From NCBI GenBank assembly GCA_947584965.1, contig CANPWQ010000008.1, positions 1 through 53,793 of the forward strand: DNA of 53,793 bases, written 5' to 3'. Below are positions 1 to 53,793 of the stretch, one piece after another. Each line of letters opens with the position of its first letter. Position 1 is the first letter of the stretch. The position numbers were made by a program, and so were the translations under genes. The notes beneath the pieces are model-generated. The model ran no database searches and was not told where the DNA came from. It worked only from the letters and a program-made list of their open reading frames with translations. This stretch comes from Candidatus Gastranaerophilales bacterium (GTDB taxonomy: Bacteria > Cyanobacteriota > Vampirovibrionia > Gastranaerophilales > Gastranaerophilaceae).

Positions 1-159
1 ATGAGTTTTGGTCCCGGTGTTATTGTTAAACTTACTAAATATATCTCTGCTAACATGTATTGGGGCTTCCCTCTCGGCAGAAGATATGCTGACTTCGAAA
101 ATAACTGGGGCAGAAGCACTGCAAGATTCCACTTTACTCTTACTTCAAACATTCTGTAA
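1..159 (+). CDS. C-terminal end of an outer-membrane beta-barrel protein (Omp85/ShlB-FhaC type), partial
   Basis: The first frame is open from base 1 to a TAA at 157-159 and encodes 52 residues. The gene begins outside the window, so the ATG at base 1 is probably an internal Met. The peptide has alternating hydrophobic strands and ends RFHFTLTSNIL, which resembles the final strands of two-partner-secretion transporters and other Omp85 barrels (a GPG turn, then a strand with aromatic residues, a G-rich loop and a last R.HF.L strand). These proteins sit in the outer membrane and export or insert proteins. Only the last strands are visible, so ShlB/FhaC versus BamA cannot be settled. A strong hairpin terminator follows 15 bases downstream. 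A competing reading frame from base 8 runs through the terminator and is a shadow. Confidence 0.6.
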   Translation: MSFGPGVIVKLTKYISANMYWGFPLGRRYADFENNWGRSTARFHFTLTSNIL

Positions 160-173
160 GATACTATATAAAC

Positions 174-206
174 AAAAAAGAGAACCAAATAGGTTCTCTT
201 TTTTTA
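174..206. terminator. Bidirectional intrinsic terminator
   Basis: A perfect 13-bp stem (174-186 with 192-204, core AGAGAACC/GGTTCTCT) with a 5-base loop is flanked by A-runs on the left and a T-run on the right. It can therefore stop both the plus-strand barrel gene ending at 159 and the minus-strand gene ending at 224. Confidence 0.85.
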
Positions 207-223
207 TATTTATTTTTTTATTT

Positions 224-496
224 TTATATTATTGATTGCCCGTTATACATATTTTTTGTATACTCGTACTCATCTTCTTTGTAATATTGAAGTTCTTTTT
301 CTTTTTCTTGCTTTGTAGACTCCTCACGAGGTTCTATAAACGGCTGAGATTTATCTTTTCGTTTCCAGTTAACCTTAAATCCGTCTAAAAGCCCGTATTC
401 TGTTTCCGTTTTATATGTTCCAACATTTAAAGCATATACCGGAGCTGAAGCAAAAATAATAATTCCTATTAATAATATTGATAATTTCTTTTTCAT
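224..496 (-). CDS. Small exported protein of unknown function
   Basis: This 90-residue protein begins MKKKLSILLIGIIIFASAP, a typical Sec signal peptide with likely cleavage after VYA (about residue 22). The mature part is short and highly charged: a middle stretch rich in Lys/Asp/Pro and a C-terminal half rich in Glu/Lys/Tyr (KEKELQYYKEDEYEYTK). No lipobox cysteine is visible, so it is probably periplasmic or secreted rather than a lipoprotein. It lies 40 bases downstream of the giant gene in the same direction, with no obvious Shine-Dalgarno sequence or promoter between them, so it may be the last gene of that transcript. The terminator at 174-206 lies just beyond it. I do not recognise a family. 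Confidence 0.6.
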   Translation of the reverse strand: MKKKLSILLIGIIIFASAPVYALNVGTYKTETEYGLLDGFKVNWKRKDKSQPFIEPREESTKQEKEKELQYYKEDEYEYTKNMYNGQSII

Positions 497-536
497 AATT
501 ATATTTTACTATGTTTATTTTTTTTATCAAATATAT

Positions 537-3500
537 TTAATTTACATCATATATATCATTTTGTAATCTTAAATTTAAAGTGTCAATTACATCTTTGATA
601 TAAGTTTGAAGCTCTTGTACTTTTGCCGTAAATTCTTCACGAACTTTATATTCATTACTGTTTTCTGGAACATTTAATTTCGACAGCAAGCCAATTCGTT
701 CATCTATCATATCAGAAATAGAAAGTATCATTTTATAATTATTTCCTGCTGTTTCCATTAAATCATTTATTATTTGCAACACTATTGCAGGAAGCAATTG
801 CTCATAAAATAGCGGACTTTCTACCGAAATTGAACCGTCTGCAACTTTTATATTTCTCATATTTTCCAAAAAGGGCTTAATTACTTTAGAATCTTCGTTT
901 ACTTTAAGTCTTCTTTCTACATAATCTGCTATGTGTTTGCAGGCATCTTCAAGTGATTTATACTTTATACGGCTTCTTTCAAAGTACTTTTCAATAACTT
1001 TTTGTAATTCTTCCGCTTCATCTAATGTATTATTTATTGATATTACCGTTTTTTCCGTTTCTTCTTTGGCTTTTTTCAAATTAAATGTATTTATTAAAGC
1101 AATTACTGCACTTCTTGCAAGCCCTGTCTGCTCCATAAACAAACTTAAAGTTGTATAGTTATCATCCGCGTTTTCTAATTGCTGAACAAGATATATTAGT
1201 CCGTCATCACTTGTCATATCGGCTCTTTCTTGTTTTGAGTCTATTAAATCATAAACATAAAATATTGGTAGTATATCTTTTATCTTGGAACTAAAGCCCT
1301 CATGCTGATTTTGTACCAGTTTATATTGTATTTTTGTTTGATTTGCAACCTTTAATGCTTTTTTCAAATACATTCTCTTTATTTTATATTCATCCGTATT
1401 TATCTTTCCTGCTAAAATATCTTTTGTACACTCATTTAAAAGTTTTGCGGGATTTTTTGTTATATAATTTTTTTGAACAAATCTTACAAAATCCGTTAAA
1501 TAATCTTCAATAATCTCATCTGATGCATGTTTCTTTAATAAATTAAGTATATTTTTCATCTTTTGCATTGCATCATTTCTATATCTTGCATCCAAACCTG
1601 TATTTACAAATAATGACATATTATTACTTATTTCTTGCATTGCAGACATCTTATTTTTCCTTGACTTGCCTATAATATCCGCATTTATTAATTCATCAAA
1701 TGCTTGATATATCTGATTTAAAATCTTACCTATTTTACTTCCGTCAAATAAACCGTTGGAATTATTTACTTCTTTTAAAAGTAATTCTATTTGAGTCGTT
1801 ATATTTTCAGCACTCGTATCATCTTTTAATTGCTCATATAATTCATTTAGCGATATTCGTGCTTTTTCATAATTTTTTATATTTTTTTCGGAAAGTAAAA
1901 CATTTTTACCCTCTGACAACTTAGAAAATACTATACTTTTTGATGCCGCATTTTTGAATTTCTTATATTTTGACATCATTAAAAGCGTATGCTCTGCATT
2001 TATTATCTTCTCAACTGACTCACTAAACGATGTGAATATTGATCTTACATATTCTTCTATATATTTATCAGACAATACTATCGGTTGGGGGAATGCTTGT
2101 CTTAGTTTGTATTTAGCAAATGCTTCCGCTTTAAATCCTTTTACAAACTTTTGAACATCCATATCTATCAGTTTTATACGAAATTCCCGGTATATGTTAC
2201 CGGCATCACCTAAATCTGTTGAATATAAAATATCTATTCCAGCAATTTTACTAAAATCTCTTACAACTGACATATCATCAGCTTTATATTTCTTTATGTA
2301 ATCATAGCCTGATTCAAAATTTAAGCCTAAATCTTCAGGAGTTAATACATCCATAAACTTTTTCGATAATTCAAATTCTCCATTTTGAAACCCTTGTATT
2401 AATTTTAACAATTCATTATCATCTTTTGGTTTAAGGTATTTATCTATTGCAGCTGTAAATTCTTTTGCCAGAGGAGATTTATTAAATGAGGAATTGGAAT
2501 TTTTTATATCATCTACGGATTTTATTTTTATATCCTTGTATATGATTTCAGATATTATTTCTCCTGCTTTTTTAGCAAAGTACTCGGCTGCTGCTTCATT
2601 ATCAAATAATAATTTTGCATTTTCTTCTGCGTTTTGCTTTAGTATTTCTTCAAGCTGAATTAGCGAGCCTTTCCAGTTAGAATCTTCTTCCATTGAAACA
2701 TCAAATATTTTTACTAATGTTTCATCTTTTATATGTTCGTCTTTTTTCTCACCGAATTGGTCTTCTATATCCTCAAACAATTGCATTATTTTCGATTTTG
2801 AATACATCATAATCATAGCAAGTGTTCTATCGGACTTTCCTATAATATCACTAATCTTATCAATATTATCACCAATTAATTCTTCTTTTGCTTCTTCTAA
2901 TTCTCCAAGAGTTTGCGAAGACAGTATTATATCCCTCAACTCATCATCATGAGTCAGCCTGTATAATACCAGTTTTTCCATTGTTAATTTTAACTGATCA
3001 TTGTCGGGAAGTTTATCATATTCCTCTTGTGAATTAATTTTTTCTAATCTATTTGCAAGCAGTTCCATGCGCATTTCAATTAAATCATCTAAGCCGTCTA
3101 TATTATCAGGATTAATAGGATGTTGTGCCAATTCTTTTTCATAATCTGTTAATTGCGCATCTGCATCATTTATTTCAAATATAGACTGCATTAACTTATA
3201 CAACTTAGAATAAGTTCTGTCACTGCTTCCGGGTAAAATTACATCACTAAATAATCCAAACTTAGTTTTTCCGCCCTCCGCAGTTCCGACAGCACAATCT
3301 ATATCTGACACTTTTTGTCCAATTCTGAAGCTCTTATCCAGAATAAATCCGTCACGCCAGCCGTACCCGCCGCCGTAATCGGTATATCTTTTGCCGTTTG
3401 CACCTGTCCAGTAATATTCATTTTCGACTTTTCCCCAGGAATTATCTGTCCACAGTACGTCTTCATTTCTTTTTTTACCTGTTTTCGGGTCGGTAAAACT

Positions 3501-6338
3501 TTCTGATGTTACCATTGGAATATATTGAGCGTGAAAAGCATAATCGCTATCATCTACACTGGATGACATTATTCCGCTGCCTTTTCCTGCTTTTATATAC
3601 TCTGCAGCTTTCTTAACGTCGGTTTCTATATGATGGGGTTTCCCTGTCATTTGCTCTATTATTCTTACCTGCTCATTTGAGCTTAACCCGCTTGAGCCTT
3701 CTTCTCGCACCCAGAATTGCCCGTTTAATCTTCCTATATATGAATACTGATCTTCAAGTTCATCATGGAGAAGCTCGGTTATATCTTTATATGAATTTTT
3801 ACCGAATTTTCTCATTGCAGATACCGAAGAATCTATTTTATTAAGCAAATCAATTTCATCTGTTTGAAATTTTACTGCAGCTGCATTTGCTTTTTTACGC
3901 ATTTTTATATTAGGTATATTTTTCCTGTTTTCAGCAATTTGAGTATCAATCAAATCAAATCTTTCTTTAAGTTTATCCAGTTTTTTTGTTGAAAGTATCC
4001 ATTGATTTCGTTCAAATGCGTTTATTATTAAGTCGCGGCTTTTTGGCACTTGCCATCTGTTTAATATTTCATTATACTGATCTCTTAATTTCAGATATTC
4101 GTTTCTTTTTTGAGTAAGTGGCATAACTACTTCGTTTTCACCATATTTTGACTGCAATTTTGCATATTCTTCTTCTGATATTCCTGTTTGAAGCATTGTA
4201 AAATATGAACCTAATATCGCATTTGAAAACTCAATAATATTTTCATATCCGAGTTCTCTGATTGCTTCCTGAACTTCATAAGTATTTATTGACTTTGAGC
4301 TGTTTAATCTGTCAATACTCTTTTTTATTCTTTTCAATATTGCATCTTTTTCCGGCTTAATCTCGAATATATCCGCGGCTCGATATATTATCTCTTTATT
4401 ACCTGATTTAACTTCATTTAAAGTTTCTTCATACATCTCAATCAACAAACTTTTTATATCGGAATTAAGCAGTTCTTTTATTAAAGAGTTCAATTTCAAA
4501 GGAATTAAACTTTCAATTTGAATTATATCCCTTGTAAGTCTGTTTTTCATTTTATCTTCAGAATTTTCTAAACCGAATTGACCTGCAAATTGTTCTCGAA
4601 ATTCTTTTGAAGAAAGTTTTGGTTCTAATGAATGCAGATATTTTACAGCTCTTGTTGCTTGAGGCTGTATATTCAACATCTTTTCATACCGCATTACACC
4701 ATCAGGCATATTTACATCGGCTTCTACCGCACTTCTGTGCGCTGCCGCGATTCTGAATAAATTTTTATAATACCTTAATTTCCCCGCAGGTGATGAATAT
4801 TTTTTTGCATTAGCAAATTTTTTATCCGTTAGCGAATACTCATCAGTCATATTATATATAATTTCGAGTTTTTCACTCAATCTTGTTTTTTGGGCTTCTG
4901 TCATATTTTCGTCAGATTTTTCTATAAATTCTTCAAGCCGCTCTTTTTTTATTTCTTTGGGTAATTTCTCTGAAACATTAATTTCATTGCTTGAGTTTGT
5001 TCCGTTGTAGTATTTTATCAAGTCACGTCTTAATTCTCTTATTTGAATAAAAGGTTTTTCAGGGAAAACATATTTGAGTGCGTCATCAAGTTTAGCTCCA
5101 AGTTTACCTTGTTCTTTCAACCATTTATTTTTAGATTGTTCTATACCTGACTGTAAATTTTTTATTTCTTTTCTTTTTTTCTCTAACGCTTCAATTTCTG
5201 AATTTTCTTTTATCAATGCTTTTAAAAATGCTTTTGCGGGAGTTAATGTTTCACCAAGCCCCTCATACCAGCTGGAATCATCATATATCCCGTAATAATC
5301 ATCGTCAAAAGCCGTGTATCGTTCCGTTAATATACTTCCATCACCGCTTGCGTGCGCATTTTGCATCCATATATGGGCTGAAGCGTCTATAATTCTATAT
5401 CCCCGTGACAATGCGGCGTCATAATTTATATCTGCCTTTTCTATTTCTATTTTTTTACCGGTTCCAAGTTCTGTTACATCAAACACTTCCATTGTCGGAC
5501 TGTCTTTTAACTCATCAAGAATAATATCAACGTACCTTGTTTTATCCTCATACGCCAATGCTTTTCGGCATATTGATATTGCCGCACATATTCCCGAGTG
5601 CAGTTGGTCTACCGATTTTATTGTTAACACGTCATCTTCAGGTGTTTTTATTACTATATCGGAAAGCATCTCGTCCAATACTTGTAATTTTTTATCTTCC
5701 AGTTGAGGATGTATTTTATATTCATCACTTAAAAAATATTTAAATTTTTCCAAACATTCTTTTTTTTGTACAATCGATGTTTCTGATGAAGCTATAAAAT
5801 AATCCAAATTTTTCCTGATATTTGCAATCCGAATTATGTCATCTCCGTCGGCATTTTCGGTTTCTTTAGCCAAAACGGCAGTTATATGACTTCTTAACGA
5901 AAGAACATCTTTTTGCTCCGATGTTAAGGGGTGTTTATAATCGTCATCAGTATATCTTTTAAATCTGCGTTTTAAATCTTCGACATTATCCTCTGAACTA
6001 TCTAATGCCATGCTTATCACATTATTTAATATTTCCTGCCAGTTTGTATTTTCTCTATCCTCGGGAGTTATTCCCTCATCATCTAATATTGCTTTAAATT
6101 CCGTATTTGTACCTTGTCCGTAATTAAGATGTTCGGATATATCCAATAAAAATTCAATATTGGCACGGTCCGGAGTCTTTGATAAATTTTGTATAGCTTT
6201 AAGTATATTCAACTTAGCATTTTCACTTATCGGATTTGTTCCATTTTTTAGCTGTTCTATTGAATTTATATCGGTTCTTCTGCTTTTAAATGCAAATTTT
6301 AAATTATTTTGCGCAAATTTAATTTCATTTATTCTCAT
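537..6338 (-). CDS. Giant 1,933-residue protein with a split papain-fold (clan CA) cysteine-protease domain
   Basis: The N-terminal 230 residues are mostly helical. Residues 245-251 read QLHSGIC, which matches the Gln-x5-Cys oxyanion/nucleophile motif of papain and calpain (predicted Gln245, Cys251). The matching second half appears about 685 residues later. His936 lies in YAFHAQYIPMV and Asn966 in WTDNSWG, the papain hallmark, followed by a Gly/Tyr-rich segment YGGGYGWRDGF (988-998). Before His936, residues 885-925 resemble the calpain/C58 right lobe. The intervening part (about 380-860) is charged and helical, with coiled-coil character, as is the long C-terminal half (1,050-1,933). There is no signal peptide or membrane segment. 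The start is supported by AAAAGGAT upstream of the ATG, and an inverted repeat lies in the leader. I infer a cysteine peptidase or transglutaminase-like effector; its substrate and location are unknown. Confidence 0.65.
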   Translation of the reverse strand: MRINEIKFAQNNLKFAFKSRRTDINSIEQLKNGTNPISENAKLNILKAIQNLSKTPDRANIEFLLDISEHLNYGQGTNTEFKAILDDEGITPEDRENTNWQEILNNVISMALDSSEDNVEDLKRRFKRYTDDDYKHPLTSEQKDVLSLRSHITAVLAKETENADGDDIIRIANIRKNLDYFIASSETSIVQKKECLEKFKYFLSDEYKIHPQLEDKKLQVLDEMLSDIVIKTPEDDVLTIKSVDQLHSGICAAISICRKALAYEDKTRYVDIILDELKDSPTMEVFDVTELGTGKKIEIEKADINYDAALSRGYRIIDASAHIWMQNAHASGDGSILTERYTAFDDDYYGIYDDSSWYEGLGETLTPAKAFLKALIKENSEIEALEKKRKEIKNLQSGIEQSKNKWLKEQGKLGAKLDDALKYVFPEKPFIQIRELRRDLIKYYNGTNSSNEINVSEKLPKEIKKERLEEFIEKSDENMTEAQKTRLSEKLEIIYNMTDEYSLTDKKFANAKKYSSPAGKLRYYKNLFRIAAAHRSAVEADVNMPDGVMRYEKMLNIQPQATRAVKYLHSLEPKLSSKEFREQFAGQFGLENSEDKMKNRLTRDIIQIESLIPLKLNSLIKELLNSDIKSLLIEMYEETLNEVKSGNKEIIYRAADIFEIKPEKDAILKRIKKSIDRLNSSKSINTYEVQEAIRELGYENIIEFSNAILGSYFTMLQTGISEEEYAKLQSKYGENEVVMPLTQKRNEYLKLRDQYNEILNRWQVPKSRDLIINAFERNQWILSTKKLDKLKERFDLIDTQIAENRKNIPNIKMRKKANAAAVKFQTDEIDLLNKIDSSVSAMRKFGKNSYKDITELLHDELEDQYSYIGRLNGQFWVREEGSSGLSSNEQVRIIEQMTGKPHHIETDVKKAAEYIKAGKGSGIMSSSVDDSDYAFHAQYIPMVTSESFTDPKTGKKRNEDVLWTDNSWGKVENEYYWTGANGKRYTDYGGGYGWRDGFILDKSFRIGQKVSDIDCAVGTAEGGKTKFGLFSDVILPGSSDRTYSKLYKLMQSIFEINDADAQLTDYEKELAQHPINPDNIDGLDDLIEMRMELLANRLEKINSQEEYDKLPDNDQLKLTMEKLVLYRLTHDDELRDIILSSQTLGELEEAKEELIGDNIDKISDIIGKSDRTLAMIMMYSKSKIMQLFEDIEDQFGEKKDEHIKDETLVKIFDVSMEEDSNWKGSLIQLEEILKQNAEENAKLLFDNEAAAEYFAKKAGEIISEIIYKDIKIKSVDDIKNSNSSFNKSPLAKEFTAAIDKYLKPKDDNELLKLIQGFQNGEFELSKKFMDVLTPEDLGLNFESGYDYIKKYKADDMSVVRDFSKIAGIDILYSTDLGDAGNIYREFRIKLIDMDVQKFVKGFKAEAFAKYKLRQAFPQPIVLSDKYIEEYVRSIFTSFSESVEKIINAEHTLLMMSKYKKFKNAASKSIVFSKLSEGKNVLLSEKNIKNYEKARISLNELYEQLKDDTSAENITTQIELLLKEVNNSNGLFDGSKIGKILNQIYQAFDELINADIIGKSRKNKMSAMQEISNNMSLFVNTGLDARYRNDAMQKMKNILNLLKKHASDEIIEDYLTDFVRFVQKNYITKNPAKLLNECTKDILAGKINTDEYKIKRMYLKKALKVANQTKIQYKLVQNQHEGFSSKIKDILPIFYVYDLIDSKQERADMTSDDGLIYLVQQLENADDNYTTLSLFMEQTGLARSAVIALINTFNLKKAKEETEKTVISINNTLDEAEELQKVIEKYFERSRIKYKSLEDACKHIADYVERRLKVNEDSKVIKPFLENMRNIKVADGSISVESPLFYEQLLPAIVLQIINDLMETAGNNYKMILSISDMIDERIGLLSKLNVPENSNEYKVREEFTAKVQELQTYIKDVIDTLNLRLQNDIYDVN

Positions 6339-6350
6339 TAATATATCCTT

Positions 6351-6371
6351 TTAATATCTATTGGATATTAA
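6351..6371. promoter_or_regulatory. Inverted repeat in the leader of the giant gene (possible operator)
   Basis: TTAATATC-TATTG-GATATTAA is an 8-bp perfect inverted repeat with a 5-base spacer. It sits just upstream of the Shine-Dalgarno sequence of the gene starting at 6338. It could be an operator for a dimeric regulator or a weak mRNA hairpin. With only A/T-rich arms a chance origin is possible. Confidence 0.35.
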
Positions 6372-6435
6372 TTATGAGAATATATTTTTTTGTCACTTTA
6401 TCAGTTACATTACAAATTTTTTTTACATTAGTTTA

Positions 6436-7041
6436 CTATATTAAATCTACCAACCCTGTTGAATGATCGAAATGACATTTCGCAATATATACATCACCGC
6501 GGTTTACTGCGTCTGATATAATTTTTGATTTTTTCATTATTGTTTCTTCCACCCAAATTGTATGTTGCATTGCAAAATAATTATGGCAGGTTATATCTTC
6601 ATTTTTATCTAAAACCGGGTATACACAAGATAATATTGATTTGAAATCATCCTCTATTTTAGGATAATGCTCTTTTGCATATTTCATTACTCCGCAGTCG
6701 TCATGCCCTAATAATATAACCAATGGTACTTTTAACTTTTTAACGGCATACTCGATACTTTCAATAACATTATCCCCGGCCGTAATTCCTGCAACTCTTA
6801 CAACAAAAAGCTCGCCTATTCCGCAATCAAATATTATCTCAGGAACTACTCTGGAATCAGAACAGCTTAACACTACCGCATAAGGCTCTTGATGAAAGGC
6901 ATATTTTTTAAGTGTTTCTATGCTCATATTTTTTGCCGTCGGGGTTGAATTTACAAAATTTCTGTTTCCCGACAATAATTTTTTAAGCTCTGTTTTTGCC
7001 CTTAACGGTATATTTTCGGGTAATTTTATTTCCATTTTCAT
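6436..7041 (-). CDS. Beta-class carbonic anhydrase
   Basis: This enzyme interconverts CO2 and bicarbonate in the cytoplasm using a zinc ion. From the start I chose, the protein has 201 residues. It shows Cys60-Ser-Asp62-Ser-Arg64 and later His113-Asp-Asp-Cys116, so both zinc cysteines, the zinc histidine and the Asp/Arg dyad are intact. An upstream in-frame start at 7149 would add 36 hydrophobic, non-conserved residues and overlap the divergent gene at 7130. The ATG at 7041 has AAGGA five bases upstream and a promoter at 7059-7087, so I prefer it. No bicarbonate transporter or carboxysome gene is adjacent. It probably supplies bicarbonate to carboxylases. Confidence 0.9.
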   Translation of the reverse strand: MKMEIKLPENIPLRAKTELKKLLSGNRNFVNSTPTAKNMSIETLKKYAFHQEPYAVVLSCSDSRVVPEIIFDCGIGELFVVRVAGITAGDNVIESIEYAVKKLKVPLVILLGHDDCGVMKYAKEHYPKIEDDFKSILSCVYPVLDKNEDITCHNYFAMQHTIWVEETIMKKSKIISDAVNRGDVYIAKCHFDHSTGLVDLI

Positions 7042-7058
7042 TTTTCCTTTTTGTTTAT

Positions 7059-7087
7059 ATTGTAAATATATTCCCTTTTTTAAGCAA
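7059..7087 (-). promoter_or_regulatory. Promoter of the carbonic anhydrase gene
   Basis: On the minus strand, TTGCTT is separated by 17 bases from TACAAT, followed by an AAGGA ribosome-binding site and the ATG at 7041. Spacing is ideal for the main sigma factor. It also supports the shorter start of the gene. Confidence 0.5.
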
Positions 7088-7129
7088 TATAATTTATAAT
7101 AAAAAAGTGGAGTAGTTAAGGAGTATATT

Positions 7130-7789
7130 ATGGCTAATAATGCATACATTATTCAAAGAAACCAAAAACTTGGTACACAGGTAGTTAATATGCTAAATAA
7201 AAGGTATTTTGAAGCATATTATGCAAAGAATAAAAAAGAAGCACTGGAAAAAGCAATTGAGCTTTTACCGACAAAAGGTGAAAGTATTTCTTGGGGCGGG
7301 TCTATGTCCATAATTGAAATAGGGCTTTTAGACCATGTTTTAAAAAACAACTATAATGTTATAAATCGTGATAAGGCGGCAACACCTGAAGAACGCAACG
7401 AGCTGCTTAGAAAAGCCATGACTTGTGATACTTTTTTAATGGGTTCAAACGCATTAAGTGAAAGAGGTGAACTCGTTAACATTGACTGTATGGGGAACAG
7501 AACAGCTGCTTTAATGTTCGGACCTAAAAATGTCATTATTATTGTAGGAATAAATAAAGTTATGCCCTCACTCGATGACGCTATAAAAAGAGCAAGAAAT
7601 GTTGCTGCACCTACCAATATGCAAAGGGTTGCCGGAAACGGAATAAGACAAACTCCTTGTTTTGGAATAGGAAGTTGCAGTGATTGCAATTCTACAGACT
7701 CAATTTGTTCACACATTGTTATTACAAGACTTTGCAATCCGCCTAAAAGAATTAAAGTTATTTTAACGGGTGAAACTTTAGGATTTTAA
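7130..7789 (+). CDS. LUD-domain protein (LutC/YkgG, DUF162 family)
   Basis: The 219-residue protein is a stand-alone LUD domain. Diagnostic stretches are WGGSMSIIEIGLL (about residues 55-67), MGSNALSERGELVNID and NVIIIVGINKVMPSLDDA, followed by a Cys-rich tail (CFGIGSCSDCNSTDSIC) that may bind a metal or cluster. Family members take part in lactate oxidation (LutC) or related redox steps, usually with LutA/LutB. No lutA or lutB is in this window, so the substrate is open. A clear AAGGAG lies eight bases before the ATG. The gene ends four bases inside the convergent neighbour at 7786. Confidence 0.85.
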   Translation: MANNAYIIQRNQKLGTQVVNMLNKRYFEAYYAKNKKEALEKAIELLPTKGESISWGGSMSIIEIGLLDHVLKNNYNVINRDKAATPEERNELLRKAMTCDTFLMGSNALSERGELVNIDCMGNRTAALMFGPKNVIIIVGINKVMPSLDDAIKRARNVAAPTNMQRVAGNGIRQTPCFGIGSCSDCNSTDSICSHIVITRLCNPPKRIKVILTGETLGF

Positions 7790-8478
7790 TCTTCCGTTTT
7801 AAAATGTTTTTCTGCTGCTTCCGAGGTTAATAGCATTACTGCTAAACTCGGAAGCATTTTTATATTTCCGCTTTTTATTAATTCTTTTATTTGTTTATGC
7901 AGTACTTTATCCGGTGAACGAAATCCCATTTTATAATAAAACGGTATAGGATTTTCATTTTTTCTATATCTTGATTCGTCTCTTCCGTATCCTACCGAAG
8001 AATGCAGCCACAGGGCACCGCCCTTTCCTCGTTTTCGACTTACTGTCACTGCTTCTTTTATTAATTCCGTACCTATACCCGAATATGTTTCACCCATTAA
8101 TGACCTTATTTCAAGAATTTTAGGTATATTATTATCAGGCTCTGTTAATACATAATCATCTTCAGGAAATACACTGTCGCAATTCATATTCATATATCCT
8201 GCTTCTTTTCGATTTACCATTAATTTGTAAAATAAAAAGTCACCAATCCTATCTCTCATTAACTCTGCCCTTTGAGGCATTAATGTATCTCTGTTAATTA
8301 ATTCAACAGTTTTTACTTTCCTAAACCTGCCAAATGAAGGCATGAAATTGGATTGAAGTACATATAAGGGAACTTTTTCTCCGCTATTTTTAATTTTTTC
8401 ATTTTGGTATGCTAATTTTTGTTGTTTTAAACAAGAATAATTATTATATAATTTTCGTGAAACAGGCTTTATTTGCAT
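7786..8478 (-). CDS. Probable GNAT-fold N-acetyltransferase
   Basis: This 230-residue protein has a GNAT-like core in its second half. LEIRSLMGETYSGIGTELI (about 126-144) resembles motif A, the acetyl-CoA pyrophosphate loop and following helix. GGALWLHSSVG is the next strand, and PIPFYYKMGFR is the usual motif B. The N-terminal 60 residues are poorly conserved and start MQIKPVSRKLY, similar to the starts of two other uncharacterised proteins in this window. The C-terminus has a short helical extension. AAGGAG precedes the start. The acceptor substrate cannot be told. The gene converges on the LUD gene with a 4-bp overlap, so there is no room for a terminator. Confidence 0.6.
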   Translation of the reverse strand: MQIKPVSRKLYNNYSCLKQQKLAYQNEKIKNSGEKVPLYVLQSNFMPSFGRFRKVKTVELINRDTLMPQRAELMRDRIGDFLFYKLMVNRKEAGYMNMNCDSVFPEDDYVLTEPDNNIPKILEIRSLMGETYSGIGTELIKEAVTVSRKRGKGGALWLHSSVGYGRDESRYRKNENPIPFYYKMGFRSPDKVLHKQIKELIKSGNIKMLPSLAVMLLTSEAAEKHFKTED

Positions 8479-8525
8479 ATTTTCTCCTTACGATAATATA
8501 AAACATATAAAAATTTTTTTTGCCA

Positions 8526-8556
8526 TAAGAAAAAAGGCTTTACGGATGTAAAGCCT
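8526..8556 (-). terminator. Terminator of the fliJ-fliK-hook gene cluster
   Basis: A 9-bp stem, AGGCTTTAC/GTAAAGCCT (8535-8543 with 8548-8556), has a 4-base loop. On the minus strand it is followed by TTTTTCTT, giving a standard intrinsic terminator for the flagellar genes ending at 8612. The plus-strand side has no T-run. Confidence 0.75.
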
Positions 8557-8611
8557 GCCTTGACATTGTTACTCTCATTCCGAGTTGTTTATGCCATTTT
8601 TATTTTATATT

Positions 8612-9448
8612 CTAACTGCTCATCAACTCTATTGCATTTTGAAGCAGGGTTTTATGCGATTTAACCATTTGATCGGCAAGTGTTAACTGCATTTGAGCCT
8701 GCTGGTAATAAGCACTGTTTGCGTCAAAATCCACATTAGAAAGCTCAATAAGTCCGCTTCTTACTTCACCTCTGCCAACAACAGGTCTGCCGGAATCAAC
8801 AGTTTCGATAAACTGTCCTTCTTTTACTTCAAATAACTGCTGAGGGTTATGGAAATTTATTATTGCAACTTTATATAAAGGAGTCATAACCTTTCCGCCG
8901 TCAGCTTTTCCGTATAATATTCCGTCATCTTTAAATTCAAATTCTTCATACTTACCTAAATATTTTCCGTTAGACGGGTCAATCCATAATTTAATATTTG
9001 TAGTAGGAACGGAAGCCGCTCCGCCATCAAAAGCAGTATCAACAAAAGAGTCTGCGTCAACCGGTTTTGCGCCGTTCATTATCTCTCCCTTATCATTTAA
9101 AATATATCCTTGAACTGCTTGGCCGTCTTTACTTCTGTATACTCCTTCGCCGTCAAATTTAAACTCTCCGAGCCTTGTATATACAAGTCTGCCCTTATCA
9201 TTTCTTAATACGAAATATCCGTTTCCCTCAAGAAATATGTTTTCATCTGATGTTCCGGGCTGTGATTTTCCTTGACTCAAATTACGCAGCCCCGTATTTC
9301 CGACAGAACCGTCCAAAAATGTTTTAAAGGTAAATTGTTTTTCACGGTATCCCGGAGTATAAACATTCACAAGGTTTTCTGTTATATCATTTATCCAGTA
9401 TCTTGTTACTTTTTGAGTATTTAATGCCGTAATAAATCCGTCATGCAT
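8612..9448 (-). CDS. Flagellar hook/rod protein of the FlgE/FlgF/FlgG family
   Basis: The 278-residue protein has the axial-protein layout. The N-terminal helix carries the family motif in altered form (NLVNVYTPGYREKQ instead of NIAN-NTxGYK). A central beta domain includes NGYFVLRNDKGRLVYTRLGEF, then KVAIINFHNPQQLFEVKEGQ. The C-terminal helix is GLIELSNVDFDANSAYYQQ. It lies directly after a FliK-like hook-length gene (TAATG, 1-bp overlap), which favours a hook (FlgE) role. It is short for FlgE and closer in length to FlgF/FlgG, and two other family members are encoded near 49-50 kb. The exact subclass is therefore uncertain. It would be exported by the flagellar type III apparatus. Confidence 0.8.
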   Translation of the reverse strand: MHDGFITALNTQKVTRYWINDITENLVNVYTPGYREKQFTFKTFLDGSVGNTGLRNLSQGKSQPGTSDENIFLEGNGYFVLRNDKGRLVYTRLGEFKFDGEGVYRSKDGQAVQGYILNDKGEIMNGAKPVDADSFVDTAFDGGAASVPTTNIKLWIDPSNGKYLGKYEEFEFKDDGILYGKADGGKVMTPLYKVAIINFHNPQQLFEVKEGQFIETVDSGRPVVGRGEVRSGLIELSNVDFDANSAYYQQAQMQLTLADQMVKSHKTLLQNAIELMSS

Positions 9449-10065
9449 TATTTTTCTCCTTTATTATTATTTTTATTTTTGTTTTGTCTGTTGTTTTGCC
9501 TGTATAATAAGTCATTATACGGAAGATTTTGTTCTTCAAATCTCTGTCTTAAAGCCGGAATAGAGTTTCTTAAATAATTTTCCACTTCCGCGCTTCCCGG
9601 TATAAATTCTGCCGTTATTTTCCCGTGCTTATCTATTTTTAATATAACCGATACATCATTATCAAAAGTTATTCTTACAGGCTTTTGAGTGCTTTGAGCC
9701 TTTTGTATCAGTTCCGTTATTTTATTTGTTACCTCAACCGCCTTTTGTGATACAGTATTTTGCAGTGTTTCTATTTGCATTATTCCTTTAAAATCCCCAG
9801 ATGGAGTTGATTCAACACTAAATTTCCCGTCTTGAGCCATATTAACAAAAAACATTGCATCTTCTATACTCATCATTATTGAGTCTAAATTAAACTCCAA
9901 TTCGATGTCAGAGTTTATTTCTTCATTTTGGTTAATTCCTTGATTTAATATTTCTGAAAAAGGAGAATTAACACTCTGCAATATCTCGGTTTCTTCGTCC
10001 GTAACCGCTATATTTTTGAGTTCTTTATTCTCAATATTTTGATTAATCTGAGCTTCTACTTTCAT
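9448..10065 (-). CDS. fliK: FliK-like flagellar hook-length control protein
   Basis: This protein has 205 residues. Residues from about 130 match the FliK C-terminal (Flg_hook) domain: PVRITFDNDVSVILKIDK, then GKITAEFIPGSAEVENYL, then a helix (NSIPALRQRFEEQNL). In other bacteria this domain contacts FlhB to switch export from hook to filament subunits. The N-terminal ruler part is only about 120 residues, much shorter than in enteric FliK, and the tail is Asn/Lys-rich and disordered. It sits between fliJ and the hook/rod gene, as expected for a hook-assembly cluster. The name rests on the domain and on context. Confidence 0.7.
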   Translation of the reverse strand: MKVEAQINQNIENKELKNIAVTDEETEILQSVNSPFSEILNQGINQNEEINSDIELEFNLDSIMMSIEDAMFFVNMAQDGKFSVESTPSGDFKGIMQIETLQNTVSQKAVEVTNKITELIQKAQSTQKPVRITFDNDVSVILKIDKHGKITAEFIPGSAEVENYLRNSIPALRQRFEEQNLPYNDLLYRQNNRQNKNKNNNKGEK

Positions 10066-10074
10066 ATTTATCCT

Positions 10075-10548
10075 TTAATATTCTTCATTATTTTCAATAG
10101 CTTCTTCTTCTTTTTTATCACGGCTTCTTTGGAAATATTTTTGAACTGCCACTTCTGATAATTGCTTTATTTCTGCTGCTTTTTCTTCTTCTTTATACTG
10201 TTCAAGTGCTCTTTCTTTATGTTTTTCCAACACCTTAACTTCTTTTTCGCATTGAGCAAGTTTTTCTTTTTCTATTTCAAGTGCTTTTATTGCTTCTTCT
10301 TTTTGTTTTTCAAGTTCTTCGCCTTTTTCATACAGATGTTTTAAGTATTTATCGTAAGAATCCATCATTCTGAAGTCGGTTGTTGTCCTCATTATTTGTA
10401 TTACGCCTGATATTTCAAGATTATTGTCGTCTATTAATCCTTGTATTCTGTCTACCTCGTTTTTTGCTTTTATTACTTCTTGCAGCTGCTCTTCTTTCTT
10501 TCTTATCCTGAAATCAAGCATCTTTTGCAATCTGTATCTGAACGGCAT
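10075..10548 (-). CDS. fliJ: Flagellar export chaperone-like protein FliJ
   Basis: The 157-residue protein starts MPFRYRLQKMLDFRIRKKEE, the typical FliJ N-terminus, and is a nearly continuous Lys/Glu-rich coiled coil (about 15-130). FliJ sits in the centre of the FliI ATPase ring and helps export. Here it is not next to fliI (40-41 kb) but heads a separate cluster with fliK and a hook/rod gene. A plus-strand Phe-rich reading frame across 10162-10344 is only the antisense of this coiled coil. Confidence 0.85.
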   Translation of the reverse strand: MPFRYRLQKMLDFRIRKKEEQLQEVIKAKNEVDRIQGLIDDNNLEISGVIQIMRTTTDFRMMDSYDKYLKHLYEKGEELEKQKEEAIKALEIEKEKLAQCEKEVKVLEKHKERALEQYKEEEKAAEIKQLSEVAVQKYFQRSRDKKEEEAIENNEEY

Positions 10549-10669
10549 ATTAATACTTTTTCTTATACTTATACATTAAAATTATGTATTTTTTTTATTA
10601 ATTGAAGTACCTCTATTTATATGAATTTTTAATGTTTTTTTTTGAAAAGTCAAAATAGTGATAATAAAC

Positions 10670-10697
10670 TGGACTATATACAAGATTGTTATATAAT
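10670..10697 (+). promoter_or_regulatory. Promoter of the pxpA-yvcK-pan operon
   Basis: TGGACT and a perfect TATAAT are separated by 16 bases, 49 bases before the ATG at 10746, which has AAAGGGGA as ribosome-binding site. The 197-base gap around it (10549-10745) also holds the start region of the divergent fliJ gene and is otherwise A/T-rich and featureless. Confidence 0.6.
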
Positions 10698-10745
10698 AGT
10701 AATGGAAAGTTATAATTTTATGACAGTTTTGGTAAAGGGGATATT

Positions 10746-11519
10746 ATGCCGTCAAAACATATTGATTTTAATATAGATGCAGCACAAGGCTTCGGAGTTT
10801 ATAAGAATAATATAGAAACACAATTGCTTGATTATGTCAGCAGCGTAAATATTTCTTGCGGATTTCATGCGGGCGACCCGCTTTTAATAAAAGAATATTT
10901 ACTGAAATGTAAAGAAAAAAATTTAACAATCGGGGCTCATATCGGGTTTAATGATATTGCAGGACTAGGATATAGACCAATGGAACTTGATAATGATGAA
11001 ATTGAAGCAATGGTTATATATCAAACAGGAGCTTTAGCTTCTTTTGCAAAATCATACGGGCTTGTTATAGACCACGTAAGACCGCACGGAGCTATGTATA
11101 AAATGGCAAGTGAAAACATTAATTTTGCCGTATCTGTTGCCAAAGCCGTTAAAAAATTTGATAAATGGCTTGCTTTTACATGTCTGGATAACGAAATTTT
11201 AAGCCAAGTTGAATCAGAAACCGGCATTATCGTTAACAGAGAAGTTTTTGTTGATAAATATTATACTCAGGAATTTGTACCTGATTGGGAAAATAAAAAA
11301 ACAATTAATGATGAAGATGCTCTTAACAGAATAAGAACTATTTTATTTTCATCTCAAATAAAATTAGGCAACGGAGTATTTATGCCCGTTAACTGCAATA
11401 CTATTCACTTTGATACAAAAAATCCGAACATTTTGGAATTATTAAAAAAATCAAATGAAATTATTGTTCCTACACCTTATAACTACAATAAAGCAGAACT
11501 TTCGGGGTGGGTAGAATAA
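10746..11519 (+). CDS. pxpA: LamB/YcsF family protein (PxpA-like 5-oxoprolinase subunit A)
   Basis: The 257-residue protein follows PxpA throughout: SVNISCGFHAGDP (about 34-46), GAHIGFNDIAGLGYRPM, YQTGALASFAKSYG and DHVRPHGAMYKMA. PxpA, with the PxpB/PxpC amidolyase subunits, opens 5-oxoproline to glutamate with ATP. Two differences stand out. The usual D-N-x-D-LGEG start is DFNIDAAQGFG, so the conserved Glu is a Gln, and the C-terminal HGD motif reads IHFDTKN. No pxpB or pxpC lies nearby. The gene leads an operon with yvcK one base downstream, so its role could differ from classic oxoprolinase. Confidence 0.8.
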   Translation: MPSKHIDFNIDAAQGFGVYKNNIETQLLDYVSSVNISCGFHAGDPLLIKEYLLKCKEKNLTIGAHIGFNDIAGLGYRPMELDNDEIEAMVIYQTGALASFAKSYGLVIDHVRPHGAMYKMASENINFAVSVAKAVKKFDKWLAFTCLDNEILSQVESETGIIVNREVFVDKYYTQEFVPDWENKKTINDEDALNRIRTILFSSQIKLGNGVFMPVNCNTIHFDTKNPNILELLKKSNEIIVPTPYNYNKAELSGWVE

Positions 11520-11520
11520 T

Positions 11521-12849
11521 ATGAAAATAAGTAATTTTTCGCTAAAAATCCCAAAGGATGCAGGCTGGCTTCTTCCGGGATTGGAAATAAAAAGGTGGTT
11601 TATACTTATAATTACGGGAGCAGTCCTTGCGACTATTGGTTTGTGCATAATTACAAACCTGCGCCCTATTTATTCGTTAATAAATTTGATTATGAGATTT
11701 ACTCAAACCCTCCCGCCTCAAATAATAGGCTGGTTTCTTATTGTTTCGGGCGCCGTTGCTTTCAGTATCGGCTGGTTAAAAACAAACTACTCCATACTTG
11801 ATGTTAATACTGACAGAAACAGACACGCCGTTTTAGAGGATTTATACAGAAGAAGAAAATTAAACAGAGGCCCTAAAATTGTTGCAATAGGCGGCGGAAC
11901 AGGGCTTTCCACAATGCTTAAGGGCATTAAAAAAATTACCAATAATATTACGGCAATAGTAACCGTCGGTGATGACGGCGGAAGTTCGGGTAAATTAAGA
12001 GAAGAATTAGGTGTTCTTCCGCCCGGTGACATAAGAAGCTGTATTGCTGCTTTAGCTGATGATGAAGATTTAGTAACTAAATTATTTCAATTCAGATTTA
12101 AAGAATGTGCGGGATTATCAGGACACAGTTTCGGGAACCTTTTTATTACAGCAATGTGCGCTATTACGGGGAATATGGTTAATGCTGTTAAAGAATCATC
12201 AAATATTCTCTCAATTAGAGGCAGAGTTTTACCCTCTACCCTTGATGATATGCGTCTTGTAGCCGAAATGGAAGACGGCTCAATTATTAAAGGAGAATCA
12301 AATATCCCCGAATCAGGCAAAAAAATAAAAAGATTATTCACAGAACCCTGCAATTGTAAACCGCTTGAAGACGCTATAACCGCAATTCACGACGCCGATT
12401 TAATAATATTAGGGCCGGGGAGCCTTTATACAAGTGTCATTCCTAACCTTTTAATAAATGATATTTCTAAAGCGGTAAATGACGCAAAAGCCAAAAAAAT
12501 ATATGTTTGCAATATTATGACACAACCGGGGGAAACAGACGGATTTAGCGTTTCCGACCACTTAAAAACATTAATAAATCACGCAAAATACAATAAAATC
12601 ATTGATGCAGTGCTTGTAAATACCAAATTAAGCGAAGAGTTAATTGCACCTTATAAAGATGCAGGCTCTGTGCCTGTTGTTGTGGATAAAGATGAAATAA
12701 GTAAAATGGGAATAGAGATTGTTCAAAAAAACTTAATTGAAGATAAACGTTTTGAAGACGGGCACTCATCTTTCGTCAGACACTCACCCGGCAGACTTGC
12801 ACGCATAATTTATTACTGGTATCGGAAGAAAGAAAAGGATAAAAACTAA
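11521..12849 (+). CDS. yvcK: YvcK/CofD-like protein with two N-terminal membrane helices
   Basis: This 442-residue member of the gluconeogenesis-factor family has two predicted membrane helices (about 25-47 and 68-87). The nucleotide-binding fold begins with VAIGGGTGLSTMLKG (122-136), then TVGDDGGSSGKLREELG, PPGDIRSC, SGHSFGNLF and ILGPGSLYTSVIPNLL. In Firmicutes YvcK binds UDP-sugars and coordinates carbon flux and cell-wall synthesis. Membrane-anchored versions are, to my knowledge, typical of the cyanobacterial lineage. It starts one base after pxpA and its stop overlaps the panB start as TAATG, so translation is probably coupled. Confidence 0.9.
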   Translation: MKISNFSLKIPKDAGWLLPGLEIKRWFILIITGAVLATIGLCIITNLRPIYSLINLIMRFTQTLPPQIIGWFLIVSGAVAFSIGWLKTNYSILDVNTDRNRHAVLEDLYRRRKLNRGPKIVAIGGGTGLSTMLKGIKKITNNITAIVTVGDDGGSSGKLREELGVLPPGDIRSCIAALADDEDLVTKLFQFRFKECAGLSGHSFGNLFITAMCAITGNMVNAVKESSNILSIRGRVLPSTLDDMRLVAEMEDGSIIKGESNIPESGKKIKRLFTEPCNCKPLEDAITAIHDADLIILGPGSLYTSVIPNLLINDISKAVNDAKAKKIYVCNIMTQPGETDGFSVSDHLKTLINHAKYNKIIDAVLVNTKLSEELIAPYKDAGSVPVVVDKDEISKMGIEIVQKNLIEDKRFEDGHSSFVRHSPGRLARIIYYWYRKKEKDKN

Positions 12850-13712
12850 TGTCTGAAACAATAAAGCCGATTACAATTAAAACATTTCAAAAAATGAAAC
12901 AATCTGGCGAAAAAATTTCAATGCTGACTGCTTACGACTGTTCCACAGCTTCATATCTTGATGAAAGCGGAATTGATTCAATTTTAGTCGGTGACTCACT
13001 TGGAATGACTATATTAGGTTATGATACAACAATAAAAGTTACAACAGAAGATATGGTTACATTTACAAAAGCAGTATCTAACGGAGTTAAAAGAGCACTT
13101 GTCATTGCAGATATGCCGTTTTTATCATATCACGTATCCCTTGAACAAACTGTCCAAAATGCCGGAAAACTTATTCAATCAGGAGCAAAAGCAGTTAAAC
13201 TTGAGGGGGCTTCAGAATTTATTCTTAACGAAATTAATCATTTAACAAACTGCGGAATTAATGTAGCAGGACATTTAGGTTTTACTCCTCAATACATTAA
13301 TACAATCGGCGGATATTTCGTTCAGGGAAAATCTTATGAAAATACATTAAAGTTGCTTGAAAGCGCAAAACGACTTGAAGAAAACGGGGCATTCTGCGTT
13401 ATTCTTGAAATGGTACCCGAAGAATCCGCTAAATACATAAGCGAAAACTTAAACATTCCCACAATAGGCATAGGCGCAGGCAAATATTGCGACGGGCAGG
13501 TGCTTGTTATTAATGATATTATCGGAAAATTCCCAAATGATTTCCATATTCCGAAATTTGTTAAGCAATATGCGGATGTAAAAAGCATTATAGAAAATGC
13601 AGCCCGCGCATATAATAATGACGTAAAACAAAATATTTTTCCGTCATCAGAATACACATTTAATTTATCCGAAGAGGAGAGAGAAAAACTTGAACACCTT
13701 GTTACTAAATAA
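12849..13712 (+). CDS. panB: 3-methyl-2-oxobutanoate hydroxymethyltransferase
   Basis: PanB adds a hydroxymethyl group from methylene-tetrahydrofolate to 2-oxoisovalerate, giving ketopantoate, the first committed step to pantothenate and CoA. The 287-residue sequence has normal length. It contains MLTAYDCSTASYLDESGID, LVGDSLGMTILGYDTTI, ADMPFLSYH, AVKLEGA (the Lys/Glu near the substrate) and GIGAGKYCDGQVLVINDIIG. It overlaps yvcK by one base and panC by 23 bases in a different frame. Confidence 0.95.
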   Translation: MSETIKPITIKTFQKMKQSGEKISMLTAYDCSTASYLDESGIDSILVGDSLGMTILGYDTTIKVTTEDMVTFTKAVSNGVKRALVIADMPFLSYHVSLEQTVQNAGKLIQSGAKAVKLEGASEFILNEINHLTNCGINVAGHLGFTPQYINTIGGYFVQGKSYENTLKLLESAKRLEENGAFCVILEMVPEESAKYISENLNIPTIGIGAGKYCDGQVLVINDIIGKFPNDFHIPKFVKQYADVKSIIENAARAYNNDVKQNIFPSSEYTFNLSEEEREKLEHLVTK

Positions 13713-14553
13713 AATTGATGATGTTAAATTAAATATAAAAAGCTGGAAAAAAGATAACCAAACAATCGGACTTGTCCCGACAATGGGAGCACTGCACAAA
13801 GGACACGCCTCTTTAATAAAAAGGGCAAAAGAAATGTGTGATAAAGTTGTAGTCAGTGTATTTGTAAATCCCATTCAATTTGGACCAAATGAAGATTATG
13901 ACAAATATCCGCGCACAATAGAAGCAGATAAAAAATTATGCGAAGAACTCGGAGCCGATATTGTTTTTGCTCCAGCCCCAAGTGAAATGTACGGTCAAGG
14001 CAATAAGCTGTCAAATAATGAATTGACCTTTGTATGTCCTCCGTATAATTTAACGGACTGCCTTTGCGGGAAATCACGAATAGGACACTTTGACGGAGTT
14101 GCAACCGTCGTTATGAAACTGTTTAATATTACAACCCCCGATTTCGCATTTTTCGGACAAAAAGATGCTCAACAATTGTTTATTCTTAAAAGAATGGTTA
14201 AAGATTTAAATATAAATTTAACCATAATCCCTTGTCCTATTGTAAGAGAAGATGACGGACTGGCTTTAAGCTCAAGAAATTCATATCTTTCAGCAGAAGA
14301 AAGAACTTGGGCTTTAACTATTTCAAAATCGCTTAAAGAAATAGAAAAATTATACAAACAAGGTATAACTGATTGCAGTATTTTATTAGATACTGCGATA
14401 TCAATCTTAGATAAAAATCTTGAAATTGAATATATAGAATTTCGGAATTTTGACACATTTGAGGAGGTAAAAACCGCAAAGGAAAATACATTGACAGCTA
14501 TCGCCGTCAAAGCAGGAAAAACGAGGTTAATTGATAATATAATATTGGTATAA
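13690..14553 (+). CDS. panC: Pantoate-beta-alanine ligase (pantothenate synthetase), TTG start
   Basis: PanC joins pantoate and beta-alanine using ATP. The 287-residue protein has the HIGH-type motif in TMGALHKGHASLI (about 32-44), VVVSVFVNPIQFGPNEDYDKY, GHFDGVATVV, FFGQKDAQQ and the KMSKS-like LALSSRNSYLS. The start is a TTG at 13690 inside the panB end, with a GAGGAG ribosome-binding site eight bases upstream. No ATG gives a complete N-terminus. Cyanobacterial PanC is commonly fused to cytidylate kinase, and that extension is absent here. panB, panC and coaX (27.9 kb) together cover most of the route to phosphopantothenate. Confidence 0.95.
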   Translation: MNTLLLNKIDDVKLNIKSWKKDNQTIGLVPTMGALHKGHASLIKRAKEMCDKVVVSVFVNPIQFGPNEDYDKYPRTIEADKKLCEELGADIVFAPAPSEMYGQGNKLSNNELTFVCPPYNLTDCLCGKSRIGHFDGVATVVMKLFNITTPDFAFFGQKDAQQLFILKRMVKDLNINLTIIPCPIVREDDGLALSSRNSYLSAEERTWALTISKSLKEIEKLYKQGITDCSILLDTAISILDKNLEIEYIEFRNFDTFEEVKTAKENTLTAIAVKAGKTRLIDNIILV

Positions 14554-15543
14554 ATGGCACAACAAAGAATAGATAACAAATTATCACAACTTAATACAAT
14601 CGCAAGGTTAATATACACTGCGAAGTTTTTGCGTTATTTATTTTTCTTTTATTCTTTTTTATCATTTGTATTCTGGTTTTTAAACTGCTTTGAAGTAGAA
14701 TGGCTCTATCATTTTAATTGGCTTTTTCAATTTCCTTATGAAATAATTTCCATATTTTATAACCCGGAGGGTATAACCGTTGATTTATCACTGGCTTTCA
14801 TTGGTATTATAGCCTTAATACTCGGATTTCTTTATGATTTTATATTAAACATATTTTATAACAGAGTAATAATTTTGCAGGAAGAAGAAGAAAAAAGAGT
14901 TGAACGGCAAAAACAGCTCAGGCAGATGAAAAAAAGAAAAAAAATCCAAAATGTTCAACCGGAAGCAGGTATGCCTGTTATTGGAGCCCCAAATGCTTTT
15001 TCGGAATCAAAATTAATATTTTTAATTCTTCCTCACGTTAAGAAAATTAAACGAAAAAAAGACGATTTAGAATTAACTTTTCAAGAAGTTGAAATTTGGA
15101 AACAAAGAGTTAATAAAAAATTAATAGAAAATACAAATTATTCAAAGCCGATGCAAAAAGGCTATTATCGAAAAAATTTATTTCTCGCATATAAAGATTT
15201 TAACTATGTTGATGATTTTGTATATTATATAACCCCAACTTTAGATTCCATAATACTTGAATTTAAAAAATACGGAATATTAACGTCATTTTGTTATGTA
15301 TTAAGTGCAATAAATAATATGAATGCACTGGAAAAAGAATTGGATTGTATGGATACGGTTCTTTCTCTTAACTTTGAGAATGAATTTGTTGTTACCAACA
15401 GATTTAAAATAACATACGACAATAAATCCATTCAAAAATACAAAATGGATTTAAAAGGAGAATATAATCTTTCAAAGAACTTAACAATTTCAAACCGTCA
15501 ACCGTTATATACCTTATATGATAAAGATAAACCACAAGAATAA
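14554..15543 (+). CDS. Membrane protein of unknown function (panC-dut operon)
   Basis: The 329-residue protein starts at the base after the panC stop (TAAATG). Two hydrophobic segments are clear: about 27-43 (LRYLFFFYSFLSFVFWF) and 78-105 (LSLAFIGIIALILGFLYDF). A Glu/Arg/Lys-rich helix (about 109-133) follows, then a soluble domain of about 190 residues containing VDDFVYYITPTLDSIILEF. It probably spans the inner membrane twice with a large cytoplasmic C-terminal domain. I do not recognise the family. Its position says it is co-transcribed with pantothenate genes and dut, but gives no functional clue. Confidence 0.7.
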   Translation: MAQQRIDNKLSQLNTIARLIYTAKFLRYLFFFYSFLSFVFWFLNCFEVEWLYHFNWLFQFPYEIISIFYNPEGITVDLSLAFIGIIALILGFLYDFILNIFYNRVIILQEEEEKRVERQKQLRQMKKRKKIQNVQPEAGMPVIGAPNAFSESKLIFLILPHVKKIKRKKDDLELTFQEVEIWKQRVNKKLIENTNYSKPMQKGYYRKNLFLAYKDFNYVDDFVYYITPTLDSIILEFKKYGILTSFCYVLSAINNMNALEKELDCMDTVLSLNFENEFVVTNRFKITYDNKSIQKYKMDLKGEYNLSKNLTISNRQPLYTLYDKDKPQE

Positions 15544-15555
15544 GGAGAGAAAAAA

Positions 15556-15990
15556 ATGAAAATGAAAGTAATCAGATTAGCACATAACAAGCACCTGCCC
15601 GAATACAAAACAGAGGGTTCATCGGGAATGGATTTATACGCTGCAATTGATAAAGAAATAACATTAAAACCGCTTGAAAGAGTATTGGTGCCAACGGGAA
15701 TAAAAATAGAAATTCCGCTTGAATACGAAGCACAAATAAGAGCGCGCTCAGGATTGTCCGTTAAACACGGAATAACATTAATTAATGCAGTAGGTACGGT
15801 TGATGCCGATTATAGAGGCGAAGTATGCGTAGGATTAGTCAACTTATCAAACGAAGAATACACAATAAAACCCGAAGACAGAATTGCTCAAATGGTTATA
15901 GCAAAAGTTGAAAAAGCACAAATTGAAGTAACCGCCGAGCTGGCAGAATCAGCAAGAGGCGAGGGCGGATTTGGTTCCACAGGCTTTTAA
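15556..15990 (+). CDS. dut: dUTP diphosphatase (trimeric dUTPase)
   Basis: This enzyme hydrolyses dUTP to dUMP, preventing uracil incorporation. The 144-residue protein has all five family motifs: GMDLYAA, RARSGLSVKHGI, NAVGTVDADYRGE (catalytic Asp), RIAQMVIAK and the P-loop-like RGEGGFGSTGF at the C-terminus. An AAGGAG ribosome-binding site precedes the ATG. It is the last gene of the plus-strand operon and overlaps the convergent secG by four bases. Confidence 0.97.
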   Translation: MKMKVIRLAHNKHLPEYKTEGSSGMDLYAAIDKEITLKPLERVLVPTGIKIEIPLEYEAQIRARSGLSVKHGITLINAVGTVDADYRGEVCVGLVNLSNEEYTIKPEDRIAQMVIAKVEKAQIEVTAELAESARGEGGFGSTGF

Positions 15991-16211
15991 TGAAATAAAT
16001 GATACCCTGTTATAAAAGAACAAAGCAAAAATATTGCCGAGAGGACATAAGTAAAATGATTTAACCCCTTTTCGGCACTTTTTTGCGAAGAAAACAAATT
16101 AGCGGCACCTCCTATTGCGCCCAGACCGTCACCTTTTGGAGAGTGTAATAAAACCAATAATATTAATAATACTGCCGTTATAATTTGTATAATCCACACA
16201 ATGGTTAGCAT
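15987..16211 (-). CDS. secG: Protein translocase subunit SecG
   Basis: The 74-residue inner-membrane protein has two hydrophobic helices (about 5-22 and 51-70). They flank the conserved loop LLHSPKGDGLGAIGGAANLFSSQ, quoted here in part as SPKGDGLGAIGG. SecG assists SecYE during protein export. It lies 10 bases downstream of the YggU gene and is likely co-transcribed from the promoter at 16549-16576. Length and motif fit the family well. Confidence 0.9.
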   Translation of the reverse strand: MLTIVWIIQIITAVLLILLVLLHSPKGDGLGAIGGAANLFSSQKSAEKGLNHFTYVLSAIFLLCSFITGYHLFH

Positions 16212-16221
16212 AATTTATCCC

Positions 16222-16542
16222 TTATTTTTCCTTTTGAATTGAGTTTAACACAAACATAATTTTTTGTATAACATCGTTTGTGTCAATATCTGATATAGAA
16301 ATTTTTTTTAATTTTGATTTATCGCCTGAAACAATTTTTATTTTAGAACGATTTATCTTAAAACAATCCGATAAAAAATCTATAAGCTCTTTATTTGCTT
16401 TATTTTCAATCGGCGGAGCTGAAATTTTTATTCTTATAAATTCATTGCAGTAATCGACAATCTTGTTAAATGATGAATTTGGAACAAGTTTCACCGCAAT
16501 TACAACACTGTTATTTGCAATATTTAAAAAGGCATTTTGCAT
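16222..16542 (-). CDS. DUF167/YggU family protein, probably leaderless
   Basis: This 106-residue protein has the YggU pattern: VVIAVKLVPNSS, IRIKISAPPIENKANKELI and KIKIVSGDKSKLKKISI. Family members are small conserved proteins of unclear biochemical role. An in-frame ATG exists at 16557, but it falls inside the -10 box of the promoter. The ATG at 16542 lies exactly six bases after that box and coincides with the expected transcription start. I therefore choose 16542, which gives a transcript with little or no leader. secG follows 10 bases downstream. Confidence 0.8.
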   Translation of the reverse strand: MQNAFLNIANNSVVIAVKLVPNSSFNKIVDYCNEFIRIKISAPPIENKANKELIDFLSDCFKINRSKIKIVSGDKSKLKKISISDIDTNDVIQKIMFVLNSIQKEK

Positions 16543-16548
16543 AAATTT

Positions 16549-16576
16549 ATTATACAATGACTGGTAAAATTGTGAA
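16549..16576 (-). promoter_or_regulatory. Promoter of yggU-secG placed directly before the start codon
   Basis: On the minus strand, TTCACA is separated by 16 bases from a perfect TATAAT, followed by AAATTT and then ATG. The predicted +1 is at or next to the A of the start codon at 16542. No Shine-Dalgarno sequence is present. Confidence 0.6.
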
Positions 16577-16599
16577 ATAAAGTGTAAAATAAGATTGCT

Positions 16600-18804
16600 A
16601 TGGAAGAAAATATATTCAGCGGGCTGGAAAAAATCTTAAGAGAACAAAACCGCTCGGAAGAAGATATACAGGAAATATATAAAGCATACAAATTCGCCGA
16701 AAAACTGCACGACGGACAATATCGTGTAAGTGAAGAGCCGTATATTATTCACCCTGTTGAAGTTGCCAAAATTCTTGCTACGCTTAAGGTGGATAAGCAT
16801 ACACTTATGGCTGCAATATTGCACGATACCATTGAAGATACAGGATTAACCGCGGAACAATTAGGTCAAGAGTTCGGTGAGGATGTCTTAAATCTGGTAT
16901 TGGGCGTAACAAAACTGGATAAATTTCAGTTTAAATCAAAAGAAGAACGTCAGGCAGAGAGTTTCCGCAGAATGTTCATCGCTATGGCAAAAGATGTAAG
17001 GGTTATATTTTTAAAACTTGCCGACAGACTGCATAATATGCGGACTCTTAATTATATGGCGCCAAATAAACAAATAAGAATAGCGCAGGAGACACTGGAT
17101 ATATTTGCACCGTTGGCAAACAGATTAGGTATCGGAAAAATAAAAGCGGAACTTGAAGATTTGTCTTTAAGATATCTTAATCCCGAAAAATATTTTGAAA
17201 TAGCTCAGCTTGTCGCACAAAAAAAAGTTGAACGTGAAAACACCGTTAAATTATTAATAGATGAAATATCCGAAAGTCTTAAAAAGAATGAGATTAAAGC
17301 TGAAATTACGGGCAGGGCAAAGCATTATTACAGTATTTACAAAAAAATGCAGCGGTTAAATGTTGCATTTAATGACCTTTATGACATTACCGCGGTAAGG
17401 GTAATAGTAGAAACGGAACGTCAATGTTATGAAGTTTTAGGTATTATCCATTCCCTGTTTAAACCAATCCCCGGCAGATTTAAAGATTATATAGCAATGC
17501 CAAAGGGTAACGGTTATAAATCATTACACACCTCAGTTATAGGACCTAAACAAAAACCGCTTGAAGTGCAAATAAGAACCGAAGAAATGCACAAGATTGC
17601 GGAATACGGTGTTGCCGCTCACTGGAAATATAAAGAATCAGGTTCAATTAAGGCAGCTTCGGAAGATGATATAAAATTCTCCTGGATGCACCAGATGATA
17701 GAACTTGAAAAAGAGGCTTCAAACGCTAATGAATTTGTAGAAAAAGTAAAACTCGATTTATTCGGTAATCAGGTATTTTGCTTCACACCAATGGGTGATA
17801 TTATTGATTTACCTTTAAATGCCACTCCTATTGATTTTGCATTCAGAATTCACTCGGAAGTCGGTTATAAAACAACAGGCGCCCTTATTAACGGAAGAAT
17901 TGCCCAGCTGGATACAAAATTGAAAAACGGCGATATCGTTGAATTATTTACCTCAAAAACAGGTGAACCAAAACTCCACTGGCTTAAATTCTGCGTAACA
18001 AAACAAGCTCAAACTAAAATAAGGCAATGGTTTAAGAAACATAATCGTGATGAAAATATTATCACGGGCAGAAGTATGCTTGAAACAGAAATTACAAAAG
18101 CTGCTTTTGACGAAAATATGAAAAACGGAGTTTTTGCGGAAATAGCAAAAACACTCAATTACATATCCGTTGATGACTTATTTGCCGCAATCGGTAACGG
18201 AGAAACAACCTTAAATAAAGTAACGGGCAGAATAAAAAAAGCTGAAGAACCTCAAAGCGATCAATTTGTATCAAATAAAAAGAAAAGCCAATATAAAGAT
18301 GAAATTGTAGGCTTAGAGGGAATGCTATACAGTTTTGCAAAATGCTGCAGTCCTGTTCCCGGGGAACATATTGTGGGCGTTGTAACCAGAGGCAAAGGGG
18401 TTTCCATACACCGTATTGACTGCCCGTCTTTGGATACCGTTCCCGAAGAAAGGTTAATGAACATAAGCTGGAGAAATAATGAAACTCCCAATAAAACTTA
18501 TGTTACATCAATAAGAATTAACTGCGTAGATAAAGTAGGTATGTTAAAAGATATACTTATTAAAGCTGCAGATTGCGGTACAAATATTACTTATGCCAAT
18601 GTTAAAACAAATTACGCAAAGAAAATCGGTATGATTGAACTCGGGGTTGAAGTTAACGGTATTGAAAATTTAACTGCCGTCATTAATGCATTTCAATCAC
18701 TTCCCGATGTGCATTCGGTTAAACGTATTCAAATGAACTCAAGAATTAAACCGCAAGGTGAACTTAAACAAAAAAATAAAGCAAAATCTAAAAATAAAAA
18801 ATAA
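16600..18804 (+). CDS. Bifunctional (p)ppGpp synthetase/hydrolase (Rel/SpoT)
   Basis: This long RSH enzyme makes and degrades the stringent-response alarmone. In 734 residues it shows an intact HD hydrolase domain (His51; ILHDTIEDTG with His75-Asp76; LADRLHNMRTL) and the synthetase domain (GRAKHYYSIYKKM, then RFKDYIAMPKGNGYKSLH at 293-310). These are followed by a TGS domain (about 395-455), a Cys-rich helical zone (KCCSPVPGEHIVG) and a C-terminal ACT domain (about 665-725). RFKD is the RxKD signature of bifunctional enzymes rather than the ExDD of synthetase-only RelA. It starts with no Shine-Dalgarno sequence, nine bases after a possible TAAAAT -10 box, so its leader may be very short. Confidence 0.95.
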   Translation: MEENIFSGLEKILREQNRSEEDIQEIYKAYKFAEKLHDGQYRVSEEPYIIHPVEVAKILATLKVDKHTLMAAILHDTIEDTGLTAEQLGQEFGEDVLNLVLGVTKLDKFQFKSKEERQAESFRRMFIAMAKDVRVIFLKLADRLHNMRTLNYMAPNKQIRIAQETLDIFAPLANRLGIGKIKAELEDLSLRYLNPEKYFEIAQLVAQKKVERENTVKLLIDEISESLKKNEIKAEITGRAKHYYSIYKKMQRLNVAFNDLYDITAVRVIVETERQCYEVLGIIHSLFKPIPGRFKDYIAMPKGNGYKSLHTSVIGPKQKPLEVQIRTEEMHKIAEYGVAAHWKYKESGSIKAASEDDIKFSWMHQMIELEKEASNANEFVEKVKLDLFGNQVFCFTPMGDIIDLPLNATPIDFAFRIHSEVGYKTTGALINGRIAQLDTKLKNGDIVELFTSKTGEPKLHWLKFCVTKQAQTKIRQWFKKHNRDENIITGRSMLETEITKAAFDENMKNGVFAEIAKTLNYISVDDLFAAIGNGETTLNKVTGRIKKAEEPQSDQFVSNKKKSQYKDEIVGLEGMLYSFAKCCSPVPGEHIVGVVTRGKGVSIHRIDCPSLDTVPEERLMNISWRNNETPNKTYVTSIRINCVDKVGMLKDILIKAADCGTNITYANVKTNYAKKIGMIELGVEVNGIENLTAVINAFQSLPDVHSVKRIQMNSRIKPQGELKQKNKAKSKNKK

Positions 18805-18805
18805 G

Positions 18806-19675
18806 TTATTTATTAAACAATAATTTTTCAAACTCTGTTAAGGCGTCAATTCCTACCAGTTGTTCCAATGCAGCACGGCTTTCCAAAAAATCAAGCTCCA
18901 ATTTTGCTTTGTTATCAATCGCGCTTCTGTAATAAGCATCAGCAACAAGCAATTGCTCCTCTGTTTTGTAAATTCCCGAATTATATCTTTCCTGCCGTTT
19001 TTTTAAATTTTCCTCCGTCATTGCAAGCAGCTTATAATTTGTCATATAGTCAAAATACAAATCAACAACTTTTTTCTGCATATTGTCAACTTTTGTGATA
19101 AGCACAATCATATCTGCATCGGTTACTTTTGTATATTTATAATTTAAATCTTTATCATTATATGACATTGAATTAAGTAAATGTCCGCTTACAAGCGCTG
19201 CCGTTGCACTGAACGGGTCGCCCAATCCGGCACCGGCTATTGAAGATACCGTTGAAAGCGGTCTTATTATTTTCTTTACTATTGTTTCATCAGGTTTATC
19301 CGCATCGGGATTTGAAAGTTTATAAAGTGCAAATTTTATTGTTTCGCTTCTTAATGCTGCACCTGCCCATAATATTTGTACATGCTCGAGCATTTCTTCT
19401 TTTTCAATAGTAAGAAGTTTTGATATTTCATTTGATAAATCTTTTAAAGAACTGTCTGCATAGGTTGAATTTTTTATATACTCTTTTTCGTAAGATGCAG
19501 TTTTTTCACTCTGTCTGCTTGCAACATCAGTAACTTTATATTCTTTTTCCAAATCATAAGTTACACCAAGCCGATATGCAGGATCTTTAGGGGTATTTAC
19601 CTCTTTTAATGTCTGCGCATTCGCCATTTGAGCCAAAATCATTACTATTGTTAATATGAATATGTATTTTTTCAT
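18806..19675 (-). CDS. Exported helical protein resembling a half TolC, paralog of the next gene
   Basis: The 289-residue protein has a signal peptide (MKKYIFILTIVMILAQMANA, cleavage near 20). The C-terminal 95 residues (about 195-280) look like the helical half of an outer-membrane efflux protein: LYFDYMTNYKLLAMTEENLK, a Gly turn (RYNSGIYKTEEQLL), then DAYYRSAIDNKAKLELDFL and ending LEQLVGIDAL. There is only one such helical hairpin and no clear barrel strands, so it is not a full TolC. The middle shares ILW...IKF..YKL and a Gly/Ala/Ser-rich segment with the upstream gene, showing tandem duplication. Its start overlaps the upstream stop by four bases (ATGA). Function unknown; probably periplasmic or envelope-associated. 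Confidence 0.65.
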   Translation of the reverse strand: MKKYIFILTIVMILAQMANAQTLKEVNTPKDPAYRLGVTYDLEKEYKVTDVASRQSEKTASYEKEYIKNSTYADSSLKDLSNEISKLLTIEKEEMLEHVQILWAGAALRSETIKFALYKLSNPDADKPDETIVKKIIRPLSTVSSIAGAGLGDPFSATAALVSGHLLNSMSYNDKDLNYKYTKVTDADMIVLITKVDNMQKKVVDLYFDYMTNYKLLAMTEENLKKRQERYNSGIYKTEEQLLVADAYYRSAIDNKAKLELDFLESRAALEQLVGIDALTEFEKLLFNK

Positions 19676-20547
19676 TTTTTATTTATTTTTTCCGTATTTA
19701 TTAATTGATTTTTAAGTGCATATTGGGATAATATCAAGCTGTCTACTGCCTTTTTCCCCGCAAGACGTTCAAGTGATAAATAATATTTTTTAGCTTCCTG
19801 CTCCTGTTTAAATTCCTGAAGCTGCATTTCCTCATAAAGCGCAGATGACACAACAAGCTCAGATAACTCATTTTTTTTCAGAGCCTCCGAATAATTTTTA
19901 TTATAAAGAATTATTCTTGAACGGGTATCTTTTAACTTATTTAATGCACCCTTATATTCATAATAAGAAGAAATTATTTTTTCCTGCAGTTCCTCAATAG
20001 TTCCCGCAAGCTGGATTAGTTCCGTATCCGTTATAGGAGGCGCCTGCCCTGCTGCCGATTCTTTATTTAAAAAGTTATTGGCAAGCCTTCCTGCCGAGAA
20101 TGAAGCAGATTGAAGCATTGCATTTGACCCCGTAAACATCGGGATAAAACTTGCTCCGTAGATTAATGATGATAAGCTCTTTGCCATTATGGAAGAGTGC
20201 AAACGGCGCTGAGATTCGGGTGTATTTAGTTTATTCATCGTAAACTTTATTAAAGTATTATTATCAATCGTTGCGCGCCATAAAAGCTCTATATCCTTTA
20301 TTTCCTCTTCTTTTTGAGCTCTGATTAATTCTTCAATTTCTTCGCGGTTATTTAATACAAGATTTTTATTTTTTAAATCTTTACTCTGATTTAATTTAAG
20401 TTCATTTTTTTCCGTAGGCTCAAGCCTTATAACTTCCTGCGCAAATACAAAATTGCACTGCCAAACAATACTCAGCAGAATAGTTATAATTAAATATTTT
20501 TTTACCTTTTTTGCGAACATAACTCTCACAACAAATTTATACCACAT
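19672..20547 (-). CDS. Exported helical protein resembling a half TolC, first of a tandem pair
   Basis: From the ATG at 20547 the protein has 291 residues. This start has AGGA seven bases upstream; in-frame starts at 20565 and 20520 are alternatives. A basic N-terminus and hydrophobic core (YLIITILLSIVWQCNFVFA, about 19-36) form a signal peptide. It aligns with the downstream gene: IELLWRATIDNNTLIKF against VQILWAGAALRSETIKF, a Gly/Ser/Ala-rich middle, then SSYYEYKGALNKLKDTRS and a closing SLERLAGKKAV, as in TolC helices. It begins within about 20 bases of the umuC stop, so both paralogs may be carried on the lexA-umuC transcript. Function not known. Confidence 0.65.
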   Translation of the reverse strand: MWYKFVVRVMFAKKVKKYLIITILLSIVWQCNFVFAQEVIRLEPTEKNELKLNQSKDLKNKNLVLNNREEIEELIRAQKEEEIKDIELLWRATIDNNTLIKFTMNKLNTPESQRRLHSSIMAKSLSSLIYGASFIPMFTGSNAMLQSASFSAGRLANNFLNKESAAGQAPPITDTELIQLAGTIEELQEKIISSYYEYKGALNKLKDTRSRIILYNKNYSEALKKNELSELVVSSALYEEMQLQEFKQEQEAKKYYLSLERLAGKKAVDSLILSQYALKNQLINTEKINKK

Positions 20548-20568
20548 AAACAATCCTGTTTCCATAAA

Positions 20569-21783
20569 TTAAAACGAGCGAAATTTCATTTCCCGTTTAT
20601 GCTTATCCCTTATTGATTTTAGTGCTGTATCGCCAGTCATAAGCGCACATTGTCCGTATTTATTTTCTATTTTATCCAACAGAAAAGCTATTTTTTGAGG
20701 TCTTTCATCATTTTGACTTTTAAATAATCCCAGCTGATTTATACTGCAATCTTCAAGCGAAAAAGCAAGCACTCCGCTTGAACGGTAGACAATACCCGAT
20801 TTATAAATTTTATCAAATAACTCTTTTACTGCTTTTATCATTGCTATTTCCGAATTTGTTTCATTTTCCAATTTTTTATCGGTATAATACACCCTAAAAT
20901 CCTTTGTGCGAAGCATAACAGCAATTGCAGAGGTCTTTAAATTATGCTCTCTAAGTTTTTTACATACATTATGAAGATGAAGCATTAACTCCGCATATAT
21001 ATAACTTTTATCCGATGAAAATTCGGGGAATGCCCTTGTTCTTTGGATTGATTTAGGTTTTTGAACTCCGCCCGTTAAAGGCATTACACTTACTCCAGAA
21101 AGTTCATACTTTAACTCCATTCCTTTTTTTCCGAATTTAATTTTATAAAAATTATCATTCTTTAACAATATTTCATGCGCATAAAATACCCCGAAAGCTC
21201 TAAGTGAACGGGCAATATTTCTGCCTATTCCCCATATTTCTTCAACGGGAATATTCTCAAGCTCATAAGGCGCTAAATGTTTTTCAATAAAATAAGTACC
21301 CGACATTGATTTTGCTTTATGCGTAGCAAGTTTAGCAAGCATTTTAGTCGGCGCAGCCCCGACAGAAACCTTTATTCCTATTTGACTTTCAATATCGGAT
21401 TTTATTTTTTTTATAAGGTCATCTATACTGAGATTAAATACTTTATCCGCACCCGTTGCATCTATAAATGCCTCGTCTATTGAATATACTTCTACGGTAT
21501 CCGAGTAATTTAAAAGCAATTGCATCATCCTTTGCGAGATATCATGATATAAAGTGAAATCCGCGCTTAAATAAATAACACCTTGAAATTGATTTTTAGC
21601 CATAAAATGAGGTATTCCCATAGGCACACCGAGTTTTTTTGCCTCGTTTGAACGCGCTATTACACATCCGTCATTGTTGCTTAAAACGCAAACAGGTTTA
21701 CCCGTAAGACTCGGGTTCATAAGCACCTCGCAGCCTGCAAAAAAATTATTTCCGTCTACATGTATAATTAATTTTTCTTTCAT
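20569..21783 (-). CDS. umuC: Y-family DNA polymerase, UmuC type
   Basis: UmuC-type polymerases copy past DNA lesions at the cost of mutation. The 404-residue protein has the palm metal residues (Asp10 in IIHVDGNNFFAG; SIDEAF with Asp103-Glu104), the UmuC-specific VLSNNDGCVIARSNEAKKLG (33-52), helix-hairpin-helix residues (VEEIWGIGRNIARSLRAFG) and a little-finger domain. I start at the ATG at 21783, with AAGG seven bases upstream, rather than a TTG six bases earlier. It lies 86 bases behind the lexA/umuD-like gene on the same strand and is very likely under the same SOS control. Confidence 0.93.
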   Translation of the reverse strand: MKEKLIIHVDGNNFFAGCEVLMNPSLTGKPVCVLSNNDGCVIARSNEAKKLGVPMGIPHFMAKNQFQGVIYLSADFTLYHDISQRMMQLLLNYSDTVEVYSIDEAFIDATGADKVFNLSIDDLIKKIKSDIESQIGIKVSVGAAPTKMLAKLATHKAKSMSGTYFIEKHLAPYELENIPVEEIWGIGRNIARSLRAFGVFYAHEILLKNDNFYKIKFGKKGMELKYELSGVSVMPLTGGVQKPKSIQRTRAFPEFSSDKSYIYAELMLHLHNVCKKLREHNLKTSAIAVMLRTKDFRVYYTDKKLENETNSEIAMIKAVKELFDKIYKSGIVYRSSGVLAFSLEDCSINQLGLFKSQNDERPQKIAFLLDKIENKYGQCALMTGDTALKSIRDKHKREMKFRSF

Positions 21784-21806
21784 AACCAAACCTTAAAAGA
21801 AATAAC

Positions 21807-21839
21807 GGCGGGCATTCAGGGAGGAATTACTTACCCGCC
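21807..21839. promoter_or_regulatory. GC-rich hairpin between lexA and umuC
   Basis: GGCGGG (21807-21812) pairs with CCCGCC (21834-21839) across a 21-base loop in the 86-base gap between the two SOS genes. On the plus strand it is followed by five Ts, but no plus-strand gene ends here. On the minus strand no T-run follows, so it may be an mRNA stability or attenuation element rather than a terminator. Confidence 0.4.
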
Positions 21840-21869
21840 TTTTTGAAGAATAAAAGTTATTTGAATAAT

Positions 21870-22445
21870 TTATAATTTTCTTACTATACCTTGCGCCTTG
21901 CCGAAGATAACAAGTTGTTCTTTCGGATACAAATTAGGATAATTAATGTTTGCAGGCTCAAGCCAAACTTTGCCGTCTTTATTTCTGTATGTTTTAAGAG
22001 TATAACCGCCGTCAATAAATGCGACTACAATATCTCCGTTTTTTGCCGTATTAGTTTTTTGAACAACAACTTTATCCCCGTCAAAAATACCTAAATCAAT
22101 CATAGAGTCACCCGATACCGTAAATAAAAAAGTAGAGGGGCTGTTTATATTAAAACTTTCATCAAGGGAAACTCTTTTTTCAACATAATCATCCGCAACG
22201 GAAGCAAACCCCGCTTTAACAGAGGAGGAAAATAACACAGCTCCGAATAAATCTTTATTAATATAAAATCTGTTATTTTTTTCATAAATAAGATTTTCTT
22301 CTTTAAGTTTATTAAAATACTGCCAAACAGAGTTTTTATGTTTAAAGCCAAACTCTTTAGCAATAATTTCAAAACTCGGCAATATTTCCTGCCCGTATAA
22401 TTCTTTCAATTTTTCAAAGAATGTTTTTTGTTTTTCCGTAAGCAT
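21870..22445 (-). CDS. lexA: LexA-type repressor with a UmuD-like peptidase half
   Basis: The 191-residue protein joins a winged-helix DNA-binding half (about 1-65; SFEIIAKEFGFKHKNSVWQY) to an S24 self-cleavage domain. The cleavage site is Ala78-Gly79 in VKAGFASVADDYVEKRV, and the Ser/Lys dyad is Ser114 (SGDSMID) and Lys151 (YTLKTY). The region around AGFASVADDYVEKRVSLDE is closer to UmuD (GFPSPAADYVE) than to classical LexA, so the protein may serve as SOS repressor and UmuD-like partner for the UmuC encoded next. The start codon lies six bases after a perfect -10 box, predicting a leaderless message, and the promoter carries an inverted-repeat operator. Confidence 0.85.
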   Translation of the reverse strand: MLTEKQKTFFEKLKELYGQEILPSFEIIAKEFGFKHKNSVWQYFNKLKEENLIYEKNNRFYINKDLFGAVLFSSSVKAGFASVADDYVEKRVSLDESFNINSPSTFLFTVSGDSMIDLGIFDGDKVVVQKTNTAKNGDIVVAFIDGGYTLKTYRNKDGKVWLEPANINYPNLYPKEQLVIFGKAQGIVRKL

Positions 22446-22451
22446 ATTTAT

Positions 22452-22480
22452 ATTATAGACATTTGTCTATAAAATGTCAA
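22452..22480 (-). promoter_or_regulatory. lexA promoter with embedded SOS operator
   Basis: On the minus strand the promoter is fully consensus: TTGACA, 17 bases, TATAAT, then ATAAAT and ATG. The inverted repeat TTATAGAC-ATTT-GTCTATAA (22453-22472) covers most of the spacer and the -10 box, so a bound dimer would block RNA polymerase. This fits LexA autoregulation. The motif differs from the E. coli CTG-N10-CAG box and from the Firmicute GAAC-N4-GTTC box. Confidence 0.75.
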
Positions 22481-22494
22481 GTATTAGTAAAATA

Positions 22495-22524
22495 TTGTAA
22501 AAAATAACAAATATAGTATATAAT
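22495..22524 (+). promoter_or_regulatory. yajQ promoter
   Basis: TTGTAA and TATAAT are separated by 18 bases, 26 bases upstream of the ATG at 22551, with AAAGGAG as ribosome-binding site. It is back to back with the lexA promoter. Confidence 0.5.
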
Positions 22525-22550
22525 TAATAAAAATAAAAAAGGAGTTTATT

Positions 22551-23051
22551 ATGGCAAAAGATTGCAGTTTTGATATCGTTTCAGAGTTTGATAAACAAGA
22601 GCTTGTTAACGCGGTTGACCAAGTTAAAAGAGAAATCGGCTCAAGATTTGACTTAAAAGGTTCTAATTCCGATGTAATACTTGACGCAGATAAAACAATT
22701 ACAATAACCACAAACGATGAAATGAAATTAAAAAATATCCTTGATATTCTGCAATCAAAGATGATTAAACGCTCTTTAAGCATAAAAATTCTTGACCCTC
22801 AACCTATCGAAAATGCCCTTGGCGGAAATGTCAGACAAGTTTTCAATTTAAAAAAAGGGTTAACACAAGAGCTTGCAAAAAAAATTGTTGCAGATATTAA
22901 AAATACAAAACTTAAGGTTCAAGCCTCCATTCAAGGCGAACAAGTTCGAGTATCCGGCAAGGATAAAGACGATTTACAATCTGTTATAAAAACTTTAAGA
23001 GCCAATGAAGAAATTTATAATCTGCCCTTACAATTCCAAAATTACAGATAG
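22551..23051 (+). CDS. YajQ family nucleotide-binding protein (DUF520)
   Basis: This 166-residue cytoplasmic protein matches YajQ along its length. It opens MAKDCSFDIVSEFDKQELVN, then has VKREIGSRFDLKGSNSDV, GGNVRQVFNLKKGLTQELAKKI, KVQASIQGEQVRVSGKDKDD and the ending YNLPLQFQNYR. Members bind nucleotides, including cyclic-di-GMP in some bacteria, and act in RNA or virulence regulation, so the role here is open. The next gene starts seven bases after its stop and shares its transcript. Confidence 0.93.
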   Translation: MAKDCSFDIVSEFDKQELVNAVDQVKREIGSRFDLKGSNSDVILDADKTITITTNDEMKLKNILDILQSKMIKRSLSIKILDPQPIENALGGNVRQVFNLKKGLTQELAKKIVADIKNTKLKVQASIQGEQVRVSGKDKDDLQSVIKTLRANEEIYNLPLQFQNYR

Positions 23052-23058
23052 GTGAAAT

Positions 23059-23568
23059 ATGAGAAAAAAAATATTTATAATTATTTATACATGTTTATTT
23101 CTTTTATCCATGCCTTTATATGGCGAGTCCGCGGGCGGATATAAAAAAAATCTGCAAATCGGTGTAAATGAAAACGGACAGACGGTAAAAGAATCCATTA
23201 CAATTTATGATGAGCCGAAAGCAGAAGAAGCTGTTCCGACTGAACAGGTTAATAATGACTATATATATGTAAACCCATACTACAACGGATATTACCCGAA
23301 CTATAATTATCCGACTTATTATCCGAATTATTATAACGGTTACGGAGGACGCTCTTACTACGGGTCTACCCCAATGGTATTTACCTATTCCCTAACCGGA
23401 ATAAAATATGATCCGTACGGAAGGGTAGTAAACCCCGGGACTCGCTATAATCCCCCGCCCCCGCCACCGCCGCCAAATCATCACAAACCTAATAACACAC
23501 CTCCTAATAATCCGTCACAAAGCGGTGCAGGTCATCATAACGGAGGAGCTCATCCAAACAGGCATTAA
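23059..23568 (+). CDS. Exported Tyr/Asn/Pro-rich low-complexity protein
   Basis: The 169-residue protein has a signal peptide (MRKKIFIIIYTCLFLLSMPL, cleavage around 22-24). A short ordered part (about 28-70) is followed by a Tyr/Asn/Pro/Gly-rich region (about 70-112, NPYYNGYYPNYNYPTYYP), an FTYSLTGIKYDPYGRVVNPG segment, eight consecutive prolines (about 133-140) and an Asn/His/Gly tail ending HPNRH. Composition suggests an extracellular or envelope structural or adhesive protein, and the His-rich tail might bind metal. No lipobox or sorting motif is visible. It follows yajQ closely and has its own strong terminator. Confidence 0.7.
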   Translation: MRKKIFIIIYTCLFLLSMPLYGESAGGYKKNLQIGVNENGQTVKESITIYDEPKAEEAVPTEQVNNDYIYVNPYYNGYYPNYNYPTYYPNYYNGYGGRSYYGSTPMVFTYSLTGIKYDPYGRVVNPGTRYNPPPPPPPPNHHKPNNTPPNNPSQSGAGHHNGGAHPNRH

Positions 23569-23597
23569 AAAAAGAGAACAGAAGTTCTCTTTTTTCT
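23567..23597. terminator. Bidirectional intrinsic terminator
   Basis: A 12-bp stem (23568-23579 with 23584-23595, core AGAGAAC/GTTCTCT) has an AGAA loop, with A-run and T-run flanks. It ends the yajQ unit and, read on the other strand, the rpsL-rpsG unit. It resembles the hairpin at 174-206. Confidence 0.85.
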
Positions 23598-23616
23598 TTT
23601 TATTATTATTTAGGAA

Positions 23617-24087
23617 TTAATATCTGTAATGAGCAAAAGCCTTATTTGCTTCAGCCATTTTGTGAGTATCTTCACGTTTTTTGCAAGCTGCGCCTGTTCC
23701 GTTAGATGCATCCATTAATTCATTTGTTAATTTTTCAACCATTGATTTACCGCTGCGTTTTTTTGCCGCTTCAATAATCCAAGTTGAACCTAACACCATA
23801 CCTCTATCTGCTTTAACTTCAAGAGGAACCTGATATGTAGAACCGCCAATTCTTCTGGCTTTTACTTCTAAAAGCGGTGTTGCATTTGTTAATGCTTTTT
23901 TAAATATTTCTAACGGTTCATCTTTTGATTTAGTTTTTAAGTTTTCCAAAGTTGAATAAAATATTCTTTCCGCAACTGATTTTTTACCGCGTCTCATTAA
24001 TCTGTTAATAAAGCCGGAAATATCTGTGCTATTATAAACAGCGTCGGGAGCGGGTATTCTTCTTGCGGGTTTACTGCGTCTTGACAT
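23617..24087 (-). CDS. rpsG: 30S ribosomal protein S7
   Basis: S7 nucleates assembly of the 30S head by binding the 3' domain of 16S rRNA. The 156-residue length is standard, with SRRSKPARRIPAPDAVYNST at the start, FINRLMRRGKKSVAERIFYS, NATPLLEVKARRIGGSTYQV and a C-terminal KMAEANKAFAHYRY. It lies 15 bases behind rpsL. No fusA or tufA follows; instead a bidirectional terminator closes the unit, so the str operon is cut to two genes here. Confidence 0.98.
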   Translation of the reverse strand: MSRRSKPARRIPAPDAVYNSTDISGFINRLMRRGKKSVAERIFYSTLENLKTKSKDEPLEIFKKALTNATPLLEVKARRIGGSTYQVPLEVKADRGMVLGSTWIIEAAKKRSGKSMVEKLTNELMDASNGTGAACKKREDTHKMAEANKAFAHYRY

Positions 24088-24102
24088 TATAAATCGCCTT
24101 TC

Positions 24103-24480
24103 TTATTTCTTTTTAGCTCTCTTAGCGCCGTATTTAGATCTTGATTTAGCTCTGTTTGCGACGCCTGCTGTATCTAATGTACCTCTAACAATGTGGTATC
24201 TTACACCTGGTAAATCCTTAACCCTGCCGCCTCTGATTAATACAACAGAGTGTTCTTGCAAATTGTGTCCGATACCGGGGATATATGAAGTAACTTCAAA
24301 TCCGTTCGTTAATCTTACCCTTGCTACTTTTCTCAAAGCGGAGTTTGGTTTTTTAGGGGTTGTTGTATAAACCCTTGTACAAACGCCTCTTCTTTGCGGG
24401 CAATTTGTTAACGCCGGCGATTTAGTCTTATCAGTTGTTCTTTTACGTTCTTTACGTACTAACTGTGCTATTGTTGGCAT
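24103..24480 (-). CDS. rpsL: 30S ribosomal protein S12
   Basis: S12 sits at the decoding centre. The 125-residue sequence has the family start [15 protein letters not shown], the streptomycin-region loop [18 protein letters not shown] with the wild-type-like Lys at the site mutated in resistant strains, and [26 protein letters not shown] precedes the start. It is transcribed from a roughly 130-base leader that is unusually G/C-rich for this genome. Confidence 0.98.
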
Positions 24481-24631
24481 GTTTTCTCCTTGTATAATTA
24501 CTTTTTGGCTCTATCCTCCTGCCGCCTCCTCGCCGTCACTCGGTTAGCGCCCGTGGTTCATTCAGCACAAACAAACCACTCTCTTTCTATCATATACACT
24601 TATTGATACTACAAGCATAATTCATTGTCAA
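24481..24631 (-). promoter_or_regulatory. rpsL promoter and structured 5' leader
   Basis: A TTGACA box (24626-24631) is followed after 17 bases by TATCAA. The transcript then contains a hairpin (GTGGTT/AACCAC, 24553-24558 with 24574-24579) and a G/C-rich stretch (24509-24556) in a genome that is otherwise strongly A/T-rich. This is a plausible binding site for autogenous control by a ribosomal protein (S7 or S12), but I do not recognise a known leader family. Confidence 0.45.
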
Positions 24632-24647
24632 TAATATGATAAATAAA

Positions 24648-25007
24648 TTATTTGTTGTTCAAAGCATTTTTTAATGCAATCTCAAGCGAAGCGATTTTTC
24701 TTTGCAGTGCCTCTCTGTCATCAGTATCTATTTCGTTTTGTTGAGCAAGTTTTTCATTTTTTCTTGCATAGAACTCAAGTTGTTCTTTATATTTTGAGCT
24801 TACCGCTGCGGTATTAAGTATTCCCGACAACAGTCCCAGTACGTATCCAAGTAGCAAAACAAAAAAAGTGCTTAAAACGACATAACCGCCGTCACCTGCA
24901 GCAGCATTAAATCCTGCCGTTGTTTTTGCAAGATAATTTACCGCTAAAATATATATAAATACACAAAAGATTATTAATTCAATTACCATTAAAACTTTAC
25001 TTTTCAT
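24648..25007 (-). CDS. Small inner-membrane protein with coiled-coil tail (LapA-like layout)
   Basis: The 119-residue protein has two membrane helices (about 5-25 and 42-64, the latter LSTFFVLLLGYVLGLLSGIL) and a cytoplasmic coiled coil (about 72-117). This is the layout of LapA/DUF1049 proteins, which help LPS assembly, but sequence similarity is too weak to be sure. The gene overlaps the rluD stop by four bases (ATGA), so it is in the lspA-rluD operon. Confidence 0.55.
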   Translation of the reverse strand: MKSKVLMVIELIIFCVFIYILAVNYLAKTTAGFNAAAGDGGYVVLSTFFVLLLGYVLGLLSGILNTAAVSSKYKEQLEFYARKNEKLAQQNEIDTDDREALQRKIASLEIALKNALNNK

Positions 25008-25930
25008 TTATTATTGCTCCTTAAATATTTTAAAACTTTTTCAATATCTTCATCGGGGGATATTTCAAGTTCAATTATATCATTATTTTTTAATGCGGCA
25101 AATTTAAGTTTATATGCTTGAAGCACTTGCTCTTGAGTTTTTACCTTTATTGAGTGCTGATTATACAGGCTGTCATTTACTATTGGATGTCCGATATAGC
25201 TTAAATGGACTCTTATTTGATGAGTTCTGCCCGTTTCAAGCTCAAGCTCAACAAAAGAATAACCTTTAAACTGCTCAATAAGCCTGTAATGAGTAACTGA
25301 AGGTTTACCGTTTTCTTCTACCGACATTTTTTCGGGATGATTAGGATTTCTTCCTATCGGTAAATCAATTGTTCCGGTTTGATTTTCAAAATTCCCATTA
25401 ACTATTGCCAAATAATTTCTGCGGGCTGATTTTGTTTTTATCTGCTCAGCCAAATGTTTATGCGCCTCATTATTTTTTGCAACCATTAAAAGCCCTGAAG
25501 TATTTCTGTCAAGTCGGTGAACAATCCCGGGGCGCATTACTCCGTTAATATCAGATAATCCCTCATATCCGTATTTATATAACAAAGCATTTACAAGAGT
25601 TCCCTTTATTTCTTTAACGGTAGGGTGAGTCAGCATTGCTTTCGGCTTATTTATAACCAATATGTCGTCGTCCTCCCAAACTATGTTTAATTCAATATTT
25701 TCGGGCGGAATTATAACATTAAATTCACTGCTTAATTCAACTTCTATTAAATCTTCTTCTTTTACGGAGTATGAGCCTTTTTGTGTTTTTCCGTTAACAT
25801 ATACCTGATTTTTTTTAATAAGATTTTGAACCTGCGAACGCGATGAAAAAATATCCTGCTTTGATAAAAAAGTGTCCAGTCTTAAAGACTCACTTAAAGA
25901 TTGGACACTAAAAACATATTTTTTTGACAT
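25004..25930 (-). CDS. RluA/RluD family 23S rRNA pseudouridine synthase
   Basis: The 308-residue enzyme isomerises uridine to pseudouridine in large-subunit rRNA. It has an N-terminal S4 RNA-binding domain (about 15-65; LDTFLSKQDIFSSRSQVQNL). The catalytic domain carries GIVHRLDRNTSGLLMVAK with the catalytic Asp in HRLDR, then RNYLAIVNG, ETGRTHQIRVHLSYIGHPI. The S4 domain is typical of RluD. The gene lies five bases after lspA, a common lspA-rluD pairing. Confidence 0.93.
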   Translation of the reverse strand: MSKKYVFSVQSLSESLRLDTFLSKQDIFSSRSQVQNLIKKNQVYVNGKTQKGSYSVKEEDLIEVELSSEFNVIIPPENIELNIVWEDDDILVINKPKAMLTHPTVKEIKGTLVNALLYKYGYEGLSDINGVMRPGIVHRLDRNTSGLLMVAKNNEAHKHLAEQIKTKSARRNYLAIVNGNFENQTGTIDLPIGRNPNHPEKMSVEENGKPSVTHYRLIEQFKGYSFVELELETGRTHQIRVHLSYIGHPIVNDSLYNQHSIKVKTQEQVLQAYKLKFAALKNNDIIELEISPDEDIEKVLKYLRSNNK

Positions 25931-25935
25931 TTATT

Positions 25936-26439
25936 TTATGACCTGTTTTTTGAGAATAATGACATAACAATACCTAATGCCCCAAACACTATCATAACAT
26001 CAGCTATATTAAACATAGGAAATGTAGGAGCGAAATTACAATATATGTAGTCTATTACATATCCGTGAGAAAGTCTTTCAATCATATTCATCAATATGCC
26101 TGAACTCAACAACGACATACCTGATATCGCTGTTTGTGTTAATTTTGTTGACAAAATCAATACGGCAAATGCAATTATAGCAAGCGCTATAAATGATGCA
26201 GTAATAATCATTTCAGTTTGTCCGGCAAACAAATTAAATGCTGCACCTGTATTATGAATTTCGTATAATGTCAATATACCGTTACCTACTTGTTTTGTCG
26301 GTGATAGTGACAGAGCATACATAACAACTTCTCTTAACCCGAAAATAGCAAGAGAAAATACTATTGATAGTACAATATATTTAATTATTACTACCATATC
26401 AAGCAATGACTTAGGTTCATTTCTTCGATTTTGCACCAT
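25936..26439 (-). CDS. lspA: Lipoprotein signal peptidase (signal peptidase II)
   Basis: LspA removes the signal peptide of lipidated prolipoproteins in the inner membrane. The 167-residue protein has four hydrophobic segments, NTGAAFNLFAGQ (about 63-74), and the two aspartates expected for catalysis: Asp130 in GYVIDYIY and Asp147 in FNIADVMIVFG. The usual GN.xDR is NMIERL, a mild change at a non-catalytic position. AAGGAG precedes the ATG. Its start overlaps the upstream gene by 23 bases. Confidence 0.93.
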   Translation of the reverse strand: MVQNRRNEPKSLLDMVVIIKYIVLSIVFSLAIFGLREVVMYALSLSPTKQVGNGILTLYEIHNTGAAFNLFAGQTEMIITASFIALAIIAFAVLILSTKLTQTAISGMSLLSSGILMNMIERLSHGYVIDYIYCNFAPTFPMFNIADVMIVFGALGIVMSLFSKNRS

Positions 26440-27496
26440 TTTTTATCTCCTTTTCATTTATAACAACTTTCTTTATCGGAAAAACATTTACTCTTGTCAT
26501 TAATATTGCCATACCTGTCATATCAATTGTAACCGCTGACGGTTCTACGTGAGCTCTTGTTATACCTAATGAGGCAGTAGCATATTCATTGCATTTATCT
26601 TTATTGGATGAAAGTATTCTTGTTAATTCATTGGATTTTAAACCTCTTAATACATCTTCTCCGTGATCTTGAGGATATGTTATTTTTTCATTAGTAATAG
26701 AGCCGAACATAAATACTCCATCCGGAGAAACTGTTTCGAGCAAAATTTCTTCATCATCATTTTGAGTTTTTTTATTAATCTTTTTTGCCTGTTCAACAGC
26801 ACTCGGGGCATTAATATCTGCCTTTACGGACACTTCATACTCTTTTCCTTCAGCTATACATTCCGGAGCTGATATTTCAAATCGAACATCTTTAGCTTCA
26901 CCGTATTTTAAGGTCACTTTCTCAGTATCTATTGTGCTTGCAAGGATTTTCCATTTCCCGTCTTCTTTTCTTAAATAATTTGTATAATTCAAATCAGAAA
27001 GGATAATACCCGTTCCGTTAAATCTTTCAACTGTTTTTAATGTTTCGCCCTGTGCGGTTTCATGAACTTTTACCACCGCATTTATACCGTCAACTTTTAT
27101 GCTTTCAATTGTTGAAGTATATTTTATATCTTTGTATAAATCTGCAGCTTCTTCAATTAATTTAAACAATGTATCTTTATCAAAACCGTCATTATTAACG
27201 TAAGAATCAGAATACATATTTTTTAATTTTTCCAGTTTATTTGATTCTGAGTATTTATTATATTTTTTTATAAAATTTTTTATCTGAACTTCAGGAGTAC
27301 GTTTAAGTTTATTTTTCAAACTAACCTTTTTTATTATGCTCATTTCCTTATCAGGAAGCTGCGTTTCGGCCGACTCAATTTTTATCTTATCCGCATCGGC
27401 AGACACAGGTGTTATGGCATTTGCTATATTTACATTAAAAATTAAAAAAGTCATTATTCCAATTAAACTTACAAGATTTTTATTTGTTATTTTCAT
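26417..27496 (-). CDS. Exported protein with an NTF2/SnoaL-like domain
   Basis: The 359-residue protein has a signal peptide (about 1-27, ending NVNIANA). A Lys-rich linker leads to an NTF2-like fold (about 70-190): helices FIKKYNKYSESNKLEKLKN and FKLIEEAADLYK, then strands and the closing YLRKEDGKWKILASTID. The C-terminal 170 residues (from about 200) look like a beta-rich domain with FEISAPECIAEGKEYEVSVK and DMTGMAILMTRVNVFPIKK. No catalytic motif is evident. It probably works in the periplasm or envelope. It is translationally linked to lspA, overlapping its start. Confidence 0.65.
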   Translation of the reverse strand: MKITNKNLVSLIGIMTFLIFNVNIANAITPVSADADKIKIESAETQLPDKEMSIIKKVSLKNKLKRTPEVQIKNFIKKYNKYSESNKLEKLKNMYSDSYVNNDGFDKDTLFKLIEEAADLYKDIKYTSTIESIKVDGINAVVKVHETAQGETLKTVERFNGTGIILSDLNYTNYLRKEDGKWKILASTIDTEKVTLKYGEAKDVRFEISAPECIAEGKEYEVSVKADINAPSAVEQAKKINKKTQNDDEEILLETVSPDGVFMFGSITNEKITYPQDHGEDVLRGLKSNELTRILSSNKDKCNEYATASLGITRAHVEPSAVTIDMTGMAILMTRVNVFPIKKVVINEKEIKNGAKSKK

Positions 27497-27497
27497 G

Positions 27498-27800
27498 CTA
27501 AATATTCTCTTTTCTGTTTCTGTATATTAGGCAGAGTAGCAAGTCACTCCCCACCAGTATCAAGTTTATTACATAAAGCCATAAAACGAAATCCACAGAA
27601 TTAATGATTTTATTAATTATGCCGAATATATAACCCAGTATTATCAAAGACAGGAAAAGCCTGCTTTTTCCTTTTACGGATTTTGTTACATACGTTTTTT
27701 TTACGGCAAACGGCCAACTTGCACCAAAACATATTAACATGCCCGCTTCCCATAAACTCATTGACTTAATTTGAAAACTTTGAACTAAAAAATCAATCAT
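27498..27800 (-). CDS. Small three-helix membrane protein, PQ-loop/SemiSWEET-like
   Basis: The 100-residue protein has three hydrophobic helices (about 14-32, 48-64, 70-93). The first carries CFGASWPFAVKKTYVTKSVK, similar to the PQ-loop repeat turn of SemiSWEET-like proteins. SRLFLSLIILGYIFGIINKI and DFVLWLYVINLILVGSDLLL follow. Such proteins form dimers that may move small solutes, but many have no assigned substrate. It lies one base before the next gene's start region on the same strand and probably shares its transcript. Confidence 0.6.
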   Translation of the reverse strand: MIDFLVQSFQIKSMSLWEAGMLICFGASWPFAVKKTYVTKSVKGKSRLFLSLIILGYIFGIINKIINSVDFVLWLYVINLILVGSDLLLCLIYRNRKENI

Positions 27801-27833
27801 AAATACTTCTCCAACCCTAATTATTATTTACAA

Positions 27834-27863
27834 TTGTACCATAAAATTTGTTTTTGGTAGAAT
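27834..27863 (+). promoter_or_regulatory. Possible coaX promoter
   Basis: TTGTAC and TAGAAT are separated by 18 bases in the 81-base gap before coaX, which has AAGG five bases before its ATG. The match is moderate. Confidence 0.35.
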
Positions 27864-27881
27864 GAATAAAAAAAGGTAATT

Positions 27882-28646
27882 ATGCTTATAGCAATAGACA
27901 TAGGAAATACAAATATTACGCTCGGAGTCTTTAATAATAACGAGCTTGTACATGTATGGCGGTTATCCACCGTTCTTTCAAGAACCGAAGACGAATACGG
28001 AGTTTTTTTAAAAAATCTTCTTAGGGAGAATAATCTTGAAACAGAAGTAAAAAATGCCGTTATATCGAGTGTCGTTGTTCAATTAACCGAACGAATTGAA
28101 AAAGCGATAAAAAAATATCTTAATATAGACTCATTAATTATTACGCATAAAATAAATACAAATATCAAAATAAAAACGGACACGCCTTCGCAGGTTGGTG
28201 CTGACAGAATAGCAAATGCCTGCGCTGCAGCAAAATTGTACAGTGTACCTGCTATTGTTGTAGATTTTGGAACCGCAACTTCTTTTGATATAGTTAATGA
28301 AAAAAAGGAATTTATGGGCGGAATTATTACGGCAGGTATGAAAATCCAAGCGGAAGCATTAAGCGCTAAGACTTCAAAATTGCCTAATTTATTTATAGAA
28401 GCGCCTAAAACGGCAATCGGACGAAATACCGTTGACGCAATGTTATCGGGAATTGTAAGAGGTCATGCTGCTATGATAGACGGATTAATTTTTGAATGCG
28501 AGCGTGAACTGGGACAAAAAGCAATTATTATTGCAACGGGCGGATATTCTAATGTTATAAGCGAATTTTTAAGACGGAAATTTGATTATATTAATCCGGA
28601 TTTAACTCTTATCGGAGAAAAAATTTTATTTGATTTAAACAGATAA
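27882..28646 (+). CDS. coaX: Type III pantothenate kinase
   Basis: CoaX phosphorylates pantothenate, the first step of CoA synthesis from the PanC product. The 254-residue protein starts MLIAIDIGNTNITLGVF (phosphate-binding, with Asp6), has PSQVGADRIANACAA and VVDFGTATSFDIV, and GGIITAGMKIQAEAL. It is a single gene that converges on kdsC with a 12-bp overlap, leaving no terminator between them. It complements panB/panC at 12.8-14.5 kb. Confidence 0.95.
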   Translation: MLIAIDIGNTNITLGVFNNNELVHVWRLSTVLSRTEDEYGVFLKNLLRENNLETEVKNAVISSVVVQLTERIEKAIKKYLNIDSLIITHKINTNIKIKTDTPSQVGADRIANACAAAKLYSVPAIVVDFGTATSFDIVNEKKEFMGGIITAGMKIQAEALSAKTSKLPNLFIEAPKTAIGRNTVDAMLSGIVRGHAAMIDGLIFECERELGQKAIIIATGGYSNVISEFLRRKFDYINPDLTLIGEKILFDLNR

Positions 28647-29141
28647 ATTTTGAGTTTTAAAAATCAAATCGGTAAGTTCTCTAACGGCACCTCTTCCTCC
28701 GCATTTTGAAGATACAAAATGACAAACTTGTTTAACTTCATCTACCGCGTCATTAGGGCAGCATGCCAGTCCGACTTCATTTAAAACGCACAAATCAGGC
28801 AAATCATCCCCCATATATGCAACTTCATCAAGGTTGACATTATATTCTTTAACCAGTTCTTTCATAGCTTTAATTTTATTTTTTTGTCCCATATATAATT
28901 TTGTCATTCCGAGAGTTTCAAAACGGTGCTTAACGGTTCCGTTATCTCTTGCGGTAATTATTGCAGTAATAATTCCTGCTTTTGTAAGCATTACAATACC
29001 TTGACCGTCTTTAGCGTTAAATGTTTTATATTCAACTCCGTTTTCATCAAAAGTAAGACTTCCGTCCGTCATAACTCCGTCTATATCAAATGCAACTAGT
29101 TTTATTTTTGAAACTTTTTTAATTAAATCATCGTTATACAT
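28635..29141 (-). CDS. kdsC: 3-deoxy-D-manno-octulosonate 8-phosphate phosphatase
   Basis: KdsC dephosphorylates KDO-8-phosphate, the sugar linking lipid A to the LPS core. The 168-residue HAD-family enzyme has KLVAFDIDGVMTDGSLTF (nucleophile Asp and acid/base Asp), IITARDN, a conserved Lys and AYMGDDLPDLCVLNEVGL. The lack of a cap domain and the length are right for KdsC. It overlaps kdsD by one base (TAATG). Confidence 0.93.
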   Translation of the reverse strand: MYNDDLIKKVSKIKLVAFDIDGVMTDGSLTFDENGVEYKTFNAKDGQGIVMLTKAGIITAIITARDNGTVKHRFETLGMTKLYMGQKNKIKAMKELVKEYNVNLDEVAYMGDDLPDLCVLNEVGLACCPNDAVDEVKQVCHFVSSKCGGRGAVRELTDLIFKTQNLSV

Positions 29142-30124
29142 TATGCAACTCCGGCCTTTAATAAGTCATGAATATGTATTATACCGATTGGAGAATTATT
29201 TTCATCACAAACGGCAAGTGAAGTAATTGAATGTTTTTCCATTAGCGCAAGTGCTTTTGCAGCCATGTCATTTGCGGAAATTGTTTTTGGATTTTTTGTC
29301 ATTACCGTTTTTGTGGAAAGAATTGAAACATCAGGATACCTTAAAAGTATCCTTCTTATATCACCATCTGTAATTAAACCCGTTAATTTATTTTCCTCAT
29401 TAACAACCAACGCACAACCCAGTTTCTTTTTTGATATTAAATCCACTGTTTCTATAAATGTATCATTTTCATGCGCAATAGGAAGAAGCGCTTTATCTTT
29501 TAACATTAAGTCTTTAATCATATACAAAATGCCTTTGCCTAATGCGCCGGATGGGTGATACAACAGAAAATCCTCTGTTGAAAATCCCCTTTGCTTTAAC
29601 AAACAAACCGCAAGCGCGTCACCCATTGCAAGAGTTGCCGTTGTACTTGCCGTTGGAGCTTTACCGAGCGGGCATGCTTCTTTTTCTACGGAAATATCAA
29701 AATATATATCCGCACACTTTCCGAGTGTCGAATTTTTATTACCCGCTAAAACAATAAGAGGTACTTCAAATCGTTTTATAAGCGGAAGCAAATTCAATAA
29801 TTCCATTGTTTCACCGCTGTTAGATATGGCAATTACAACATCTTCACGTGTAATTATACCCGAATCCCCATGAGTACTTTCCGCAGGATGTAAAAAATAC
29901 GCAGGTGTTCCTGTTGATGAAAGTGTTGCTGCAATTTTTCTACCTATTAATCCCGATTTTCCCATTCCCGTTACAATAACTCTGCCTTTTGAGCTTATTA
30001 TCTTTTCAACGGCTTCTTCAAGATTATCATTTATTCTGCTTTGCAGTTTCATTATTGAATCAGCTTCTATTTTAAAAACTTCTTTTGCTAATTCTTCTAA
30101 TGTTGATTTTTGTATAATTTCCAC
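29141..30124 (-). CDS. kdsD: Arabinose-5-phosphate isomerase
   Basis: KdsD converts ribulose-5-phosphate to arabinose-5-phosphate, the KDO precursor. It has a SIS domain (about 35-175: GMGKSGLIGRKIAATLSSTG, HPAESTHGDSGIITR, NSGETMELLNLLP) and two CBS domains (about 200-327, with GLITDGDIRR and SIGIIHIHDLL). I start at GTG 30124, seven bases after AAAGG, giving 327 residues. A GTG at 30139 would add five residues with no ribosome-binding site. The kdsD-kdsC pair implies KDO-containing LPS, hence a true outer membrane. Confidence 0.93.
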   Translation of the reverse strand: MEIIQKSTLEELAKEVFKIEADSIMKLQSRINDNLEEAVEKIISSKGRVIVTGMGKSGLIGRKIAATLSSTGTPAYFLHPAESTHGDSGIITREDVVIAISNSGETMELLNLLPLIKRFEVPLIVLAGNKNSTLGKCADIYFDISVEKEACPLGKAPTASTTATLAMGDALAVCLLKQRGFSTEDFLLYHPSGALGKGILYMIKDLMLKDKALLPIAHENDTFIETVDLISKKKLGCALVVNEENKLTGLITDGDIRRILLRYPDVSILSTKTVMTKNPKTISANDMAAKALALMEKHSITSLAVCDENNSPIGIIHIHDLLKAGVA

Positions 30125-30134
30125 ATTTAAACCT

Positions 30135-30163
30135 TTCACTATAAATTATTTTAATTATACAAT
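30135..30163 (+). promoter_or_regulatory. Promoter of the accessory block
   Basis: TTCACT and TACAAT are separated by 17 bases. Six bases later comes an ATG (30170) that opens a six-codon reading frame. The predicted transcription start coincides with that ATG. Confidence 0.5.
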
Positions 30164-30169
30164 AATATT

Positions 30170-30190
30170 ATGCAAAGTAAAAAAGTATGA
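30170..30190 (+). CDS. Putative six-codon leaderless minigene (MQSKKV) coupled to the next start
   Basis: ATG at 30170 lies six bases behind the -10 box. It reads MQSKKV and stops at TGA 30188-30190, which overlaps the ATG of the main gene at 30187 (ATGA). The main gene has no Shine-Dalgarno sequence, so reinitiation after this minigene could deliver ribosomes. This is inferred from arrangement only. Confidence 0.35.
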   Translation: MQSKKV

Positions 30191-31980
30191 ATAAAGATTT
30201 ATATAAAAAAAATTACTTATTAAATATAAATATAATATTTACCACGGTAATAATTATTCTTAATTTGATTCCTTATTATATTTCAGCTGGGAACAAGGAA
30301 TCTTTTACAATTATAAGCCTGCTTATAAACTGCCTTATATTTGCAGGCTACAGAATAATTATTTCAAATTTATGGGAAAAATACAGGCTTCCGATAAAAA
30401 AAGAACTGTTATATATTAATTACCCTTTAACAATAGCATTAATATTCGTTTTCATAGCAATAGTACTTTTAACAAACATAATAATTATAGCTGCTGTTAA
30501 TAAAGATGCCGTTAATCCCGTATTTATCTCCAGCTTTTTCTTCAGCACAATGACTATGCTTTTGCCGTCAATGCTTTTAATTATTTACATGTTTTTAATT
30601 TGTCCGTCTTTTTTAATACCGTCATTTGAAAGAAAAAAACAAGAAAACAAATCTGACATAATCCTGTTAATTTTCTTTATCAGTTTTATAATATTTTTAT
30701 TTTTTAAATTTGTTATAGGAATTACGGATAATTTTTTATCAAAAGATAAATACAGAGCAAAAAAATTACCGTTAGAGTATTCTACCAAATATTTAAAATA
30801 TAAAAATATGCTGCCTGAAAGAATAAACATATTAAAGAAACAGGAAGTAAAAGTTCCTCTATATTTTACTTCGGACGGATTTAAATTTAAAAACTATATA
30901 GAAGCGGAAGATTTTTGCCGTTCGATTAATGCAAGAGTTCCTAATCATCTTGAAATATATAATATTATATTTAACAGATTTGACACTTTCGGCGAACAAT
31001 ACTATTGGACAAGTGACAGAATAGGAAAATATCCGCTAACATTACATTTTAAGAATATGACATACGAAATAACTATTAAACCAATAGGAATTATACCTGT
31101 TTTATATTGTGTAGCAGACGGAGAAGAATACAAATATTCACTTAAACAAAATTATTTTTATAAGGCAAAAACAAAAAAACGTAACTCTACACAAACCCAA
31201 AACAAAAAAGCATTTGAATTTCCTCCCAAAACTATAAATGATAAATTAACAAATAAGGAAAACCAGAATAATAAACAAAATATTAATAACACATTAAAAA
31301 ATGAAGCATCTTTTGTGAATTTCAGTATAAAGCATGTTCCAAAAGAAGTATTTGATGAACTTTTAACTCAAGGATACTATTATAATTCCTCATCGAAAGC
31401 AAATCCTTATTATGAATCATCAGATAGTAAATTAAATTTAAAAATAAAACAAAATGCTCATAATATAAGATTGTGCAATTTTCTGTTTACCGAATATAAA
31501 GATATATCATTACAAAATCAAAGAGAAATATGGCGTCAGAGTTTTTGTTCACCGTCATTTGAGCTTATAAAAGCGACGCCGGTCCTAAAAACAAGGTACG
31601 AAAAAGACGCATATTGCATGTCAAATGAAGGTAGATTACCTAATATAGCTGAACTTGGCGGAATTATAAAAACTCTTAAAATTCCTGCATCTAATAATTT
31701 GTACTGGACAAATAATACTGTAACCGATTACTTTAATGACGGAAAAAGACCTGTTGCCGTGTATTATACAAATAATGATTTTATTCAAGTAAAATTACCC
31801 GATAACGGAATTAAAGCAAATACATTCTGCATAAAACAATCTAATAATCCGTCTAAGATTATATCCAATTATTCATCAAGATTTTTTGGTGAAACAGGTA
31901 AATATTATGCTCAAAAAATATGCCCGTCATGCCAATATTATGAAATGCCGGATACTGTTCTTATTGACAGTTATATTTAA
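30187..31980 (+). CDS. Polytopic membrane protein with two DUF1566/C-type-lectin-like domains
   Basis: Of 597 residues, the first 180 contain about five membrane helices (near 13-31, 42-60, 80-103, 112-140, 157-178). Two similar soluble repeats follow. The first (about 239-309) has AEDFCRSINARVPNHLEIYN, YYWTSD and a final Cys308. The second (about 472-549) has KDAYCMSNEGRLPNIAELGG, LYWTNN and Cys548. This A..C....RLP...E....YWT..C pattern is that of DUF1566/FGE-like C-type-lectin folds, with one Cys near each end that could form a disulfide. An Asn/Lys-rich linker separates them. The soluble part would be periplasmic or surface-exposed. Ligand and function unknown. The gene is very A/T-rich. 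Confidence 0.6.
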   Translation: MNKDLYKKNYLLNINIIFTTVIIILNLIPYYISAGNKESFTIISLLINCLIFAGYRIIISNLWEKYRLPIKKELLYINYPLTIALIFVFIAIVLLTNIIIIAAVNKDAVNPVFISSFFFSTMTMLLPSMLLIIYMFLICPSFLIPSFERKKQENKSDIILLIFFISFIIFLFFKFVIGITDNFLSKDKYRAKKLPLEYSTKYLKYKNMLPERINILKKQEVKVPLYFTSDGFKFKNYIEAEDFCRSINARVPNHLEIYNIIFNRFDTFGEQYYWTSDRIGKYPLTLHFKNMTYEITIKPIGIIPVLYCVADGEEYKYSLKQNYFYKAKTKKRNSTQTQNKKAFEFPPKTINDKLTNKENQNNKQNINNTLKNEASFVNFSIKHVPKEVFDELLTQGYYYNSSSKANPYYESSDSKLNLKIKQNAHNIRLCNFLFTEYKDISLQNQREIWRQSFCSPSFELIKATPVLKTRYEKDAYCMSNEGRLPNIAELGGIIKTLKIPASNNLYWTNNTVTDYFNDGKRPVAVYYTNNDFIQVKLPDNGIKANTFCIKQSNNPSKIISNYSSRFFGETGKYYAQKICPSCQYYEMPDTVLIDSYI

Positions 31981-32015
31981 TAAATTTATCATCTAAATAA
32001 ACAGAGGAGATTAAT

Positions 32016-33749
32016 ATGCCATTTGAGCTTAATTTAACAATAGAAGAACTTGAAAAAAGAACACATAAAGATTATCTGATAAGAAAGCCGATGTTAAAAG
32101 AAGACGCGGTTGAATACCTCGCATTGAGCGAGGGCGACAAAAAAGCACTTGCACATCTTGTAAAAGCCGCAAATATTGCAAACATTATATACATGAAACA
32201 GGATAACGAATTAAATCTGCCGTTTAGAGATTATCTTGATGAAGAAATAAAAAAAGGGAATAAACAGGCAGAACTTACAAAAATATTATTTAATGCACAA
32301 TTAGGCATAATCGGCATAGACTCGGAGTCAAAACCCGTTATACTTTTAAAAGGAGCAAAAGAAAGTGACGGCAAAGCATTTTACCCTTCTGACCTTACAA
32401 AAAACGAACTGCATAATATTTTAAAAGAAATGCTGAAAAACGGCGAAAAAGAAGAAGTCGCGAAAATATTAAATCAAAGAACAATAGTAAAACGCAGCGG
32501 CAATAAATTAAAAGCCTTTGATTATACGGAAGAATTTAAAGAAGAATTTAATAAAATAGCAGATGAACTTGAACTGGCTTCAAAAACTTCAACGAACCAA
32601 GATTTTAATGAATATCTGAATTTGCAGGCGAAGGCTTTAAGAGAAAATAATCCTATGTTTGACGCTTATGCCGATAAAAAATGGGCGACGTTACAGGATA
32701 CTCCGCTTGAATTTACAATATCACGCGAGCAATACGCCGACCTTTTAACGGGAAGCGTTATGGAGGATGAAGAATTAAAAAATCTGCTTGAAGAAAACAA
32801 TATAACCCCTATATCAAAAGATTCAATAGGGATAAGGGTTGGAATAGTAAATAAAAAAGGGACTCAGGATTTATTAAAGGTAAAAAAATATTTGCCTTTA
32901 ATGGCTGAAAATATGCCATTAAAAGACAAATACGAACAAAATATATCCTCTGATGAAGATAATCTTCAAACAATGGCAGATGTTGATATAGTATCACTTA
33001 GAGGGGACGAGGGTTCATACAGGGGCGGAATTACCATTGCTCAAAATCTCCCTAATAACGACAAATTATCATTAACAATAGGCGGAGGAAGAAGAAATAT
33101 TTATCACAGACAGGTAAGAACAAGCAATTCCCCCGAAGCCATAGAACGTAGGAAAAAAAGATTAAATGCTACACTTGCCCCCGAATTACATAAATATTAC
33201 AACCCTGAAGCCGACCATTGGTTTACTATCGGGCATGAAAATGTGCATTCGCTGGGCCCCAAATCAGGTACGGAAGCACTAGGCAAATACAAAAATATTA
33301 TTGAAGAAAACAAAGCGGATATGGGTTCTTTGGCACTGTTAGACTGCTTGACGGAAGCCGGAGTATATACGGAAGAAGAAAAGAAACAAATACTTGTAAC
33401 ATTTGGTGCAAACTGCTTTTTAAAGGCAAAGCCCGAATTATCACAAGCACACAGAGTCCGAACTATAATGCAGGCATACTTTTTTATTAAAGAAAAAGCC
33501 ATAACCGTAAGCAATGACGGCATTATTAATATAGATATTGATAAAATGACAAAAACAGCAATGAAAATGCTGACGGAAATTATTGAAGTTCAGCTGTCGC
33601 AGGATTTCAATATGGGCGAAAATTATGTTAATAAATACTTTCAATGGACTGATGAAATAAATGCCGTTTCAAATAAATTAAAACAAACCGATAAATCGCT
33701 CAACGGAATGATAGAAACACCGTTGGCTGATTTTATTATAAAGGAATAA
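32016..33749 (+). CDS. Dipeptidyl-peptidase III-like (M49) zinc metallopeptidase with an HExxH motif
   Basis: This 577-residue cytoplasmic-looking protein has no signal peptide. Zinc ligands are predicted at His407 and His411 in GHENVHSLGP, with Glu408 catalytic, and a downstream EENKAD (430-435) gives the Glu ligand. M49 enzymes carry H-E-x-x-x-H and E-E-x-x-A-D, so the second motif fits and the first is one residue shorter. AFYPSDLTKNEL (121-132) and the late helix AHRVRTIMQAYFFIKEKAI also fit M49. DPP III removes dipeptides from short peptides. GAGGAG precedes the start. It stands three bases before a radical SAM gene and may be co-expressed with it. Confidence 0.7.
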   Translation: MPFELNLTIEELEKRTHKDYLIRKPMLKEDAVEYLALSEGDKKALAHLVKAANIANIIYMKQDNELNLPFRDYLDEEIKKGNKQAELTKILFNAQLGIIGIDSESKPVILLKGAKESDGKAFYPSDLTKNELHNILKEMLKNGEKEEVAKILNQRTIVKRSGNKLKAFDYTEEFKEEFNKIADELELASKTSTNQDFNEYLNLQAKALRENNPMFDAYADKKWATLQDTPLEFTISREQYADLLTGSVMEDEELKNLLEENNITPISKDSIGIRVGIVNKKGTQDLLKVKKYLPLMAENMPLKDKYEQNISSDEDNLQTMADVDIVSLRGDEGSYRGGITIAQNLPNNDKLSLTIGGGRRNIYHRQVRTSNSPEAIERRKKRLNATLAPELHKYYNPEADHWFTIGHENVHSLGPKSGTEALGKYKNIIEENKADMGSLALLDCLTEAGVYTEEEKKQILVTFGANCFLKAKPELSQAHRVRTIMQAYFFIKEKAITVSNDGIINIDIDKMTKTAMKMLTEIIEVQLSQDFNMGENYVNKYFQWTDEINAVSNKLKQTDKSLNGMIETPLADFIIKE

Positions 33750-33752
33750 TTA

Positions 33753-35546
33753 ATGAAAACCGTATTCATATTTCCTCCTCAGTGGAATATACATTCTCCA
33801 AGTACAGGGATTCCTACACTTATGGGAGTATTATCGGAAATGGGAGTTGAGTGTATAGGATATGATTTAAATATTGATTATTTTAATTACATACTTAAAT
33901 CTGAACATATTATTGATGCCATAAAAAAATCAAAAGAAATAATTAAAAATACTGATAATAAATACCCAATAGATAAAGTTAATTATATTAAAAGTGAACT
34001 TGATAAATTTTACAAATATAAACATAGAGAAACGCTTATTAATAAAATAGACAATATTTCAAATCTTATAAAAGATAAAAAAAATTTTTATAACTATAAA
34101 GCAAAAGCAGTTCTTAAACTTTTTATAAGTATGGCATTGAACATTTTATCTTTGTCTTATTATCCGTTTAAAATAAGTGAAAACTCATTCGGTAATATCA
34201 AAATTGCTCGAATAGACCCTAAAAATTTTTATCTTTATAAAAGCATATCTGAAGATAAAGATTATAACATGTTTATAGAATATATGGAAAATAAAATTCC
34301 CAAATTATCAATAGAAAATGGGGATCTGATATGCATTTCAATAAATTCAACCGACCAAATCCTAGGGGCCTTAAGTGCAATTAAAATCATAAGAAAATTA
34401 TACAAAGTAAAAATTGCCTTAGGAGGAAGCTGGATTGACTATGCAACAACATTAATAAAGAAAGATAAAGAACTTTTTACTGATTTTGTAGATTATTGTA
34501 TGAGCGGACTTGGCGAAATCGCAGTAAAAGAATTGTGGGAATATCATACAGGACAAAGAGAATTAAAAGACGTATCAAATATTTTATATTATGAAAATGA
34601 TAATATATACCAAACAAAAAACGTAAATAAATTAAGTAAAAAAACAGTAAAATATGTTTATAACGGATATGATTTTTCTCAATATTTTATGTATAACACT
34701 GTTCTTCCAATAAAAGTTTCATACGGTTGCTATTGGGGTAAATGCAAGTTTTGTAACTATAATACAAATAAAGTATATGATCCCAAAAGTGTTGATGAAG
34801 TAATTATGGAAATTGAAGAATTAATAAACAAATATAATGTAAAATATTTTTATTTCCAAGACTCTGCTTTATTCCCCGGCTTTATTGAAGAATTCGCAAA
34901 TAAAATAATTTCAAAAAAAATACATATCAGATATATGACAAATTTACGCTTCGAAAAAGAATTTAATAAAAAATTATTAAAAAAATTATATAAATCAGGA
35001 CTTAGAATTGCACAATGGGGTTTAGAATCAGGCAGTCCTAAGATTTTAGAAAAATATAACAAAGGAATTGATATTCCAACAGCCATCAGAATACTAAAAG
35101 AGGCATATAATATCGGTATTTATAACCATTTATACTTAATTTACAATTTCCCGTGTGAAACTATGGACGATTTTATGATGACTATTAACTTTATAAATAA
35201 ATATAAAAAAGAAATAAAGTCATTTACATTTCATCCATTCTGTATACATAAAGGTACATATATATATGAACATCCGGAAGAATTTTCTATTGATAAGGAA
35301 TTAATAAAGGATAAAATATTTATATACTACAATAATATTTGTGATTCAAAAGAAAAAGATCAAATAGTAAACAGAGAAATTTCAAGACTGCAAAAATCTC
35401 CTCAAACATTGATATATCAAACATTAAGCACTTGTTTAACACTACCAATAATAGATAAAATTCCGTTAAAATATTTAGATATAGTTTATAATTATGAAAA
35501 GATAAAAAACAGAATCAAATTATATATAAAAAAGTTACAAAAATAA
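33753..35546 (+). CDS. B12-binding-domain-type radical SAM protein
   Basis: Of 597 residues, the N-terminus (VFIFPPQWNIHSPSTGIPTL) and 185-265 (GDLICISINSTDQILGALSA, GGSWIDYATTLI, SGLGEIAVKEL) form a cobalamin-binding-type Rossmann fold. It lacks the DxHxxG base-off histidine. An unusual helical, Lys-rich stretch (about 50-180) is inserted between its strands. The radical SAM core starts with SYGCYWGKCKFCNY, cluster cysteines 326, 331 and 334 (C-x4-C-x2-C), followed by QWGLESGSPKILEKYNKGI. Such enzymes methylate or rearrange lipids, cofactors or peptides; the substrate is unknown. It follows the M49 gene by three bases and precedes a small peptide gene. Confidence 0.75.
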   Translation: MKTVFIFPPQWNIHSPSTGIPTLMGVLSEMGVECIGYDLNIDYFNYILKSEHIIDAIKKSKEIIKNTDNKYPIDKVNYIKSELDKFYKYKHRETLINKIDNISNLIKDKKNFYNYKAKAVLKLFISMALNILSLSYYPFKISENSFGNIKIARIDPKNFYLYKSISEDKDYNMFIEYMENKIPKLSIENGDLICISINSTDQILGALSAIKIIRKLYKVKIALGGSWIDYATTLIKKDKELFTDFVDYCMSGLGEIAVKELWEYHTGQRELKDVSNILYYENDNIYQTKNVNKLSKKTVKYVYNGYDFSQYFMYNTVLPIKVSYGCYWGKCKFCNYNTNKVYDPKSVDEVIMEIEELINKYNVKYFYFQDSALFPGFIEEFANKIISKKIHIRYMTNLRFEKEFNKKLLKKLYKSGLRIAQWGLESGSPKILEKYNKGIDIPTAIRILKEAYNIGIYNHLYLIYNFPCETMDDFMMTINFINKYKKEIKSFTFHPFCIHKGTYIYEHPEEFSIDKELIKDKIFIYYNNICDSKEKDQIVNREISRLQKSPQTLIYQTLSTCLTLPIIDKIPLKYLDIVYNYEKIKNRIKLYIKKLQK

Positions 35547-35566
35547 TAAATAGCCCTTAAGCGCAG

Positions 35567-35595
35567 TTGAAAATTTATATCGATTATGCTACTAT
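35567..35595 (+). promoter_or_regulatory. Promoter of the 76-residue peptide gene
   Basis: TTGAAA and TACTAT are separated by 17 bases, 35 bases before an ATG with a TAAGGGGG ribosome-binding site. It shows the small gene is independently transcribed. Confidence 0.6.
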
Positions 35596-35629
35596 CTTGT
35601 CATGGATAGTTATATGTAAGGGGGCTTTC

Positions 35630-35860
35630 ATGAAAATACAAGCTGTTAACTCGATTTCAAGCTGCACACCTGTTAAACCTGTTGAATTTACGAAAAGGAA
35701 ACAAAAGCCCGTTGTTACAGAAGCACCTGCACTGCAAGAAGATTTGTTCTCATCTTCTAAAGACATAACCGAACAAAAATATAATTTTGCGTGCCGTATT
35801 GCGGCATATTATAAAACTCAATATGAAAACCTATTAAAAGCAGGTTATTGTTTGGCTTAA
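35630..35860 (+). CDS. Small 76-residue protein of unknown function
   Basis: The start ATG at 35630 has a strong TAAGGGGG site; an upstream in-frame TTG at 35567 lies in the promoter and is rejected. The peptide starts MKIQAVNSISSCTPVKPVEF, has a Lys/Pro-rich and a Ser/acidic middle, and a helical end with EQKYNFACRIAAYYKTQYEN and the terminal KAGYCLA. Three cysteines are spread through it. The N-terminus resembles those of the giant protein (MRINEIKFAQNN) and the GNAT-like protein (MQIKPVSRKLY). It follows the radical SAM gene, which raises the idea of a modified peptide, but there is no proof. No known family recognised. Confidence 0.6.
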   Translation: MKIQAVNSISSCTPVKPVEFTKRKQKPVVTEAPALQEDLFSSSKDITEQKYNFACRIAAYYKTQYENLLKAGYCLA

Positions 35861-35909
35861 ATTTGCTTAATAACTGGACTTTCAGCTTAATGTATGCTAT
35901 TTATTACTT

Positions 35910-37004
35910 ATGAGTAATAAAAAATATTGGTGTGCATTTTCTAAATTAACAAAAACTAGCCATACTTTTACCAACTTATTGTATCAGCACTTTGGCTCGA
36001 TTGAACTGGCATGGTACGCTCAAACTTATGATTTATGGAAAATATCAGGACTCAGAAAAAGCTCAATTGAAAGTTTTATTCAAGAACGAGAAAATGTTAA
36101 TCCTGACGAGTGCTTGGAATTTATTGAAAAACGGGGTATTACTTTTCTGTGTCCCGAGGATAATGACTATCCCGAATCCTTAAGATATATTGATGAACCG
36201 CCTGCGGGGTTATTTATATTAGGAAATTTAAAAAACTGTAATCTTCAAAGGACTCTTGCTGTTGTAGGCTCTCGTAAAGCAAGTGAAAATTCAAAAAATA
36301 CACTCAGAAAAATCTTATCGGGGTTTCATGACACCGATATTTGTATTGTTTCGGGACTCGCCGAGGGAATTGATACCGTCGCACATAAAACAGCAGTAGA
36401 TAATAACATGAAAACAATCGCCATTATCGGCGGTGGATTTGATAAGTTATACCCTAAATCCAACGAAAAACTTTTTAATCAAATAAAAGACGGAGCTGGT
36501 GCAATAATATCCGAATACTGGGTTGATGTTGACGCTATAAGCTGGCATTTTCCGCTTCGCAACAGACTTGTTTCAGGGATATCAAAAGGTGTTCTTGTTG
36601 CAGAAGCCGCATTAAAATCAGGTGCAATGATAACTGCCAAACTTGCACTTGAACAAGGCAAAGAACTAATGTGCATGCCGGGGTTAATCTCCAATCCGAA
36701 TACAGAGGGTATTTATAAACTTTTAAAAACAGGTGCCGCAATAGTTACAAACCATAATGATATATTAGATGCAATGAACTGGAAAATTGATATTCATAAT
36801 GCAGAAAAAGAAGCTAAAGATACTAATTTTAGCGATGATGAAAAGAAAATACTAGACTGCATAAAAAAAGATATGTTGACAATGGATGAAATTATTTTAA
36901 AAACCGACTTGAATATAAATGATTTAATGGTACTATTAACAAAGTTAGAATTGGACGGAACAATAAAGCGGACTGACGGGGAAAAGTACATTTCGCTTAT
37001 ATAG
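35910..37004 (+). CDS. dprA: DNA-processing protein DprA
   Basis: DprA loads RecA onto incoming single-stranded DNA during natural transformation. The 364-residue protein has a helix-hairpin-helix-like N-terminus (about 15-50), the Rossmann core (VVGSRKASENSKNTLRK, IVSGLAEGIDTVAHKTAV, AIIGGGFDKLYPKSN, LVAEAALKSGAMITAKLALE, CMPGLISNPNTEGIYKLLK) and a C-terminal winged helix (about 305-364). It precedes topA, a very common pairing. There is no Shine-Dalgarno sequence; TGGACT-N17-TATTTA ends six bases before the ATG, a weak hint of another leaderless start. Confidence 0.95.
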   Translation: MSNKKYWCAFSKLTKTSHTFTNLLYQHFGSIELAWYAQTYDLWKISGLRKSSIESFIQERENVNPDECLEFIEKRGITFLCPEDNDYPESLRYIDEPPAGLFILGNLKNCNLQRTLAVVGSRKASENSKNTLRKILSGFHDTDICIVSGLAEGIDTVAHKTAVDNNMKTIAIIGGGFDKLYPKSNEKLFNQIKDGAGAIISEYWVDVDAISWHFPLRNRLVSGISKGVLVAEAALKSGAMITAKLALEQGKELMCMPGLISNPNTEGIYKLLKTGAAIVTNHNDILDAMNWKIDIHNAEKEAKDTNFSDDEKKILDCIKKDMLTMDEIILKTDLNINDLMVLLTKLELDGTIKRTDGEKYISLI

Positions 37005-37028
37005 AGAGGCATATTTAACTAAGGTTTT

Positions 37029-39263
37029 ATGACAAAAAAGAAAGAAAATATACTTGTAATAGTAGAGTCACCTGCGAAATCCAAAACAATAAGAAAAATA
37101 TTGGGAAGTTCGTATGAGATAGAAGCGAGCTACGGGCATATCAGAGATTTTCCGCCTAAAGTTCTCGGGTTTGATGTGCAAAATAATTTTACACCGTCAT
37201 TTGAAGTAATCCCCGAAAAAAAATCCGTTGTAAAAAAATTAAACGATTTAGCCCAAAAAGCAGATAAAGTTTTATTGGCATCCGATCCTGACCGCGAGGG
37301 AGAAGCAATAGCTTGGCATGTAAGACAGGTAATTAATGTGCCTGACAGCAAGGTATTTAGAATAGAATTTAACGAAATTACGCCAAAAGCTGTAACTTAT
37401 GCCGTTGAGCATTCAAGGCAAATAGATATGAGCAGAGTAAAAGCGCAACAGACAAGACAAATACTGGATAGGCTCGTAGGCTATAAAATAAGCCCTGTTT
37501 TATGGGAAAAAATGAGAAATTACCACCTGTCGGCAGGCAGAGTTCAAAGCGTAGCTTTAAGAATGATATGCGAACGCGAGGATGAAATAAAAGCATTTAC
37601 CCCCGTTGAATATTGGACAATTACGGCTGATTTATTAAAAGATAAATCGAAATTCAGCGCAGAGCTTGCAAAATATAAAAATAAAAAGCCCGAAATAAAA
37701 AATGAAGCTGAAGCCAATAAAATAGTTGAATATCTTAAAGATAAATCAAGAGTTTTTGATGTCGAAAAAATAACCACAAGAAATACAACTCGTAAGCCCT
37801 CTGCACCTTTTATCACATCGACACTTCAAAGAGAGGCAAGCAGCAAATTAGGCTACGGCGTATCTAAGACCATGCAGATTGCTCAAAAACTTTATGAGGG
37901 AATTGATATAGGCTCTGACGGCCCTGTCGGCTTAATTACATATATGAGAACAGACTCCGTACGTATTTCTGACGACGCTCAAAGTGCAGCAAAAGAATTT
38001 ATAACAGCTAATTACGGTGATAAATATTATCCAAAAACTCCCAATAACTACGTTAAAAAATCAAAAAACGTACAAGACGCACATGAAGCAATCAGACCGT
38101 CATATATAGATAAAACACCCGAAAGCATTAAATCTTACTTAACTAACGAGCAGTATCAACTGTATAAATTAATCTGGAGCAAGTTTGTAGCTTCGCAAAT
38201 GGAAAACGCGGCGGTTAAGAATACAACAGTTGACATAAATGCAGGCGACTGCATATTTAAAGCAGGAGTCAGCAAAATAACATTTGACGGTTATTTAAAA
38301 GTTTATAATGACGACGAAGAAAAAGAAGAAATTTCTAAAATTCCCGATTTAAAAGAGGGCGATAAATTAAAATTAAAAGAATTAGAACCAAAACAGCACT
38401 TTACCTCGCCGCCGCCGAGATATACGGAAGCCTCGCTTGTTAAAGCGCTTGAAGAACACGGGATTGGAAGACCCAGTACTTATGCGCCTATTATATCCAA
38501 AATTCAGCAAAAAAATTATGTTGAAAAAATTGAAAAAGCATTAGCCCCCACTCCGCTTGGAATGACTTTATGCAAACAGCTTATTGAATACTTCAAAGAT
38601 ATTATGAATTATGAATTTACCGCTAAAATGGAAACAAAACTTGATGATATTGCGGAAGATAAATTAGTTTGGAATGAAGTTATAAAAGATTTTTATACAC
38701 CGTTTATTGAAACGGTATCGGGTGCAAAGGCAAATATGCAAAAGGTTACAATAGAATCGGATATAACATGCCCCGTTTGCGGAAAGAAAATGGTTGTAAG
38801 AACAAGCAGATACGGAAGTCAATTTTTAGGCTGTTCGGGATATCCCGAATGTAAAACAATGATGCCGCTAAATAAAGACGGACAAGTTGTTGAGCAAAAC
38901 AAAGCAACTGACGAAAAATGCGAAAAATGCTCAAGTCCGATGGTACAAAAAACAGGACCATACGGTCCATATCTTGAATGCACAAACGAACAGTGCAAAC
39001 ACAGAAAAAGAATAATAAAATCAACGGGAGTTACATGCCCGAAATGTGGTAAAGGCGAGATAGTATATAAAAAATCAAAACACGGCAGATTGTTTTTCGG
39101 GTGCAGTAAATACCCCGAATGCGATTTTGTATCCTGGAACGAACCGGTCAGCGAAGAATGTCCCGAATGCGGTGCTTACTTAGTAAAGAAAATAACTAAA
39201 AAATCAAAAAAACTTGAATGCAGCAATAAAGATTGTTCATTTTCAAAAGAAATGGAAGAATAA
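37029..39263 (+). CDS. topA: DNA topoisomerase I
   Basis: TopA relaxes negative supercoils through a 5'-phosphotyrosine link. The 744-residue enzyme has the TOPRIM domain (IVESPAKSKT with Glu13; SDPDREGEAIAWH, 85-97), the active Tyr305 in GLITYMRTDS, and LVKALEEHGIGRPSTYAPII. Four C-terminal Cys4 zinc ribbons follow from about residue 580, beginning CPVCGKKM, CEKCSSPM, CPKCGKGE and CPECGAYL; all four show paired cysteines. It is 24 bases behind dprA and three bases before aroE, in one operon. Confidence 0.97.
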   Translation: MTKKKENILVIVESPAKSKTIRKILGSSYEIEASYGHIRDFPPKVLGFDVQNNFTPSFEVIPEKKSVVKKLNDLAQKADKVLLASDPDREGEAIAWHVRQVINVPDSKVFRIEFNEITPKAVTYAVEHSRQIDMSRVKAQQTRQILDRLVGYKISPVLWEKMRNYHLSAGRVQSVALRMICEREDEIKAFTPVEYWTITADLLKDKSKFSAELAKYKNKKPEIKNEAEANKIVEYLKDKSRVFDVEKITTRNTTRKPSAPFITSTLQREASSKLGYGVSKTMQIAQKLYEGIDIGSDGPVGLITYMRTDSVRISDDAQSAAKEFITANYGDKYYPKTPNNYVKKSKNVQDAHEAIRPSYIDKTPESIKSYLTNEQYQLYKLIWSKFVASQMENAAVKNTTVDINAGDCIFKAGVSKITFDGYLKVYNDDEEKEEISKIPDLKEGDKLKLKELEPKQHFTSPPPRYTEASLVKALEEHGIGRPSTYAPIISKIQQKNYVEKIEKALAPTPLGMTLCKQLIEYFKDIMNYEFTAKMETKLDDIAEDKLVWNEVIKDFYTPFIETVSGAKANMQKVTIESDITCPVCGKKMVVRTSRYGSQFLGCSGYPECKTMMPLNKDGQVVEQNKATDEKCEKCSSPMVQKTGPYGPYLECTNEQCKHRKRIIKSTGVTCPKCGKGEIVYKKSKHGRLFFGCSKYPECDFVSWNEPVSEECPECGAYLVKKITKKSKKLECSNKDCSFSKEMEE

Positions 39264-39266
39264 GCT

Positions 39267-40118
39267 ATGTATAAATTAGGATTAATAGGATACCCCCTGT
39301 CACATTCAATGTCAAAAGTAATACAAGAAGCCGCATTAAAATCCTTAGGGCTGGAAGGTTCTTATGAATTGCTTGAAACAGAACAGGAAGATTTAATATC
39401 AAGAATAAAGTATTTAAAATCTAACGGATTTCAGGGGTTTAATGTAACAATACCGCTAAAAGTACCTATTACATTATTTTTATCGGAAGTAGATAATGTA
39501 GCAAACGTAGCGGGAAGCGCAAATACAATAAAAATTCTTAATGACTCAACACTTGTCGGCTATAATACCGATGTATACGGATTTGTAGAAGCAATGGAGG
39601 AAAATTTCAGAAAAGAAATAGCAAATTCCAATGCAGCGGTTCTTGGTAACGGGGGAGCCGCAAGAGCAATAGGCGTCGGACTTTCTATCTTAAAAGCTAA
39701 AAAAATTGACTTTTTTGCAAGAAATATAATAAATGCCTCCGAAATGGCAGAAGTTTTAAGACGTAATTTTCCAAATGTTGAAATGAGATGTCATCAAATA
39801 GAAAGTTTAAAAGATTTAAGCGAATATAAAATTTTGGTAAATACAACTCCCATAGGGATGAAAAGTAAAGCGGCAGGAATTTCTCCCATTGATGAAGATA
39901 TAGTAAAAACAATGAATAAAGACGGTGTTATATATGATATTGTATATAATCCGTTAAAAACCGAACTTATAAAACTTGCACAAAAACACGGAATTAAAAC
40001 AATTCAAGGTCTTGATATGTTAATATATCAAGGAGCAAAAGCGTTTGAGATTTGGACAGGTAAAAAGCCCGATATTTTAAAAATGAAAATAGCAGCCCTT
40101 GAAGCAATGCTTGATTAA
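39267..40118 (+). CDS. aroE: Shikimate dehydrogenase
   Basis: AroE reduces 3-dehydroshikimate to shikimate with NADPH in aromatic amino-acid synthesis. The 283-residue protein has the substrate motif GLIGYPLSHSMSK, the catalytic Lys in FNVTIPLKVP and Asp in GYNTDVYGF, the Rossmann motif AVLGNGGAARAIG and NTTPIGM, IYDIVYNPLKTELI. Length is normal. It converges on fliI with a 4-bp overlap. Confidence 0.97.
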   Translation: MYKLGLIGYPLSHSMSKVIQEAALKSLGLEGSYELLETEQEDLISRIKYLKSNGFQGFNVTIPLKVPITLFLSEVDNVANVAGSANTIKILNDSTLVGYNTDVYGFVEAMEENFRKEIANSNAAVLGNGGAARAIGVGLSILKAKKIDFFARNIINASEMAEVLRRNFPNVEMRCHQIESLKDLSEYKILVNTTPIGMKSKAAGISPIDEDIVKTMNKDGVIYDIVYNPLKTELIKLAQKHGIKTIQGLDMLIYQGAKAFEIWTGKKPDILKMKIAALEAMLD

Positions 40119-41464
40119 ATATCAACGTCTTTCATCATGGAAATTAACGTGGATATTGTATTATCCATAGACACACTGTCCGAAATACGCTGCTGGAGAA
40201 AAGCATTTATTTGAGGCATAAGTTCAATCGCAATGTCTAATTTGGGGTTAGAGCCCGCATTATACATTCCGACATCAATTAAATCTTTATTTTCACGATA
40301 TAAAGCCATTAATTTACGCATTTTATAAGCAGATTGTTTGTGTTCTTCCGTAACTATTTCGGTAAACAAACGGCTTATTGAACCTAAAACGTCAATAGCA
40401 GGATAATGATTCATTTCAGCAATTTTTCTTGATAAAAAGATGTGACCATCAACGATACCTCTAACCGTATCAACAACAGGGTCATTAATATCATCACCCT
40501 CCATTAAAACGGTATAAAGTGCGGTAATAGAACCTTTGGGGCTGTTTCCGCTTCTTTCTAAAACCCTTTGAAGCCAAGAAAAAATTGACGGCGGATATCC
40601 TTTTATTGTAGGCGGCTCACCTATTGACAATCCTACTTCTCTGCCCGCCATTGCACACCTTGTAACGGTGTCTGTCATTAAAAATACTTTTTTGCCTTGA
40701 TCTCTGAAATACTCACAAACAGCAGTAGCCGAATGCAGGCATTTTTGTCTGATTAAAGGAGGCTGGTCGCCCGTTGAGCATACAATAACAGATTTTCGCA
40801 TACCTTCTTCGCCAAGTGAATTTTCAATAAATTCTTTAACCTCACGGCCTCGTTCTCCAATCAGTGCAACTACGTTAACATCAGCATCGGAATTTCTTGC
40901 AATCATACCAAGCATTGTACTTTTTCCCACACCTGAACCTGCAAACAATCCCATTCTTTGCCCCGCACCTAAAGTCAGCATTGAATCAATTGCTCTAACT
41001 CCTGTTGAAAACATTTGTGTTATTATTGGTCTGTCAAACGCACCCGGCGGAGGATTATCAATATTTACCCAAAGCGCACCTCTTGTATCTAACGGTCTGC
41101 CATCTATCGGTTCACCTAATGGACTTATTAATCTGCCCAATAGAAAATCTCCAACAGGTATACTTATTGACTTACCCGTTGTAGTAACTAAACTGCCCTG
41201 TCCAATACCGGCTCCGTCATACAGCAGCAAAAGCTGAGCATTCTCACCTTTAAAAGCAACAACCTCCGCAGGCTTTCGTTCACCTTCATAAGTTTCTATA
41301 AAACATAAATCACCTATTTTAAGCCCCGGTAATTTTACCTCAACCGTTAATCCGAGAAGTTTTGACACAGAACCTTTATAAGTATATAGTTTTGTTGAAT
41401 TTATAATTTCAAAAGCCTGCTTTTTTACAAATTCTATTGATTTTTCCATTGATTGATTAAGCAT
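40115..41464 (-). CDS. fliI: Flagellar export ATPase FliI
   Basis: FliI is the hexameric ATPase that energises flagellar export at the inner membrane. The 449-residue protein has FSTGVRAIDSMLTLGAGQRM, the Walker A motif AGSGVGKST (175-183), ALIGERGREVKEFIEN, the Walker B strand KKVFLMTDTVTRCAM and LGSISRLFTEIV. It is the last gene of the long flagellar operon, four bases after flhA. The rod and ring genes upstream argue for flagellar rather than virulence secretion. Confidence 0.95.
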   Translation of the reverse strand: MLNQSMEKSIEFVKKQAFEIINSTKLYTYKGSVSKLLGLTVEVKLPGLKIGDLCFIETYEGERKPAEVVAFKGENAQLLLLYDGAGIGQGSLVTTTGKSISIPVGDFLLGRLISPLGEPIDGRPLDTRGALWVNIDNPPPGAFDRPIITQMFSTGVRAIDSMLTLGAGQRMGLFAGSGVGKSTMLGMIARNSDADVNVVALIGERGREVKEFIENSLGEEGMRKSVIVCSTGDQPPLIRQKCLHSATAVCEYFRDQGKKVFLMTDTVTRCAMAGREVGLSIGEPPTIKGYPPSIFSWLQRVLERSGNSPKGSITALYTVLMEGDDINDPVVDTVRGIVDGHIFLSRKIAEMNHYPAIDVLGSISRLFTEIVTEEHKQSAYKMRKLMALYRENKDLIDVGMYNAGSNPKLDIAIELMPQINAFLQQRISDSVSMDNTISTLISMMKDVDI

Positions 41465-41468
41465 TTAA

Positions 41469-43571
41469 TTATCCCATATTATAATTAGCGTTTTCTCCGA
41501 TAGTATCAACCGCTTCTACTCTTATATCGGTTATTAATTCCGAGTACGATAATACTACTATCGTAGGTATATGCCTTTCAAGAAGTTGATATAAAGGAAG
41601 TCTTATTCTTGGTGAGCAAAGTATTACAGGCTGAACATTTATACTTTGGTGAACTCTTATTAATGTTGAAGCCGCTGATTCTATAAGTTCTTGAACCTGC
41701 ATAGGATTTAGCAGAAACATAGTACCAAGTTCAGTTCTTTGACAGCTGTCGTCAAGCGTTTTTTCCCACTCCGGTGAAAGAGTCAGAGCATATAATACTT
41801 TCTCGGGAGTACAGTTTGCCAAACATATCTGCCTGCCTAAAGCAGCTCTTAATCTTTCCGATAATATATCGGGTTCCTTTGAAAATCTTGCATAGTCACA
41901 CAACCTTTCAAATATAAAGATAATATCTTTTATTGATACCTTTTCTCTTATTAAATTTACAAATATCTTTCTTAAATCGCTGGTTGAAATAATTGTAGGA
42001 ACTAAATCGTTTACAAGTGTAGGATCCTGACTCTTTACAAGTTCCATTAATTTTAATACATCTGTTTTTGTCATTACTTCATCTACATATTTTCGAACGC
42101 AGTCCTGTAAATGAGTTATAATTACATCAACAGAATCAACCGCAACTACATCCGTTTGAGTTTTTAAAAACTCGCTGTCCATCCAATATGCCTGCGTTTG
42201 ATAAGTAGGATCCACCCCTATAATTGCATCTTTCGGAACATCTTTACCCGTTGCATCCCATTGGTCAGAAATAACCATACTCTTTTTAGGATAAACAATA
42301 CCTGTTGCCACTCTGTTACCACGAACAGAAATCATATACTCATTTGCACCTAACGCAGAAGAGTCCATTATTCTTATATTTGGTATAATGTAGCCCAGTT
42401 CATCAGTAACTCTCTGCCTTAATGCCGCTATTTTTGGAAGCAAAAGTCCGTCTTGCTCCGGATCGGCAATAGAAAGAAGCCCCGTCCCGACTTGCAAATT
42501 TAATACATCAACACCTAATCGCTCATACATTCTGTTTGGATTTGTTAAATCACTCATACTCTTTTTAACCGCATCCAACTGCCCGAGCTGTGATTGAACG
42601 TCTTTATTAACGGATACTATTAAATAAGCAACCGTTATAACCGCTGCATATATGGTAAATGTATACCAAGGCAGCCCTGTAATAAAACTTGACAAAGCAA
42701 TTAAAATTAAGAAAATAACTGTAAAAATAAGGCTTGAAGGTTTGCTTAAAATTTGACCCGCCAAATCTCCGCCTAAAGAACCACCCGACGCAGTAGATCT
42801 TGTCATTACGATACCTGCCGATATCGCCATTAATAACGAGGGCAATTGTGCCGCAAGACCGTCACCTACCGTTAATACCGTGTATTTTTGTACCGCTTCA
42901 CCGGGCTGGAGTCCTTGCATTAAAATTCCTATACACAAACCGCCTACAATATTAATTATTACAATGATGATACCTGCCATAGTATCACCTTTTACGAACT
43001 TCATAGCACCATCCATGGAACCGTATAAGTTAGATTCACGCTGTAAATCTTCACGCCTTTTTACGGCTTCATCCGGAGAAATCAATCCTGCATTAAAATC
43101 CGCATCAATTGTCATTTGTTTACCCGGCATAGCGTCTAATGCAAATCTTGCAGCAACTTCGGCTATACGTTCGGAACCTTTGGTTATTACCATAAACTGA
43201 ACTATTGTTATTATGATAAATATTACAAATCCTACAATCAGATTTCCGCCCGTTACGAAATTTCCAAATGCATCAATTACTTCCCCCGCTTCGCCCTTTG
43301 CTAATATCAATCTTGTTGATGCTATGGATAAAACCAGTCTGAACATTGTTCCGATTAATATTATTGACGGAAATGCCGCTAATTCTAACGGCCGTTGAAT
43401 ATACAAGGATATCATTAACAGCAATATTCCGAGAGTTATATTAAAACTTATCGCAAAGTTTACTACGATTGGGGGAAGCTCGCATATTAACAGCACAATT
43501 AACAGGATTACAAATATCGCTAATCCTATTTCACTTACCATTGATGGTTTTGCGCCCTGTGGTTGTGCCAT
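41469..43571 (-). CDS. flhA: Flagellar export gate protein FlhA
   Basis: FlhA forms the nonameric export gate. The 700-residue protein has about seven to eight membrane helices in its first 330 residues. The FHIPEP signature is at about 146-175 (DAMPGKQMTIDADFNAGLIS, with Asp158). A conserved cytoplasmic loop (RREDLQRESNLYGSMDGAMK) and the cytoplasmic ring domain (about 345-700, including QICLANCTPEKVLYALTLSP) follow. Its ATG abuts the fliH stop. flhB, fliP, fliQ and fliR are not in the window. Confidence 0.96.
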   Translation of the reverse strand: MAQPQGAKPSMVSEIGLAIFVILLIVLLICELPPIVVNFAISFNITLGILLLMISLYIQRPLELAAFPSIILIGTMFRLVLSIASTRLILAKGEAGEVIDAFGNFVTGGNLIVGFVIFIIITIVQFMVITKGSERIAEVAARFALDAMPGKQMTIDADFNAGLISPDEAVKRREDLQRESNLYGSMDGAMKFVKGDTMAGIIIVIINIVGGLCIGILMQGLQPGEAVQKYTVLTVGDGLAAQLPSLLMAISAGIVMTRSTASGGSLGGDLAGQILSKPSSLIFTVIFLILIALSSFITGLPWYTFTIYAAVITVAYLIVSVNKDVQSQLGQLDAVKKSMSDLTNPNRMYERLGVDVLNLQVGTGLLSIADPEQDGLLLPKIAALRQRVTDELGYIIPNIRIMDSSALGANEYMISVRGNRVATGIVYPKKSMVISDQWDATGKDVPKDAIIGVDPTYQTQAYWMDSEFLKTQTDVVAVDSVDVIITHLQDCVRKYVDEVMTKTDVLKLMELVKSQDPTLVNDLVPTIISTSDLRKIFVNLIREKVSIKDIIFIFERLCDYARFSKEPDILSERLRAALGRQICLANCTPEKVLYALTLSPEWEKTLDDSCQRTELGTMFLLNPMQVQELIESAASTLIRVHQSINVQPVILCSPRIRLPLYQLLERHIPTIVVLSYSELITDIRVEAVDTIGENANYNMG

Positions 43572-44327
43572 TTACGCCTTTTCTTCCTCCTGTGATATTA
43601 ATGCTTTTTCTATTATTTCTAATTGAGTTTCAATTGTAGCATCAATTATTCCGTTCGATGTTTCTATTATTACACCTCCGTCTTTTATATTATTGTCAGC
43701 CATTACCGTTATTTGTGCTTCCATAGTTCCGTCTGAAAATATTTCGGGGAGCTTTTCTTTTATTATTTCAACATCTTTTGCCATTACTTTTAATATTATT
43801 TTATTTTCAGTTTTATTTATTTCCTCTACGGCACCTTTTATTATTGAAAGCGTTACGTCAGAGTTTTCCTGCGTTTCTTTTTTAATTATTTTTTTTGCGA
43901 TTTCAACGGAAATTTCTAAAATACAAGCTGAAACTTTTTCAAACACTTCATCTTTATATTTATAAAATTCGCTAAGTTTTTCGCGTAATAATGCTATATC
44001 ATTTTCAGCTTTTTTTATTCCGTCCCTGTACCCGTCTTGTCTTGCAGCTTCTTTTATTGCTGCAGCTTCTGCTTGAGCCCTTGTTATCAAATTTCTGTCT
44101 TGAGTTCGCCTATATCCGCGCCTTCTTGTTCCCTCTCGTCTTTCTTCTCTTTGTTCAAATTTTATTTCAGACAATGTTAAATCAAAATCATCTTCTTTCT
44201 GAACAATTACTTTTTCCTTTTCTTCTTGTTTTTGTTCAGTTTCAATTTCAAGCTCAACATCTTTTTCTTCTTTGACCTCGGCTTCTTCTATTTTTTTTAT
44301 TTGTGCATATTTTTTTTTAATTATCAT
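43572..44327 (-). CDS. fliH: Flagellar stator/assembly protein FliH
   Basis: FliH ties the FliI ATPase to the C-ring. The 251-residue protein has a highly acidic/basic N-terminal coiled coil (about 10-70), the bridging helix RAQAEAAAIKEAARQDGYRDG and a V-type E-subunit-like C-terminus (ILEISVEIAKKIIKKETQEN, ITVMADNNIKDGGVIIET). It overlaps the preceding gene by 11 bases. Position between the fliG slot and flhA-fliI and the domain pattern make the call firm. Confidence 0.85.
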   Translation of the reverse strand: MIIKKKYAQIKKIEEAEVKEEKDVELEIETEQKQEEKEKVIVQKEDDFDLTLSEIKFEQREERREGTRRRGYRRTQDRNLITRAQAEAAAIKEAARQDGYRDGIKKAENDIALLREKLSEFYKYKDEVFEKVSACILEISVEIAKKIIKKETQENSDVTLSIIKGAVEEINKTENKIILKVMAKDVEIIKEKLPEIFSDGTMEAQITVMADNNIKDGGVIIETSNGIIDATIETQLEIIEKALISQEEEKA

Positions 44328-45306
44328 TTACTTTTTTTTCTACACTGTTTACTAACGATTCTATTACATGTGCTGAAAACACATTTTGCGCAGGGAAATT
44401 TTTGTCTAAAATAAAGTTTTTTACCGACACTCTTTCTCCCATTGCTAATGTACTTAATTTATCCGGTGCTGATAAACTTATCAGTTTATGATGTTTTTGA
44501 AGCAATCTTGGAACATTAACAGTTTTAGACGGAGGTATTAATTGTTTTATTTCTTCCAGCGACTTTATTATTACCTGATGATCAAGTTTTTCTTCAATAT
44601 TGCTCATTTTCATATAATTTATAACATGTATGGCAATATTTTTATCAAGGGCTGATATTATTTCTTCTGCTTTTTTCTGGGGCAAACGCTTTAATAATAT
44701 TGCTAATGCTGCTATCTTTAATACTTTTTTATCCTGTGGAGCAACATCGGAACTTTTCTGTGATATATTTTCCAATTTTGCTTCATCTTCATTTTTTTGA
44801 ACAAAATCGTTTAAATTAGATTTATTGACTGCAGCTTCAAACTGTTGAGGAGCAAGAACACCCTTTTTTACCAATTTTTGAAGTTCATCGGAATATACCT
44901 GTTTAACTTTTTCTTCTATTAAATTTACCAGCAATTCCTGTTTCATTTTTTTTATAATTGCAAGTTTTGCAGTATTAAATATATTTGCTGCTATTATTTG
45001 CAATATTCCCTCACGAAATTGTACGGGAACTTTACCCAATATTAAGTCAATTGATTTATGATAAGTCCACTCACCTATAAACTGGGTAACTAAACTTGCC
45101 TGCTGAGCATTAAATTTTATCTGCGGATCATTACTAAGTGCTTCACCGGACATAAAACAAAATTTTCTTACGGTATCCGTTATATTTTTTTTATCGGCAT
45201 CAGTAAGTCCTTCGGGAGTAGCATTACCACCGCCTTTTAATATTTCTGCCGCCTGCGCTGCCAAATCAGCCGCAAATGCTTTATAATCAAATCCCTCTAT
45301 TGGCAT
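44317..45306 (-). CDS. Divergent protein in the fliG position (possible FliG-like rotor protein)
   Basis: The order fliF, this gene, fliH predicts FliG, the rotor protein that binds the MS ring and transmits torque. The 329-residue length is also right. Yet I cannot find the FliG EHPQ motif or the charged torque helix. Only a central stretch (about 198-262: IAALAILLKRLPQKKAEEII, then SALDKNIAIHVINYMKM) resembles a FliG armadillo-type repeat. The first 190 residues are helical (LILGKVPVQFREGILQIIAA) and do not match FliG. The C-terminus (KLSTLAMGERVSVKNFILDK) is also unlike it. Either a fast-evolving FliG or a lineage-specific replacement. Confidence 0.5.
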   Translation of the reverse strand: MPIEGFDYKAFAADLAAQAAEILKGGGNATPEGLTDADKKNITDTVRKFCFMSGEALSNDPQIKFNAQQASLVTQFIGEWTYHKSIDLILGKVPVQFREGILQIIAANIFNTAKLAIIKKMKQELLVNLIEEKVKQVYSDELQKLVKKGVLAPQQFEAAVNKSNLNDFVQKNEDEAKLENISQKSSDVAPQDKKVLKIAALAILLKRLPQKKAEEIISALDKNIAIHVINYMKMSNIEEKLDHQVIIKSLEEIKQLIPPSKTVNVPRLLQKHHKLISLSAPDKLSTLAMGERVSVKNFILDKNFPAQNVFSAHVIESLVNSVEKKVNDN

Positions 45307-45317
45307 TATTTTCTCCG

Positions 45318-46976
45318 TTAAGTCTTTTCAATCCAGCTTTTTAATTCCTGCATTGTTTTTTTACTGTCTGATTGAACCATATCTTCCGATACTTCTTCTA
45401 TTACTTCATCTAAATTCAAATCAGGCTGTTTTTTCTTCTCAATTTGCAGCTGTTTTTGTTGTTCTAACAGTTCTTGTGTAAGTATTGTCTGTTTTTCTAT
45501 TAATTCAGCCGCCTTTAAATTTACATCAACTATTTGTTTTTCCTGTTCTTGTGTTTTTATTTTTAAATTCTTTAATTCTTCTTCTTGTTCACCTGTTGAA
45601 TCTTTTAATTTTTTATGAACGAATACAAATCCGGTAAACAGTCCTGCAATTATCAATATTAAAGCAAGCCACCAAGGATTCCCCGAAGCATCAGGCTTAG
45701 GCAAATTTACGGGTCTGTCCGCCGCAAGATAAGGGTCTATCGTTTCCGCATAAGCTATTGATACATCCTCCGGACTTACTTTCGGTGAAGCGGCGTGTGC
45801 AACTAATGCCTTTAAATCGTCCTCAGTCATATTCGGAGGCATAGCATCCGCATTCATTGTTAATGCTATTGATACTTTTTCTATTATCCCGGATTTATAA
45901 TATTTTGTTGTATGTTTTTTTCCTACTCCGTAATTTGTTTCCGTTGCAACACGTTCATAGTTTTTATTTTGAACCGAACTTGACGCAGAATTTTCAAGTC
46001 CGTTTGGCAAATACACGCTTACTGCATCGGAGCCTTTGCTTGTATCTTGAGAATTATCGCCCAGTCCCTCTTTAAATGTCTGCTCTGTTATTGATGTTTT
46101 ACTTTCAGGATCATATTGAATACTTGTTTCCTCAACAGGAATTTGATTTAAAAATGTGCTTACCGTTACTACATAATTTCCTCTGCCTAAAAGCATATCA
46201 AGCTGCGCTGATACATTATTTTTCATATATGTATCATTTTCCTGCACTTTTGATATCTGGTCATCTATTGATTTTACAAGTGAGCTGTATACATTTCCGT
46301 TTGAATCCGTTATTGATATATTTTCGGAAGTTAATTCCGCAACACTGCCCATTAAAAGACTTTTTATAGCTTTTATTTCCGAATTATCCAGCCTTACACC
46401 GCTTGGGACTGTAAGCATTACCGTTGCATTTATAGGTTTTTTATCTGCTTTAAACATAGAATTTTCAGGGATTGTTACAAGAACAGAAGCATTATCAATG
46501 TTAGGCATTTGTCTTATTAATCTTGCAAGTTCACCATTCACAGCCCTTACGAGTTTTATTCTTTTATCCTCTCTTGTTGAAGTAAAATCGCTTTTATCAA
46601 ATATTTCAAGTCCGACATTTTGGTCGATAAGTCCGCTTTTTACCACCGCCAATAATGCACTGTCTCTATCGGTATTTGTATATTTTCCACCTTCCAAAAA
46701 TACCGTAACCTTTGAACCGTCTATACTTCTTTTTGCTGCTATACCGTTTCTTGCCAACAGTGTTTGTATTTCAATAGCTTTCCCTTGATTGTCGGTTGTA
46801 ACTATATCAAATCGCTCTTTTTGCATTTTTTCTACAACATTACCTGCTGATGCGTTTTTTGAGCCCCCAACAGACATTGCAATCACAAGAATAACTATAA
46901 ATATGAAAACACCAACCCCGCCTATTACGGAGTATAATATCGTTTTATTTTTTAATAATTCTTTTAACTTATCCAT
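45318..46976 (-). CDS. fliF: Flagellar MS-ring protein FliF
   Basis: FliF builds the membrane ring on which the rotor and export gate assemble. The 552-residue protein has an N-terminal membrane helix (about 13-35), ring-building motifs (IEIQTLLARNGIAAKRSIDG, VRAVNGELARLIRQMPNIDN, ASVLVTIPENSMF), the variable middle with TNYGVGKKHTTKYYKSG, a second membrane helix (about 440-460, WWLALILIIAGLFTGFVFV) and a long cytoplasmic coiled coil. The tail (SKKTMQELKSWIEKT) is where FliG normally docks. Confidence 0.93.
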   Translation of the reverse strand: MDKLKELLKNKTILYSVIGGVGVFIFIVILVIAMSVGGSKNASAGNVVEKMQKERFDIVTTDNQGKAIEIQTLLARNGIAAKRSIDGSKVTVFLEGGKYTNTDRDSALLAVVKSGLIDQNVGLEIFDKSDFTSTREDKRIKLVRAVNGELARLIRQMPNIDNASVLVTIPENSMFKADKKPINATVMLTVPSGVRLDNSEIKAIKSLLMGSVAELTSENISITDSNGNVYSSLVKSIDDQISKVQENDTYMKNNVSAQLDMLLGRGNYVVTVSTFLNQIPVEETSIQYDPESKTSITEQTFKEGLGDNSQDTSKGSDAVSVYLPNGLENSASSSVQNKNYERVATETNYGVGKKHTTKYYKSGIIEKVSIALTMNADAMPPNMTEDDLKALVAHAASPKVSPEDVSIAYAETIDPYLAADRPVNLPKPDASGNPWWLALILIIAGLFTGFVFVHKKLKDSTGEQEEELKNLKIKTQEQEKQIVDVNLKAAELIEKQTILTQELLEQQKQLQIEKKKQPDLNLDEVIEEVSEDMVQSDSKKTMQELKSWIEKT

Positions 46977-47067
46977 AAATCCCTAATTTTACACTATCAC
47001 ATATTTGATATTATACTATTTTTTTTATTTTTCGGTAAATTCTTAACATTTAAATATTTGATTTAAT

Positions 47068-47403
47068 TTAAATGGAAATATTCATAACGGCATTATAGGC
47101 ATTTATTACTTTTGAGGTCATTTGTGTCGCAAGCGATATACCAAGTTCTGCCTTTGACATTGCTGTTATTACATCATGTATATCTACTTCCGAATTTCCC
47201 ATCATTTGCTGATTTAATAATTGGTCGGGTTTTTCTATTTCACTGTTAAGGTTACTTACCATACCCGATAATACAGTCTTAAAATCAGCACCCTCTTTTA
47301 TTGAGGAGGTGCCAAAACCTTTCATTGAAAATTCATCAATCGGACCTATAGAATTTATATTTGAAAATATATTTACATTCGGAACTATTCTGTTTTCTAT
47401 CAT
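47068..47403 (-). CDS. fliE: Flagellar hook-basal body complex protein FliE
   Basis: FliE links the MS ring to the rod. The 111-residue protein ends with the family pattern EVDIHDVITAMSKAELGISL followed by ATQMTSKVINAYNAVMNISI (final 40 residues). The length is typical. It lies 13 bases after the transglycosylase gene and 91 bases before fliF, a gap with no clear promoter or terminator. Confidence 0.9.
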   Translation of the reverse strand: MIENRIVPNVNIFSNINSIGPIDEFSMKGFGTSSIKEGADFKTVLSGMVSNLNSEIEKPDQLLNQQMMGNSEVDIHDVITAMSKAELGISLATQMTSKVINAYNAVMNISI

Positions 47404-47416
47404 AGATTTACCTTTC

Positions 47417-48124
47417 CTACAAATAATTTGCTAAAATATTTTTAACGTAATTTTGTGTTTCGCGAAACGGAGGAACTCCGTTGTATTTATCGACGTTCCC
47501 CGGACCTGCGTTATATGCGGCAAGTCCTAAAATAACATTTCCGTTATATCTGTCAATCATGCTTTTCAAATACCTTACTCCGCCGTCAACATTTTGAACC
47601 GGATTATATGGATCTGTCACGCCCAATGATTTTGCGGTAGCAGGCATTAACTGCATTAATCCGAGCGCTCCGACAGATGATTTTGCTCTCGGATTATATC
47701 CCGATTCTTGCCTTATAACAGCATTTACCAGTTTTTCATCAAGCCCGTGTTTTTTTGATATTTTTGAAATTAAATCTTTTATTTGAGCTTTATCAGGCTT
47801 AACACTGCTTATCGGCAACGGTAATATGTCTTCATTTTCATCATCATTTAAAAAGATATTGTCATTTAAAAGCTGTGCTTCTACGGTTCTTTTAGTTAAA
47901 TCTCCAAATTTAATACTTTGAGGATTTTGATTAACATTAAATCTTGTATGAACATTTAATGAAGAATTCATAACATCTTCAAAAGTTCTTAATTCCTTTT
48001 GCTGCGGCAATTGAGGCAACTGCTCGGTTCTCGGTTTAACATAATTTTCAAGCTGTCTTGCTCTTTGAAGCGCTTGTGCCTGTCCTGACGAATTTAATAA
48101 ATTTTGTATCATCCCTGTAAACAT
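47417..48124 (-). CDS. Lytic transglycosylase (SLT domain) in the flagellar operon
   Basis: The 235-residue protein has a disordered N-terminal 110 residues and a C-terminal SLT domain: [20 protein letters not shown] with catalytic Glu140, [33 protein letters not shown] and [14 protein letters not shown]. Such enzymes cut the glycan strand with anhydro-muropeptide formation. Placed between flgC and fliE, it probably opens the cell wall for the rod, the role FlgJ plays elsewhere. No Sec signal peptide is visible, so export may go through the flagellar pathway. Confidence 0.9.
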
Positions 48125-48145
48125 TACACACTACCCTTTACTGTT

Positions 48146-48589
48146 TTAACTTCCGATTGACGCTGCCCTGTCTGCCATTGCTTTTGTTATGGAGATAATC
48201 GATAAACTAGCCTCGTATGCCCGTTGTGCAAGTATTGCGTCTGATATTTCAACTAACGGATCAACATTTGATGCTCTTATATAACCGTTTTCATCTGCAT
48301 CAGGGTGTCCGGGTTTATATATTTTCTCACCTAACGTCGGATCTTCAACTACACCTGCCATAGCTACACTGCCCGAAGCATAAGGCATTGTACCTGCACC
48401 AAATGCACTTTCTTTCATTTGATTCATTATACTTAAAAATGAACTTCTGTCTGTGGCAACCACAAGCGGTATTTTCCTGACATAGTTCGGTGTATCAAGG
48501 TTCGCTATATTTTTTGAATTTATATCAAGCCTTGCTGCATGTACCTTTAGGCCGTCACAGCCTACATTCATTGCACTAAATAATCCCAT
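48146..48589 (-). CDS. flgC: Flagellar proximal rod protein FlgC
   Basis: The 147-residue rod subunit has the N-terminal axial motif SKNIANLDTPNYVRKIPLVV and the C-terminal helix with NVDPLVEISDAILAQRAYEA. Middle GYIRASNVDP is typical. It is exported by the flagellar apparatus and assembles next to FlgB. It starts two bases after flgB. Confidence 0.95.
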   Translation of the reverse strand: MGLFSAMNVGCDGLKVHAARLDINSKNIANLDTPNYVRKIPLVVATDRSSFLSIMNQMKESAFGAGTMPYASGSVAMAGVVEDPTLGEKIYKPGHPDADENGYIRASNVDPLVEISDAILAQRAYEASLSIISITKAMADRAASIGS

Positions 48590-48591
48590 TA

Positions 48592-48942
48592 CTAATTACT
48601 TCCTACGTTTATTACAGTTCTCATTTCAGTTATTATTGACGTCATACGTCTTGTTGCTACAGTATATAACAGCGAGTTTTTTTGGATTTCCGATAACTCT
48701 GTTGCCGCGTCAATTTTTTCATCACTTGTATCAACCATAACAGGCGACGGTCCCATTTTTGCAGCCAATTGAGTTTCAAGTGGAGTTGACGTCCCGCCTA
48801 AATATGCCGCAAATGATATATCCTTTCTCCTGTAATTCGGAGTGTGCATATTTGCAAGATTTGATGATAACGCTTTATGTCTTTCCGCTATTAAATCAAG
48901 TGCATTTAGTGTTCTTGTTATTGAATTTTCAGGATTTATCAT
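48592..48942 (-). CDS. flgB: Flagellar proximal rod protein FlgB
   Basis: The 116-residue protein has the axial motif LSSNLANMHTPNYRRKDISF near the N-terminus and a C-terminal helix (ELSEIQKNSLLYTVATRRMT). Length and its place directly before flgC identify it as FlgB, the first rod subunit. It lies 10 bases after the flgG-like gene. Confidence 0.93.
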   Translation of the reverse strand: MINPENSITRTLNALDLIAERHKALSSNLANMHTPNYRRKDISFAAYLGGTSTPLETQLAAKMGPSPVMVDTSDEKIDAATELSEIQKNSLLYTVATRRMTSIITEMRTVINVGSN

Positions 48943-48952
48943 TTACTCTCCT

Positions 48953-49663
48953 TTATTGGTTTAACTGCATTGCTTTTGAATACATGTCATTTATTGTCTG
49001 CATTACTTTAAAACTTGCAAGCATTGAAGCATTTAATCTTAATACCGTATTAACTTCATTTATCATATCCGCATTTGTTGTTTCTATACTACCCTGCTTA
49101 ATTCTTGTATGATTTTTCAATAATGCAGGTTCTCCCGAGTCCGCGGTCAGATAAAATTTATTATTATCTCCCTTTTTTAACCCCTCGGGATTTTGGAAAT
49201 TTACAACGGGAATTATTCCTAAGACTTCCCTTTTGGTTCCGTCATTCGAAAATATTTCCACTTCTCCATTAGGTCTTATTGCTAAATTTTCGTAGTTTAT
49301 CGGAATTTGTATTCCGTCGCCGACCAGATACCCGTCATTTGTTATTAAATAACCGTCTTTATCCAGTTTAAATGAACCGTCACGAGTATATGCAACTTCA
49401 CCCGTTTGTGATGTTACGGGAATAAATCCCATTCCGTCCAGTGCAACATCAAACTCTCTGTCAGTCTTTTGAATATTACCCTGTCTGTAATCCGTACGTT
49501 CTACTCCGCTTAAATATCCGTTTTCACCAAGCATTTGTTCAAAACGCACACTCCTATACCCGAATGTATTGTAATTAGCTATATTTGAAGAAATATATCC
49601 CATCTTCTCAAATTGAAGCTGGGCATTGACTACTCCTTTATTTATTATTCCCTGTAGTGTCAT
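48953..49663 (-). CDS. flgG: Flagellar rod protein of the FlgF/FlgG family, probably distal rod FlgG
   Basis: The 236-residue protein has ISSNIANYNTFGYRSVRFEQ, DVALDGMGFIPVTSQTGEVA, YTRDGSFKLDKDGYLITNDG and the C-terminal KQGSIETTNADMINEVNTVL. The last motif (S(I/L)E.SN.d..nE) is characteristic of FlgG/FlgF. The upstream neighbour is a second member of the family, so assignment between FlgF and FlgG is tentative. It forms part of the rod. Confidence 0.85.
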   Translation of the reverse strand: MTLQGIINKGVVNAQLQFEKMGYISSNIANYNTFGYRSVRFEQMLGENGYLSGVERTDYRQGNIQKTDREFDVALDGMGFIPVTSQTGEVAYTRDGSFKLDKDGYLITNDGYLVGDGIQIPINYENLAIRPNGEVEIFSNDGTKREVLGIIPVVNFQNPEGLKKGDNNKFYLTADSGEPALLKNHTRIKQGSIETTNADMINEVNTVLRLNASMLASFKVMQTINDMYSKAMQLNQ

Positions 49664-49675
49664 TTAATTGCCTTT

Positions 49676-50365
49676 CTAACTGCTCAGTGAAGATATGGCT
49701 CTTTGTAAATTTGAATTTTGTATCAAATATAATTGTCTGTTTGCTTCAAATGTTTTAGGATACATCATTGCTTCCATAAATTCGGTTTCTAATGTTACAT
49801 TTGAATATTCCGCATACCTTTGTCTTACATTCGGAGACAATACTGCTCTTCCGTCTTGAGTAACGACAGAAAGTGTTCCTGCCGTTTCGAATTTATTTGT
49901 TTTATTATTTAATACTCTTACTACGCCGTTTAAATCTATTGTTATATCATCAAGTTTTTCCGGAACTACGGGCAATACCAAGGGCGTTCCCATATTTGTC
50001 AACACATTTGCACCGTCAAGGGTTAATATTGCTCCGTTTTTATCCATTTTAAATCTGCCGTCGCGAGTTAATTTTATTCCCTCTTTGGATTGAGTCCTAA
50101 AATATCCTTTCTCTGCCAGCGCAACATCTAACGGATTTTCGGTTAAACCTATTCTGCCTACCGTATCATCCGTTGTTGTTGACAGCGCATCTTCACCGAT
50201 AAACTCGGCAAAAGACGAAATTACAGGCACCTTTCTTTGATAGCCTATTTTATCAAACCCTGTTATGTTGTCATTGGCTATTCCCATAAGAAGAGTCTGC
50301 ATTCTCATTGCTCTGATATTTTGTACTATTCCTTGTTCCGTAAAATGAACCGCGCCATTTATCAT
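49676..50365 (-). CDS. flgF: Flagellar rod protein of the FlgF/FlgG family, probably FlgF
   Basis: First gene of the long flagellar operon. The 229-residue protein has a modified axial motif (IANDNITGFDKIGYQRKVPV), ENPLDVALAEKGYFRTQSKE, LTRDGRFKMDKNGAILTLDG and a C-terminal helix (EFMEAMMYPKTFEANRQLYL). It is shorter and less canonical than FlgG. AAGGGAAC lies just upstream of the ATG, preceded by the promoter at 50386-50413. Confidence 0.8.
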   Translation of the reverse strand: MINGAVHFTEQGIVQNIRAMRMQTLLMGIANDNITGFDKIGYQRKVPVISSFAEFIGEDALSTTTDDTVGRIGLTENPLDVALAEKGYFRTQSKEGIKLTRDGRFKMDKNGAILTLDGANVLTNMGTPLVLPVVPEKLDDITIDLNGVVRVLNNKTNKFETAGTLSVVTQDGRAVLSPNVRQRYAEYSNVTLETEFMEAMMYPKTFEANRQLYLIQNSNLQRAISSLSS

Positions 50366-50385
50366 ACATGTTCCCTTTTTTTCTC

Positions 50386-50413
50386 TTTATAATGATATAA
50401 TATTGAAAGTCAA
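50386..50413 (-). promoter_or_regulatory. Promoter of the long flagellar operon
   Basis: On the minus strand TTGACT is separated by 16 bases from TATAAA, about 20 bases before the flgF start. It looks like a main-sigma promoter, not the TAAA-N15-GCCGATAA type of flagellar sigma-28. Confidence 0.55.
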
Positions 50414-50481
50414 AAGTACCCGTATTTATGGTTGAAATATATGGTTTTCTTCCCCTCTTTCTCATCTGTTTGTATGATTTT

Positions 50482-50510
50482 TTGGAACTGATTTTTTTCT
50501 ATGTTATTAT
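50482..50510 (+). promoter_or_regulatory. Promoter of the spoIID-like and heptosyltransferase genes
   Basis: TTGGAA and TATTAT are separated by 17 bases, 27 bases before the ATG at 50538. It is divergent from the flagellar promoter. Confidence 0.55.
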
Positions 50511-50537
50511 ATTGTAAGGAAGTAACGGATTAGGGTT

Positions 50538-51407
50538 ATGATTTTTAAAAAAATTATTCCTGCAATTATATTATTACTTGTATTCTCTGCCAGAGCAGAG
50601 GCGATTAAAATAGGATTGAAAACCGACGCAAAAGAAATTAAAATTGCAGCTTCCGTTTCCGCAGAAATTTATGACGGGCTGCGCAATAAACTTCTTTATG
50701 AAATAAGGCCGATGAAAATATATGAATTTCATTCAAAAGGCAGAGAACTTTCGGTTACTATAGACAAAAAAGACATCGGGCTTAATACTAATCAAATTAT
50801 TATAAGAACAAAAAAACCCGGGTATTTATGTTCAAAAAGAGCCTGGTACCGCGGTGATTTTATTATAAACAATATGGGTTCGGGGCTGACTTTAATTAAT
50901 AATGTTGGGCTTGAAGATTATTTAAAAGGCGTAGTACCTTCTGAAATGCCGTCAAAATGGAATTCTGAAGCATTAAAAGCTCAGGCTATTGCAGCAAGAA
51001 GTTATGCCGTTGCAACGAGAACCGCAGGTAAACATGCTTCTCAGGGATTTGATCTGGTTGATACTACTGCTGACCAAGTATATGGCGGTGCAAGTGCAGA
51101 AAAAAAGACTACCTCTAAAGCCGTTGATGATACAAAAGGAATTGTTCTTGTTCAAAATAAAAAAGTTCTTCCTACTTATTATCATGCCAGTTCCGGCGGG
51201 CAGACAAAAGTTTGGAATTCCGGCAGTTCTTTTCTTCAATCAGTTCCGTCTTTTGACGGTGATTTAAAGAAAAACGGACACGGCGTCGGTATGAGCCAGC
51301 ACGGAGCTAATAATCTTGCTGCTCAAGGTTACAATGCTTATCAAATTTTAGGCTACTTCTATAAGGATTTTAAATTCGCAAAACTCAGCGATAAATGGGA
51401 TATATAA
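50538..51407 (+). CDS. SpoIID/LytB domain protein with a shortened domain
   Basis: The 289-residue protein has a signal peptide (about 1-22, ending ARAEA). The SpoIID domain holds LEDYLKGVVPSEMPSKWNSE, ALKAQAIAARSYAVATRT, DTTADQVYGG, KAVDDTKGIVLV, YYHASSGGQTK and GHGVGMSQHGANNLAAQGY. SpoIID-type enzymes are lytic transglycosylases or amidase enhancers acting on peptidoglycan. The usual 60-90 residues between the SV motif and GHGVGMSQ are missing: SVPSFDGDLKKNGHGVGMSQ runs straight through. All motifs I can recognise are otherwise kept. Members are common in Cyanobacteria and Firmicutes and are not limited to spore formers. Confidence 0.88.
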   Translation: MIFKKIIPAIILLLVFSARAEAIKIGLKTDAKEIKIAASVSAEIYDGLRNKLLYEIRPMKIYEFHSKGRELSVTIDKKDIGLNTNQIIIRTKKPGYLCSKRAWYRGDFIINNMGSGLTLINNVGLEDYLKGVVPSEMPSKWNSEALKAQAIAARSYAVATRTAGKHASQGFDLVDTTADQVYGGASAEKKTTSKAVDDTKGIVLVQNKKVLPTYYHASSGGQTKVWNSGSSFLQSVPSFDGDLKKNGHGVGMSQHGANNLAAQGYNAYQILGYFYKDFKFAKLSDKWDI

Positions 51408-51409
51408 TT

Positions 51410-52387
51410 ATGGATGAAAAAATATTTCTTATAATTAATTTATCTTTTTTCGGCGATGTTCTGCTTACAAACGCTTTATGCCAAAATTTAAAAATTGATT
51501 ATCCCAATTCTAAAATTATTTTTATTGTAAATAAACCTTTTTACGAGGCTGCGTTTTATCAATACGGAGTCGATGAGGTATATGAGTTTGATAAAAAGGG
51601 CGAAAATAAAGGAGTTCTTGGCTTTTTTAAGTTTCTAAACACTTTCCCCGAAAAATACAAACATAAAATTGACGCTGCTTTTATAATTTATGCCAACGAA
51701 AGAGGAATTCTGCTTTCATATCTTCTCGGCAGTAAACAAAGAATATCGGGTCCGAGAAATTTAGATTTTCTTTTAACCGATGTTTATAAAAATAATCTGC
51801 CCGATAGAACTTATATGCAGGACGCCGATATGGATTTGTTAATTCCATATATTAAAAAAATACCGCAAATATTACCTATAAGATACGATTGGCAAAGGGT
51901 TAATGACAGTTTTGCCGACGAATTAAAAGAAAAATATAAAAATGAAGAAGTAATCGGATTATGCGCTGTCAGTAAAAAAGTTGAAAAGGATATTCCCGTT
52001 AACACCGCCGTTGATATTGTAAAACGTCTTATTAAAGATAATAAAACCGTATTTTTCTTTGGAAACGGCGACAGAACCGTTGAATATTCAAAAAAACTTT
52101 CCGAATTATTGACAATAGATGAAAAAGCAAAATTTATTAATTTAACAAACAAAACATCAATCGGAGCATTAGCGGTTTTATTAAAATTCTGCAAAGGATT
52201 AATTTCGATAGATACAGGAACAATGCACTTAGCGTGTGCCGTCAGATGTCCTGTCTGCGCAATATTTTATCAAACATATATGCTGAAACGCTGGGCGCCA
52301 AGAAAAGAGTTATATAATTCCGTTGTTATTACCGAAAATTATTCCGCTGATAACATTGTTGAAAATTTATACAAAATTATAAATTAA
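51410..52387 (+). CDS. Glycosyltransferase family 9 (heptosyltransferase-like)
   Basis: This 325-residue enzyme resembles LPS heptosyltransferases, which add heptose to the inner core. Visible are IFLIINLSFFGDVLLTNALC (N-terminal fold), FIIYANERGILLSYLLGSKQ, GLCAVSKKVEKDIPVNTAVD and the C-terminal nucleotide-sugar motif ISIDTGTMHLACAVRCPVCA. I start at the ATG two bases after the previous stop; an in-frame ATG at 51395 lies inside that gene. With kdsC/kdsD it supports an LPS-bearing outer membrane. The exact sugar and acceptor are unknown. Confidence 0.85.
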   Translation: MDEKIFLIINLSFFGDVLLTNALCQNLKIDYPNSKIIFIVNKPFYEAAFYQYGVDEVYEFDKKGENKGVLGFFKFLNTFPEKYKHKIDAAFIIYANERGILLSYLLGSKQRISGPRNLDFLLTDVYKNNLPDRTYMQDADMDLLIPYIKKIPQILPIRYDWQRVNDSFADELKEKYKNEEVIGLCAVSKKVEKDIPVNTAVDIVKRLIKDNKTVFFFGNGDRTVEYSKKLSELLTIDEKAKFINLTNKTSIGALAVLLKFCKGLISIDTGTMHLACAVRCPVCAIFYQTYMLKRWAPRKELYNSVVITENYSADNIVENLYKIIN

Positions 52388-52713
52388 ATATTTTTTAAGT
52401 TATCGGGAATATATTTTGTCCAGTCTTTTTCAAGTTTATCTATAAATTGATGAGCATTCAATACATCATCATAGCTTATCGGAAGAGGACACTCTTGAAT
52501 TTCCAGCGGGTCATCTTCTTTATCTTTTACGGAAAGCGCACCCGTTCCCAATAGAGCTAGCCCGAAGCTCTTTCCGCACTCGGGGCATACAACCTGCAAA
52601 ACTAAAAGATTTTCTTCTTCTCTTTTTATAAATATTGCATTTTCATCAAAATCATGCCCGCATACACTGCAGCACAGATTTGAAAATAATTTTTTTAATT
52701 TTAATTTATCCAT
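52384..52713 (-). CDS. Small zinc-ribbon protein of unknown function
   Basis: The 109-residue protein has two Cys pairs, CCSVCGHDF (about 13-21) and CPECGKSF (about 42-49), that fit a single zinc ribbon. An acidic middle (KDKEDDPLEIQ) and a helical C-terminus with YDDVLNAHQFIDKLEKDWTK follow. The ATG at 52713 has GAGGTG as ribosome-binding site; a GTG two codons earlier is rejected because it is part of that site. A TATAAT box lies at 52749-52754. It converges on the glycosyltransferase with a 4-bp overlap. It could be a regulatory or nucleic-acid-binding protein. Confidence 0.65.
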   Translation of the reverse strand: MDKLKLKKLFSNLCCSVCGHDFDENAIFIKREEENLLVLQVVCPECGKSFGLALLGTGALSVKDKEDDPLEIQECPLPISYDDVLNAHQFIDKLEKDWTKYIPDNLKNI

Positions 52714-52748
52714 TCTCACCTCGACTCTTAATCGCCGAACACGACAAC

Positions 52749-52754
52749 ATTATA
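52749..52754 (-). promoter_or_regulatory. -10 box of the zinc-ribbon gene
   Basis: A perfect TATAAT on the minus strand, 36 bases before the ATG, is preceded by a TGTA extension. A weak -35 (TGACAA) lies 17 bases upstream. Confidence 0.4.
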
Positions 52755-52826
52755 TACACATGTTTAAAATTTTGTCATTTCGGGTACTAAATATATGTGT
52801 AGTTAATTATATAAAGGAATTGCGTT

Positions 52827-52922
52827 ATGGATGGTCTTTATCTTTTATTATTCGGAGCTTTAATGTACTTCTTGCTTATTGCACTGCCTTCTATGTTTGA
52901 AAAACGCAGTGGCGCTCACTAA
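52827..52922 (+). CDS. 31-residue single-pass membrane peptide
   Basis: ATG 52827 to TAA 52920-52922 encodes 31 residues: MDGLYLLLFGALMYFLLIAL, then PSMFEKRSGAH. AAAGGA lies eight bases upstream. One hydrophobic helix (about 3-21) and a basic C-terminal end suggest an inner-membrane peptide. It is followed 18 bases later by a strong terminator, so it looks like a complete one-gene unit. Small subunits of respiratory enzymes or transporters (such as CydX, KdpF) have this size, but I recognise none. It is too short for ordinary gene callers. Confidence 0.6.
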   Translation: MDGLYLLLFGALMYFLLIALPSMFEKRSGAH

Positions 52923-52940
52923 GCTATTATATAAAGTTTC

Positions 52941-52976
52941 AAAAAAGGACACGGCACTAATGCTGTGTCCTTTTTT
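52941..52976. terminator. Bidirectional intrinsic terminator
   Basis: A stem of about 16 bp (A-run plus GGACACGGCA paired with TGCTGTGTCC plus T-run, one G-T pair) with a CTAA loop. It ends the 31-residue gene on the plus strand and cysS (ending at 53041) on the minus strand. Confidence 0.9.
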
Positions 52977-53040
52977 ATCGTGTACTTCCAACACTTTATT
53001 AGCTGTTTTAAAAGACATTTTTTTAATTAAAAAGTTCCGA

Positions 53041-53793
53041 TTATTTTTCTTCCCACTCTGTCTTTTCTTTTGTATCTTTTAATATTATTGAAATACTATC
53101 CAGCAAAGTTCTTATTTTATCTGCGATTGCCCAGTTTTTTTCAAGACGGGCTTTATTTCTGTATTCTATAATTTTTTCCATTAAATCATAACCCGTAAGT
53201 GATTTATCTTCATCAGATAAAAATTCCATATCAGCAATTATTTTTTCAAGCCTTGTTTGAAGCTCATCAGAAGTTAATTTTTCTTTTTCAATGTTAAATC
53301 CCATAACCTGAGTTAATGTTAAAAGTATACCTGCATATTTTTTTGCATTTTCAATATTTTTTTCATTAACTGCTTTATTTGCCTTTGTAACCGACTCAAA
53401 AATAACAGCAAGTGCTTTTGATGTGTTCAGGTCATCATCCATAGCTTCTTTGAACTGCTTTACTTCGTCGCTGTCTAATACATTAGTATCAACATTAACA
53501 GCATATTTTACAACTTCATTCACTGCCGTTTGTATTCGTTTCCAGCCTGATTTTGCACCGTTCAATGCTTCCGATGAAAATTCAACTGGCATTCTGTAAT
53601 GATTTGTTAATATAAACAGTCTTATTGTATTTGCGTCATAATTTGCGAGCATATCATCAATAGTTACAAAGTTTTTCAATGACTTTGACATTTTTTCCTT
53701 ATTTATTGTCACAAACCCGTTATGAAGCCAATAATTAACAAACTTACAACCGTTTGCACACTCTGATTGCGCTATTTCATTTTCGTGGTGAGG
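53041..53793 (-). CDS. cysS: Cysteine-tRNA ligase, C-terminal part (5' end outside window)
   Basis: The frame is open to the window edge and encodes the last 250 residues. It begins PHHENEIAQSECANGCKFVN, the zinc-binding HHENE region, and continues NYWLHNGFVTINKEKMSKSL with the KMSKS loop, ANTIRLFILTNHYRMPVEFS and a helical tail (DDDLNTSKALAVIFE). A GTG at 53712 is internal, because the conserved residues upstream are in frame. CysRS charges tRNA-Cys. The normal full length is about 460-470 residues, so roughly half is missing only because of the window edge. Confidence 0.95.
   Translation of the reverse strand, partial: PHHENEIAQSECANGCKFVNYWLHNGFVTINKEKMSKSLKNFVTIDDMLANYDANTIRLFILTNHYRMPVEFSSEALNGAKSGWKRIQTAVNEVVKYAVNVDTNVLDSDEVKQFKEAMDDDLNTSKALAVIFESVTKANKAVNEKNIENAKKYAGILLTLTQVMGFNIEKEKLTSDELQTRLEKIIADMEFLSDEDKSLTGYDLMEKIIEYRNKARLEKNWAIADKIRTLLDSISIILKDTKEKTEWEEK

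Follow-up and report, generated by a model that had tools for sequence, protein, structure and literature searches.

A putative giant papain-like cysteine peptidase of Gastranaerophilales with a long split between its catalytic cysteine and histidine

The candidate peptidase gene and its neighbours

The window, i.e., the whole stretch of DNA that was analysed, comprises 53,793 nucleotides of contig CANPWQ010000008.1 from a Candidatus Gastranaerophilales genome (assembly GCA_947584965.1). An open reading frame on the minus strand at 537..6338, recognized as a gene from its ATG start and its homologues, encodes a protein of 1,933 amino acids that belongs to a family without annotation in Gastranaerophilales. 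A large reading frame of this size and position had been described in an earlier note, which gave no strand, and was borne out by a check of reading frames in the window, the strand being minus. The gene was single-copy in its own genome (1.73 Mb, 74 contigs). Among relatives, the family members of locus L014 and genome G525 each contained one in-frame stop (TAG, TGA), which could reflect either a degraded gene or an error of MAG assembly.

Upstream of the candidate peptidase gene, the window annotation placed a carbonic anhydrase family gene at 6436..7149 by family match, and 40 bp downstream a minus-strand gene at 224..496 encodes a 90-residue protein with a signal-peptide-like N-terminus. 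The family of this small protein (F3; median identity 68.5%) came immediately after the peptidase gene in 31 of the loci examined, the window included, and was still found there in four loci (L054, L064, L070 and L071) where the upstream gene order had changed. The 90-residue protein had no match in Pfam or PHROGs, and its one NCBIfam match was far below the cut-off. No Pfam match was obtained either for a 230-residue protein encoded on the minus strand at 7786-8478, which was the second-fastest evolving of the genes compared (median identity 47.4%). Elsewhere in the window, the plus strand at 30187-35546 carries three consecutive large reading frames (597, 577 and 597 amino acids) within a stretch of low GC content (about 29%), the first of them without a Pfam match.

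Genes of a flagellar-type export apparatus were recognized by family matches on the minus strand at 8612-10548 and 40115-50365; these include a T3SS/FliI-type ATPase, FlhA, FliH, FliF and rod/hook-like proteins, while FliK- and FliJ-like matches in the window were below their cut-offs. The FlhA family was present in 24/24 sampled genomes of the genus, and flagellin in 1/24, with 20 genomes shown to be without it and three more inferred to be so from absence in the match list. The genus apparently possesses a filament-less flagellar apparatus, to judge from these gene contents, and passages of a 2013 report (PMC3787301) describe filament genes as lacking in one gut genome, MEL.A1. Across the class, absence of flagellin and presence of the peptidase were unlinked, several peptidase-bearing genera having flagellin as well. 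An operon shared with flagellar hook genes was also considered, given that many loci of close relatives have FlgE/FliK/FliJ-like families on the upstream side, but was not used as evidence because an opposite-strand gene usually intervenes and because no such link was seen in other genera.

Conserved residues, layout and similarity to known families

The motifs QLHSGIC, YAFHAQYIPMV and WTDNSWG begin at residues 245, 933 and 963, respectively, and contain Gln245 (5604..5606), Cys251 (5586..5588), His936 (3531..3533) and Asn966 (3441..3443; all on the minus strand) exactly as placed in the earlier note, with Gln245 as the presumed oxyanion-hole residue and Cys251 as the presumed nucleophile. Conservation was assessed from 83 distinct family proteins or pieces, 77 of which were aligned after six partial pieces had been dropped; 70 of the 77 rows spanned the whole protein (7 did not), and counts of invariant positions refer to these 70. 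Gln245, Gly249, Cys251, His936, Asp965, Asn966, Trp968 and Gly969 were identical in 77/77 rows, all from Gastranaerophilales-type gut MAGs, so that no homologue in the alignment had lost any of the four putative catalytic residues, a result that favoured the earlier reading of the site; the same four were identical in 35/35 rows of a first, narrower alignment. At position 967, 47 of the 77 rows have Ser and the other 30 have Thr. The spacing from Gln to Cys was 6 in every row and that from His to Asn ranged from 20 to 33 (30 in 46 of 77 rows), while the distance from Cys to His was 467-490 in 4 rows and 639-717 in the remaining 73.

With the boundaries between halves and insert (approximately 376 and 836) set by us from the alignments, the following segments were distinguished, all on the minus strand. 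An N-terminal leader (residues 1-23, MRINEIK...FAFKSRRTD; 6270..6338), in which F17 was conserved in 74/77 and R21 in 76/77 rows, is followed by an N-terminal region (residues 24-195; 5754..6269), by a first putative papain half with Gln and Cys (residues ~196-376; 5211..5753), by an inserted region of variable length (residues ~377-835; 3834..5210), by a second putative papain half with the His and Asn motifs (residues ~836-1040; 3219..3833) and by a Pro/Gly-poor C-terminal tail, also of variable length (residues 1041-1933; 540..3218). The 38 positions (of 1,933) that were invariant in the 70 spanning rows were distributed as 20 in residues 196-376, 13 in residues 836-1040, 4 in residues 1-195, one in the tail (D1299) and none in residues 377-835. 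Pro plus Gly in the window protein amounted to 1-8% of all segments except residues 841-1040 (14%), and judging from amino-acid composition alone, the insert would be rich in helices. Hydropathy revealed no N-terminal hydrophobic segment, Sec signal or membrane segment (highest 19-residue mean 1.28), in agreement with the absence of a signal peptide noted earlier.

Cys251 and His936 were the sole Cys and His conserved in at least 80% of the 70 spanning rows. With the threshold lowered to 70% of rows, no further Cys or His of the window protein qualified, the next being C195 (43/70); at position 1625, the consensus was His in 49/70 rows. Median identity to the window protein in these rows was 50% and 38% in the two halves, as opposed to 21-35% elsewhere, and identity across both halves fell to 34% in a diverse subset of 58 rows. 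Values of dN/dS, which are rough because some pairs had dS above 0.9, were 0.05-0.13 in the two halves (0.06-0.12 for residues 196-400 and 0.05-0.13 for the second half), 0.09-0.18 in residues 1-195 and 0.08-0.25 in the insert for six close pairs, and 0.15-0.24 in the tail for five pairs. These values indicate purifying selection along the whole protein that was strongest in the two halves, within the limits set by the high dS of some of the six pairs.

The pattern of conservation is strong evidence that the two halves would come together as one papain-type site. The proposal that a long insert divides a Gln/Cys/His/Asn site of papain type was upheld by spacing and by conservation in all 77 rows, but not the insertion of about 685 residues that went with it, since 685 is the entire distance from Cys to His and the conserved halves end near residue 376 and resume near residue 836. 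Segments flanking the motifs were near-constant in length, and the stretch from about residue 372 to about residue 850 spanned 262-509 residues, i.e., varied by approximately 250. The insert consists of a constant part and a module at residues ~549-764 (4047..4694, minus strand), and it is mainly this module that was missing from the four members with the short Cys-His distance (L024, L025, L110 and L113). Because the short form required two changes on a 59-row tree computed from the two halves, with well-supported branches forcing at least two, the module was probably gained or lost more than once. In papain, approximately 134 residues lie between Cys and His; the present protein therefore has about 550 more, of which about 215 belong to the optional module.

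Searches of family libraries gave no acceptable Pfam match, whether for the protein as a whole or for the separate halves of 58 members (for second halves, among the best 25 of 27 families listed), and no acceptable match to the family protein in NCBIfam, PHROGs, PADLOC or PDB chain sequences (best PADLOC E-values: window protein 0.041, L024 member 0.014; none for PHROGs). The papain C1 model (PF00112) had no match in the genome of origin at E 1e-8 or 1e-10 and was absent among the Pfam families listed, at E up to 10, for the halves of the 58 members. The calpain C2 model (PF00648) matched 1/58 second halves, at E 0.039, and none of the other 57, and neither USP (C19) nor OTU deubiquitinase models were among the Pfam matches listed. 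Several other matches were dismissed as effects of composition, namely those of the family profile to calmodulin and designed-helix PDB chains (best E 0.011), for which the stretches listed lie in the insert (profile positions 443-559), the Pfam matches to SPACA7, Endo_dU and Cation_ATPase_N, which were below cut-offs (E 0.002-0.009), and those to Scytalone_dh (3/58 first halves, best E 0.0039). A separate observation concerns locus L120 (genome G259, contig C58; same family, other genus), which contains two PF00112 matches separated by some 3 kb on a single strand, in open frames approximately 1,200 residues long.

Profile comparisons were performed by hhalign with a reference of 28 C1 peptidases from 31 loci of the same phylum, picked by our own motif search. 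Both halves aligned in catalytic register: Gln and Cys matched their C1 counterparts in the Cys half (score 20.2, P 0.028), as did His and Asn in the His half (score 21.4, P 0.024). Scores for 16 unrelated control families were as high as 22.8; column-shuffled C1 profiles scored as high in 1/100 cases for each half. The outcome depends on the alignment used, as the His half scored 17.2 (P 0.12) against 18 C1 sequences and the score of the whole core varied between alignments from 18.9 to 32.9 to 20.0 (58-row alignment; 7/100 shuffles as high). The resemblance to family C1, though in register, is marginal. Sequence scores do not establish membership in C1, and the argument therefore rests on the invariant catalytic set.

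Quite likely, this protein belongs to the papain-like superfamily (clan CA) as a giant cysteine peptidase or a related acyl-transfer enzyme. The core helix, carrying Cys251 and the oxyanion residue Gln245, would come from residues ~196-376 and the beta-sheet half, carrying His936 and Asn966, from residues ~836-1040, with the presumably helix-rich region protruding between the two. In papain, the Trp-Gly that follows Asn shields the contact between His and Asn, and the same pair of residues would serve this purpose here. Cleavage at the site would proceed by the usual Cys-His mechanism, and the insert together with the N- and C-terminal regions may select or hold a large protein substrate. We infer fold, catalysis and helix content of the family protein from its sequence.

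Gln six residues ahead of Cys, taken together with Asn-x-Trp-Gly, is the signature of C1/C2 peptidases, and no transglutaminase model was among the Pfam matches listed. Both points argue against a non-peptidase of papain-like fold, i.e., a transglutaminase, deamidase or acyltransferase that would act on a protein substrate through the same Cys-His-Asn site. We regard such an enzyme as unlikely, although the conservation data cannot separate hydrolysis from transfer and the papain-like superfamily includes transglutaminases and acetyltransferases, according to sections of a published classification (PMC10318531). Less likely still is a large helical structural or scaffold protein in which the motifs are unrelated to catalysis and conserved for some other reason. 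Such a protein would account for the lack of a significant profile match to any peptidase and for the scarcity of Pro and Gly over most of the chain, but hardly for a single strongly conserved Cys and His, with Gln at -6 and Asn-x-Trp-Gly, in 77/77 rows or for the alignment of both halves in catalytic register with C1.

Distribution, rate of evolution and possible role

A protein search of 58 genomes gave matches in 40, comprising 35/35 genomes of the same genus (that of the window included) and 5/23 others; several of the same-genus matches were cut by contig ends, one such piece (in genome G015) being 128 residues long. A profile search of 382 genomes of the class gave matches in 95, representing 23/97 genera and 24/24 genomes of genus g1. 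Three of the 95 were outside family f1, all in the same order, and none was beyond the order. Among named genome contigs, a scan identified 114 relatives, from which 78 loci were kept. The titles were those of Candidatus Gastranaerophilales (one Avigastranaerophilus), Melainabacteria or Cyanobacteria MAGs or, for the others, plain 'Bacterium' or 'uncultured bacterium', with rumen, goat, sheep, deer or 'Lapin' among many of the sample names. On viral contigs, none of 43 pattern matches was confirmed as a relative, nor was any relative confirmed in phages or plasmids; viral, plasmid and defence-related readings were rejected on these grounds and on those of the weak PADLOC and absent PHROGs matches. 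The family was thus present in every sampled genome of an uncultured animal-gut bacterial genus, yet has no name in four protein-family libraries. Among the open-licence PMC matches listed, none dealt with a peptidase of this type from Gastranaerophilales or Melainabacteria, which is weak evidence of absence.

The candidate peptidase gene was the fastest evolving of 13 compared, with a median orthologue identity of 40-41% versus 47-85% for 12 neighbouring families (9-29 loci per family, the two nearest loci, L036 and L037, being excluded). From a rate of evolution far above that of the neighbouring genes and from the lack of a Sec signal, our guess, with the balance about level, is that the protein acts beyond cell housekeeping, either on a host, prey or competitor protein or on the envelope. 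Fast evolution, the missing Sec signal and a leader like that of unrelated proteins together hint at an outward-facing role, but the first two of these would also fit a lineage-specific cytoplasmic protein. An active but purely cytoplasmic peptidase of this kind, engaged in regulation or quality control and without any outward role, would be compatible with the catalytic part of the preferred explanation and is a realistic possibility, if somewhat short of an even one. The matches in 35/35 genomes of the genus, the absence of any sign of mobile elements and the lack of a Sec signal or membrane segment are in its favour, as opposed to the patchy distribution outside the genus (95/382 genomes of the class), the highest rate among the 13 genes and the resemblance of the leader to that of unrelated proteins.

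This leader, which in the candidate peptidase has the form M-R-I-N-E-I ... F-K-S, resembles short leaders, M[KR]I[NS]xI(N) ... F-[KGT]-[GSA], on unrelated Gastranaerophilales proteins of the same genome and order (L067/L077, which represent one family, and L172, L175, L176, L180, L185, L187, L213 and L215), including an AAA ATPase and several proteins without a Pfam match. A leader of the same kind was also noted on orthologues of the 230-residue protein (7786-8478) in L062, L067 and L077. Statistics on the leader were mixed. Among 781 other flank genes, F-[KGTNSQE]-[GSA] was not enriched in the first 30 residues (58 occurrences versus 62-78 in later windows). Of the flank genes starting with M[KR]I[NST]xI, only 2/8 had F[KG][GASKHN]. 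For proteins of the same genome starting with MKI[NS]xI, F[KG][GASKHN] was present within residues 7-52 in 8/11, compared with 84/969 flank genes, with the qualification that the pattern was framed after examples had been seen and that 16 of the loci behind the 11 proteins were hand-chosen from a list. The start pattern exceeded its backward control in the genome of origin (69 versus 42) and in the sum over 12 genomes of family f1 (58 versus 13), an excess that may arise from gene starts favouring ATG-Lys-Ile anyway. The leader may be a shared targeting tag, with an enrichment that is suggestive rather than established, and given the mixed statistics is therefore treated as a lead only.

The leader and the flagellar export genes in the window are no more than circumstantial hints at a type III injected effector, and the effector role raised as one option in the earlier note is a hypothesis. 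Its most specific form, an exported giant peptidase for which the leader would be an export tag common to many unrelated proteins and the flagellar-type apparatus the exporter, and whose split site with removable module would target a protein of a host, prey or competitor, we consider improbable. If the protein does face outward, it would offer a molecular handle on the interaction of Gastranaerophilales with hosts or neighbours.

Comparison with known papain-like systems

The present family shares with papain C1 peptidases (PF00112) the order and spacing of residues, Gln-x5-Cys ... His ... Asn-[S/T]-Trp-Gly, and in one alignment Gly922-Ile923, 13 residues before His, was aligned to the Gly-Ile of C1 (G922 in 75/77 rows, I923 in 53/77 rows). 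It differs from C1 in the distance between Cys and His, which is 467-717 residues as opposed to approximately 130-180, in the lack of a significant profile score and in its long N- and C-terminal regions. With calpain C2 (PF00648), the common features are the catalytic residues and, for the window protein, the lack of a signal peptide; in contrast with calpain, in which Asn is followed by Pro-Trp, the Asn of the present family is followed by Ser/Thr-Trp.

Insertion into a papain-like core is known from deubiquitinases, and five common insertion points have reportedly been recognized in USP domains. In the portions of a 2023 classification of papain-like proteinases that bear on this point (PMC10318531), insertions are described as abundant across the superfamily and UCH-type deubiquitinases as having an extensive insert, a beta 'finger', between core helix and sheet. 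Similarly, passages on the LOT-type OTU deubiquitinases of Legionella (PMC7690952) describe helical lobes of 178-210 residues between the Cys loop and the variable loop. As described in these passages, the USP/UCH and LOT enzymes are papain-like peptidases in which a large insert separates core helix and sheet, and the present family would resemble them in this. They differ from it in that the USP insert is a beta 'finger' whereas the composition of the present insert suggests helices, and in that the present insert exceeds theirs in length and the family has Asn with x-Trp-Gly at the acid position. Because such inserts are already described for deubiquitinases (PMC10318531 and PMC7690952, in the parts cited), the 'new kind' of peptidase proposed in the earlier note is better regarded as a new, long instance of an architectural theme already on record. 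The family would be an undescribed one among papain-like peptidases, distinguished by the unusual length of the split between its Cys and His halves and by natural variants that retain or lack part of the insert.
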